DNA of 64,000 bases. It comes from Allacma fusca. Its lineage: Eukaryota; Arthropoda; Collembola; Symphypleona; Sminthuridae. The stretch is taken from positions 46,721,450-46,785,449 of the forward strand of contig OX359250.1 of NCBI GenBank assembly GCA_947179485.1, written 5' to 3'. The translations under genes were made by a program, and so were the position numbers. Shown here piece after piece: positions 1-64,000 of the stretch; position 1 is the first letter of the stretch; the number at the start of each line of letters is the position of its first letter. The notes beneath the pieces were generated by a model. That model worked only from the letters and a program-made list of their open reading frames with translations, searched no databases and had not been told where the DNA came from.

Positions 1-741
1 CGTAAACAGTCTAAATATGTGGCTCTCAGAAGTAAATGCAAGGAAAATCCAATTGTTTTGTAATAGGGTTTAGTTGGTAAACGTCCCTGAGACCATTTAC
101 TGTGTCTATCTATCCGTACTGTACGTACATACAGTAGTAGAATGTCCTTTTGTTTCCGGATAGTCTCATTGTAGGTTCATAGATTCACATATGTATGTAA
201 TTATATGTAAAGGGCCAGGGGATATGAGTAAGTGAGCACATCTCTGATGTTCTACGGCGGATCCTTTAATCGGATTACTGTAACGTCGACGGCTCTCTGC
301 TGATCTCTCCCATGAATAGCCCGATACGATATACATGTGCTTTACTCATTTGTCAGATCGTCATTGTATGACGCTTGGGAGGACAAGAGAAAGCAATTAT
401 TCTGTAAAGGGGAATTGAGTGCGGTCTGTGACAGAGCTCCCATTACATGCCAAAGTCAGAGACTAGCATATGACCAGCTGGCTAGTTACTTTACTTACTT
501 ACGTTGTGTCCAACCACTGCACATCCTTCCATTTTCTATCCGATTAAAAGTCTATCTTCTCATCCCGAACATCCGACTTAACTACTATTCTATATGGAGG
601 TCCACACACCATATGGACAACTTTCAGGATACCTTCCCACCATAATATTATTTTATTTCAATTAATGTCCCATCTCTGTGACTTCCCTCACTTTTTCACC
701 AACATTTGGCGAAAAGATAAGGCACCTCCGATAAGCTTCTA

Positions 742-767
742 ACACACACACACACACACACACACAC
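742..767. repeat. (AC)13 microsatellite
   Basis: Perfect AC dinucleotide tract in the non-coding region upstream of exon 1. Confidence 0.95.
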
Positions 768-1904
768 GTTATGTATTTTCTTTTACAGGGGATTTATTTT
801 TTCAAAACATACAGGTAGGCTTGTATGGATGTAATTACGCATGTACTTACATATGTATCTGATAGTGCTCTTCCCCTTCCCTTCCCTATCTACCACTGAC
901 TCTTTGTAAAATTCAAACCAAGTGTTCACTACTCACTTTCCATCCGTACAAGACTGAAATCAGTTTTTATTTGCTAGAACTTTGGATTATTTGCTGTCAC
1001 AATGGAAGCATTTTCGTTTAGAATTTTTATCTAAATCCCTCATTTAGATGTGTCAGATGTCGAGTTAAATGCCATTGTGTGCATACATACAGTGGCTAAT
1101 GGCACAAGAACCATTCCTTCTACAGTATATTAGTGTGATCCCATAAAATGCTCAATACAGTTGAAACAGCCAAGTTTTTAAATGTGTTTAATTTTAAAGT
1201 AAGGATATTTTCTGAGTAAATAACACAACGTGTTTATTGACTGTAGTCGTTTCATCTTAGAGTCACCGTTGTAGCTCAGATTGAATGGAAAAACTGACCT
1301 GATTTTATGAATGTAGAATTTACATTGAGCGACTCCAGAGTCCCATGTTTATTGGACAATGAACTGAAGGAGGGGAAAAGACTGGATGGAGAAATTGAGA
1401 CTTCATTTTATTTACATTTGGAGCGTGTGTCTTTAGAAAGGTGTAAAGGGGGAAGTTAACTCTATGTGTGAACTCTATAGGTAATGACTCCAATGGATAG
1501 TTGTTATGGGGAAATTTATCCAGATATGTAGATATGTACATGTGCCTGTGAGTAAACTGTATGAGTGCATAAGATTGGAGGTTTTTGCTCAATGCAAGGA
1601 GTAGAAATGATGCCAAAGATGTGTAGTGTCTCGACCATTTTCAACTCGTAACTTCGGGGCACAGTTCCAATAAATTCTACAGAAGAATGCAAATGCAAAC
1701 ATGTTTTATGCACAACAGAAACTTTCCTACCTTTCCGCCTGTGTTCGTACGAGCTCACATATGTTTGTTATTCGCTCAGTGACCGTGTGCGGATATGTTT
1801 ATGGTAAAACATACTGACTCAAGTATGTAAATATATTTGGGTAGGGACTTACTTCCACACATATGGTTCGGATAGATACCTATAAATGTGTATAAATAAT
1901 TATG

Positions 1905-1930
1905 CACACACACACACACACACACACACA
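1905..1930. repeat. (CA)13 microsatellite
   Basis: Perfect CA dinucleotide tract upstream of exon 1. On the minus strand it gives a run of Cys-Val codons at the start of a spurious open frame. Confidence 0.95.
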
Positions 1931-4456
1931 TGGGGCTTGTGAGGACAGAAGAATTGATTTCGAGAAGATGTGTACATAAGTTGTACTAGACATGATATTT
2001 GTAGATACTTTGGATATGCTGCATGGGAGTCTGCAATGTCTGCATTCTCCAAGTATAAAAATGTGCAGTTTTTAGTTTGCACGCCTTCGCTAAAGCTTAT
2101 GTGGAAATCACTTGAACTCTGTTTGCAAGAAATCTTTGGCAGCGAAGTTTTTTTTTTCTCTCCGACCACTTTCCTAAAAAGGAATTGAGGAAAGATGCTG
2201 ATGGGGTGGCAAAACCTACAATCAAGGCTTTTGAATAAGAGAAAAAAAATCCTGATTATGGGGCAACTTTTATGGGATTCTGAGGAACAAACCCTTGTAT
2301 TGAGACCTATGCTAAGTGCTTTCCGGCATGGTACCCATACACAAGAATGTATAACTAGAATTTATATATGGCTCTATATATGAGTAAGCTCAAAAGTATC
2401 ATTGATTGATTCCATTCTTTCCCTCACCCTTTTGTATTTCAGTCTCAATGGAAAGAGAGCTCATTTCACTAATTGCATAAGACAGGTAGGTAGATATGTT
2501 CATAGGGTGCTTACGGGGCTTATACCTTGTCATCCAATTATCCCAGCGGTATTTGGCAATGCAATTTACAGTTTCCAAATCCTTAGAGATGTGTTGCAAC
2601 AGAGCTGGACGCATACATGATTGTATACAGACAGCTGTGATTGCCAAGATGTATATATCCCAAGTCTCATTTGATGTGTTGTGTTGCACTAGACCATTTG
2701 AGAATTTTAAAGATGCTAGGAGACCGCTGAAGTCATCATACTTGGGAAGAGGTGATGGCTTCAAAAGGTGGTAAAAAAAATAGGTAACTGCATCCATGAC
2801 CAATTTTGAGTAATGACAAAGCTATGTACATAACTTTCCTTCACAGTTCCACAACAACATGGTTTTAAGTCTTCACGGCATATCCGGCCTCCTTGCTGTT
2901 TTAATGCGGTTTCCAATAAATTTTCTCCCTCAAACACCCATGTAAAAGTTGACATGAAGCCAGACTTAGAGGAGATTTACAATTAGTATCCTTACTAGGG
3001 TTATGTATACATCCGTTGACTCTGTACCCACGTAGATACTCTCATACATAATAGTTACATATATAGGTACGCCCGGGAGCCAAGATTAACCACATATTGT
3101 GAAATCAGCTCAGTGCATTAAAACCCTTCCTGAGGAATTACCCATGGTTATGGTTGTTCCATAAAGAGTCCCTCTAAATCGGGAATCCACTCAATGAAAA
3201 CATGCATGTTTACCAAAGCTGGCTGATTATGTACTACCTCGGGCTTTCCTATCCTTCGTAATTCCCTAAACTCCGCGACTACGACTTATGTAGCTTTTTT
3301 GACCTACACGACACGAATATGTGTCACAAACAATTCATATCCCTCGTTCGGAAATTGTTCCAGTTCCAATAATAATAATTTTTTACACTGGATTTTTAAT
3401 TCAATCACTTTTCATCAAGTTCCCTTCGTCAACATCGATTTTGTAAATTGAAAATTGGTGTATAAAAATTATTATTACATCAGATCTTAATTCTGAATAC
3501 GTACTCATGTACCCGCTTACCCGATGACTCCTTAATACTTTTGAATAGAGACTTTTGAAACTGATGTAAATACAATTGGCAAGAAGTAGCGGAATTTCAA
3601 AAATAGAGTTTTCTTTCACGATCATTTTATCCTTTGGATGCTTATTAGCTCCCTGTAAAACAAGAAAAAGATCAATTTCATGGGGAAATGGTAAAGCCAG
3701 GAGACATGGTACGAACTATCATGTTGTGTGAAGATAAACCGTCAGTCGACCTGTTCTTAATAGCTAATCGATAATTGACTTTTTCTGGATCTTTCCCATT
3801 TGCGTCTCACATGAGATCTATAACGTTTTAGAATTTTCTCTCTGTCTCACGTTCCTGTCCAGGTCCCACAAATGAACGGATATTCAGATTCCCCTAGCGG
3901 AAGGACCATAGTCCCGAACTCGGGCCTTTTGAAAGGAGAGCATATTTTTGGCTCATTTCTTGGAGCTTTGTTCTTCTACAGGAGTCCTTATTACCCTGAA
4001 TCCATTTAGCGAAATGTTCCTTTTTCCAATTGACCTTTCGAGCTTAACTTGTTCGGATAATTAGATTCCTCAAGAGATATCACTGATGCGTGATCAGTGA
4101 TGACGTCCTTCCTTACATACATTCCCCGTGTATTTATGTATATTCATGTTGATGTAGTCAGGATGTGTGTTCCGAGCATAGTTTTTGAAACTAAAAGTCC
4201 CGAGGATAAGGGAGAATTGACTTCAGGTATACGACGTGACTGTTGGGTTGGCAAAGGAAAAACAATGGAAGAGAGTGTACATAGTGCAGGGAGAGGCTTC
4301 CACAGAATTCACAAATGCTAGACGTTAATTAAGGGAATTATTTCAGATCATGTGCATTAGATCCTGATAAATATAAATTAGAGATAATCCCAGTTGTTGA
4401 TTGGAATTTAAATGGGATGATTAATAATTTACTGACCTCTTTGGAATTTATTACAG

Positions 4457-4653
4457 TCGGATCCCGGAACGGGTCTCCTGCGTGCAGCCCGAGCCGGCAA
4501 TTTAGAAAAAGTACTGGAGTACCTTAAAGCTAACGTAGACATCAATACTTGTAATGCAAATGGACTAAATGCCCTCCATTTGGCTTCCAAAGATGGTCAT
4601 GTGAATGTTGTACAAGAGTTACTTGAGCGGGGAGCCAACGTTGACGCAGCCAC
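4457..4653 (+). CDS. Ank2: Ankyrin exon 1 (visible numbering): ankyrin repeats 1-2
   Basis: 197 nt, phase 0 in, phase 2 out, acceptor TTACAG, donor GTAAGT. It encodes [17 protein letters not shown] (repeat 1, the strongly conserved opening repeat of all ankyrins) and then [18 protein letters not shown] with a following GANVDAAT (repeat 2). A few residues (SDPGTG) precede repeat 1. The N-terminal residues normally found before it must come from an unseen upstream exon. Confidence 0.95.
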
Positions 4654-7600
4654 GTAAGTCCAGTTTCAGAGTTCATTTCACGGTCATCTTTTATCCCAGC
4701 ATCTCGTATACCCTCATATTTCACTTTTTTTTATTATCTTCCTAGTAGAGTATTAAGAGTTGTAAAATATAACAAAATCCCGTCAATCTCACTCCTGACC
4801 TGACGGTTTTAAAACTATACAATATTAATTCTCATTACTTGCAATATATACCGTCCTGGTTTCCCAATCAAGGCCTTCTTGCAGTCAACTAACTTGCATG
4901 TTTATATTTTCAGGAAAAAAGGCAATACTGCCCTTCATATTGCAGCTTTAGGTAAGTCCCCTTAATTTCCATTTATTGTCAGTAGATATCCTTCGTAGTT
5001 TGTACTTAAAGGTGAGCCGGGACGCTAACAGGACGGAAACTACGTCCATCTCCACCACCAATTAGAACCAAGGTCAAAGTTGTTTTTCATGTCCCTTCAG
5101 CTCATCTGAAATTCAAAAAATATAACGGAAAATATAAATAAAAAAAAGAAAAAGAATTAACCCAGCTCAAGTCATTGTGCACGGTGTTGAAAATGCTATC
5201 TTCGGTAGTCCCAGCACACTGTCCGTGCCCCTCCGCTGGCAGGCTTAAGTCCGTCCAAAGTAAAAATAATAAAATCGATAATCAAATAAGTTTTGGGAAA
5301 TTGTATTAAAGAGGAAATATGCTATGTTTACATTGTTCACGAATGAAAAGTGAACGTGGTGTTGCAATTGACACCAAGACCTACATATATCCTTACTTTA
5401 TACTACTGAATCGTTACTTGGTTGTGGAGTTGGGCCGGACCTTTGACACGATGAGGAATAGACTCAGTATTCAATTCATACGGGTTGAGACTTTTAAATT
5501 CGATAAAGAGGCAGAGAGGGCCAGCCACCAGAAGACAGTGTTGTCAAAGGGCAGTAACATATTAACCCATGGAGATGATGCATTGTGGAATCCTCCCAAT
5601 GTCCCATGCCCTATGTGTATAGTGGTCGTTTGATTTATAGTGAATTGAGAGAATAATTAATCATTGACAATGTTTGTATTGTGTAGCTGGACAAGAGGAA
5701 GTTGTGAAGCTCCTCGTTCAGCATGGAGCCAATGTCAACGTCCAGTCGTAAGTTCTCTTCATTTGCCCTAATTTATTGATACGCTTCGTACTTCCGAGGC
5801 TGATTGTAACCTTGAGGCGTAAAATATTCCTAACCCAGTCCGAGTAATACATATTAAAAGTATACTGACAACAAATGTATTGAATGTTGAATGATTTAGT
5901 GGGTCTCTAAATATGCTTGCTCTCCTGTCCACACAACACACTACATGTGTTGTGTATTCCTCCAAACTTTATGTAAGCTTGGTATTAATATAAATATGAG
6001 GGCATATGTACGGATCCCATGATAGGTTCAAAATATTTCTAACCGAGAAAGTTCGGCTCAAGTTCTGTTGTAGTAAATTATTAAACAATATTTTGATTGT
6101 AGGTTGGCGGGTTCAAAGGGTGATCGGCGTGGCTGATGTCATGACTTATTGTATACGAGCCCTTAGGAAATATTCAGCAGATTTTATGTATTTATATAAT
6201 TATTTAGAAGTAGCTCAGGTCACTCGTGGGTGGAGTACATTTTTTTGGAGGAGTCTAGTGACCTATTTAAATTTAATTCCTGAAACTATGGCAGTGACCT
6301 CAATTTGCAAAAGTTTGCCGTTGCCTTCTAGGTTAGTAGGGGAAAAAGAATTTTTGCAAGTAGTCAGACCTTGAGAGGCATATGCATCCCCGACATATAC
6401 CTTAACTAAACTACCAACGACTAATGGGTACTTACTGATAGGGCGTATTTGGTTGGTAGTTTGTAGTGTAGTAATGGTGCTATCAACTCACTCCAGACTT
6501 GTAGCGTATTCCAGTCTAATCATAGAACTAGGTTTAAGTTAGATACATGTATCAGTCCGGAATTTATGATTTTCTCGGAAAAACTATAAAAATAATTCTT
6601 GAACAATGTAAAAGTAATCATTTCAGGAAATGAGGTAGTTCTGACCTGACCTTGAATGATGCTACATCAGTGAAGTTTATAAGCAGAGACAAATTTAGGC
6701 TTGTGTCTTAATACTGTTATTTTTAGTCCAAATTTGTACTTTTACTTAAGAATTGGGTGCTAAGGAAATATGAAATTAGGAAGTTGGTATATATGTAATA
6801 ATTATTTGTATTCACTTTTTTATTAATGCTAAGCCCATTATACGGGATCCTATTGGGGTTTCCGTGGCTTTAGAATTTTTCAAAATTCATGATTCCCACA
6901 AATGATGATAAGAAAAAGTTGATGCGATATACTATTACCCGTGTCATAAACAGTTCTTTTGCCACGGGGGATTTGACTTCCGACCCGAGTAGCAATTTAC
7001 AGTAGGTTGTATGTATACTATATTTAATATGTGTTACCGTACGTATATATACGTATAAAGGATTATGTGAGTACAGGTGGTTTTCGTCTGAAGATGTATT
7101 TTGATTTGATGTGAATATTGACATTGACCCAACCCAGCCATGTGTGAAAGGAATAATTTACATTTGGTTTAATTCTTAATTTCAGTGCTGGATTTTTTAC
7201 CCCCTGCTATATGGCCGCCCAAGAAAACCATGATGGCGTCGTTAGGTATTTATTGGCTCATGGAGCAAATCAGTCCTTGGCTACCGAGGTAAGAGAGTTC
7301 TGTTCTGACATTAAAATTTTCAAAATTTCAAAACTATAATGGAAGTTATTTTAAATTTATTTTTGAAATCGTAGGATGGATTCACACCACTTGCAGTCGC
7401 CATGCAACAAGGGCACGACAAAGTCGTGGCTATTTTACTGGAGAGTGATGTCCGTGGAAAAGTTCGGCTACCAGCCCTACACATTGCAGCAAAGAAGGAT
7501 GACTGCAAAGCTGCATCTCTCCTACTCCAGAATTCTGCGAACCCGGACGTGACTTCAAAATCAAACTTCACCCCATTACATATTGCAGCCCATTATGGGA

Positions 7601-10600
7601 ATCATGGGGTAGCAGCTCTTCTCTTGGATCGAGGAGCAGATGTCAATTTTCCTGCTAAGCATCAAATTACTCCTCTTCATGTTGCTAGTAAATGGGGCAA
7701 AGCTCAGTTGGCCGCACTTCTGCTCGAGCGAGGAGCAAATATTGAGGCCAAAACTCGAGTGAGTTACACAACATACATAAATATATTTCTCAATCAAATC
7801 CTCAAATGCATTATTTTCTCAGGAAAAGCTCATGTTTGGTATTTGCTTTAGCTAGGAATAGATTCCTATGAAACGTGACAGAATTGATTCTTCAATTGAA
7901 TTGGTGCTCGATGAGTAATTATTATTATTATATTCTAGAATAATCCAAGAATTTTGAGTAGATTACTCCTCAGAAGTTGACAGATCAAAGGTCACATTAC
8001 CAAGCACAGTTTGTAGCTTGAAGAGAACAACATTACCTAAGCAAAAGTAGGAAAATTTGGGAAAGATAGAATGAGTGAGAAAAAATTTAAGCAAATATTT
8101 ACGGGTCAGAACGTATTTCAACAGTATGTATTACCCAATCTAAGCAAAAAATATAAAAACTCTGAAGTGTTGTAATCTTTTGAGTATAGTTGTTCAAGCG
8201 GAGGTAGGTTATGCTATAAGTTGTTATTTCTAAATTAATTTGATCTAACTAACTAGGTAATTAATTATTAGTGGATATGTAATATAGGGTAAATATTGGT
8301 CAAGTATATAAGTAATTGCAACATATTTTTAACAACAAAAAGTAGCCATAAGCGAAAGGCTATTATTTGAGTCTCTAATGTTAGCAGGATTTTGGAAGTG
8401 AATTGAAAATACAAAGTATAATTTTGTGTAGTTTAAAAAATATCAGAAGAATATCCCAAGACTTTGCTCACACTGTAAGGTTTAAAAGTTAAAGACTAGA
8501 AACTAAAAGTGGCTGACTCAAAATCTTTCTCACCATAATTTATTACATCTACTTATCGAATAGAAAGTTTCATAAAAATCCACTGATAATAAAATCAGGC
8601 TCGCACCTTTCTTCTTCTTTTGGGGTGATTATAGATGAGTATGACAATGATGAGCTATGCCTTGTAATTTCAGGATCAACTCACTCCTTTGCACTGTGCT
8701 GCGAGATCTGGTCATGAACAATTAGTCGATCTTCTGTTAGAGAAAGGAGCGCCTATAAGTGCCAAAACGAAAGTAAGTCCTTTTACCAATTTTACCAAAA
8801 TCCCATGCATTTTTTTTTTGTTTTCAGTTTAAAACATTTAATGAATGCATGCCGTGATTAAGGGGTAATATTCAATGCCTCAAGTTAAATAACCTCCGAA
8901 ATTCCTGTCAGTTATATTTTACTCTTGAGTATTAAAATTATGTATGATTCCATTCATTAATTGAGTCTAATTTTTTATTTCCTGGAACCGCTTAAATTTC
9001 CTCCCGGATTTAACAGAATGGTAAGCTTGTTCTCTTATTTATACAAATAATATGTAGTTAGTACTTAAATACTTTCTCTGTAACTAATGTATGTACTTTT
9101 TATATTGATTTCGAATTTACATGACCTGACCCCTTTTATTTCAGGCCTTAGTCCTTTGCATATGAGCGCTCAAGGTGACCACGTAGATGCTGCTAGAATT
9201 CTCTTGTACCATAAAGCTCCCGTGGATGACGTGACGTAAGACACGATTTTGAGTCTCCCTCCCCTGTATGGCTAGCCTTTTCTTGAAAATTGTGTTATTG
9301 TCGAATTGCTCTTGAGTACAGTTCCGAATGCTGACCATTAAGATAACTACATACGTACATATGAATAAGGTGTCTTACGCCGAACTACCTATGTCCGTGG
9401 GTCATAAATTAGCCCTGAATGTTGTTTTAGAATTGACTACCTCACCGCTCTCCACGTTGCATCTCACTGCGGTCACGTTCGCGTTGCGAAATTACTTCTG
9501 GACCGAAAAGCCGACCCGAACGCTCGTGCTCTGAATGGCTTTACGCCTCTACACATAGCTTGCAAGAAGAATAGAATCAAAGTTGTTGAGCTCCTATTGA
9601 AGAATGGAGCCCACATTGAGTCTACCACGTAAGTCCTTTGACTCATTATGTTCAATTACTTGACTAAAATCGTCCACATTCCTCCCTTCCTTCCTTCCTT
9701 CAAATGTATGTACAATTTACTCAAAGATTAACTCCAATCTAAAAAGTTATTTTGTTTTTTAAAAAAAAAAGTGAATCGGGACTGACTCCACTGCACGTAG
9801 CAAGCTTCATGGGTTGTATGAACATAGCAATTTTCCTCCTGCAGAATGGGGCTAAGCCAGACGCCGCAACGTAAGTTGAAAGTATTGTTTTTGAAACTGT
9901 AGCCTCGAAATGATGAGTCAATGTTTTAATAACATTCCTTTTTATTGATTTGTACGCAGCGTTCGAGGAGAAACACCTCTTCATTTGGCAGCACGAGCTA
10001 ATCAAACTGACATTGTGAGGATATTGTTGAGGAATGGTGCAACTGTGGATGCTCGAGCAAGGGTAAGTAAACTGACTTGTCCATTCTCCTCATGTACACT
10101 TATTTTGAATGGGTTTTTTTTTTGAGTCAGGTGTCTTGCATTTCAGTATTCCCAACAATATTAAACTTCACATTACCCAGAGAACATATTGATACTCCCC
10201 TATCATTTTTTTTTACAACTATTCCTCACTGAAATCACCTCACAACTTGAGTCCCCCCTCACTCTTTTACTCTGATTATTGGATGTCTTCATTGAATGCA
10301 CTAGAGAGAAGACAGTCACTGAACACTCTGACATAATGTTTTTCCTTGTAAACTAAGACTATGGCAAATTCTTTGATGAACGCTGACTTGTGTGAATAAT
10401 TCAGCAATGAATGCATTGCAATGTTAGTACATCCAAGGGAGCGTTTCGGTATCAAGTGTCAGACTTTCTTATTTCAAGTCATTGGCATCCGTTCCAGTCC
10501 GAGTTGTCAGTGAGTAATAATACTTCCCGTTAGGATTATTCATTTATAAATGGGGCAAATCATTTCTTAGTTCTTATTGTGAGCAGAGCGTATATAGGGC

Positions 10601-13600
10601 TCTAGTTCGGTCTTGTTTTTTTTACCAAGGTTGATTTTAAAATTATTAAAAAGTTTACTTTAGAGTGGGACTTTTCTATAAATATTTATATATTCTTACT
10701 GGGAGAATTTTTTTTTTAGCAATAATAATAATTACTAAAACATAAGCCATTGAAGCTTCAAACCGCTTAATTAACATTACTCGTGATAATGTTACTCTAT
10801 CTTGTAAATTAATGAGAATGAAGCAGTCATTCCATTCAGTTAATCCTGCTATTAATCTAGTGTGTGAGAACAAGTTGGAGTGAGTGTAGATTGTATAAAA
10901 AGATTAATTACGACAGTATAATATTTATTATTCCAAAGAATTTACTCGTCGGGGATAGTATGTACTTACACCATAGCAAATGTTTTTCCCAACACGCCTA
11001 TATACCCGTGGATTTAAAATGTAGATTTCAAAAAATAAGGGCAGACAAAGCTTGATTGAGATGTAACTAACTACTCCGGCTACGATTACTGTACCTGTGT
11101 ACATTCCTATACTTACTTTAATTTTAATTATTTTTTTATCGAAACCAAACAGGAGGAACAAACCCCGTTGCACATAGCAGCCCGGCTTGGAAACTGTGAC
11201 TTGGTCATGCTTTTGCTTCAACATGGCGCCGCGGTCGACGCCGCTACGTAAGTATTGTCAGTTGTTAATTGTGACTCATTCTATAAAGTTTTGTAACTAA
11301 CTCCAAGTCAGTGTTATAATTTTTTAAGTATGACCCGCTCAGGTGGTATTGGTGAAACTGGGAATTAATATGTGTAGTTATATATCTACAGATAAAAAAA
11401 GCATGAGTTGTAATAATCTGAGTTAGGATAATATAATACAAGTTCTACTCCCTGGAGTCGTTTCTCTTTGTTGTAATTTTATTTCTCCGTCTGCTATACT
11501 ATACCATTAAATTGGAAAAATGACAGAGGCATTTTGATAGTGCTCAATTTGAGATTTGTAATAAAAAAAAAAGGGATTGATGAAACGTTGCAGTGTGTAC
11601 TGAGGGCCTTACTACATGGAATGGTTGATGCTGACATGTTCTCATTGAATATTTCAGGAAAGAACACTACACTGCCTTGAGTATTGCTGCCAAGGAAGGA
11701 CAAGAAGAGGTAAAGCGTTTCCTCAAAAGGAAAATCAGTGATTCGGTTATAGTTAATTATGTGCTTGGTAGAATCTCACATCGAGAAGAGTGTAGTGAAG
11801 TACTTCGATGATAACTTTAGAGTCCACTTTAAAATCGTTTCAGTTATTACTCCCTTTTGCGGAATTTAATATTTATTTAGATTGTCATATATATAATTAT
11901 ACCAATTCCGCCATTTTTAAGCACCGTTCAAGTTTCAGGGCTTAAGGATCAAATTCCACGCGTTTCACATAATACATATAAAAATACTCCCCAGTGTATA
12001 TACAGCCTCGGTATATATATGCAGTGCTGGCTGTCATTTGAATTCTCAGTTTTTAATTTGAAGATTGAAAAATAAGTTTTGAGCAGCAGCAGTCAGAAAC
12101 AGCTTTTGTAACAGCTCAAGTTGCCGTGACTAATCAATTGCGAGTCACATCGGAGACAAGATGGAACCATTTCCTATTTCTGTCGATCACAGCTTAAAAA
12201 AAATCCCATGTTCCAATCAGACTTGATTTTTCATACTCCATCTTAAGATTACGTTGGGAGGAGTGATTCAATGAGACCCTTTATATTATACTTCTTTCAC
12301 TGCCACGTTTGCATTTCAAAAAGTGCCTTTGCCTTTTAGACGTTACTGTTGCCTTGTAAAGTCTCAATGTTTGTCCGCTAAATACTATTCACATCTCCTC
12401 AAATCTTTAGCTTTTACTTGCACGCTTGATGTTACCATATGTAATTCTTTTGCTCTCTGTTCAAAATATTACACATTTATCCATGTGTGGGGGGGAAAAT
12501 GGGAATAATTGAGGAACGAAGCTTATAGAATTAGTGGAGAATACTACTACTATTTATTGACGTGATCATATATATGGACAAGTACAGAATATTATTTACT
12601 TCCCCTCCCCTGCACAAGTAATTTAAAAAGCCCCAACTTGAAGGCTACTTTAAGTGTTCATGTTTACATTTAACCTTGTAAGTACACCCATTGTTAAGTA
12701 TGTTGAATAATGTCCTTATGTTTATCGAGTTTTTATTTCAAACTGTAAGTCATAGATTTAAGATCCCTTTTTGGTTGTTTCTCTCTGCAAAAACAAAAAA
12801 AAAAGCAATAACTTTACGATATTGCTGGTAATACTATTTGTCAAGCTGGGAAGTTACGTGTGTCCTTTCATGCATACAAATCTAAATTGATAAGTTTCAA
12901 GAATTAGAAAAACAAGAGTATAGTATAAATGATTGGGTTGCTGTACATGAAGTGACGTATCGGAATAAACTGCCTCTATATTATCTACTCATATTTTTTT
13001 TTATCGGAACTCCAATTTTATTCGCTCTTTATATGCTTTGCTGCACTTTTTTTTTAGATTCAGCTGCAGCTTAATCAAAGTTATCTCTCCGTTGTATGCA
13101 ATATTGTATTGTAAGGGTGCCGGCATGTACCTCGTAGATCATTTCTGTTATTAGTAGTCCATCTCGCTGTTACATCGACTTTGTCTACCTTAATTGTGTT
13201 CTATTTACTTTCAATGTCTCTCTCTCTCTCTCTCTCTTGGTATCTACTATTTCAGCTGGTTGCTTCTTTCATTTTTAAATAATTTATTACTCTATGTCCA
13301 CACGTAAGCAAAGGAAAATCTTTGTATTATCAAGTAAGCTATGTCACTAGTTATTCTCGACTCTTAGGAATTCTTTGTGAGGAACCTTTTTTATGTTAAA
13401 TTAGTCTCATTTGTAGTCTTCGAGCGAAATATGGTGTTATAACTGTGTAGCATTTATCGCTTTTAGAGAAGCTTAAAATCGTGTTGGCATCGATTTTTTT
13501 TTAGTGAGACGCAGTTATAGTTTGAACTTTGTTCTCTCAATAGACAATTATGAAAATATTGTTTTTAGTTGTTATCGTATTCTACTTTTGAGGGGATTTC

Positions 13601-16600
13601 CTCCTCCTAGGACATTGCGTGAGGAGCAAAAGAAAACAAACTTTTGTGAGGGTATGATTTAGTGAGTTTAGTACAAATAGCGAGTAGTGAGTCTTTGGCA
13701 ATGGTCCAGCCCTGCCTATTATTGGGCCGGGTGCCAATTTAAATAGTCTGTCTGTCCAGTCGGTTCGGCTCCTATACACCCCATTTCCTGACTTGTGTCA
13801 ATTGTCGGACCATGTGTTTTTTTTTTGTAGTCAAGTTCTTACGTGTAGTTAGCACACAGCAGCACATATATAAACAATTCATGCGAAACGCTAAAAGGAG
13901 TTTGAACATCGGAATAAATCGAGGAGCGCTTGGTGCCCTCAACCTGGGAGCATACATATATGATTATATCAACAATGCAGGGAGCAGATACATTGTATTT
14001 TGTCTTTGGTGTATATCCATTTATTATCCAATTGGATAATAAGAACCTGAAAGGAAGAAGGAGAGAGACATTCTGCAAGATGCGACGAACGGGTTCAGCG
14101 CTATACGGTCTTCCCAATGTGTTTTCCAATGTCATGCTCCTTTGGAAATGGCTCAAGTGAAAAGAATGTTATTTGGAGTTTGCAGTTGTAGTCAGAGTCT
14201 CAATGATCTGTATGCATTACAAAGATACACTTACCCTATCACATATTTATCCTTTGATATGCTTGATGCTGCAGAGAGAAACAAAGGTTATTTTTGGCAG
14301 TGTACCGTAGATAATTGTAAATATTATTATTGTTAGTTCTCAGCTCTTTTGTTCTTACATTTGTAATACATGGGGGGAGACATTTGAGTTCCCTACTATA
14401 ATTACATATCTCCTCTTGTACGTGTTTTGGCACACTCAGGATACAAAAATATGTCCTATGCTTTTCCCTTATACTCAATGATTAACACAACGGAATTGAG
14501 AAACTTTCCCGTGGAATGTGAACAGTTCCAGCATCTTAGAGATTTTCGTTAATGTATCTATACAGAAATTTTCCTTGCCAGTCTCGATGTCACATTTTTG
14601 GTACATCATAGCTGATAGGCGGCGAGGGCGAATACCGGGCCGTTTTTGAGTTTGTGCTCATACTTTTTAAACCCATTGTAGATAATCAGAAGACACCGTG
14701 ACACATTGCCTTTATTCACACTTTAAGTTTGGCTGCGACTATGATATTATTCAAGTACATACATAATGTAGTGTAAGCTGCTGTACATGCTCCTCATCCA
14801 CACATAATCTGTGCCCATGCCTAAAAAGCCCATCCAGCTATGTACTTCAGATCGTTGTTTTTATCACCTCCCATGCATTTCCAGGCACTATTTTAGCCAG
14901 AACGTTCGAGATGACTCCTCGTACGAAGATTTTTTGAAAACTTTTCCGGACCACCTCAGGCAGTGAGTCATGAGATGAGGATACATTTCAGAATTAGAGG
15001 GTAGAGAGAGAGAGAGAGAGAGAGAGAGAGCATTTGATAAACGTTTCGCATCCTAGCGCTTCCCATCGCTTTGTAAGTATTAGCATTCATCCCAGCTTCC
15101 GCAACCACTCAACGTAATGTCATTATGTAGCTTTGAAAGTTACCATGTTGTAAATTGGGATTCACTCCTGTCGTCTCTCCTCTGCATCGGCTTATTGGCA
15201 CCGGTAGATGATTCTGCAGAGACTTATTCCACTGCAGCTTACTCGCATTTCCCTGTACCTTTAGACCCGATTTATGGAAATGCTGGTTCATGAAATGGAA
15301 AATGGGTTCCTACCTGGTTAATTGCCAGGATTACTTGTAATCCCCCGAGGTGGCTCGAAAGTGCAACAGAATTTATGCTAATCCTTGTATGTAATCTTTT
15401 ATCAAAGTAAGATGCGCTCCAAGTGAGTAATAACACATTGGAATTTATTTGTTACTTCTAGGTTGCTTCTATATTACTGGACAAAGGTGCAGATGTGGGG
15501 GCTGTTACCAAGAGGTACACACACATACACAATTGTTATGAGCTAATATTTTGAGTTATGATTCCCAGAACAACGTTTTGGGAGTTACATGAGATGTTAC
15601 TAGGAGGAACAATAGCGAGTGACTCATAATGTGATTTTATTTTTAACAGGAAATTTACTCCGCTACATTTAGCTGCTAAGTACGGTCACCTGAAAACAGC
15701 TAACCTACTTATTAGCAAAGGGGCTCCAGTTAATGCCGAGGGCAAAAATAATTTAACACCTCTTCACATGGCCACTCATCACGACCGAAATCAAGTTGCT
15801 TTAATGCTTCTCAATAATGACGCCGACCCCAAGTGTGCTGCAAAGGTAAACCGTTCACTCCACAATGACCTGTTGCCTAATCATGAGTCTTTTTCTGGTA
15901 GTTACAGGAAGTTGAGTCAAATGTCAACGTTTGCTCCTTCCAAAACTTCCTGCTGTCCCTGTACCTTTTTCAAATATGGAAGGAAAAATCCTAGTATTTG
16001 GTAACACATGCTGACAATACAATATTTATATGGCTGTTGAAGAGCTAGATGACAGAGCTTGAGTAAACACTCGCGAAGTATTTTTCAAAGAAGTGCTCGA
16101 TATTAAAGTTCACAATTCCGCAATTGCTGTCCATGGCTTACCGTCATTTTTAAGGAAAGGGTGGTGAGAAGGAAAGTACGAACCCCACAAGAACATTTAG
16201 GGCCATTTGAGACCGCCACGTCGTTCTGAACTTCTCGTTCTGAATGGACAAACTTACCCCCCTTGAAATTTAAATGTTGTGAACAAAACTTTCAAATTAA
16301 ACCCTGCACTCAAACAATAATCATTGAAAACCGTAGTTCTCCAACAGCAAATATATTGTAACTGTAGATGGGTTGCCAGCTAATTATTTAAAAAATTTCG
16401 ACTGAATTGTCAATTTATCATTATTCTAATCCAATTTTATGTTCTTGCAATGGCTATTTACTTTAATTTTACCCTTTCAATGTACAAGAGTGGGTTGCGA
16501 TACGACTCGAATTTTTTCTTCATGAGTTTCCGATTTTCATTCGGACAATGTGCAAGAGAGGAAATTATTAAATAAGAACTAATAGTACATACATATATTA

Positions 16601-19600
16601 CAAACGTGCTGATTACTCATCTCCCCTGTACAACTTAATTGAGAAAATGAACTGCAATGATGATGTACATACTTATATTCTTGTAGAATTTGTACACTCC
16701 GTTGCACATTGCGGCGAAGAAAAACCAAATAGATATTGCGACAGCTTTACTCGAGTATGGAGCTGATGTCAACGCTGAGTCCCGAGCAGGTAACGTAGAT
16801 GTCATTATGATTAGCATCAGTGATTACTATGAACACCACAGTAAGTAACGGTGATTGATGGTTTTTGTTTATGCATTATATCAGGGTTCACCCCAATTCA
16901 TCTGGCTGCTCAAGAAGGAAATGCTGACATGGTCACACTTCTCATTCAGCATGGAGCGGATGCTGATGCAGGAGCGAAGGTATTACCCCACAACTATTAT
17001 TCCCAATCACTTATATTACCTAGCCAGTTTTCATCCCCGTGTTCTGTTTGGTCAAATATCTAGCTTAACTTATAATGAAACTCTACCCTATGTATAAATA
17101 TTTATGGTACTCTTCAGCTGAGCAGTTGTAATTTAATGATAATCTTCGAGGCGCTCTGATAATGACTTGAAATTTTTCAGACTGGGCTCCGACCTTTGCA
17201 TCTTGCAGCTCAAGAAGATCGGGTGCAGGCTGCAAATGTTTTGGTTAACAATGGCAGTGCTCATGTGGACTCACAGACGTAAGTACAGAATTAATTATTA
17301 TCCTAATTTTAAATAAGAGCAACTTGAAATATTTTATAATCATTAATATTTGTTGAAAAATAAATTCCAACGGATAATTAGTCTAATCAGCCTACTTTAA
17401 CCAACAGGAGCACCGGCTACACTCCTTTGCATGTGGCCTCTCACTTTGGTCAAGCTGCAATGGTAAGGTACTTACTCCAGCAGGGTGCGGATGTACACTC
17501 AACAACCTCCGCTGGTAAGTAAATAATTAGGACTCGTCTCATGTTTTAGTTTAGAGGTTTCGAAGACCACTTTTGAGACAACTGTTTTCAGCGGACAATT
17601 ACAATAGTAAACTAAGGGGAATTTATTACTGGAAGATTCAAAAAAGTTTTTCCTCTATACTGAAATATTGTCTCTCTGACCTGATTTATGTACATTTACA
17701 CCCACGGGAAAACAATGTATTTACAAAGTTTAATTTAATTTATTAGGTAACTCACCACTCCATCATGCAGCGCAGCAGGGACAGACATTAATTATTACGC
17801 TGCTGCTCGAGAAGAAAGCAAGTCCGGATGCAGTGAATAATGTGAGTACAGTGACAATGAATAACGGCTATTTGTTAGCTTTTTTATGTTAAAAACAATA
17901 CTATCTATACCATTTGTCTGCAACTATATCTATGTATACGAAATTTCCATTATAAGTTATTCGCAAATTTAATCTGTCATTCTAGGCTGGTCAAACTCCT
18001 CTTGCTATTGCTGAGAAGCTGGGATACGTTTCGGTGGTAGAAACTCTGAAGATTGTGACAACAACAATTACAACAACTACTACGACTACGACGATGATCG
18101 AAGAGCGTTACAAAGTGCTGGCTCCGGAAACCATGGCAGAAGCACTTGCATCTGATTCAGAGGATGAGGGCACGGAAGATGCAGGAAATGAGTCTTACCG
18201 CTACCTCACCGTGGATGACATGAAGTCATTGGGTGATGACTCACTGCCCATTGACGTTACTCGGGATGAACAACATCACAGAGATTCCGGATGTAAAAAT
18301 GTTTTTCTTGGTTTTTTTTTTGGAGGATGAATTTTTGAAGTCCTTAATGCTACTTTGGAGTGGCGGAGATGAATTTATAAAAATTTCCCTTTGCAGATAT
18401 TAATACTGAAGAAAATGTTATCTCTCACAAGTACAGCCAGTTGGCGTCAGACAATATCGACATCTCAAGGTCACCAGTTCAAATTGGGTAAGTCATCTGG
18501 AAGCTTTTTTTTCCCCGTTTCTGTGTTCTCAGTCGCTGAGAGGTGATTAAATTAATACAAAGCTGAGAGCTTCACTTATACATTTTGTAAGTATTACAAA
18601 TATGTCAATGTTGAATTTATAATAATCGTTGTCAAAGTAAGGAATGAAACGTTGCTCTAGAAAGCACCAAATTTATTTTCGTATGACCGAGATGATAATG
18701 ATCTAGACTGTAATGATAGTAGGCGATATAACAGTTCTACTTAATATGTAGTTGGGTAGAGACTGAAGCCTATATTTATATATGGGCCTACATGTAATTA
18801 TATGTTTACGTTTCTAATTATTTTGTTCCTCGCCAGTTTTTTTGTTTGTGTTCTGTCTTTTGCATTTGGGGTTCGATCCATAATTATGTGTTCATTCCGT
18901 TCGTTAGATTATTTTTTACAATTGACTTTATTCTTGACGACATGAATCCTTCGTGCGCCTCCTATTTACAAATATTGTTAAATAACGTGCCTTCTCTCCT
19001 TCGCCTTGTGTATAGCTAATAGCTACATAATATTTCGACCATCATCGAGGAACACATTTGTAAATAATACTTTGTGACAGACCTGAATGTACAAGTTGTA
19101 GTAAGTAAATATAGATATATATCGTATGTATCTATGTAGTTCCGGCATTGATACATTAGACTCAAGGGTTCGAGGAGACAATTAAGTTGTTACCAGATTT
19201 TAACACCCTTTGAATTTTTATTTCCGTTACGTTACCAAGAATTCCAAGCGCTGATTCCTTAAAATCCTTAACCATCACCCCGACCCCCACAGCCAGATAC
19301 AGCTTGAACTACAGCCTTCAGAGTCGATCCTCTACATTGTCCACTTCAACCATTGGGATGTGTCGCGACAGGTCTTGTGAAATGATTTTTACTTTTCAAT
19401 TCCATCTTTCTGATATACTCAAAGAGAAATTCTACCAACCCGTTACAAGCCCATTTATTTCATGCATTTCTCGTAACTTTGAGCAATAACCTATATTATC
19501 AGAGACTTTTCAATAACCAAATTTCCGTTTGTCTTTCTCCGGTATTTTACTCCAATAGAAATTACTAATGTTATTTTCCTATACCTATTTTAATTATTTC

Positions 19601-22600
19601 CGTCTAGTTTCCGTAATGTTGACAAAATAGCCGTCACAATAATTTTCCCTAACAACCTAACATTGCATGGACACTGTCAGCAGCAAGAGTCAGTTGACGC
19701 AGAATGTACATTATAAGTCTCGACGCCTCGGTTTTAAACCAGGCAAATAAGGGTTTCCCTTCAAGTAGATTTATTATTTTTAAAATACGAGCAAGAACTA
19801 CTACTACACAATTGTCCAAAAAAAAAAAAATCATCAATGATTTCAAAAACTGTTTTATTAACATTTTAAAAGTGAAAAATCCTATCACATATCCCTATAA
19901 AAATATATGTTAGATTTACCGTCACGTAACACGAACCCAATGTTACCTCTACTACCAATAATAGCTTGACTAATAGTAACTACGCAAAAAAATAATAATT
20001 ATTATTATACCTTGAAACATGACTTGCCCCATCCTATTGTCGGTCCATTTCACCTCATCGTCTCATTCTTTTTCAATTTTCCTTAATTTTGCGTTAAAAA
20101 TTTTCGCAAAACACTTTGGTGTGGGGCAGCGACACTTTTGCTTCAGTGCTGATTTCCTTAATTTATTTTTGTTATGATCAACTATAGATAATTATTATTA
20201 TAATGCCTACTTCTTTTGACTGTCCAACTAGTGACTGTTAGCGATAAATGTGTAAAAACCGAGATAGGATTTGGAGGAATTAGTACGGATATATGCCCAG
20301 GTAGTGCATTTGGTTTAACAGCCGAGTCTGGAGTAGGAATTGGAGGAATTAATACTGTAAATTGTAAATATGAAGAGCAATATCTGTATAGGTGTAATTA
20401 CGTAATGATGTAATTAATTTTGATACATTTTAAATTACTAATTTGATCTAACGTCAACGTCTGTTGTATTTTTCTCCTGACTTCTGTCTGAATCAATCTA
20501 CTAACATGCTCCGATGGTGCTTGCATGTCCATATCTAGAAAACTTCACTGGAGAAAGTAAGCCCCTTCTGGAAACACTATAAACTTACTGTTGTTCTACA
20601 TACGCGTTGCTGCACAAATATAATTTCTTTTAAGTTTTGATACCCATTTTTATTTAATATTTGATTCATTAATAATTACTTATGTAACCAGCCAACGTGT
20701 CTTTATTTACTTGGGTTATTTTTATGGCTTGTTGCAGTATGTGTGTAATTTACCTTGGAGCAAGTTGTACTTTACTAGTCAGTTTCAATGATTGGTTCGC
20801 AGTTGGTATTTGGTATCATTAATTCAGTACACACTCGGTTTTTGTTAATTATTACCATATGTGCATATCTTATAATTAATTATTGTTATTACAAGTAGCC
20901 CATTAACATTATCCGCGAATTACTTATTTTGAAGCATCTGTAGAAATTACCTATATCTAATAATTATATAAATCGATATTATATCATGTGGTTCATTTGC
21001 GGAGAAAGGGCAAGCACTATATAACATGATGCAGCTCTGGAGTTCTTGTACCTTCTGCTTCTAAATGTACTTACTCTTGTCACTCAAGTTTTCACTTTTT
21101 TTTTCTAACCTCAGAGAAATATTGCACTTGCTGTCTCAAATCAATTCTGAAATCATTTCCAATACTTATACATACAATGAGACAATTTTGTAACTCAATT
21201 CCTAATTTACTACTGTCAATTACTCAAGTTTTCAATTTTGAAACCAGCTCGTGCAAAGTATGTGCTTTTGTAGACTTGTAGAGATGATGCTTTAACAAAT
21301 TCTTAAAGTGAATGAAAGTATTCTCACTTGCGTCTTTGCAGTATAAATGTTGTCTTTTCAAAAGTTCCAAAGGTTTAAGGGCCTTGGATTTTTGAAGTCT
21401 TCATCTGTTACTTTGTTTCTTGCTTTTGTCTAGCTCTGTTAATTATTGTGGCTGTTAATTACAGTGTCCTTGGCTTACTGTATCTATGTAATGCATGACA
21501 CGCTGACAATGTTATTTAAAGTTCTGGGAAGGACTAATTTGCTAAAAATTCCTGAGGATACTCTTGGTTTTGATAATGTTGTTGTTTCGTAAGGTGATGT
21601 GGGCTATTGACATTGGTCTGGTTATGAACCCAAATTAAGGGAATATGATGACTGCTTGTAGTTTCCTGGTGAGCTTCATGGTCGACGCCAGAGGAGGGGC
21701 AATGCGAGGTTGTCGTCACTCGGGTGTCCGAGTTATTATCCCACCAAGGAAAGCACCCAGTCCGATGAGAATAACCTGTCGTTACCTTAAGAAAGACCGA
21801 CTCGTTCATCCCCCACCCCTCATGGAAGGGGAGGCTTTGGCCTCAAGGATTCTTGAGTTGGGTCCAGCTGGCGCTAAGTTCCTGGGACCGGTCATCCTGG
21901 AAGTTCCACATTTTGCATCCCTTAGGGGTCATGAGAGAGAAATCGTGGTGCTTCGATCTGACAATGGAGAAACCTGGCGAGAGCATAATCTGGATGCTAC
22001 TGAAGAGGCTGTTCAGGACGTTCTCAATGAGTCTTTTGACACTACTGGTAAGGAATTTCCCAATTTCCCAATTTCTATAGGAATAATCTAATGAGGGAAA
22101 AATTTTAAACTTCCCTATATGACGTTGACACTGTTCTAATAATTTTTGATTTCAGACTTGAAGCAATTGGAGGATTTGAAAACTAACAGAATTACAAGGA
22201 TTCTGACGACCGACTTCCCGCAATATTTTGCACTGGTGTCACGAATTCGACAAGAAGTTCATGCCGTTGGACCGGATGGTGGAATGGTGTCATCAAGTGT
22301 GGTTCCGCAGGTTCAGGCAGTGTTCCCTTGCGGTGCACTCACGAAGAGGATTAAAGTTGGTCTCCAGGTAAGCAAACTGAAGCCTTCGAAAACGGCTACT
22401 ACGAAAAAGATCATCGTCAATAATATCCCGAAAAAGAAACGCTTTGCACTCATTTGGTGATTTCCATATAAGAGGGCTCGTATTATGAGGCACCCCGGTA
22501 CTGTCTGTTCGCGTTTACTTTTCGCTTGTTATTTGTAGTAGTTTCTTTGGGACAGCCTACTACTCCACAAACTTCTAACAAAAAAAAAATATCCATAAAA

Positions 22601-25600
22601 ATTTAGAAAAAATATAACCTCCCAACAAACATTCTTAATGTCTCAAATTATTATAATAATTATTGTGATAAGTCAGCTCATTATCTGGATTACTCAATTA
22701 ATTTTCATGATGCTCATGAATCCTATTCACTTCTCTCTGCAATTTGTCTTTCCCTTGAAGGGATCTTAAAACTAAACTAACCAACTTTTAAACTTTCTTA
22801 AATATATAAATATTATTAATTAATTAATTAATTAATTAATTAATTATCCTTACAATTATTACGAACCGCCTGTGAAACTAATATTATACTTTTGATCCAT
22901 CTATATTATTCTTCAAGTCTAATTTCTCAAATAATTACCTAATCACTGCCTTTTGCAAGTATTATGACATGTATACGTGTAGAAGTAGTTTTGGGATAAT
23001 TCAGGAGGCATTAGTCATTTCCCTGGTAGAAAAAACTTTAGCAATTCCATACTAGTAAATATGTCCAAATGTCTCAGTCTACATTTTCTGCCTCTCTTAT
23101 TAGAGTTTTACTCTGCTACATTTCTTGAGATTACTGGCTCCTAGAGGAAGGAGCATCATGGGACTTCACCTTGGAAGGATCTTTTTCCCATCCTACTTTT
23201 CCTCTCCAGGTTTGTCCTTTCCTATCCTTTCCTTCTCTTTCCTTGCTGTCCTAACCCATCCTACATTTCCTATCCATCCCCATCCTTGCTTCTCCTACCT
23301 TTTTCCTACATGAGCTAGCCCAGCCTTTCCACTCCTAAATTATCCTTTCCTTACTATCCCATCCTATTCCCCCGTCCTCTGAGTTCCTTTCTCTCTTTTC
23401 CTCCTTCCTGGGGTGAGCTCCTTTTGAGATTGTAAATTTGTTTGTCTTACTCGGATACTTGCGTTTTGTGAGTGTGAATACCCTGGTCTAGGTGGGAATG
23501 TAGGCTGGGACATTGTGGCTTCCTTGAAATCAAAATATGTAGCACCGAGAGAATTTGAGGAAGTAATAAATTGCAGAGACTCATCCTTAGGAACGAAGTC
23601 ATATACTAGCTTGAGAAATCAAATCCTGAATTTCTCTAATAATTAGTTCCCTAGGAGTATTTTTCAATGTTTTTCTTTGTGAAGACCAGTATGTCTCGAT
23701 TAAACGTGTTGCATTAAACTGTTTAATAAGGAAAACATTTATCACCAAAGGGTTGTGGAAGATTTTTTCTAAACTTTCGTGACGTAAATAGTCGCCAAAG
23801 GGTTTCAGGGGTAAGAATATTGTCCCTTTCCAGGGGTATAGTTATGTATGTATGTAATTATATGTAGAGGAAAGCGGCATATTATCCTAAACGCATTCAG
23901 GAATTTAAAAATCACATTAGTAGAAACTTACTTCCTACAGTCTGTTTCTCATAATCCTCTAAAATCATGACTTTTTGGAAAACATATCTGGAAGAACTAC
24001 GGACACATGTAAATACATTCATAAGCTCTCTTAATCTACACTTTTACTATTAAAAAAAAACTCCATTTATGATATCTGGTTCACTTTTAAGTACATATCA
24101 ATCTGAATGAACGAGGTCAGGTTTATTACGTGGGGAAACTGCTCAGGGCTCAAAAGTATTACTCTACTCGCTATAGCTCTACTCTATTTTTTTTCAACCA
24201 TGTATGTACATACATAGAATGTTTAGTGGCACTTTTGTGAGTGAAACTTATTTACGTTCCTGGACAACTAGGTACTTTGAATTAAATATTTTAAAAGAAT
24301 TTTTGAGAAATTTAGTGAGCAAGATCGAGCTTATGTTAACTAGTCCGCCGGAATATTAGGATATTTTAACACTCGTCCTAAAAGGATTCATATACTTATA
24401 GACGCTGACGCACCTGAACTCCATTGATTGAGCAATTAGATTTAGCACCTATCTAATCAATTCCTCGTATATTCAATATTGGATTGTGTATTTGAGAGTC
24501 TCGCATCGGAAAGAAGAGTGGGATCGATCGAGATGGGAAAAGTGGTTGTAAAAGTGCCTGAAGAGCAGATCTTGTAGTCATTATAACATCATGTAAATAC
24601 ATATATAGTTAATTAACACTATGATTTCAGGCGTTTCTTATTACAAAAACAGTGCGATTCTCACAAGGTGTTCCAGCTACTTGCATTTGTCAGTTTCCAT
24701 GTAGTATCCATCCCATGTACATATTTGAACACATAGTAATAATAATTACATTATTATCATAATATTTTGACCGGATAGTTCGATTCAGTATTTCACTCAT
24801 ATCTGTAGCTTTCTTCAAAGCACATGGTTGCATACAGGCTATTGAATCAATTTCTTTGATGAAGCGATGCCCTTCTGCATCGCTCTCCAAAATGATCTCA
24901 AATTGTCTCAGTGAGGCATTATGTCATGATTCATGATGATATTCTGGGACTACCCAGTGAGTTACCCTATAGGTTATCCTGTACATATAACATTTCTTAG
25001 GTAGATCGGGTCTCATCTCTTGATTATTATAGCTATTTAAATATTACTTTGATTTCTAGTCAACTTGCTAAACCGGCACTTACTCGGGTTTTTATATTTG
25101 AACAATACAGATAATAGCAACTACACATTATAGTCACTTCCAAGGCTTTAAAATCCCCAGATTCCGCTCGGAATAGGAGGTCCACCCATACTGTAATAAT
25201 AATTATGTAAATTTAGTGTAATTACATTCAGGACGTTCATACTTCATACCGTATGTACATATGTCTTTGCTTACGAGGTAGAATTAATAACTACGTACTG
25301 GGTACATTTTCCACCCCGAAACTATGTGATCTCACAATTAGTACAGGCAGTTTACTCTAACGTCAACTAAACTATGCGTACTCCAGAATCTAGCACTTAT
25401 AGCTGGGTTTTCTTTCATAAAACAATAAAATGAAAGTAGATTCTTTGATTTGAATCTCAGAAATAATATTAATTATTATTACTTTTAGTTTATTTTACAT
25501 AATTAATTATTGTACTTGTTTAAATGTCATCCTTTGAATTCCAGGAGAGCCTGTGTTAGCTTAGGAATTGTTTATTGTAGTTTGAACATTTTGGCATTAA

Positions 25601-27857
25601 TGTGAGTTTGGCTCTGGTACATGTAATTACATATGTAATTACAAGATTGGGATTTCTGCTCAGGTACTACTATGAGCTGGAAGGTTGTAGGGATTTGTTA
25701 TAAAGTATAAGGAAGGGTTTCAAAAGCCCTATAATTGAGTCGTCATGCCGGGATTCGTGTAATAGTATTCCTAAACGGAGATCTCATTTTCGATTGAGGG
25801 TCGTATGTATTATGTATATCTATGTACTTATTATTATAATAATAATTAGAATATGAGTCTCATTGTGGGTCAGTGTTAGATTAGTAATTATTAGGGAAAT
25901 AAGACCTAGCGTATTGAGTCTGTGAAGTTTTAAATTGAATCTTTTGAGAGAATTTTTTTCTATATGTGGAGAGACACTCAAAATGTCCTCCGTATGACAT
26001 AAATCAACTATGAAAATTAAATGTGACGCTGAGCGTGATTACATTTTGAAAATGGCAAATTAAATATTTACTTGTGAGTACTAATTCGGATACGATAGTT
26101 AAGATCTCCTCTCATTTCCCAAAAGTCCATTGATAATATGTCAGACTTTAAGTCAGTAATTCTCTCATGAGCTCCTTTTCACTCAATTTCATGAAGCTTA
26201 TGAGACACTACCTTGATTTTAGTAATAAATTAAATAGTCTAAACATTCTTCTCCAAACCTCCGATCAATAAAATCATAGGAGTTTAGAAACACAGAATTA
26301 GGGATAATTACTGCTAATAAGCCTCAATTATTGACACTGATGTTTGTTTTAATTTTTGGAATCTTTAGATGTTTGTCCGGACTCATTAAAGTTTACATAT
26401 ATCACATAAAAAGTTATGGACTTGAAGAGGCTACTTCACTTGCATGTTACCAATATTTTATAGATATATGTATATACATACACAAATATATATGTTATTT
26501 AGGGAATTAGTGAGAGGGGAATGTGAGCAAAATAAAAAAAAAATAGGACATATACAAAGCATACTCAGGAGAAATATCTTGTACGACATGTACATACATA
26601 TACTCAAATACGCTAAACAAAAAAAAGAAGGAGAATAGGTACCTCAGAAGCCATCAATGACCTACTGGAATTTAGAGTAAGCTTTAGACTAATATTCCAT
26701 AAAAATCCCAATATCGTATATTCATAGTAGCAATGTGTAATTCCGTCTGGACTTCAATTCCTAAACAATTCCTCAGCCTTACAGTATACTATAATGCTAA
26801 AAAAGGGAACTCACACAGTTCCTCCGCAACTTACAACTTTACAGATTTTCCGGCTAAAATATATCCCATGCTTTTTTTAGTCTTGCAGAGGAATTAATTC
26901 TCGGATAGTGTCCTCTGAGCTCAAAACAAAATCGAGTCACAGGGAAATTGATCCCAAGAACAGAGTATGTGACTAAATGACGGACGAAATCAATAAAATT
27001 AACGACTCATAATTTTAACTACTCTTTAAAAAAATTTAAAAGAAATTAGCGGAAGGAAATTCCCAAATAAATTGAAATAATAATTATTGACTCTCTTCCA
27101 AAAAGGCGGTATTACATGGGAAATCCTACTATTACCTCATATTATCGATATTATTACATTTACAAGTTAAGTAGTATTAAAATCATGGATAATAATCATA
27201 AACCAGCTAAACTTCGAGGATCCATCTCCCCCCAATTAAGTTCAAAGTACAAAAAAAAATTATGATTTACCCCTCTATGCCCCACAACTTATTGGAGCAT
27301 AATTTGTAAAATAAATTTGTTTGATGACTGTAGCTCACAAATTAGTGACTTTTACCTTTATGTAATTAATGAAATATTTGCACCCACTCCCCCAATTAAT
27401 TTTGATGCTTGAGAGTATCCATGACAGTCCGTAGTAATAATAATAATTATTAGTCCTTTTGCTATTGTTCGACAAATTAAATTATTATTCCTACATTATT
27501 TTTTACAATTTATTCACGAGGAAGGGAAACATAACTGGAAATGATTATTAAAATACCCCTTAGTAAGATTAAGTACTTAAAAAATGTAACGTCCGCTCCA
27601 GCCTACCAACACATTGACGACTATCTAACAATAATTAAAAAGTAATTATTATGTTTTCTGATTTGCAAAGAGAGAGTACTATTTGCTTTGGTTGGTAGTG
27701 CCTATCAAAATTGGTTTTTTGCCATGAAACTTCTTGGTTCGTGAGGACTGAAATATTCTTGGTATAGATACATACATTGATGATGAGTATATTTTGAACT
27801 GCCCTGATTTGGAACATTGATTGCCATCATTGTGTGCTAATCGTGATTGATTGTCTT

Positions 27858-27891
<34 letters not shown>

Positions 27892-30800
27892 CATTATTAT
27901 TATTATTATCAGAAAATTCGGCAGAGAAATGACAGTGATTTAATGTAATTGCGTAGGAAAGTTTGTGGAAATAATTAGTTACAAGAATTTAATTTACGGA
28001 ATGTGATTCCATAGATTACTACACACGTATTTCATAGAGTAAATATAATGGAATTAAGGTTTGAAGTGGAAAGGTATCCGGGTCTCTCTATCCGAATATC
28101 ATGTTAGAGATGACGGGATTCCGCCCAATAAAGTATGAAACTATTGATTTGAACAAAACAAAAAAAAAACAAAGTCTCTTACATTTGATACTTGCGATTA
28201 CATATGATTTAATTACTCCGACTTTTACTCTCTCTCTCTCTCTCTCTCTTGCAATGTAAGTACTCATTACTTACTGTAATTCTCTATATATATAATTATA
28301 TATATTCCGCCGTATCTGATCTCTCAGCTCATTCATATCCTGAATAGCTCAATTTCCTTTGAAATGAAGGGCAAGGAGAAAGTAGTGGAAGAGCATTGTG
28401 AATCAAGTCTCAAGTTATATTTTCGGACTTGAGTTTTTCTCAAACATTTTCTCTGAAATGTCTATCTTTTTATTGTCACATATTATGATAGCAAGACAAG
28501 AAGGTCCCTCTCACGTTTCTGTGTCAATCTGTAGTAGTAATGATATAATTATATATACATATATATATATATATAATTATTATATATAATTATATAAAAA
28601 AAAACTATGTAATTATTGGGCTGACTCCCGAAGCCGGATACTTTTTATACAAAATCTTTTTCCGAGAAATACTTGTCAGACTATTTCAATTAAACTTTTT
28701 CTCAATTTTCTTTTGAGTTTTATTGGGATTCTAACTACTTTTTTTTTCCTCTGAATAGTCCTAAATAGTTAATTGTATGTTTTCTTTTTGCTCTCTTATT
28801 TTTGTTGTTGGTGTCTTGGGGGCCTCCTTGCTTGATTCTTATCATTACATAATAAATGACTAATATTTTTTAATTATTCTTGATTACAATATATTGCTAC
28901 GCTTTTCCACTGCTTCTCACACTCACATTTATATGTATATGGGCCCAGGCCCAGTCTCTTTTCTTTCTCCCGTTCCCTCCTCCATTGTGTTTAACTACCT
29001 TTTTTTCCCTGTCTCTCAAGTCCCAATATTTATTCCCTTCACCTGAATTTTTCTCGTGTTTTACGTTAATATATATAATTAATTATATAATTATATAGAA
29101 ACGGGTCTAGACATTTATGGTGCACCATATGAAACCGCAGCTCCCCTCTTTGGTTTAATTATTTTTTTTTCGGTGTAATTTTTTTACGATGATCCTTATT
29201 TAATTATGCATATAATTTATATACATAGTACCTGGTTGTGTACACGTACGCCCTTGTATCTTCCTCGATAGTGTTTTATTTGTTGAGTTGTTATGGAAGG
29301 TCAAGTGGTCAACCTGTTGAGTTTGGATTAATTTCTTTAGACGTATACTCTTACTTTGGATTAAGTTGTATTAATTTGGATTTTGAATTTTTGTTTGTTT
29401 TTTCGGTCCATCCACATTTGCCTTGTGAACGTTGCTGTGCTGCTCCTGAATTGATGGCGCATCCCACGTGGCATATTTTTTTTCGCTACAATTTTTGCAA
29501 TCAATGCAAAATGATCATATTTATCATGACGGGTGAAATTGTCTCCTGCTCACCCCCACCCTCCCCCACCCCCCTCAAAAAAAAATGACACTCTATTACA
29601 TGGGGAACTACTGTTTATTTGAAAATGGAAATTGCATAAAAAAAAAAAAACTTGATGATGTTGGATGGGAAACAAAAACCATGTGGTTGGTGAATGTCCA
29701 TAGGCACAACCCATACCCTCAGAGCTGATCAACAAAGTAGCCGGGAGTCGAGTCTCCGTCTCTCCAATCGTCACTGTTGAACCTCGACGGCGAAAATTCC
29801 ACAAACCCATCACACTGACAATTCCCGTTCCCAAGAGTCAAGATCCAAACTCATCCTTACGATTATTGTGTTCTATCACCGGTAAGAGTCTCTCATTTCT
29901 TTCTCTCCACATATTTCCAGTCGTCCTGCATTTTTTTTTTTGCTCCATATTATAAAATATACCAAAGTTGTAATGTAATTATTATTGTAGACGTAATTAT
30001 TCATTTATTTTGTGTGTGGAACAAACCAAAAAAAATTAAAAAAGAAAAGTTGGAAGTGTGTGTAATTTCCCCTCCTTATGAGTTTTGAACATTTCCAGTT
30101 TTACTAACTAAACAGATATGTATGAGAATCGACACAGTACATACATGCAAGTGTGAACGGGAAATTTCCAGTTTATCACTTTCCCTCACTTGAGCTCACT
30201 TGTGTATGTAAATACCTCCTTATGTAATTTATTATATAGTCTGAGTAATTTTGCGCATATATAATACCCGTGGACAATGTATGGATGTAGAATTTGGCAA
30301 GCGAAAACCTTGATTATTTTTCATGTTACTAAATATATACTTTAAATTGATTACATTACTAGGATTGTGTAATTATCTGTACATTGTCTGTATCTATATA
30401 TTCTCTTGCTACTAAGCATATTGCATTGTTGACTCATTCTGTAGATAATTCTCCGGTATATAATTATACTTATATAGTTGTATACATAGGTAGTTATATA
30501 GTCATGTCGTGAGTATTTTCTTACTATATATCTACCAATCTCAGTATACTTAACCGCCCTTACGACTTTTTTTAGTCTTTTGCTGTAGTAAGTCGATCCT
30601 TGACTCGTACTAGATTTACATCATTGTTATTTCGCCTGAGAACCTTATTTGGGTAACAGTCGTAGGAATTTAGACAAGTAGTTCTTGTAGTTGGAACTTT
30701 TAAACCAATTATTAATCTTAGATACTTTTTTCATTCGTCCCTATATCAAAGTCTGGCTAGTCTCATCCCAGTTCTATGATCATGTAATGAATTGATTAAT

Positions 30801-33800
30801 TTGGATTTTATTTTAATAGAAATATCTAATTATTTGTATTTCAATTTGTTCTTACTAAAAAGACTCCCGTAAGCTCAGATGGGCAAGGTAGTGTCATTCT
30901 ATAGTGTTTCAAATTTACTTAGAATAATTATAACTGTCTCTCATCCCTCTGAAACCCCTTGACATCTCTCTCTAAATTGTCTCAACTTCCCCCATGTGGG
31001 CTTCTCACGGTAGAGTTGTAGTGAAAATGAATTCCCCATCTCCCATGTACATAGGTACATACGTTTGACTTCCCGGACTCAGTATAGGGCACTACGAGAA
31101 AGAATTATTACCTATTATCATTGTCTCAAATTTCAAGTCAGGGACACTCACATGGTTTTAATGGTTACAACACTTTGGAGTATGCTCTTAAATTGTACTC
31201 TTGGTATCTCTTCAGCCCACACCTCTCCACAATTTAATTGGTTTCACCCCCCCCCCCAAAAAAAAATAAATAAAAAAAACAGTGGAGATGTTAGTTGCAC
31301 ATTTTTTTTCCTAGTCTCCCCCCCCCCCTCCGGGTTGTTATTGTTGTGGAAGTGTATTTCCTTATTATTGTATATTTATTTACCTTTCGTCTCATCTCCT
31401 ACACTTAAACACACAAACACCACACACGTCCCTTGAGGCCACATTCTCTACTTGTGAAGGGACGTATACATACATTCAGTCACAAGGGATTGGAAGCTTC
31501 CAGGATGAGTATGTTTTCTTGAGAAATTCAAAAATCTAACATTTTTTAAATTTTTTTTTTGCACTTGTAATGAACCGGGTTTACCGGATCAAATTTTTTT
31601 CCCCTTTTGCCACTACTATTAACCAGTGCTGCAAGAACTAATCTACTCACAGAACAATATACACAGTCTTTACTGCACTCTCATCTATACAGTATGAGCA
31701 AGCATTACATATCTATATATGTGTGTCACTACTAATATTAATACACTTGCTGCCATTAATAACTAATAATTATTATAACTACCATTAACCACATATGTTG
31801 AAATGGTTTTGAGCAACTATTTCCGTCCACTCCTCACATCTACTACTTTGTATATGTACCTATCTGTGTACGCTCATTTGTTTATTTTTTTTTGTAAGAC
31901 ATCAACACGACATTATTACAGTGCTCAGTGTGCTTCATAAATGGAGATGCTTCCTATATCAACATATATATACCGTAGTCAGTTTTGTATTGATTATCAC
32001 ACACATAGATAATTACTTTTAGCATTTGTGCATTTGAGGTGTGGCAAAGCGTAAAGATGAGTGAAATTGGAGAACTGGTCCAGTTTGGAACCCAAAAAGC
32101 AAATCCTTTCTAGCAGGACATTTTGTGGAAGTTGTCATTTGAAATTTATGACGACCCTCACCCCCTCTCCCTCCTCCTAAACCCCCCCCCCCACCTAGTG
32201 ATTCCCTTGTTGTAGGTGCGAGTGTGAATTTGAAAAGGAGAACAGGATGGCATTATTATAGTAATTCCTTCTTTAACATTCCCATGGGCTCAGGAGCTTC
32301 TAATAATTATGGAAGGGAATAGATACTTATTAGTATACTCTGTAGGTTCAGGCGTAATTACTCTTTCTCCTCATAACTGTCAGTTCTAGGAGCATTTAGG
32401 AATTGGGTCCAGTCATTTTTATTTTTGATGAGAGATTGACAAGCTGAGAAATATATTGTCAAGTAATTGTGTGGGACGTGATTATTATTGTAGGGACATT
32501 TGGAAATAATGAAACGGCTATGGCTAGCACTCTTACCTCTGTTGGTAGCATATATCTTTACATGTGTATGATTATCTCTCCTCTCTTGCATTTTTGATGT
32601 GAGGATTTCTCTGGATTCCGAAATGACTCCTCCACTTGAGAAGTTTGTGTCTGCGAAGTGTGAGAAACATTCCTTTTGTGTTTTTTTTTCTGTGAGTAAG
32701 TCCAAAGAAATAGGGGGAAAAAATGTTCTTTTGCTTTTGTTGTGACGTTGTAACTCTTATCTTGCTTTCGATGGGTTCAAACTCACATCCAGTAACAATC
32801 TTTAGAATTAAATGTCAGTATACAATTTCCTCCCCACCCCCCCACTCAAAAAATAATTACTATAGATAATTATAATTATGTAGATAGATAAAACATCCTT
32901 TCGGATGACAGATTTGGTTTGACAATCATGCCCCCCCCTTTCTTGTTTCATCTCCCTCTTCTCTGTCTGTCGTCTGTCTTGAAACTTCACAGATTTGGTT
33001 GGAGGAGGGTAGAAGCTGCTGTTTTAAGCTCTTTTGGCCCGCACTTACAGTATTCAGTCCTTCCACATTGAGCGCTCCAGTCATGTGTGTACTTGCAGAT
33101 GTTAGCTTTGATTTAAAAAAAAAAAAACACAACATTTATCTCCTCCCTATCTACTTGATTTTGTTCAGAGATTTTAACAATCTGTTTTGCTTCTATCTTC
33201 AAAAGCGTCTCCCTGGGTCTCTCAAACAAACAGCTTCATCTCATTCAGGCTTAAAATTGTAACAGGAAAAAATAAAATAAAAACCCAGGACCTGAATGCC
33301 CCAATGTAGCTTTCATTCTGCATTAAAGGAGTAAGTATATTATAAGTATGAACTGTGTAGTTATGCTGCTCTGCAGGATAATAATTCTTATTGTTAAAGC
33401 ACAAGTTCAAGTTCAAGATATGAGACTAGTGGGGTTCATTTCAAAGACTGTTTAAATTTTAAATCATAATTTTATTTTTTGTCGGGCGGGAAGGAATGAA
33501 TCGTACTCAAGACCTTTGAAGCTAGAAGTAATATTAAATGAGATCTGCTTGAAGAGAAAAAAAATGCCGTGAAAATAAATAGTTAGTAATAACTGACTAT
33601 AGACTAATTTATTATTGACGGAGTAGGATAGTTGTGACTTTACACTTTGGGGAAAGTGAGGAAATACAAGAGTGATTGTAGGAGGAAAATTATTATTGTT
33701 GTATCTATTTGGTTAAAAGTTAATTTGACTCAAGAAAATGTTAATGTGGAATTCTTCTTCTGAGTTCGTTCGATATAACCTGTTCTGTATTTATCTATTG

Positions 33801-36800
33801 TATTGTTTGGGCTTACTGAGTGCAGGCGTGTTTCGGAAAAGATCGCTCAAAGGTAAATACACTCTTCTCCCTTCTATAACAAAACTACTACTCTCTCTAC
33901 TACTCATCTTCTCTTCTACATCATCTTACTTTCTCTGAACAGTGTACAAAAAAAAACTTTTGTTTTCATTTCATTTTCTTTGGCAGGAAATTTAGAAACA
34001 ATCAGGGACAAAAATTATAATAATAATTATTGCTCTTGTAGCTTTTAGATCCAGCCTTCTCTTTATTTTATCGTGTAGTCATTCTAACGAGCGTTGTCAG
34101 TTTTTTTTTAAAAAAAGGGGTAATAATAATAATAATAATAATTAGATATTATTATTATAGTGTTCGCAAGGACTATTTGAGGCTAATTATTATTACTCCA
34201 TTCCATTTGGAGAAATCCTAGTGAAACTGGTACTTACTACCAAACACTTTATTTTTATTTTTTGATTTGATATATCTAATAATAATATATGACATTCAAT
34301 AATAATTGCTACCTCTATTTGAAACATTTCTTTTAAAAATCTCTCTCTACTTATATTCTACTATTACGTATGTACTCTGATACCATGTAATTAAATGTAC
34401 TTAGTCTACTCTTATTTTATTTTTCTCCAGTTTTATAATAGTCTCTCCGGTTGTCTCCTCTGCACTCTTTTGCCACACTCACTATTTGTCTCTAGTAGGA
34501 ATTTTTCCTTTCTCTTTTACCACCGTATTGTTGGCTCTTACTATTTTAAAAAAAAAATTACTTATATTTCAACTCCAGTTTTTAACTCAACAAGGTTTGC
34601 ATCTCATTTGACTCACGTTTTATTTTTCTGTTCGGTTCTAGTCCGTTTCTCCTTCTTCCCTAGCATCATTAGATAATTATTACTAAATACTGCAAAACAT
34701 GTTTTATTTTATTTGGTTTTTTAAATTTGTATACGCTTTCAACACAGAATCAAGCTTTTTATTGACATAGTGGTCGCCGCTGTGTTTAATTCCAAGACTT
34801 TTATTTTAAACAGCTTCTCACTCAGTAAACCCCACTTTTATTGTAGAAGATCGAGCTTTAATTACTGACTCACAATCAGTACACTCTGCATACGTGGAGA
34901 ATCCCATATTGGTACCTCCAAACTAAATCTAGACTCTATATCTATAGTCGTAGCAAAATCTACAATGTCTTTTGGTAGGAGTGAAACTATTGCTCTAACT
35001 CCCTTAACTCCCCCACCCACCCAACACCCCACACCCAACTCATCATATATTTCCCTTTTGTAGACTCATTACCTATAATTATGTAATTATCTCACCTAGC
35101 TCTCAAATTATCCTCACGTATGCGTCAGGAATCAGGTTTCAAGCTATAATGATTACTTACACGGTCAATAATAATAATTATTGGGAATATTTATAAAAGC
35201 CCTCGACAGTGAAATGAGATAAAACCCTTGGAAGTCAAGTAATTTTTCCGGGACGTAAATATAATTACATGGAACAAGAGAAATGAAATCCTGCCTTCAA
35301 ATAATTCTTTAAGTTTCTAAATTATGCCTAGTAATTTTTCCCTTGGAATTTCTGTCTTTCTCCAGAGAATCTGTATGGTAGCTTGAGTCTTTGTTTTTAT
35401 AATATATTTTGAGTTTACTCTCTATTACATGAGACAATTTTTAGTTGACCTGGGTATGCGATCGCATTTGCTAGCTTAGCCCTTACCCTCTTTTGACACG
35501 ATTTGATGATCGACCCTTCTAAGAATGAAATTTAGTCACAGTCATGCCAATAATGAGTTGTATCGTAAGAAATAATGCCAACGTGATTTTTAACGGATGA
35601 TTCTTATTTAAACACCATTTTCATTTTCATACGCTTTCAAATGGTTTTTTTTTCACGTAATTATGTTTTTCTTCAGTATCGTGATCCCTTTCCGGGGCAC
35701 AGCTATGAATGGTTCTTGTCAGTGCTCGGCACGAGTAGTTTTACAGAAAATTCAGGTACACTTGTGGACCACGTACTCATCCCGTACCTTAGAGTCAAAT
35801 TCTAATAAATATTCCTATAGTCTTTCACACTTTCAAATAATTACTTGGGAGCCCTCCCTTGCTACTAGAGTTACTAGAGATTCAAAACCTCTAGTAACTG
35901 CCATTTTTACTGTTACGGTGTTACTACTACACTTACTTATACAGACGACCCCTGGGAAATATGTTTTATGCTTGCACAATTCTTATATCTACTTTGTATC
36001 TACAAATTATATGTAAATTGTTGGAAGTTTTGAACTCCAAGTGGAACCCTGGTGGGAGAATGGGTGGAGGACAGTGAGTTCTTGTATAAATAAATAAATA
36101 ATTATACCAGGACCTGTATCCATTTACCCGATTGAGACCGACACCCGTACAGAGCACAGGTTCTCGACAAGAGTCCTTCTGGTTGTTTCCTTTGAGAGAT
36201 TTGTAGCCCCATTGTGGCTCAGAGGTTAATACTATCTATATCTATGCATCATCTCTCCTCGTGAATTCAGTTGGAACTCGTAGGAACGGAATAATAAGAT
36301 CTTGAATTGTTACATATAATTATTTGATTTGAGCTCATGCATGGAATGAAATCCCTTTTATTTAATTTAGTATTTACTACTACAAGGTGAAAGAGTTACC
36401 ATGAGATGGCAAATGTTTCCTTGTACGGTTTACTTTCACAGTAAGTCCTCCTTCATTGAGCTTCTGTACCGATCCGGAATATTATTCTTTCATTTAAGGA
36501 TGAGTAACGAACCTTAGTTCTGAAAATTTGCTCCGTGTTTGAACTAAAAAAAAATTTCCCCCCAAAAAAATAGATTGTGTCAAGTTCTGCTTAAAAAGTT
36601 GTTACCCCCTTAAATTATTACAGTATACAGCCGAGCTTCCAATAATCCTAGTTATGAGATTCCATTTGAGGCCACCATTAATTACTACAAGTTAGTTTTA
36701 TAGCCAGTGCTTGCACCAACAGTGACAACATGCACATACATTGTATCCCAATAGCTCTCAGATCTTTTGCTTTCCCAGGGCGAAATCCTTTGGAATAAAA

Positions 36801-39800
36801 GTAAGTACAGATCAGCTTCTTACTTTTTTCTAGGGTCATTTCCAATCAGTTTCCCTGCTCACATTTTTGTTTTTGAAGCCTTTGAAAGACAGTGCTCGAT
36901 ACGGGTACAAGTAGGAATTGAGGTGCTCACAATCAGACTATGCTGATGCTTTAGAATTGAGTACCCGTCCAATTGCGGGTTCCCATGTCCTAGATTCCGG
37001 TCCCCGCACTCGCAAATGAATTTAATGAATGCAAAACGAACCCAGCACCTATGTAAGACCTGGCTACTGGCCCTTCCACCTCCACGAGTATGTATCTACA
37101 TATACGGTGTAGGTGGGAAGAACCGAGCATGGAGCTTTGTAATTGGTAGCTTTAACTCGTGTCCCTATCCTCAACTGTTTTTGACTCCACGTTAGTATGG
37201 GTTAAGGTCAGAAAGATAAATTGAGAACCCGGGTCATAGGTCCTACTCATGACCTATTACCCGTGTCGAGCACTGAAAAACTGTAGCCCTTCGGGCTCAA
37301 GTTTCTCCTTTCGGTAGGACCTCTTGGAGGAATGAGCACTCAAAAGAAGCCTTCAATGCTGCTGCGCTGCTCAATTGAAGTAGAAAATAATAATAATAAT
37401 AATGGGATTTATTAGTGAAGAAACACTCGCTGCACTGCAGTAAGCCGAAAATGAATGTGGGACGGACTCGGTGGGAAATGTGTTTGTTTGCCTTCAAAAA
37501 AAATTATTTACTATTTCTTTATTCTGTAATAATTTATTATTATCCCTTGGAATTTCGACAAAGTGGGCGGACAGACTCACTCTCATTTGAAACTTTTCCC
37601 CTTATCACAGTCTTTAACTGTGAACGGATATACGAATTTTATAATTATTTATGTCTCCTTAAGCAGTAATAATATTATTATTATTAAAATCTCAATCGCA
37701 AATTTATGACAAGGTTATGCGTTACCTTCCTACCGAAACCACTGTTTTATGAAATAAAAAATCAGTCCTCTAGTGTTTTGTGTTTTCCATTCCGTTAGTT
37801 ATTTACCTCGAGTGGTGTGGAACTTTTAAAACCAAGCTTTTGATTCACCATGAAGTTATTGATTCTGCTGATTGTGAGTTGGAGATTGTTGAATTTTTCG
37901 GTGAGTCTCTCATTGATTGAGGAACTAGACTATGAGGAGAGAAATGACTAGAAGATTGATTAGCTAGGTAATATTGTGGAACTGCACTTGTGAATTTACA
38001 AGGCAGAGGAGGGGGATTTATTGTTAGTAGTGGAAGTTGGTCGTTGACGTGAGTAGAGAAAAAGTGACCCTTATGAAAAAGATGCTTGTGAGGTGACAGG
38101 AGTAAAGGTTATTTTGGATGAAGGTACCTGTTAGAGATGTAGTTTTTGGGCGTTTAATCCTTACAGTCTATTTTTCATACTTCTTGTGTTCTATGTGTGT
38201 ACATGTGTGTGTGTTGTCTTGTGCGTTGATCTAGAACTTACTACTTACAAATTCTTAGTATATGTATACTTCCAGTGCATGCTCTCAGCATACTGTAGAT
38301 GTATGGTGACTTGGACCCATAGTCCAGGCCCCCCTGTAGATGACTCTTGTTTGTAATGTTTTTGCCGGTTTGGTCCTTACAATTTGCATGTTGTGTCCTT
38401 TTATGTGTGGACAATTCTCTGTGTCAACTTGTATCGGATTGACTGTAATAATTATTATTATTGTGAACTCAGTTGCAAACTCTGTACATTTCTGTGAGAT
38501 GAGTTTGTTGTTGTGGTGATTGTTACTCTAGTACTAGTAGACTGTTGCTGACGTGACCCTCCCAACATGTTCTTATGGATGCATTATCATGATTATCATT
38601 ATTATGTATATTTAAATCCACCCACTCAGTATACTTATATATACCCACGATTCATATCCATTAATGATTTAGTGTATGATTTACGCAGATTTGGAAAAAA
38701 AAGAAAAAAAACAAAAAAAAAAACAAAAAAAAATTAGGGAGAGAGTAGATGACATTTTTATCAGAATGTACACATTGATCTTGCAATAATATTATTAGCG
38801 CTCATGACCTATAATTTAGTCCTATAATTATTATTATTAAACCTACAAGTATAGACTTTTCTATTTGCCAAATCTTTGGCCACATTTTAATCACACATAC
38901 TTAAAGCCGGGCAAAATGAAATTAGTCGTAGCTGTTTTTATCATAGTCATATATACATAGATATATATTCCTTACACATGTTAGACCATAAAAATATTAT
39001 ACATGAGCATTTTTTAAGTAGCTTACAATTATTATTGGAGTAACATCCAGAAATATAATTATATATGTATATATGTACGTAATAAACTGTTCTCTCGTGT
39101 CCAGCCCTTTGCTTTACGACACGACTGAAATGTAAGCGCTGATGATTTTATCCATTGTCACAGGAGGAACTACAAGAGCACAGTGGGAAGATGTCACGGG
39201 CTCCACTCCACTCACTTTTGTTGATGACTGTGTCTCCTTCACCACCACCGTTTCCGCCAGATTCTGGCTCGTTGACTGCCGACATGCAAGTCATGATGTT
39301 ACTCGGATGGCCACAGATCTGTATCGAGAAGCCATTCATGTTCCCTTCATGGCAAAGTATGCCTTTTTTTAACGTCTTAAACAACCTTTCTCCTCTCTCC
39401 TAGCAATTACTCACAAACTTATTCCGGACAAAATAGCTCCTTCACCCCATACTTGTCTCCAGCACCATTTCCCCATAGATTATTATAGGGAATTCCCGCT
39501 GTTACGGATGGCAACATAAATATTACACTAATATGCAAAATCTTATGTCGAACCCTTGTTCCTGTCCCCAAAGCCCTACAGACACATGAGCATGTTTAAG
39601 AATTATTGCTTTTGTACAGGGGATAAAAATGAGGAGTAAGTTAAAAAGCCGGGAGTATAACTAGTAACTATTTGTAGACTCGGATTCCGTCAAGTATTAA
39701 GTTCAACCTCGGATTAAAGCTCTTAAATAATATCCTTCATTAGGGAAGTAAAAAGTTTAGAATTTAATTACCAATACCCTCCCTTGTTCCGTATTATTAG

Positions 39801-42800
39801 CATGCTATAACGATTCCTTGAATAAAGCTCCTATCTCACATTAACCCCCCCCCCTGAAGCATGAGCTTGGAGGGACTGAACGAGGAAGGAACACTTTCTA
39901 AAGTACACTGATTTTTTTTATTACTCAGGTTTGTCATTTTCTCGAAACGAATAGAGCCCACGGAAGCCAGATTACGAGTCTTCTGTATGACAGATGACCG
40001 TGAGGAGAAGACCTTGGAAGGTATGTACTCAATTTGGAAGCATGTTTATAAACATGATTACAGGATGTATCTAATCAAAGTATAAGCTATGTAGTAGTAC
40101 CTGGAGTATTTGTATTTGTAATTTGTACATACATAAATGCATGCTATGAACTGAAAGGTTTGCGAGAGGGTCTTTGGAGGTAGTATGTATCTACATAAAT
40201 ACTAGTGGAGAATCCACTTACTCGATAAGGTTTCCTGGACGTTCTTGTTCATAAGGACAAAGTCCGGCTAATTATTTGGTTTAAGACTCTACACTGAGTA
40301 CAAGTCCGACGGGAGTGACACATGACGCTAATGTGGGTTCGGGTTTTTAGGTCAGGAGAATTTTACCGAAGTTGCCAAGAGTAGAGATGTGGAGGTGTTG
40401 GAAGGGAAACCTCAATGGATAGAACTAGCAGGCAACCTGGCACCCGTCACTAAGTCTGGTGAACAGCTCCGGCTGAAATTTTATGCCTTTAAAGAAAATC
40501 GGTTACCATTCCTGGTCAGACTTCGTGATGCCAATGCAGATCCCGTTGGACGCATTATCTTCATGAGGGAGTCTAAGGTACAGGATCCTCGTCTTTTGTT
40601 CCCACCAGGAGTGTAACGATGGCTCTGGTTTTTCTTTCACCTATTAAAATATTCCCGGGATGATATCTTGCAAAGTAGATGACCTGGTGTCACAAAACAT
40701 TAACTCTGGCGTAAAAAATAAATAAATCGTATCCCCCAGGTTCACTTTCTAAACCTGATTTGCAAAACAAATGCTAACTTTGCTTCCCGTATTTGAACCC
40801 TGTCCCCTTATTGGTGGCCTCGTTCAATGCTTGTATATTTGTAAAGGTAGCAAGGATGTGACAAAGTGGAAGATGCGGGAATTGAAATATTTGTAAGAAA
40901 CCTGAGGCCTGAGCCACTGAGTAAATGTTTTGGAAGACTACGTACAGATAATGTAGAATATTTTGGTTGTTGACAAAAATGAATTTGGTGGTTACAGTCA
41001 AGCGGAAAGACGGAACAGGTTCCTGTATGTAACTTGAACATAGTCCTTCCAGACCAAATACTACCGGATGAACCTTCAGCTCCTCCTTCCATGTCATCTT
41101 CCCCCAGACTTCCGTTGCACACGAACCGCTACAATATTCGAAATGCGGCCTACTCAACCACACCAAAGCAAAGCCTTTTAACTGTTGGACCAGGTGAGAT
41201 TCATAAGGCCGATTTAAAAATCTCGGATGTAGCCAACCTCCTGGGCAATGACTGGGTCCCCCTCGCTCGTTATTTGGGCATTGCCGATCCTGACGTGGCA
41301 ATCATCGAAGCTGAATACCCACAGAGCCCGCATCAGCAGGTTAGTTTGCACAAGTGGAAGACATCCACGGACATATAGCCACAGATATAATAATTATTAT
41401 CCTACGGGCTCCTGAATTAATAACAATTTTGACAACAATTTTGTTATCCTTTGTATAGGCGACGGTCATGCTTAGGTTGTGGATGCAACAAGCAGGAGAC
41501 CGTGCGACTGGAAATTCCTTAGAGAAAGCTCTAAATTCCATTGGCAGAGATGATATTGTGTCGAAATGCATCGGAAATGTCGCGCCCGTCACGGATGCTT
41601 CGGAGAAGATAATCGCTCAAACCCATGTAGACCAGGCCATCAAAGCTCTGGAGTCACAAATTATTCAGCCCGCTTTGATCAAGCATGAGAAACGAAACTT
41701 GAGCTTAGATGTGAGTTATGATGAGCAAGATTTGATGAAGGTTTGTTTCCTCTTTCCTGACTCATCTTCTTGCGCTTAATATTTCTTTTTTATTTTTAAG
41801 AATAATTATTATTATCTCACAATCAGTATTAAATACTTGTAATATCATATATCCAAAGTATTTTCGTGTCTTTTTAAAGCACCTTCCGCGAATAAGTAAC
41901 AATGCCACTGTTAAGCACCTTCGTATTTGGTCCACAACCTGTACTCATTTCTTTACAATTTACTTCATTTTTTGGTATTATGATGGTCTAGAGAGGGCAG
42001 TAGATCAATTTACGAATATCTATAAATTATATGTTCCACAGGACTCGGAGTCACTCGAGGAATTATCCCAGACCGAGTCTTTTAAAGTCAAGTCTCAAAG
42101 AATCCGCAGTCAGAGCCCCACAGATGAGAACGTCTTTGATGCCTCGAAGAATAGCATGATGACTTCTTCCTATGAGCGTGAAGAACAGAAATATGTTGCC
42201 GAGGAGAAAATCTGCTCTCAGAAAGGTAAGCATTTTTTGTTTGACTTGCTACAATTTCTCTGGCTGTCACCCTTCGTGTCTTTTTTCATACAAATAATAA
42301 TAATTAATGCAGTAGAGATACAGTTTTTTGTATCCTTTAGTTACATTAGAAAAGTACCAGGAATTGACGTATTGTAAGATAGCGAGTATATATACCTATG
42401 TATATATAATTAGATATACATATATACAGGTTTAATCAAGTACTTACAATTCAGCACTCATACTGTGCCTTGAAGTACAGTTCGTAATTCCATACTAAAC
42501 TCAATAATAGTACTTGTTGCAATTAATTATTATTGTGTTAAGTCCTACATGGTACGTCCGGGTCTCGGATTTATGCTTAAAACAGGCTACTTTGGACCTT
42601 AATATTTATATCAAATTGTTCCGGTTATGATTGGAACTGATTGATCTATCCAGTGCATCAGGACTGTTACAAACTCATAGACATTTTTGGAAAGTACATT
42701 CTTTTTTTCAGTTTTGTTCTGTTGTGAATATTTATTATGATAACTATATATATCTGCATATAATCTGTTTTGTTCCAAGCAGCCTCTCGAACACTGATTT

Positions 42801-45800
42801 CGAACGAGATATAATTGACTTGTTGATATCATATATCCTCAGTTGGAATGCATGTTTGTTATTATCACTACAATATAGTTACAACTTATTTAATAACCTC
42901 TCTCTCTCTCTCTCTCTCTCTGCTCACCCTTCATATATGAGAAGCTCAAGCTGAATTTAGACTTGCCTATTGATATCTCAAAAGAGGCTTTCAATTTTAA
43001 GTTCCGCTCTTGTAAGTAATTACTAATTATTATTATACCATCAAAACATATCAATATATACCATAGTCAACTTATGTATACTCCTTAATTCCTGTGTACA
43101 TATGTACTATATATTGTAGTCACTCTTTTTTAAGTTGTTCAACCTCATGACTGGAAATGATACCGTTTTGCTATGCATTTTGATTACCATTTTGATAGTT
43201 TAGCAATCTGATAAATAATTACTATACTTCTTCCATATAGCCAGCATACTATATATCTATACATATAGTAATTATTAATACTAATTTCACGCAAAGGCCA
43301 CAATATCTTTTTTCAACTAACACGCAGCTGAGTAATGATTGTAGAAGTTCACTTAAATTAACAAAAAAATGTGTACTACTACTGAGAGGACAGTCCTTCC
43401 CAATCTTTTCTCAACTAAACTCATGATTAACTCTCTTTGCATTGTAAGTACTAATCATTAGTGGAAATATTCCTGCAATTAGCCCCTCTTGTAGCCCTTA
43501 AAAAGGAAATTATGAGGACTTATACAAGTCTTTCAGATTAAATTCCCCTTAACCAAACTATATACTGACATTTAGGAGTCGAGTATAAATTAGATATAAT
43601 AATATCATGTTACATGGTGTCCTTCTACTGCTCAATGTTTAGCTGTAGTCATAGCCCGGAACGACCCGATGCTGCTTGTCTTTGCCTGCAAAATTATTCT
43701 TTTCTGGATTTCCCCCCTATAATAACAGTAACCTATGTATGTATATTCTCTGGATTATGTTCCTTTCTATTTCACCCCTCCATCAAAATTTCCCTTCTTT
43801 TTACTCGGAATTTTAATGCTAACGAATGATGAATGATCTCTCTTCTATTTCTGGATTTTTTTTGGGAACACTTGTGAATTTCATTTTGTTGTCGTATATA
43901 CGAAACTTGATTGTTTTCTATACATTTTCAGGATAACTAATTACCTCAAGGTATTTTCTTTTGTACCCGGGTCTAAAATATTAAACTATTGGGGTTTTAA
44001 AATTGTCAGGATAAAAAACTGTCAAGATAAAAAATTTCATGAAAATATCATATAATTGAAAATAACTATGAGAGAAATGTTCAACCTGAAAATATTCCGT
44101 GATTATTAATCTCGTTGTTCCATAATAATTGGAAACTAGCATTATTAATAATTATTGTATTATCTACTTGAAGCTCAAAACATTTTGTTCCTATACTTTC
44201 CTGAAACATTCATTTTCGCTGTTAAAATTATTATTGATCTCTGAATTTTATTTCTGCCAAACTACTCAAATAGATTTGATTTTCAAACCTTCTTTTTTAT
44301 ACTGTAACATAATAATTATTAATCATTTGTTTAAGTGAAAACTCTGTTGAAAGAGAGCTAGCATGCGAGAGCAAAGTCACGCAGATGGAAACCTCCGTGC
44401 AGCTTATGGGTATTGTATCAACTACATTGAGTGTTCTGACAAAATTATTTGGAATGATACAAACTATTGACTAACATTAATTTACTGGAGATGCGACCGC
44501 TCCAGCTACGTACTGTCGGTATTCTCAAGGTAAACCTTGAAATAAGGAAGTTTTACAAGTGGGACATTACCATAGAATTTCTCTAAAACAAGTTTTCACT
44601 CTCTGTTCAATGTTAAAACGTAGTAAGTGCGGTAAAGGGACGTCTGCACCCGAGGATTTCTTTTCCTACTTCTTATACCCAGTGAGTGTTACCCAGGAAA
44701 TTGTCCCACTAACAAAGACCAAACATTTGCTCAGATTCATAAGCATTGGATTCATATTTTGATTTGATTTCCGAAATTAATAGTCAGGCACTTGGGGGGT
44801 AGAGTGAAGTTGAGGCTGAGTTTATCGAGCATGGCCAACGATCTTCTACTGGCTTTTTCTGGCATAATATGCAAACAATAGGGAATCCTAGCTTTGGCTC
44901 TCATAACTCTTTAGTCTCCAATTATTATTCATGACCAGGACTATTTTTAGACATCCCTACATATATTAGTGACATGATGCGAGGTTATTACAAATGTATG
45001 TACCTATCGGGTTTTTCTTTACTTTCTTCTGTGTATATCGTCAATGGAGAGACAAAAAGGATAGGTGCATTTTTGTTTATTAAAATGACAACCATCTAAT
45101 TGCCAAAATCAAGCGTACAGGTAAAGTGGACCAGCTGTAATTTCCGTTTAAAGGAAAAATAATATATTAAAAAATATGTGTTGCTATTTTTTTCCTAGCA
45201 AACGCTACATACGTAATTACATATCGCTTTCACGATAATTGCACTTGGCTCATTTTGCGTGTACTGAAATTATGTTATGGGATTACATATTATAATTAGT
45301 GTGTGTATTTTATCCATTTTACCTCTTCATCGACTATAATATAATTAAATATGAAATTTATCCATATAGGTTCATATTGTAGTATGGTGCGAATCTTGTT
45401 TGAGACCCCTTTATTTAAGCAGTTTCTCAAAAACATTTGTATAGAAATTTTGCTAATTTTTCTGCGTAGATATTTGAGGGCAGAGCACATCACAATAACA
45501 GTGAATTTATGGTACTTTTAGGGGAGCTCTTGTAAAGAGAGTGAACTGTAGGGCTTAAACTGGCATTTTTATCCAAAGCGAGGCGGTTTGAGATGAACGA
45601 TCTGATTTACTGTAGTTTTGATCGGAATATTTAGTATGAGGGGCTCCATTGATGAGAATTTACTGCCAGTAGAAGTGCATGAAGCATAATATTTGGAATT
45701 AGAGTGAGGTGCTATAACCATACCTAGGGATTTGCATTTGTGTGTGTGTGTGTGTTCCCTTTAAAACTAGGAAATTGTCAAAGGTTGAGGGAAGTAAAGA

Positions 45801-48800
45801 AAATACTTTAGCTTGTAGGAATTTGATTTGTTGGATCCGTTATGATATCTGGAGTGTTTGTCGATGGATTCTGTTCCATCAACATCAGCCCTTGTTTGTT
45901 TTATTCTCGTGGTGCATTTTGTGAGCATTTGTAATATTCATGTACGTCATTTGTAAGTGTTCTTTTTTCTGTATGTGTTTATGTAACTTTTTTGTAGGTT
46001 TTTCTGTCCCGGTTAAATTCTAATATCCACATCTATAATAATTATAGAGTTTGACTCCAGTTTCGTGCCACCACTGACCTTATTATTAGCTCATATTTTT
46101 GACTTTGTATGGAATCTCGATCCATTGGGCTGCTTGAGCATGGTCAATTCTCACAGTATCAGTTAACGGAGCATATTTGCGAACACCATTGGAAGCTTCT
46201 TTGGGAATACGGTCCATGTGAAAAGGTGGACTAAAAAGCATTAATAAGTCTTAGGAAGGAGGAGGTTTATGCATACTATGAAAAAAAAACACTTTGGTTA
46301 TAGAGAAGAATTCATAAATACGTGTAGTCAGTTTGCCCGTGGTTCATTTTCAGGGATTATTCTTCATATATACAGAATTCCCTACCCCCTTTTAGTACAT
46401 TGAATTGAAGTCATACAAGTGTCCTGCGGTAATTCGCATTATTTTTTTTCCCCACTGCGTGTCATGAAAAACTAAACTGAGCTCAGTTCCAGTGTTCCCT
46501 CTGACAGTCATAGGTATGGATTGTAATTTGTGATTACTTTTCCCGACTTGTTCTGGAATTATTATTACATATATTAACTTCTCTTCTGTCTCACTTTTTC
46601 TTGGAATTTTCTTGACGAATTTCATAGACTGTAATAATAATTTATTATTGCTCCTGTGAAATCCCAAGTACTATAATTTCCTCCTGATTGGTGGTTCTTC
46701 ACTAGGACAGTTTATTACGAGAAATAATTTTTAGAGAATCTTTTTGCTCGAATATAATATATTTACTATATAAGTAATTACTGCTTGTTCAAAAATTGTG
46801 TGGTGAGTGTGGGGAGAAGAGTTTTGCCAGGCTGAACATTGCCAAGACGTTATTGGGTAAAAAAAAAAGGCCCAGGGAACAATAATATAGGGACTCATTG
46901 CGAGGTAAGCTCCACTCTTTATTTATATTCTCCTGATTGTTTTGCAGCCATGACAACCTATAATCAATACACTATTACCGTATTTGAGTCTTTCAAATGA
47001 ATTCCGAAATCCAGTACGTGGGAAAGATCTTTCAACACATTTTTCATTGTCCAGTCAAGAATTTCCCATGACATCAATGATAATATTTCTTGCACGGAGG
47101 TTTGCAATGCTTTCAAGTCAAAAAATGCAATAGTGTGAGCGGATGTTGGATGCCTTCGCTTATAATAATTCCGTTAATTATCGGTTTCTTAGCAAAAATT
47201 TTTTTATTATTTAATTTGAATACAATCTTCTGCTCTTCATTTTATTTCTTGATAGAAAAAAAAAACACGGACAAGATCTGAAACTGTCATTCCTTTGGTA
47301 TGTTCGTTCATAAAGTTGTTACTATTTGTCTGAACTCTCACCCATCCTTATATTCCCATCAATAAATTACATCCCCATAATATAATCGAAAGAGTTTTTT
47401 TTTTCGGGACCGAATGACATAAAATGTTTGGGGTTTCGGACCTCTACTCACCTCAACCCTTATCCCCAAGACTCACTCGTAATGACATCTCATATAAGAA
47501 ATAGCTCCGTATTTCCACCATGAGATCACACAGCAGCTTCAGAATGCCCCAATTCCCAATCCTAGCACCCTAAAACCCTACGACAACACCCCTCATCCCC
47601 TTATAGTGGTCACATAACGATTCAATATCTATACGAATTTTATTGTCAATTCTGTTCACTTTCCTCGCCCATCTCCGAGTAGTATCGCTAATTATTAATC
47701 TTTATTACCAAAAATATTTTGACGGAATACAATCCTCCATACTTTTGATTCTAAACACCCTAAAATTTCCCTCCTCCCATCCACAAGATACGATCCTGTA
47801 TTTTAGAAAGACTAATTAAGGGGAATGACAAATAGTAACCATCCGTTTTTGTTCCTTGATTTATTTTTGGAGAGCCGAAAAAGTGCTCAAGTGAAATTTC
47901 GCTTAATTTGTTACTGATTGAGTATGATTGCGGGAAGAAGGTATGCCTGTGTGAAGTTGGCTCTATAATATCCGAGAGATGATTTATCACTTCATTGGCT
48001 ATAATAATAATGGCTTATTATTATACATATGATTGATATTATGACGTAAAGTTTATCGCCTTAGCCAAATGCCGATTGCCATTTTGCCATGCCCTGCGAC
48101 ACTGCTTACTTACACGTTTATTATCTACAATAATTAATTTTACTTTAATAATTATTATAATGAGTAAGTATCTATATGTGGATGTTTTTTTTCCGTGACA
48201 TGTAAAAGTAATTAATTATAAATAATTAGATGAATATCTCATGAAGCTAGTGAACACAACAGAGTTAATTATTTGACTCCTGCGTTTACTCAGGACTTCA
48301 AAAATTTCCTATTTAATTACATAGACTGAGGATGATCATTTGAGGCTGGAAATGTAAAAGGTAATGATGACTATTTCATGAGTCCTACAAAAACATGTGT
48401 GTCATGTATGCTCTACGTATCAGTACTTACATATAATTAGATAATTGTGCAGGGGCGAGTTTCATAAGATGTTTGTCGCAAATGTTCAGGATACACCACC
48501 GGAATTCCTTTTCCTCCACCCCCCCCCTAGCTCATAGAGGGGACAATTGTCAACAATATTTGATTTATCAACTTTTTCCCCTTTGTATTTTTGTGGGTTT
48601 TAAAGATGAAAGACATTTTCATAAATTTTGGGGAAACAATTCTTGGGAATAAAGTGGGAATCGAGCATTGTTTTCCATTTGCCCTTTCTCTGTGCTGGGG
48701 GGGGGGAGAGAGAAGGGATTCCGACGCCCTGTTTTTGATTTGATTCTATTGCATCGTGTAGATTTAATGGTTTACCTATTTTTTGTTATTGCATTTTTGA

Positions 48801-50994
48801 CAGTGTTTCATGGACTGCGACCTTTTGTTTAGTTGTAAGATGATAAGATCAGTTACATCCAGAATGTTGAGTCGAGTTGGTGGAATTGTCATGACAAGAC
48901 TGTATACATTACTACTACCCGTTGTTTTGCCTGAGTTGACTGATTTCTCTAGAAACGAGTATAATTTATTGGTTACCGGAATGGAGCTGAGGGTGGAATG
49001 CATTTCAAGTAATGTGCATATTATACATGATTTAGATTATTTTATCTGGTGTCTTGCTTGAAGTTATTTCTATAAAAAAAAAAAAGAAAGAAAAGGTATG
49101 GGTACTAATTACCCGACACAATCAGGTTTGGTAGAACATGATGAGTTATATTTTCCGAGACTATATAATTATTGGAACCAGATATCTTTGCAAGACAGTT
49201 TGGTATTAAATGGAGCGTACACATTGGATGTACCCCTGACATACATGATTAGATGTCCCTGTAGGGAAGATGTTAAGTGCATATATTGTTTGCCTATGTA
49301 TGTGTATAATGTTTCACATTGACAGTCCACTGGGATGGCCCAGGGGACGGAAATCAGCAGCCCAAGTCAGTTGACCGGTCAAAATCGGAGGATTCGGTGG
49401 GAACTCCGGAAAAGACCAAGACTGAGAGAGAAGAAGGGATGACAGAGACTGAGAGTCAGAGTTATTTGTACGATACGGGTATTAGTATGACCCTCACGAA
49501 GGATAAGGATCCCAATGTGGGCATGATGAGTGACACGGAAGGAGAGGTCTCAGACTTCAGTCTCACCTCACCCAAGAAGGACTCAACTCGTTTAATGAGC
49601 TCACGCTCCGTGGATGACATCTCAGGAGCGGATGATCTCCTCCGAACTGGGGATGAGAGCTTTGAGGAATCCACGTACGTTATTCCAAGTCCACCAGAGT
49701 CAAGTATCACAATCACTGCGGATGAGCCACGAATTGAAATTGAGTTAGATTTAGAACATATAATAACGGAGAGTGTCCCTGGAGCCGTTCCTATTCTAGT
49801 TGACAAAGCTTCCAGTCCCGTGGCTGTGGGAACTCCAGAAAGACCCGACTCTATATCAAGATCTCAGCAGATCTCGTTCGAAGCGGTGGATGTGGGAGTG
49901 GGGACGAGCCCGAAAGAGTACGCCTGTAAGGATGTCCTCACCCAGCTCCATGATATTGTCACTGTTCCTATGAAGGATGAAGAGATTTACAAGACGCTCA
50001 AGGAGGATCAAGAAGCAAGACTGAGCATTGAAACAGACAGTAAGACTACTCAAGCGACCAAAGTTGCTCGCTCTACAGTGATTGATGTGCCCGAACCGAA
50101 AGATAAACCGTCCGATAGAAGTCCTCCGAGCGTCACAAAAACAACGAGAGTGAGTGAGAGAGAGAGGATCCGATCCTCCTCCATGGACGACAATGATGAT
50201 GACATGCAGTTTGACTTGAGCATTGAGGATGAACCTTCTGCATTGGGGATCCCCACTTTTGGAATTACCGGTGTAGCGGATGTAGGGAAGCAGGCAGATG
50301 ATGCTGTTTTCCGCATTTCCGCCGCCGCCGCCGCCGCCGCAGCATCTTCCAGTACGGATGAAATTAAATCAAGAAGTAAGGTCCCAGTCATAACCCATCA
50401 TCAAGGGCAGGAGAAAGCTACACGAGCAGCGCAAGTACCTGAAACGGAATTAACTGGAATTAGTGAAGGGTCCCTTAAGAAGGATCCGGTGATATTGTCA
50501 AAGACTGAATCGGAGGAAACCGAAACGGTTGTTACTCATAAATATGATCAACAAGAAAGACCTGCAAAAGATACACCTTCCGCACCTGTGATACCGCAAG
50601 GTGCTACCTCTCCGCCAAATAAATCCAAACTTGAAGAAGAAGAACAGGGTCAAGGTAGTGATGACTTCTGGGACTTCTCTGATCTCAAAACCGAAGAGAA
50701 ACCACAAGTAAAATCCCAAATTGCCACTATCATTGAATCCCCTGACTCTGAAAAGAAGGATTTAATTCCAGAGAAGCCCTTTAGGATAAAGAAACACTCA
50801 GACGGGAAGGTTGAGCCTTCTGTAGTCTGCACAAGCACTAAGTTTAAGGTCGAAACAGTTCGAGAAATTGTCGTTGAGTCCTCCTCTCATGAGTCACAAC
50901 AGACCTCAGAGGAGGCGGAGAAAAAGATTTTTCAAATCACACAACTTGAGAGTACAGCGACTACTACCACTGCCGTTGAATCGGCAGCAGCAGC

Positions 50995-51028
<34 letters not shown>

Positions 51029-54000
51029 TCCTCTCTCGACCATGTTGACACGCTCACTTCCGAACCTACAAGTAGAGCGGATGCATTTTTACAGATTGAA
51101 AGACAGGACGTGTCCCCGGATGCATCCAGTGATGAAAAATCCGAAGAGACTGTTAAGTCTGCTGAGCTAATTGATGGACCTCAAGTTGAGTCCACGACCA
51201 CTTCCTCCCTCACTCATCTGGACAGGCAACTAACAGCCAAAGAAAGAGTCACGGACTTAGAGGAATTGGTCGAGCTTAAGTCATCCCCGTCACCACAAGT
51301 CCCATTGGACGAATTTACACTTACGGCTGACCAGAAGAGGGATAGGCAAGGAAGCCTTGAGTCTGAAGGAGTCATTGAATTTATTCCAGATCAAGAGAGA
51401 CAATCTTCTGAAAAATCGGTCATAGAATCTAAAACAAGTGATAAAATCACTGTAGCTAGTCAAGTTCACACGGACACAAAAGAAAAGTCAGCTGGTGAAA
51501 AACCAGGGGATGTAGCTGATGGTACAGGCGTTGACACAAAGTACGCTGCTCCAAGTGGAACGGCTACTACGGTAGTATCCTCAATAAAATCAAAGGAACA
51601 ACTAGATACTGTAAAAACCATTGGAAGTACTGTAGAAAGTCTTATTGAAAAAGTTGAAGACTCACAGCACATTACAATACATGAGTTGGTCTCGGTTAAA
51701 GAAATTGCACATCCAGGAAAAGCAAAGGATGATGCGCCTGCAAAGGTGACAAGAGAAACAACAGAAGATGAAAACAAAGCCTTGGTTGAAGATAAATCAG
51801 AAAAGGTTGTAACTTTGGAATTCGGAAAAATAGAATCGGATGGAAGTGGAAAGTCGGCTGCACAATTACCAGCAAATGTTACTCAAAAGGATATTTCAGT
51901 GACACAGGTTGATGAAAGCATGGGAGGAAAGCATGCGAAAGAAATCAAAATTCTCGGAATTGATGCCAAGAAACCCACACAACTTGCGGATGCAAAACCG
52001 GAGTCTATAATGAGCGTTGACTCAGCAATGCTTAGAGAAAGCAAAGAAACTCCGGAGCTACTAACTGGAGACACTACTGTTAAGCAGTCTGCTTTCGTCA
52101 AAGTTGAAACTACTTTGGTTAAAGAAACCACCGATTTAAGAACAAAGCAGGAATTCTTACCGGAACCCTTGCTGGTTACTGACCATGAGAAAATAGTGAC
52201 ATCTTTACCTGAACAGGTGCCACCGTCAGACGGGGAAGCTTCAGTGACTCAGTCGGATAACTTTATTCAAAGTGTTTCTGAAAAGGAAGTCCGCTTCGGG
52301 AGTTCTGAGTCTCAAAGGGAGCATTCAAAGACCCCTGATATTGAGCTATCTGAAGAGTCTAAACTCCATGCTTTTCAACAAACCTACCAGGCAACGATTG
52401 TGAAAGAAAAACTTGAGGAGACAGAAAAAATGTTCCAAAGTGTGATGGAAAGTTTGGATGTAGCAAAAAAAACTTCATTTGAACATCCCGTCGAGGAAAC
52501 AGTAGAAACGCAGAGTCTTTTAAAATCACCTGTAGATATTTCATCACAATTTGAACTAGATGAACATTTTAGTATCCTCCCACAGCCTTCACCGATCTCT
52601 AAAAATGAAGACCAATCAAGAGAAGAGTTTGGGGAATTTATCCCTACTGCAGTATTTGGTGGTCCTCTTGCATCAGCCGCAATGGAATTACAAGAGAAAG
52701 TATTTTACAAGCATTTAGATCTCCAGGCCGAGCTTGCTGCTAAAGAAATTACTCCAATGTCATTTGAAGAAGATGAAGCTTCTAAAATTCTGTCAGCCCT
52801 GGAAGAGTCTTCTGAATTAACCTCACAAACATCAACCACTGGGGATATCCAATTCATCGCCAGAAAACCTATTCAAGTAGAACAGTTGTCACCTTTGGAA
52901 CAAGCCTTAAGGGGCGGGGAAGCCATCCTGGAATCTATAACAACAGAGAAACCCCTCGCTACTACAATACTTCCTCTTAGGCCAAAATCACTTGAGGAGT
53001 CAGTCTCTCAGCCTTTTGAGTCTACTCTCTCGGAATTTCCTGTCGGTCCTTCAAGAGCACCTGAGAAGGTAGCTCCCGTGCTGGAAAAATTAACAGAAAC
53101 TGAATTAGAAATTGCTAGAAAATCTCCTCAGCAAGTTCAAAAAGAGTCAGACATAAATGTTTCAGTAGATACATTTACAGAGAGCAGCGGAAAAGATATT
53201 CCTAAAGCCTCACAGGAATTTTCCCCAAGTCATCCATTCAAGTCAGCATTGCCTTTTGAAACTACAGCTGAGGATGATGGTCTAAGGAAGGAAACATTGA
53301 CAGGGGCTAAAATGGTTCCTTCCATCATTCCCACTCATGAAAATATTCAATTAGCAGAAAAGGTTGATACATCTTTGAAGGATGTTTCTAAAGTTGTTTC
53401 TACGGCACAAGTCCAAGTGGAAACAGAATATTCGGAAAAACAATTATTCAAAGCGAGAGTAGATAAAGATTTACAACATATGGAATTAGAATCTGTGAGG
53501 GATGTTTTGTCCGGAGACATTACTGGAGCAAAGGGATTAGCAACTGAAAAGACTGAGATTTTGGGGAAGACGACACAGCCCGAGCCATTATTACAGGTCA
53601 CATCTTTACTGGAGTGTACAACTTCGCTCCTGGAAGAATCTGAATCTGGAGACACATTCAAATTACTGGAGACGACAACACAGTCGGATGAAACTGTGCA
53701 TGTAAAGAAGGTAGGGGGGCTCTCAAAACACATGGAGAAGCACTTCATGCCTGACGTGAAAGGGAAGACTGAGGAGGAAAGGGTTCAACAAAGGGTACAG
53801 GAAAAAGTGGAACATCTTGAGCCCTTGGCAGCTGAAATAGTCACTACTATCGAAAATGTCTCAAAATCAAAACTTGATTCCCTGAGAAGTGAACACGGGG
53901 AAAAGAAAGAATCTCAGACCATTGACACTAAAGAAGGAGTAAAAAGTGGTGAAGACGTTTTGAAGGATGTTCAGTCCCTTAGTAGACAAGCTTTCCAAAA

Positions 54001-57000
54001 ATCACAGGAGATAATTTTGGATCCTAAAATGTTGGGTGAACAAACCAAACGGATTGATTCCAAAGCTTCGGCAGAAATAATGGCAAAAGAAGAGAGTCGT
54101 AGCAGGACAAGCGATTTTAAATCCAAAGGAATTGAGGAAGTTAAAGGAGCAGTGGGATACATTCCAGATGCAGTTAGCGGTTTCAAGTCGGTGGGAGAGA
54201 TTAAAACCGACAAGATTTTCAAGGAAAGCGCAGAAACGATGACAGTCGAAGAAATTAAGACGACTTCAAAACCTAAAACAATTTCAACGGAAATAGTTAC
54301 CAAATCCGCAGATTCGGTAACAAAAATGATTTCCGACTTGTCTGAAACTATCAAAACGTCTGAGCAAGTTGTTACAGACAAAGTAAAAATTTCAAAGGAG
54401 ACTTTTGAAGACATCCCTAAATTGGGGTACACTCCAGAGGCAGTTAGCGGTTTCATGTCGGTGGGAGAGGTTAAAACCGACAAGATTTTCAAGGAAAGCG
54501 CAGAAACGATGACAGTCGAAGAAATTAAGACGATCTCAAAACCTGAAACAATTTCAACGGAAATAGTTACCAAATCCGAAGATTCGGTGACAAAAATTAT
54601 TTCCGACTTGTCTGAAACTATCAAAACGTCTGAGCAAGTTGTTACAGACAAAGTAAAAATTTCGAAGGAGACCTTCGAGGACATCCCTAAAACAATTGAT
54701 GCTGGTCTTCTTAGTAAGGTCACAAGTGACTCCGGAAAGACTGAGTCTAGTTTCATAACCAAAAAGTCAGAAAAATATTTGATGGAAACTACGGAATTAT
54801 CGTCAAAAGAAGAGCTGGACAGTCGAATAAAAACAGAGAAACACTCATCAGAAACTGTGAGAGCAATTTCTGAAATACTTCCAACAGCGTCCTCCAAAGT
54901 GGAGAAGGCCGTTTTGGAAGTTGAATCGGATAAGGACATAGCACTGTCAGTTGAGAAGGGAATAATTGATACCACGTCAAAAGTAGATACGATTCTTAAA
55001 AAGGATACTTCAGTAATCAAAATCCCAGATAGTACAGGGTATTCTCACACCGAAATCTTAACAGAGAAGTCTGCTCAACTTGCAACTGAGAAAATTGCAT
55101 CTATCTCAACAGAATTGGGTCGTGTAACTGAAAAATCTGAGAAAGTCTTCTCACAGGAAATAGAAAAACGGGTTGATGAGTCTGTCAAATCTGAAATACA
55201 ATTATCTGAAGCAAAAGCGGAAAGCAAGAAAGAATCCACTAAAATTGCTGAAATATCTACAAAACAAGAATTAATATTTGACAAAATGGACAAATCTAAA
55301 CCGACTGAAGAAGAAATGGAGGAAATAGAAGCTCTTAACCGGCTCATAGCCAGGAAAATTAGACTACCTGGAAGTAGTGCCATTGAAACATTCCAGCAGA
55401 AATTGGAGACAACAGAAACAACTTCTGTGACATCTGAATTGTTGGAGAAATCTAGAGAGACAACTGACATGGACCCAACAGCGACTCTGATACAGCAACT
55501 TACTAAAAAAGACGAGGAGGCCAAAATTGATAAAGCAGCTAGAAAAACACCTGGAATTTTCGAGAAACTAGAATCGGAGAAGGACATGATTATGAAGGAG
55601 TCACAGGAAATACTTACTTCTAAAATTGAATCATCCTCAGAGCAACTTTCTGCATCAAAGGAAAAGGTTGTGAAGGCTGTGGAAGAGAAAGTAAAAATTC
55701 GAAAAGATAGTTTAACCTCAACTACTTCCAACTTAGAGGCCCTATTAGGTGAATCCAAGAAAATTGACATTGGGGTAGAAAAATCAAAGGAAAAAATACA
55801 AGTGTCAACAGTAATAGAAGAACCCAGAGGAGATGTAAAGCCAATGGTCTCCAGGGTGGATGATTTGCTATCCAAACATATTGAATCTGCTCAGGGAGCT
55901 ATGAAACTTGCTACAGAGGAACTTAAAACACAGTTTGAATCAGAACAACAAATCGTCACAGAAACCTCAAAAATATCTGCTAGTATGACAGAAAAAATCG
56001 AAAAAATGACAGCACCTGAGCGTACGCATGGAGCGCTGACCACGGATCCGAAAAAGGATGCTAAGGTGGAATTTGAATCTATTGACGTTGAGAGTAAATC
56101 CGTGAGAGCAGCAGCGGTAGTTGCTACTAAGCCCGACGAATCACCTGAGATTTTGGGGAAAAGTGTGGACAAATCTGGAAACCTACAGGAGTCTTTCGAA
56201 TCACTCAAAATGAGTGCAAGAGAATCAGCAACAAAAATAACGGAAATTGCTGGAGCTGCTGCTCTAGGGGTTGGTCTATTACTCTCATCACTTAGACCGG
56301 AAGAAATTGAGACAAAGACATCTGAAAAGCCATCTCAAGAACAATTTATTTCCGGCGAAATGGATTTTCAAAACGTTGTAAAAACAGAAATCTCAACTTC
56401 TGACATGAGTCTACTAAAATCTGGCAAAGAAATTCAAGCGTCAACCGACATTGTGACAACAGAAAAAATAGATAAAACTTTGCTTGTTTCCTTCGACCTG
56501 CCCCAGGCAGATGTCACGGCATTGACAGAATTGAAAACTCCCGAATCCACGGAAGGAATAAGCGTCTCCAAGTCTATTGTGACGAAAGTCGCTGAATTAC
56601 CAACTTCGGATCTCAAGTCAGCATTTGACCTGCCTCAGACAGATTTGACGAAATTGGTTGAATTGCCAACTCCCGATTCCACAGAAGCAGCCAGCCTGAC
56701 CAAGTCAGTTGCCATGAAAGTCGTGGAATTGCCAGTTTCGGATGTCAATAAATCAATTGACCTGCCCGAGGCAGATGTGACGACAATGGCAGAATTACAA
56801 GCCATCGAATCCACAGAAGGAATAAGCCTGTCCAAGACAGATGTGATCCAAGTCGTTGATTTACCAGCTAAGGATTCTACAGACTCCGCAGTCGACATAC
56901 TACAGGCAGATCTGACGAAATTGGTTGAAGCGTCAACTCCCGACTCCATCCAAGCAGTCGACCTGACCATAGCAGAAGTGTCAAAGGTCGTTGAAGTACC

Positions 57001-60000
57001 AACTTCGGATGCCACTCTATCAGTAGACCAGCACAAGACAGATGTGTCGAAGGTCGTCGAATTAACAATTTCGGATGCCCTACAATCAATTGACCTTCCC
57101 AAGGAAGATGTGGTGAAAGTCGCTGTATTATCAGAAGCAGATTCTACTCAAGTACCCAGCATACCCCCGGCAGATCTGATCAAATTGGTTGAACTACCAG
57201 CTCAGGATTCCAAGCAAGAAGTCGGCCTGCCCAAGGCAGATGGGATACACGTCGTAGAATTACTAACTTTGGATGACACACAATCAGTTGACGTGCTGAC
57301 GGGAGATGATGGAGTCCAGGCTTTACCAATTTCGGATTTAACCAAAGCATTCGACCTACATGACGCAGACATAACACCAAGCGATTCCAAGGCAGCATTC
57401 GACCTGCCCAAGTCAGATGTGACGAAAGACGTTGAATTACCAATTTTGGATTCCACAAAAGTACTTGACCTGCCCAAAGCAGACACGACGAAAGTCGTTG
57501 AATTACTGATTTCGGATACACGAGAAATCGACCTGCACAAGGCAGATGTAACTTCAAAGGTCGAAATATCAACTTCGGATTCCAAGGCCGCAGTCGACCT
57601 GTCCAAGTCAGATGTGACGAAAGAAGTTGAAGTGTCAATTGTGGATTCCACAGAAGCGATCCGCCTTCACAAGGGAGATGCGGAGAAATTTGTAGAATTA
57701 ACAGCTTCCGATTCCAAGCAATTAGTCGACATATCACAAGTTGTGACAAAAGCCGTTCAAATATCAACTTCGGATTCTACGGCATCAGTCGACCTTTCTA
57801 AGGAAGATGTGACAAAAGTCACAGATACATTGAAAACCATTGAATTGCCAACTTCGGATTCAAAACAAGCAATCGACTTGCACAAGTCAGATGCAACGAC
57901 AGTTATTGAATTACCAACATCGGAATCCAAACAAGCACTTGACCCGACGCAGACAGATACGACGAAAGCCCTCGAATTACCGGCTACAGATCCTACGCTC
58001 GCAGTCGACATATCTCAGGCAGATCTGACGAAATTGGCTGAATCACTAACTCACGATTCCATGGAAGCAGTCGTCATTCCCAAGGCAGATGTGACGAAAG
58101 TCGTTGAGTTACCAACTTCGGATGCCACACAAGCAATCGACCTGCTCGTCGCTGACGTAACACCAAGAGACGAAATATTAACTTCGGATTCCACGGCAAC
58201 AGTCGACCTATCCAAGTCAGATGTGACGAAAGTCGTTGAATTACCAACGTCGGAGATCACACAGTCAGTTGACCTGACAAAGGCAGATGTGGTGAAAGTC
58301 GCTGTATTATCAGCAGCAGATTCTACTCAAGTAGCCGGCCTACCCCCGGCAGATCTGACCAAATTGGTTGAACTACCAACTTCGGAGATCACACAATCCG
58401 TTGACCTACATAAGACACATGTGGAGAAAGTCGTTGAATTACCAACTTCAGATTCCAAGCAAGCAGTTGACCTGCCCAAAGTAGACACGACAAAAGTCGT
58501 TGAATTGGAAATTTTGGATGACACTCAATCAGTTGACCTGCCCAAGGCAGATAAGGCGAAGGTCGTTGAATTACCAATTTCAAAATCCAAAGAAGCAGTT
58601 GACCTACCCCAGACAGACACGACGAAAGTTGTTGAATTACCAACGTCCGAGATCACACAATCAGTTGACCTGGCCAAGGCTGAAGTAACGAAAGTCGTTG
58701 AATTACCTACTTCGGATTCCAAACATGTAGTTGACCTGCCCAAAGCAGACACGATAAAAGTCGCTGAATTACCAGTTTCGGATGCCACTCAATCAGTTGA
58801 CCTGCCCAAGGCAGATGTGACGAAGGTCGTTGAATTACCAATTTCAAAATCCAAAGAAGCAGTTGACCTACCCCAGACAGACACGACGAAAGTTGTTGAA
58901 TTACCAACGTCGGAGATCACACAACCAGTTGATCTGCCCAAAGCAGACACCATAAAAGTCGTTGAATTGGAAATTTCGGGCGACACTCAATTAGTTGACC
59001 TGCCCAAGGCAGATGCGACGAAAGTTGCCGAATTACCAACTTCGGATTCCAAGCAAGAAGTTGACCTGCCCAAGGCTGATGTATCGAAAGTCATTGACTT
59101 ACCAACTTCAGATTCCAAACAGGCAGTTGACCTGCCCAAACCAGACACCACAAAATTCGTTGAATTACCAGTTTCGGATGTCACTCAATCAGCTGACCTG
59201 CCCAAGGCAGATGAGACAAAGGTCCTTGAGTTACCAACTTCGGATTCCAAACAAGCAATCGACGTGCACAAGGCAGATGCGACGAAAGTCGTTGAATTAC
59301 CAGTATCAGAATTCACACAAGTAGTAGATATTACTAAGGGAGACACGACAAAAGTTGAGTATCCTATTTCGGATTACCCACAAGCAGATGACCTAGTTCT
59401 GCCAGTTGCGACTAAAGTCGTGGAATTGCCAATTTCGGGTTCCACACAAATAATCGACCTCTCTCAAATAGATACAACAAAAACCATTGAATTGCCAGCT
59501 TCAGATTCCAAACAAGCAATCGACTTGCACAAGCCAGATGCGACGAAAGTTGTTGAACTACCAACATCGGAATCCAAACAATCAGTTGACCTGCCCAAGA
59601 CAGATGTGATGAAAGCCGTTGACTTAACAACTTCAGATTCCACGCAAGTAGTCGACATACCACAAGAAGTTGTGACAAAATTTGTTGAATTGCCAACTCG
59701 CGAATCTACTCTAGCAGCCGGCCTGCCCGAGGAAGATGTGACGAATCTCGTTGAAATAACATCTTCGGATACTATACAAGCAGCTGACCGGCCCAGCCTA
59801 GACATGACAAAAGTCGTCGAAGTATCAACTTCGGGTTCGACAGAAGCAGTTGACCTGTCCAAGGCAGATGTGGCCACAAGGGATGACTTACCAATTGCGG
59901 ATTCCACGTACTCAGAAACTACTGAAGTTGAGACTGCCAAGGATTACAAAGTGCAGGTTGTTGACAAACGTGAATTTTCGACACTGGAGGAAAGCAAAAC

Positions 60001-63000
60001 AGTTGATACTGTGGTGTCATCTGACAAGCAAATAAAAGTACTTTCGGATGATAATATTTTTGATGAAGTATCTGAAACGGTTGTGAAATCCATTGAAGCT
60101 GGTAGCGTACACTCAGAAAGGGAAGGGGGAAAGTCAGGAGAAACAGTACGAATTCGGAAAGAAGGACGACCGAAACCAACTTTCCTGTTCTCAGAACCAT
60201 CCGAAGAGTTGGATTTGGATGAGGAAATTGCAGTGACAGCTGCTACTGAATTTAAGGATCTGACTGACAAGGACACTACAGAAAAAGAACCTCCAGTGGA
60301 AATGGTATTGACTTCTACGGATGATCAAGTGTTGGACAAAGTTGAGAACCAACAATCCGAGAAAATACAAGAAAAGGAAATTGGGAAATTTCAGAAGTCA
60401 GAAACTACGGATGTTTCTTCAGAAGAGACTTCCACGACAACCCTGATTATGACTGGAACGATGCCTGAACCTGCGGCTGACATACCTGCTCATGAAACTC
60501 TGCCAGAAATATCAGAGATTAAAACAATAATGGGTAAATCAGAAATACAAACTGCGATATCAAAGCCAAAAATGGAACAAGAGCTTGCCAAAGCTTCGAG
60601 CTCAGAACAAACAGATGTTGCTGGAACATCAGCTCCTGTGTTTGTGGAAGCTGTAATTCCTGATTCCACTGATCAAATTTCTCTCACCGCATCTTCTGAG
60701 AAGGTGGTGGCCGAGGTCTCCAAATTACATTTGACCGAAGATATTATGAAATCAGGTGACAAGGAAATTGCGGACCAATTAATCTCAGGGGAAACTATTT
60801 TATCTACTGAAATTACGGGAATATCTTTGCACAAGGCTGAAACTGTTAGGCCTGCTGAAGTCTCTGCAGTTTTGGAAGAAAGTTTACAGAAACAAATCGA
60901 TTTAGAATTCTCACCATCAGCACCATGTCAAGAACAGGCAACCTCTTCAGAATCCTTAGACAATTTGCTATCATTGACATGTGAATCTCCTTTGGAACAA
61001 ATTCTTAATTTGGAATCTTCGTTGCCTTCTGCGTCAGGGTCATCTGCAAAAAGCAGTTCAGGAGGGGAGATGGTGGTAACTTCTCAATTTACACATGAAA
61101 AATCAATGGAATCTGAAGTTGAAAAAACACAAAAAACTGAACTTGCTACGTCGGAAGAAGAAATAATTTCGCTTGCATTTTCAGCAGCAAGTATGCCATT
61201 TACACAAGACGGAGCAGAGTCAGCTGAATCTTTTAAACCTGTAGAGACAATATCCGGACGATCAGAAATTGCGGAGGAATCTATTCCGCCAACTGTTTAT
61301 CGATCAGAATTTGTAAAAGAACTCGAGGTTGTAGTAGAAACAAAGCATGGAGTTGGAATGTCGGAATTGGAGAAATTTACACAAGAAAGTGTTTCTACCA
61401 CAGCAAAACATGCTGCTGATTCCGAGGTTTTGGGACCTTCACCTGACCTAGAAAAACTGAAGGAAGTAATGAAAGACAGTGCAGATACTTCTTATCGTGC
61501 AGTAGAATCGGTCTTGAAATCCGAGACAAGAACGGCGACTAAAGAGATTTCCGAAAAATTTGAAACTTCCTTTGATTTATTACAATCGGGGAAAGTTACT
61601 GGAGAAAGTACTGCCATATCTGAAACATTTACTGAGAAAAAATCTACAAAATACGATACTAAACTGGAGACACCGGAGGAAATACAGGAATCAATGACTT
61701 CAACTATTTTGCCTATAATCGATAGAGAAGCTCCTTGTGTCCCCATTTCCGAAAAATCCGCAGTAGAAGCAAATATTTCAAAACCAAAAGTAAAAATACC
61801 TGAAGAACCTAAAGAGCAATCGACCACCTCAACGAAACAGCCAGACCAAGAAGAGGTAGCTCAAAAAGGTAACGTTCCTTCCGAAAAAGATGTACATGAA
61901 TTTGAGCAACTGGAGACAATTATTGAGACTAAAGAACTTCAAAAGCATCTCCAAACTGACCTGTCGCAACTGGAGAAAGTAAAGGCAGAAGTATGTACAG
62001 CTTCGGAGGCTAGCGTTGAAAAAATAGATTCGAAATTGGATGGCCAAACTCTTCCTCATACTCTGGAAGATACCTCGAAAACCTTACAATCCGAGACAAC
62101 AATTACCAGAGAAATTGAAACTCTTGCGAAGGAAGAATTGGTAGGGAAAGTGGAGAAAGCTCAAGTAGGAGAACAGAGAGAGGAAAAAGTAATGGTTACA
62201 AGCTCTACAGGTGACGATGAAGATTTGGATGAATTTCGAGAACTGGAGTCATTAATTTTCACTTCTGCCTCGAGACTCGATGAGCGTGGAATCATGGAGC
62301 AGAGTCTTCCCCCTGAATTCTTTGATGTAGAATCTGAAATATCGGATAAACGAGCTGCTTCGATTCCGGGAAGCTCTCAGCAAGGGCCTCTTCAACTACA
62401 ACCCGAAGTAAAAATAACCATGTCTACAAAATCCGAGACTGTAGTATCCCATGAGGAAATAATTCAGCCTGCGAAGCTCATCACAAAAACCGAATACTCT
62501 TGTTTTGATCAGACGAAGCGTGAGAAAGCAATTGATGACCGTCCTCTAGAACAAGTGGTTTGCTCCCTTGAAGAAGATATAATAGCTTTCACAGAAGCTT
62601 CAAAAACCGACGCTGTCAATACCAAAGGGAAGAAGGGAGAAAGAATAGAAAGTGAGATTGAGGCAACAGTACATTCCGCAGCCGCTTGGGTTACGGTCGA
62701 CAAAGACATTTTCCCAGACATTCCAGAAAAACCTGTTTGTCTTACAGGAGAAGAGAAAGCGGAGGCTTTGTCTAAAATCCTTGATACAATTGACAGTGAC
62801 GCCACAGTGTCAGAGAAAAAGTCTGTGGGAAAGGATGCAGATGAGGATACGAAAGGTGTGGAGGAACTTTTCATAGTCCCCGTTGTTTTGGATGCAAAGA
62901 CACCGGAAGACGTCCGTAAGTCGTACGAATGTAAGCACGTGGATGAGAAGGAGGAAAAGTTAACGGCTTTGGAAGAAAAGGCTATTGAAATAGAACGAGA

Positions 63001-64000
63001 GCTGCAAAAACTTATTGCGAATACAGCTGACACCACTGAAAAGACATATGCCAACTTTGCTGACATTCACGGACTGACCACAAAAGACTCTGAGGAAGAA
63101 GTTGCGGGTTTCGAGGATTGGGAAGAGCGAAAGGAGACGGATGACTCCATTACATCCAAGTCCACAGACTTACGCACTAGTGAGGGAGATTCATTTGACT
63201 TCACCGACAGTAATGACAAAACCAGGGAGGAATCAGTTTATAAGTTGAGCGAGGGGGAAATAGTAGTTCCCACAAAAACTCTAGAGCAAGAGGAAAAATT
63301 TGAGTCTCAGATCTTAAAAACTCAGGAAACAACTAGCAAAGATATAGTAAAGCCGGAAGATTTGCCTTGGGCCGCTGAAACGGTTGCAGAGCGTGAAGTA
63401 AAGTCACCCGTTGAAGGTGAATCCCGGATTCCAGTGCCTGTGCGGGGTAAAGTTAAGTCCCCTGAAAAATCTCCATACCGGGAGATTGTTCGGAGTTCGA
63501 GAAAATCTGAATCACCGGAATCACTCGCCACAGAAAAGATATTATCGGAGTCCCAGTCTGGTAAAATGTCTCCAAAAACCGGGAAAGGATATTCAAAAAT
63601 AAAATCTGAGAAAAAGGAAGTGGAGTCTGGGTCTGGGATGACATCACCAGAACATAAGGACAAATCCAAGAGCCCAGAACCTTTCAAACTAGAATCTAAA
63701 ATACCAGTCCCAATTAGAGGTGAACCTAAGTCACCAGAGCAAAGGAGATCGAAGACCTCATCACCAACTTCCCCAAAAGCGAAACCTCTGTCCTTCCCAG
63801 AGTGTCTCTCCCCAAAAGAGTCTTCTGAGCTTAGTTCTCCAGGAACACCCAAATCTGAATCGAAAATTCCTGTTCCGATTCGCTCCGAGACAAAGTCACC
63901 CCAATTAGGAAGATCAGGTGGGCGTACACCACAGACTCCCAGCCCAACTATGAAGCGGACATTTGCCTTGGAGCAATCTGGATATTCCCGCTCGAAATCC
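4457..64000 (+). CDS. Ank2: Giant ankyrin gene (Ank2-like), 32 visible exons, open at both ends
   Basis: Adaptor protein that couples membrane proteins to the spectrin-actin skeleton; giant isoforms of the family also organise axonal microtubules. Thirty-two exons with GT-AG borders and matching phases join into one frame of 19,440 nt (6,480 codons). Domain order is 24 ankyrin repeats (exons 1-21), acidic linker, ZU5-1 (exons 23-24), ZU5-2 (24-26), UPA (26-29), death domain (29-30), Ser-rich tail (31) and a giant tail (32). This is the full metazoan ankyrin order. The start methionine lies left of 4457 and the stop lies beyond 64000. Ank2 rather than Ank1 is chosen because the giant tail exon is a feature of Drosophila Ank2; in some arthropods a single gene may serve both roles. 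Family assignment is certain; the paralog name is inference. Confidence 0.97.
4914..4951 (+). CDS. Ank2: Ankyrin exon 2: first half of repeat 3
   Basis: 38 nt, acceptor TTTTCAG, donor GTAAGT, phase 2 in and phase 1 out. It encodes [12 protein letters not shown], the first helix of repeat 3. With exon 3 it sums to 99 nt, one ankyrin repeat, so the pair looks like a single repeat module interrupted by an intron. Confidence 0.93.
4952..5686. other. Intron 2 (735 nt)
   Basis: AT-rich intron. The open stretch at 5319-5633 inside it has no recognisable similarity and no splice borders that fit the flanking phases. Confidence 0.85.
5687..5747 (+). CDS. Ank2: Ankyrin exon 3: second half of repeat 3
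   Basis: 61 nt, acceptor GTGTAG, donor GTAAGT, phase 1 in and phase 2 out. It encodes [20 protein letters not shown], completing repeat 3 in register with the ALHIAAL of exon 2. Confidence 0.94.
5748..7185. other. Intron 3 (1,438 nt)
   Basis: AT-rich, no supported feature. A 122-codon open stretch at 6006-6374 ends in a stop and shows no family similarity. Confidence 0.85.
7186..7288 (+). CDS. Ank2: Ankyrin exon 4: repeat 4
   Basis: 103 nt, acceptor TTTCAG, donor GTAAGA, phase 2 in, phase 0 out. It encodes [20 protein letters not shown] and then [13 protein letters not shown]. The usual TPLYMAA has Cys instead of Leu here. The block QENHDGVVR and NQSLATE are hallmarks of ankyrin repeat 4. 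Confidence 0.95.
7375..7758 (+). CDS. Ank2: Ankyrin exon 5: repeats 5-8
   Basis: 384 nt, phase 0 at both ends, acceptor CGTAG, donor GTGAGT. It carries four repeats without an intron, starting [20 protein letters not shown], then the diagnostic [20 protein letters not shown] of repeat 6, [12 protein letters not shown] (7) and [20 protein letters not shown] (8). It is the longest exon of the repeat domain and suggests loss of the introns between these modules. Confidence 0.97.
7759..8673. other. Intron 5 (915 nt)
   Basis: AT-rich intron with no supported feature. Confidence 0.85.
8674..8772 (+). CDS. Ank2: Ankyrin exon 6: repeat 9
   Basis: 99 nt, exactly one repeat, phase 0 at both ends, acceptor TTTCAG, donor GTAAGT. 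It encodes [20 protein letters not shown] and then [13 protein letters not shown]. The next two residues expected in all ankyrins, Asn-Gly, are not in this exon or in exon 8 and are supplied by the 4-nt micro-exon. Confidence 0.95.
9017..9020 (+). CDS. Ank2: Ankyrin exon 7: 4-nt micro-exon (Asn + first base of Gly)
   Basis: The four bases AATG sit between a good acceptor (pyrimidine-rich stretch ending TTTAACAG) and a good donor (GTAAGC). They supply AAT (Asn) and the first G of GGC (Gly), giving the invariant NG at the start of repeat 10. Joining exon 6 (phase 0) directly to exon 8 would shift the frame and reach a stop within seven codons. Length 4 plus 91 for exon 8 equals 95, the length and phase pattern of exon 12. 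Confidence 0.85.
9145..9235 (+). CDS. Ank2: Ankyrin exon 8: repeat 10
   Basis: 91 nt, acceptor TTTCAG, donor GTAAGA, phase 1 in, phase 2 out. It encodes [20 protein letters not shown] and then [10 protein letters not shown], the typical repeat 10 of ankyrins. It needs two bases to complete a Gly codon begun in exon 7. Confidence 0.95.
9431..9628 (+). CDS. Ank2: Ankyrin exon 9: repeats 11-12
   Basis: 198 nt, two repeats, acceptor GTTTTAG, donor GTAAGT, phase 2 in and out. It encodes [20 protein letters not shown] and then [20 protein letters not shown] followed by [15 protein letters not shown], nearly invariant in the family. Confidence 0.97.
9772..9870 (+). CDS. Ank2: Ankyrin exon 10: repeat 13
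   Basis: 99 nt, phase 2 in and out, donor GTAAGT. It encodes [20 protein letters not shown] then [13 protein letters not shown]. The acceptor is odd: ten A residues run straight into the AG, with the T-rich tract further upstream. The frame and the conserved SFMGCMNI block leave no doubt about the exon. Confidence 0.95.
9960..10062 (+). CDS. Ank2: Ankyrin exon 11: repeat 14
   Basis: 103 nt, acceptor ACGCAG, donor GTAAGT, phase 2 in, phase 0 out. It encodes [20 protein letters not shown] then [14 protein letters not shown], the usual repeat 14. Confidence 0.96.
10063..11152. other. Intron 11 (1,090 nt)
   Basis: AT-rich intron with no supported feature. Confidence 0.85.
11153..11247 (+). CDS. 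Ank2: Ankyrin exon 12: repeat 15
   Basis: 95 nt, acceptor AAACAG, donor GTAAGT, phase 0 in, phase 2 out. It encodes [20 protein letters not shown] then [12 protein letters not shown]. Same length and phases as exons 7+8 combined. Confidence 0.96.
11248..11657. other. Intron 12 (410 nt)
   Basis: AT-rich intron, nothing further seen. Confidence 0.85.
11658..11709 (+). CDS. Ank2: Ankyrin exon 13: first half of repeat 16
   Basis: 52 nt, acceptor ATTTCAG, donor GTAAAG, phase 2 in, phase 0 out. It encodes [17 protein letters not shown]. The second half lies 3.75 kb downstream in exon 14. Confidence 0.93.
13217..13236. repeat. (TC)10 microsatellite
   Basis: Perfect TC tract inside intron 13. Confidence 0.93.
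15003..15030. repeat. (AG)14 microsatellite
   Basis: Perfect AG tract near the 3' end of intron 13. Confidence 0.95.
15462..15514 (+). CDS. Ank2: Ankyrin exon 14: second half of repeat 16
   Basis: 53 nt, acceptor TTCTAG, donor GTACAC (weaker than its neighbours), phase 0 in, phase 2 out. It encodes [17 protein letters not shown] and completes repeat 16 started in exon 13. Confidence 0.92.
15650..15845 (+). CDS. Ank2: Ankyrin exon 15: repeats 17-18
   Basis: 196 nt, acceptor TTAACAG, donor GTAAAC, phase 2 in, phase 0 out. It encodes [20 protein letters not shown] (17) and [20 protein letters not shown] (18), ending in DADPKCAAK. Confidence 0.96.
15846..16686. other. Intron 15 (841 nt)
   Basis: AT-rich intron with a slightly more GC-rich patch near 16130-16260; nothing identifiable in it. 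Confidence 0.85.
16687..16789 (+). CDS. Ank2: Ankyrin exon 16: repeat 19
   Basis: 103 nt, acceptor TTGTAG, donor GTAACG, phase 0 in, phase 1 out. It encodes [20 protein letters not shown] then [14 protein letters not shown]. The usual Asn-Gly at the repeat start is Asn-Leu here. Confidence 0.95.
16885..16979 (+). CDS. Ank2: Ankyrin exon 17: repeat 20
   Basis: 95 nt, acceptor TATCAG, donor GTATTA, phase 1 in, phase 0 out. It encodes [20 protein letters not shown] then [11 protein letters not shown]. Confidence 0.95.
17181..17278 (+). CDS. Ank2: Ankyrin exon 18: repeat 21
   Basis: 98 nt, acceptor TTTCAG, donor GTAAGT, phase 0 in, phase 2 out. It encodes [20 protein letters not shown] then [17 protein letters not shown] is RPLH here. 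Confidence 0.95.
17408..17514 (+). CDS. Ank2: Ankyrin exon 19: repeat 22
   Basis: 107 nt, acceptor CAACAG, donor GTAAGT, phase 2 in, phase 1 out. It encodes [20 protein letters not shown] then [15 protein letters not shown]. The HVASHFGQA block is conserved in all ankyrins. Confidence 0.96.
17747..17841 (+). CDS. Ank2: Ankyrin exon 20: repeat 23
   Basis: 95 nt, acceptor TATTAG, donor GTGAGT, phase 1 in, phase 0 out. It encodes [20 protein letters not shown] then [12 protein letters not shown]. Confidence 0.96.
17986..18292 (+). CDS. Ank2: Ankyrin exon 21: repeat 24 and acidic linker
   Basis: 307 nt, acceptor TTCTAG, donor GTAAAA, phase 0 in, phase 1 out. It encodes [20 protein letters not shown] (last repeat), a poly-Thr stretch, then [26 protein letters not shown] and [20 protein letters not shown], the standard linker between ankyrin repeats and the spectrin-binding module. 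The donor is the weakest clear one in this half. Reading through it adds a short Gly/Phe tail and stops at 18330, so retention of this intron would truncate the protein. Confidence 0.95.
18397..18487 (+). CDS. Ank2: Ankyrin exon 22: linker before ZU5
   Basis: 91 nt, acceptor TTTGCAG, donor GTAAGT, phase 1 in, phase 2 out. It encodes [20 protein letters not shown] then [10 protein letters not shown]. The last GG bases plus the first T of exon 23 make Gly, giving [13 protein letters not shown], the usual junction into ZU5. Confidence 0.9.
18488..21661. other. Intron 22 (3,174 nt)
   Basis: AT-rich intron. It contains one possible 63-nt cassette exon at 19297-19359 and a Gly-rich open stretch at 20216-20413 that lacks fitting splice borders. 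A tRNA-like B-box word near 18869 has no A box. Confidence 0.8.
19297..19359 (+). CDS. Ank2: Possible alternative cassette exon before ZU5
   Basis: A pyrimidine-rich acceptor (CCCCCACAGCCAG) precedes a stretch reading [20 protein letters not shown]. Used from 19297 to 19359 it is 63 nt and phase 2/2, so it could be spliced between exons 22 and 23 without a frameshift. An Arg codon directly upstream of Tyr gives an RYS start recalling the RYSW segment at the same place in vertebrate ankyrins. Against it: the donor is GTGTCG, which is poor, and the upstream AG at 19292 would give a frame that stops. Confidence 0.28.
21662..22047 (+). CDS. Ank2: Ankyrin exon 23: ZU5-1 domain
   Basis: 386 nt, acceptor CTTGTAG, donor GTAAGG, phase 2 in, phase 1 out. 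It encodes [60 protein letters not shown] and [13 protein letters not shown]. These are the core strands of the first ZU5 domain, part of the spectrin-binding ZU5-ZU5-UPA module. The acceptor has a weak pyrimidine tract. Confidence 0.97.
22156..22367 (+). CDS. Ank2: Ankyrin exon 24: end of ZU5-1, start of ZU5-2
   Basis: 212 nt, acceptor TTTCAG, donor GTAAGC, phase 1 in, phase 0 out. It encodes [20 protein letters not shown] (end of ZU5-1) and [20 protein letters not shown] with [10 protein letters not shown] (start of ZU5-2), all near-invariant in ankyrins. Confidence 0.97.
22816..22846. repeat. (TTAA)n microsatellite
   Basis: About 7.7 copies of the self-complementary tetranucleotide TTAA in intron 24. 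Confidence 0.93.
27860..27909. repeat. (TTA)n microsatellite, one interruption
   Basis: About 16 trinucleotide units with a single TCA interruption near 27891. Confidence 0.92.
28228..28249. repeat. (CT)11 microsatellite
   Basis: Perfect CT tract in intron 24. Confidence 0.93.
28555..28596. repeat. Imperfect AT repeat
   Basis: Alternating AT run with TAATTA interruptions, largely self-complementary, in intron 24. Confidence 0.8.
29553..29574 (-). other. Potential G-quadruplex (minus strand)
   Basis: Four C runs of 5, 3, 5 and 6 separated by single bases on the + strand. The minus strand therefore carries four G runs with one-base loops, the classical G4 pattern. It sits about 130 nt before exon 25. 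Confidence 0.6.
29704..29881 (+). CDS. Ank2: Ankyrin exon 25: ZU5-2 domain
   Basis: 178 nt, acceptor TCCATAG, donor GTAAGA, phase 0 in, phase 1 out. It encodes [40 protein letters not shown] and LRLLCSIT. The loop between TIPVP and LRLLCSIT is shorter than in insect ankyrins as I recall them. The exon is isolated between two introns of 7.3 and 9.3 kb. Confidence 0.97.
34121..34143. repeat. (TAA)n microsatellite
   Basis: About 7.5 TAA units in intron 25. Confidence 0.9.
35010..35036 (-). other. Potential G-quadruplex (minus strand)
   Basis: Five C runs (5, 3, 3, 4, 3) with loops of one to four bases on the + strand in intron 25, so a G4-type pattern on the minus strand. Confidence 0.5.
36890..37275. 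mobile_element. Candidate fold-back/MITE-like element
   Basis: An 18-base end sequence at 36890-36907 is repeated as its inverse complement at 37258-37275 with one mismatch. The interior is less AT-rich than its surroundings and has no coding capacity. A related end sequence (16 of 18 matches) occurs at 35720-35737. No clear target-site duplication is seen, so the assignment is tentative. Confidence 0.3.
39164..39356 (+). CDS. Ank2: Ankyrin exon 26: end of ZU5-2, start of UPA
   Basis: 193 nt, acceptor TCACAG, donor GTATGC, phase 1 in, phase 2 out. It encodes [40 protein letters not shown] and [17 protein letters not shown]. The first two close ZU5-2; the last is the linker into the UPA domain. 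Confidence 0.97.
39357..39928. other. Intron 26 (572 nt)
   Basis: AT-rich intron with a ten-base C run near 39846; nothing further seen. Confidence 0.85.
39929..40020 (+). CDS. Ank2: Ankyrin exon 27: UPA domain
   Basis: 92 nt, acceptor ACTCAG, donor GTATGT, phase 2 in, phase 1 out. It encodes [20 protein letters not shown] then [10 protein letters not shown], a conserved UPA segment. Confidence 0.96.
40021..40350. other. Intron 27 (330 nt)
   Basis: AT-rich intron, nothing further seen. Confidence 0.85.
40351..40577 (+). CDS. Ank2: Ankyrin exon 28: UPA domain
   Basis: 227 nt, acceptor TTTTTAG, donor GTACAG, phase 1 in, phase 0 out. It encodes [20 protein letters not shown], then [20 protein letters not shown] and [10 protein letters not shown]. 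The [10 protein letters not shown] and KSGEQL blocks are UPA signatures. Confidence 0.97.
40578..40997. other. Intron 28 (420 nt)
   Basis: AT-rich intron. The 175-codon minus-strand open frame that starts in exon 29 and runs through it (40774-41301) is a shadow. Confidence 0.85.
40998..41339 (+). CDS. Ank2: Ankyrin exon 29: end of UPA and first half of death domain
   Basis: 342 nt, phase 0 at both ends, acceptor GTTACAG, donor GTTAGT. It begins [18 protein letters not shown], the close of UPA, followed by a Ser/Pro-rich spacer. The death domain starts at [20 protein letters not shown] and runs through [20 protein letters not shown], about residues 1390-1433 counted from 4457. Confidence 0.96.
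41459..41740 (+). CDS. Ank2: Ankyrin exon 30: second half of death domain
   Basis: 282 nt, phase 0 at both ends, acceptor TGTATAG, donor GTTTGT. It encodes [20 protein letters not shown] and [18 protein letters not shown], helices 4-6 of the death domain, then a charged stretch ending [11 protein letters not shown] second in-phase donor (GTGAGT) lies 30 nt upstream at 41711 and looks stronger than the one chosen. The longer form is preferred because I recall the extra segment as conserved in other arthropod ankyrins. Confidence 0.93.
42042..42225 (+). CDS. Ank2: Ankyrin exon 31: Ser-rich regulatory tail
   Basis: 184 nt, acceptor TCCACAG, donor GTAAGC, phase 0 in, phase 1 out. It encodes [37 protein letters not shown] and [18 protein letters not shown]. 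It is the last small exon before the giant tail. Reading through its donor continues in frame to a stop at 42377, so a short isoform by intron retention is possible. Confidence 0.9.
42226..49325. other. Intron 31 (7,100 nt)
   Basis: Long AT-rich intron between the death-domain tail and the giant exon. It carries a CT tract (42898-42921). This is where exons for shorter isoforms could lie, but no candidate has convincing splice borders. Open stretches at 48810-49061 and 49098-49322 do not continue the ankyrin frame. Confidence 0.85.
42898..42921. repeat. (CT)12 microsatellite
   Basis: Perfect CT tract in intron 31. Confidence 0.93.
49326..64000 (+). CDS. Ank2: Ankyrin exon 32: giant tail exon, incomplete at right edge
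   Basis: At least 14,675 nt without a stop in the ankyrin frame (acceptor TTGACAG, phase 1 in). It encodes more than 4,890 residues rich in Ser, Thr, Glu, Lys and Val. Landmarks: [20 protein letters not shown] near the start; eight Ala at 50321-50344; Ala4-Thr11 at 50984-51028; a 270-bp tandem duplication at 54151-54690; a hydrophobic segment at 56246-56293; about 52 copies of a 22-residue repeat at 56492-59914; and three SxIP motifs at 63422, 63695 and 63860 in a basic Ser-Pro region. Giant tail exons are known from Drosophila Ank2-L/XL and vertebrate ANK2/ANK3 neuronal isoforms, where they act on microtubules. Neuronal expression here is inference. Confidence 0.95.
50321..50344 (+). repeat. 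Poly-Ala codon run in giant exon
   Basis: Six GCC then two GCA codons, eight alanines, in the ankyrin frame. Confidence 0.9.
50984..51028 (+). repeat. Ala4-Thr11 codon run in giant exon
   Basis: Four GCA then eleven ACA codons in the ankyrin frame. In another frame the same bases would read as poly-Gln. Confidence 0.9.
54151..54690 (+). repeat. 270-bp tandem duplication in giant exon
   Basis: Two adjacent copies offset by exactly 270 nt (90 codons): CAGTTAGCGG at 54171 and 54441, ACATCCCTAA at 54411 and 54681. Only scattered base differences separate them, so the duplication is recent and keeps the frame. Confidence 0.95.
56246..56293 (+). other. Isolated hydrophobic segment in giant tail
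   Basis: The ankyrin frame reads [16 protein letters not shown], sixteen residues with no charge, flanked by KITE upstream and RPEE downstream. It is the only such stretch I saw in an otherwise strongly polar tail. Confidence 0.8.
56492..59914 (+). repeat. About 52 copies of a 66-bp (22-aa) coding repeat
   Basis: 3,423 nt, 1,141 residues. Each unit is two related 11-residue halves, typically [11 protein letters not shown] followed by [11 protein letters not shown], that is V-D/E-L-P-x-x-D in both. A few units are shortened (for example near 57290-57400) or carry an extra residue. Units in the middle and late part (about 58380-59330) are the most alike, those at the edges the most degenerate, as expected from unequal exchange. 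Confidence 0.95.
58571..59098 (+). repeat. Higher-order 264-bp duplication within the array
   Basis: A block containing [20 protein letters not shown] occurs at 58571 and again at 58835, an offset of 264 nt, exactly four 66-bp units. The DNA copies are nearly identical over more than 100 nt, indicating a recent four-unit duplication. Confidence 0.85.
63422..63871 (+). other. Three SxIP motifs in a basic Ser/Pro-rich region
   Basis: The ankyrin frame reads [16 protein letters not shown] (63422), [16 protein letters not shown] (63695) and [15 protein letters not shown] (63860). SxIP with nearby basic and Ser/Pro residues is the known binding motif for the EB1 family of microtubule plus-end proteins, used also by the vertebrate 480-kDa ankyrin-G tail. 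Confidence 0.75.

Follow-up and report, generated by a model that had tools for sequence, protein, structure and literature searches.

What a tandem array of short repeats contributes to the tail of a giant ankyrin is the question raised by the window analysed here, a stretch of 64,000 nucleotides from contig OX359250.1 of the collembolan Allacma fusca. Giant ankyrins connect microtubules with the membrane skeleton, and those of flies contribute to setting axon diameter. Their long tails evolve very fast; therefore, cross-species sequence comparison reveals little of what matters in them. The 48 clean copies present within this one genome provide an internal comparison by which held columns of the repeat can be sorted from free ones, and the held columns convert the vague notion of a "spacer" into testable positions.

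The predicted domains follow the canonical ankyrin gene order on one strand, i.e., ankyrin repeats, ZU5, UPA, and death domain (Table 1), which bears out the assignment to an ankyrin gene made in the sequence-only reading. The Pfam search matched one of two ZU5 domains in the window, and two ORFs with ankyrin repeats were found among those scanned, 24 repeats being expected. The giant exon lies in the open frame 49310–67834 (about 18.5 kb, 6,175 codons), downstream of the death domain, whose match ends at 41572; an exon of >3 kb in this position characterizes protostome giant ankyrins, whereas the vertebrate giant exon precedes the death domain. Judging from the sequence, its acceptor AG ends at 49325 and its donor GT would start at 67821, past the end of the window, resulting in a length of about 18,495 nt. 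Ser and Glu make up 24.8% of the exon, and Ser, Glu, Thr, Asp, Lys and Pro together 56.1%; passages of PMC5135030 give about 25% and >55%, respectively, as the mark of ankyrin long exons. For the array alone, the values are 17.1% and 55.7%. TTAGG repeats, present at one of the five contig ends that were read, indicate an arthropod genome. The host gene appears to code for an arthropod, Ank2-like ankyrin, and by analogy with the giant ankyrins of fly, worm and mammal, the array-bearing protein is probably located in axons.

Table 1. Coordinates (window positions) of the repeat array and of the predicted parts of the ankyrin gene
Feature	Position	Strand	Basis or remark
ORF with ankyrin repeats	7375..7848	+	PF00023, 1.6e-28
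ORF with ankyrin repeats	15630..16001	+	PF00023, 3.5e-15
ZU5 domain	21669..21962	+	E 1.1e-30
UPA domain, part 1	39921..40022	+	E 4.3e-8
UPA domain, part 2	40353..40586	+	E 1.6e-25
Death domain, part 1	41220..41363	+	E 6.5e-5
Death domain, part 2	41462..41572	+	Pfam match
Giant exon, part within the window	49326..64000	+	ORF 49310-67834; splice sites read by eye
Tandem array of 22-residue (66-nt) unit	56492..59914	+	48 clean units and about 4 frayed; period spectrum, iterative profile, column permutation
Most homogeneous run	57872..59323	+	22 gapless units; 44-residue (132-nt) higher order

The array comprises 1,141 codons in the same frame as the giant ORF; its coordinates and its length had been given correctly from the sequence alone. 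An iterative profile run over the 6,175-codon frame yielded 50 matches, 48 of which are gapless units inside the array (lowest score 21.4). The two weak matches outside the array, scoring 8.7 and 9.3 as compared to a top score of 10.1 in 200 shuffles of the exon, were left out of the unit count. Five inserts of 1, 15, 21, 27 and 21 residues occur among the 48 units. Since the last four, as judged by eye, look like units with indels or a partial unit, the earlier count of 52 units is fair if taken as "about 52". The open frame is kept through all indels of the array.

The consensus of the unit consists of two related 11-residue halves, A and B. Identity of the translation to itself is 0.244 at a lag of 11 residues (z 18.7), 0.400 at a lag of 22 (z 35.3) and 0.405 at a lag of 44 (z 38.8, each against 500 shuffles); the proposed 11-residue sub-period thus stands well above shuffled sequences. 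Compared in register, the halves show a mean column overlap of 0.247 vs 0.081 ± 0.035, a value reached by 1 of 20,000 column permutations. Their agreement at codon positions 1 and 2 is 0.469 and 0.583, respectively (0.261 and 0.288 at other shifts), and is barely raised at position 3 (0.269; other shifts, 0.239). By codon-position agreement, DNA duplication as the source of the halves is indistinguishable from selection. The array is uneven, with identities to the consensus of 56% for units 1–18, 70% for units 19–40, and 61% for the last eight. Within the most homogeneous run, units at even spacing are more alike, to an extent reached in none of 500 order shuffles at the protein level and in 5 of 500 at the DNA level. 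The two closest pairs of units, which are near-identical and 88 residues apart, also lie in this run.

Comparison of the copies column by column indicated that the acid columns (2, 7, 13 and 18), the Leu columns L3/L14 and the Lys column K10 are held, with pN/pS ratios of 0.43, 0.42 and 0.42, respectively, in contrast to the freely varying columns of Pro, Ser/Thr and Ala. The ratio is 1.57 for the Pro columns and 1.06 for the ten remaining columns. Ranked by low pN, the acid set is number 8 of 7,315 possible four-column sets. The weight that the sequence-only reading had placed on regularly spaced Pro gains no support, as columns 4 and 15 accumulate changes at the pace of silent sites (pN 0.397 vs 0.253 for silent sites in these columns and 0.413 for the pooled ones). 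The valine columns are not conserved as to the residue (V1, 1.00; V8, 1.34; V11, 1.12; V12, 0.77, as fractions of pooled pS), and columns 1, 3, 11, 12 and 14 are hydrophobic in 41 to 47 of the 48 units. The pN/pS ratio amounts to 0.81 for the full set of 48 units and to 1.05 for the first 12, so that a stretch of the array may evolve almost without constraint. Such a stretch would be expected if the array were evolutionary slack, generated by replication slippage and unequal crossing-over in a disordered tail, and tolerated without a function of its own. The presence of repeats in merely a subset of ankyrin long exons, and their lack of conservation over large distances, as stated in passages of PMC5135030, point in the same direction. 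Against slack stand the low ratios of the acid, Leu and Lys10 columns and a frame that has stayed open despite all indels, and we regard this explanation as unlikely.

AlphaFold2 did not return a confident fold for the array: mean pLDDT was 47.3 for a single-sequence model and 41.6 for a model based on eight aligned array segments, and no residue of either model reached 70. The single-sequence model contains short strands about every 11 residues over part of its length, whereas the eight-segment model is devoid of secondary structure. By charge-hydropathy, the array is placed among folded sequences (0.483 vs a boundary of 0.449); for the remainder of the exon, the corresponding values are 0.427 and 0.436. 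As the array also has a higher content of hydrophobic residues than that remainder, it cannot safely be taken as simply disordered. Besides, the periodicity of its hydrophobic residues has a sharp maximum at 131 degrees per residue, and a quasi 5.5-residue register (hydrophobic-acid-hydrophobic) beneath the 11-mer ranks 1 of 120 by residue class and 7 of 120 by identity. Charge-hydropathy, peak, register and strands would all suit an ordered repeat fold such as a β-solenoid with one 22-residue coil per unit; given a rise of 0.48 nm per coil, 52 coils would form a stiff rod of about 25 nm. We nevertheless consider such a fold quite improbable, in view of the low pLDDT of both models, the missing secondary structure of the second one, and the four longer inserts, which break the register. 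Foldseek, queried with the single-sequence model at a limit of E 10, gave 71 matches, the best at 0.19 and none at 0.001, and the Pfam listing up to E 10, from which weak matches may have been filtered, included neither a pentapeptide nor a leucine-rich-repeat family. A related and bolder idea, to which we give little credence, is that of an ordered or semi-ordered comb with an acid every 5.5 residues (2, 7, 13, 18) between hydrophobic positions, built by successive doubling from 5.5 to 11, 22 and 44 residues; it would act as a rod of defined length or as a polyvalent dock in arthropod axons, and would represent a fold or binding code that is not known from ankyrins.

Candidate families with short repeats were discarded. 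Apolipoproteins carry amphipathic 11/22-residue helices, but the hydrophobic moment of the array peaks at 131 degrees and not at 98–100 (1.19 vs 0.43), and 40 of the 48 units contain Pro. Leucine-rich repeats accounted for many of the best 50 of the 71 Foldseek matches, obtained with a low-confidence model (best E 0.19); the Pfam scan listed none. Pentapeptide-repeat proteins were rejected because the register is 5+6 instead of an unbroken five, and because the matches that Pfam listed for the array up to E 10 did not include this family.

A putative rod or spacer, as proposed in the sequence-only reading, is a reasonable interpretation of the array. On balance we favour, with a modest degree of confidence, the view that the array expanded in tandem within one lineage and serves as a spacer in the tail of the giant isoform of an arthropod (Ank2-like) ankyrin. 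It would most likely be flexible, acidic and multivalent, and would connect the ankyrin core, anchored to membrane and spectrin, with the microtubule side of axons. The chain would be mostly extended; its comb of evenly spaced acidic and hydrophobic residues may keep it soluble and stretched, and may offer many weak, equivalent contact points. As a multivalent bridge, it would have its reach and valency tuned by copy number, the exact sequence being of little importance. The spacer reading rests on the nested periods of 11, 22 and 44 residues in one giant frame after the death domain; the composition of the exon, the constraint on individual columns, the five columns mostly filled by hydrophobic residues, and the strong genome matches within or bordering the array, combined with the lack of a confident fold, were also counted in its favour. 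Against it count the folded-side charge-hydropathy value, the unheld valine columns, and the pN/pS ratios of the whole array and of the first 12 units.

The spacer reading has a precedent in Drosophila Ank2-XL, which according to passages of PMC5135030 contains an array of 93 repeats, each of 76 residues, for which a role as a molecular spacer has been postulated. As in this neuronal ankyrin, the present array lies in a long exon past the death domain of an arthropod ankyrin, here probably neuronal too; the unit of 22 residues sets the present array apart from the published description. The tail of C. elegans UNC-44 AO13, needed for neuronal development, is also highly repetitive, but consists of six Ser/Thr/Glu/Pro (STEP) blocks with seven hydrophobic stretches between them (excerpts of PMC7159925). 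Arrays of 5 to >160 repeats of 36–228 bp occur in some ankyrin long exons, arthropods included, and are recognizable between close species alone (Jegla 2016, passages of PMC5135030). Having about 52 copies of a 66-bp unit in such an exon, the present array therefore belongs to a known kind, which limits the novelty proposed for the 11+11 design to the unit itself: a published ankyrin repeat unit of this type was not found in open-access text among the matches listed. The new contribution is the per-column constraint.

Overlapping with the spacer reading is the possibility, which we rate as rather unlikely, that the repeats are themselves microtubule-binding modules, like the 15 imperfect 12-residue repeats of mammalian 440-kDa ankyrin-B (excerpt of PMC8610419). 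Ankyrin-B440 binds microtubules through these repeats (excerpts of PMC8610419 and PMC7876315), and in fly Ank2-XL, interaction with microtubules reportedly requires the repeat region (excerpt of PMC6703079). Like ankyrin-B440, the array is a short imperfect tandem repeat in a giant exon, and the six-residue spacing of Pro and Lys, as in P3/K9 of ankyrin-B, recurs in 21 of the 48 A-halves. The pattern P.....K is present 24 times in the array (6.3 ± 2.5 when shuffled) and P.S...K three times (0.6 ± 0.8), and the K10 column is constrained. In contrast to the 12-residue period and the conserved P3, S5 and K9 of ankyrin-B440, however, the periods are 11, 22 and 44, P-x-[ST]-x-x-x-K (P4 to K10) occurs in just 5 of the 48 A-halves, and the Pro columns are without constraint. 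Acidic residues outnumber basic ones in the array (218 D/E vs 105 K/R), which would be awkward for direct binding to the likewise acidic microtubule surface. Neither the EB-binding SxIP motif (no occurrence) nor the LC8-type TQT motif (one) is in excess in the array.

Searches for relatives with a profile of 13 three-unit blocks against sequences of solved structures gave two matches at E up to 1, in which no stretch was significant alone; the better one (E 0.015) is an engineered repeat protein. A 154-residue piece of the array produced 63 and 21 pattern matches in bacterial and viral contigs, respectively, none of which was confirmed. A 308-residue piece scored 27.3 bits against DUF7152 (cut-off 27), no stretch being significant alone, and the whole array 21.4 bits; we regard this score as an artefact of the repetitive sequence. 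For the same piece, several further Pfam families had E <0.01, all below their own cut-offs. In the genome of A. fusca itself, a 176-residue piece retrieved at least 21 matches with a limit of E 10. At least nine, with E 4.4e-19 or better, fall within the array or on its border, and at least 12 lie outside, the best at 4.4e-4 and the others at 0.036 or worse. The best outside match is a 33-nt repeat tract, one frame of which reads as a hydrophobic 11-mer; as this 11-mer is unrelated to that of the array, the tract was rejected as a relative.

A tandem repeat at 56492–59914 (1,141 codons, forward strand) lies in the frame of a giant ankyrin, with nested periods and an evenly spaced grid of acidic residues and leucines that is under constraint. 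The surrounding open frame (49310–67834) comprises 6,175 codons, and an acceptor-like AG ending at 49325 together with a donor-like GT from 67821, both picked by eye from the sequence, puts the predicted exon length at about 18,495 nt. Its composition agrees with that published for ankyrin long exons (PMC5135030). UPA_2 matches reported genome-wide numbered two, and both are the UPA pieces listed below. At a second locus, on contig C8 (17497369–17500670), ZU5 is matched in part and a death domain is matched too, with no UPA_2 match; this locus is perhaps an UNC5 relative. The contig that carries the window has 596 copies of TTAGG, the usual arthropod telomere repeat, in 3,001 bases at its right end; no telomere array was found at the other four of the five contig ends read. 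An arthropod source is therefore likely but not certain.

Ankyrin domains upstream of the giant exon
Feature	Position	Location
Ankyrin repeats	7375–7848, 15630–16001	same strand as giant exon, upstream of exon
ZU5	21669–21962	same strand as giant exon, upstream of exon
UPA	39921–40022, 40353–40586	same strand as giant exon, upstream of exon
Death domain	about 41220–41572	same strand as giant exon, upstream of exon

The sequence-only reading had proposed a 22-residue unit built from two 11-residue halves, and the 11-residue sub-period indeed exceeded chance: with 500 shuffled versions of the array as background, identity was 0.244 at lag 11 (z 18.7), 0.400 at lag 22 (z 35.3) and 0.405 at lag 44 (z 38.8), and among lags 1 to 79, z >4 occurred solely at multiples of 11 and at lag 65. 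A seed-unit profile converged on 50 matches, of which two weak ones outside the array were left out; the remaining 48 units are separated by five inserts of 1, 15, 21, 27 and 21 residues, four of them, by eye, units with indels or part of a unit. When the A and B halves are compared column by column in register, the mean chance of identity is 0.247 (column permutation, 0.081 ± 0.035), a value reached in 1 of 20,000 permutations. In the DNA, this likeness is carried by codon positions 1 and 2 and barely by 3, so that old duplication and shared selection are not separable. With the 11-residue likeness kept, a 5.5-residue register ranked 1 of 120 by residue class and 7 of 120 by identity, suggesting an additional register under the 11-mer.

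Within 57872–59323 (22 gapless units), even-spaced unit pairs are more alike than odd-spaced ones, to a degree reached by none of 500 order shuffles for protein and by 5 of 500 for DNA. In the two most similar pairs overall (97% and 95% DNA identity), the units are spaced 88 residues apart. Identity to the consensus is 70% in the middle and 56% and 61% at the ends; a uniform middle with worn ends is what unequal exchange usually leaves behind.

Across all pairwise comparisons of the 48 units, pooled pN/pS was 0.81, with 0.60 in 12 central units versus 1.05 in the first 12. When columns were grouped by consensus, the acid columns 2, 7, 13 and 18 gave 0.43 (rank 8 by low pN among 7,315 possible four-column sets) and ten other columns 1.06; L3 and L14 together, and K10 by itself, picked out post hoc from the profile, each gave 0.42. 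The three columns left over, V1, V11 and V12, reach 1.00, 1.12 and 0.77 of pooled pS, and the wider hydrophobic set (columns 1, 3, 11, 12 and 14) 0.64; hence valine itself is not conserved, although 41 to 47 of the 48 units have a hydrophobic residue at each of these five columns. The proline columns 4 and 15 drift (1.57, or about 0.96 with the pooled pS, 0.413, as denominator).

The AlphaFold2 model of 308 array residues alone (mean pLDDT 47.3) showed, along part of its length, weak strands at intervals of about 11 residues; the model of 88 residues, built from an alignment that included seven further segments of the array (41.6), had no secondary structure. In hydrophobicity, however, the array exceeds the remainder of the exon, and a charge-hydropathy plot places it on the folded side of the boundary. 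On balance, disorder is the likelier state, not a certain one.

Repeat arrays in giant ankyrins are a known class: the array of fly Ank2-XL comprises 93 repeats, each of 76 residues (Jegla et al. 2016, PMC5135030), its repeat region is reported to be required for interaction with microtubules (PMC6703079), axon diameter is described as being set by a grid-like complex of the giant Ank2 isoforms with Futsch (review, PMC6131297), and mammalian ankyrin-B440 binds microtubules via fifteen 12-residue repeats with P3, S5 and K9 (PMC8610419). The 11+11 unit differs in length from both, and no description of it was found among the open-access papers listed, which covered part of the larger result sets. 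That the array binds microtubules directly, as ankyrin-B440 does, is less likely because of its drifting proline columns and net acidic charge, although the fly precedent lends this reading some weight. More probably the array would act as a flexible, negatively charged, multivalent linker, its length set by copy number, bridging the membrane anchor and the microtubule side.

Upstream of the array, the same exon contains a directly duplicated 270-nt (90-residue) unit (54153–54691, 94% matching). Directly after the exon lies a 645-residue ORF (L007, 4434–6368, own numbering) that contains several motifs resembling LTDVEDL and has a hydrophobic segment at its end. It may represent one more exon of the ankyrin tail or a different gene; a genome search with most of it returned the self match only. 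A 626-residue ORF (L008, 1027–2904, own numbering) with a short EVPIV-like repeat run provides a second V/E/P-rich repeat near the ankyrin gene. The downstream ORF at 6814–9450 of L010 (own numbering), with about ten 126-nt repeats of TPR-like appearance (8161–9461) and a start that looks NB-ARC-like by eye, seems to belong to a separate gene. A 33-nt tandem tract on contig C8 (32037802–32038173, minus strand), one frame of which reads as a hydrophobic 11-mer, has the period of the array but a different sequence.
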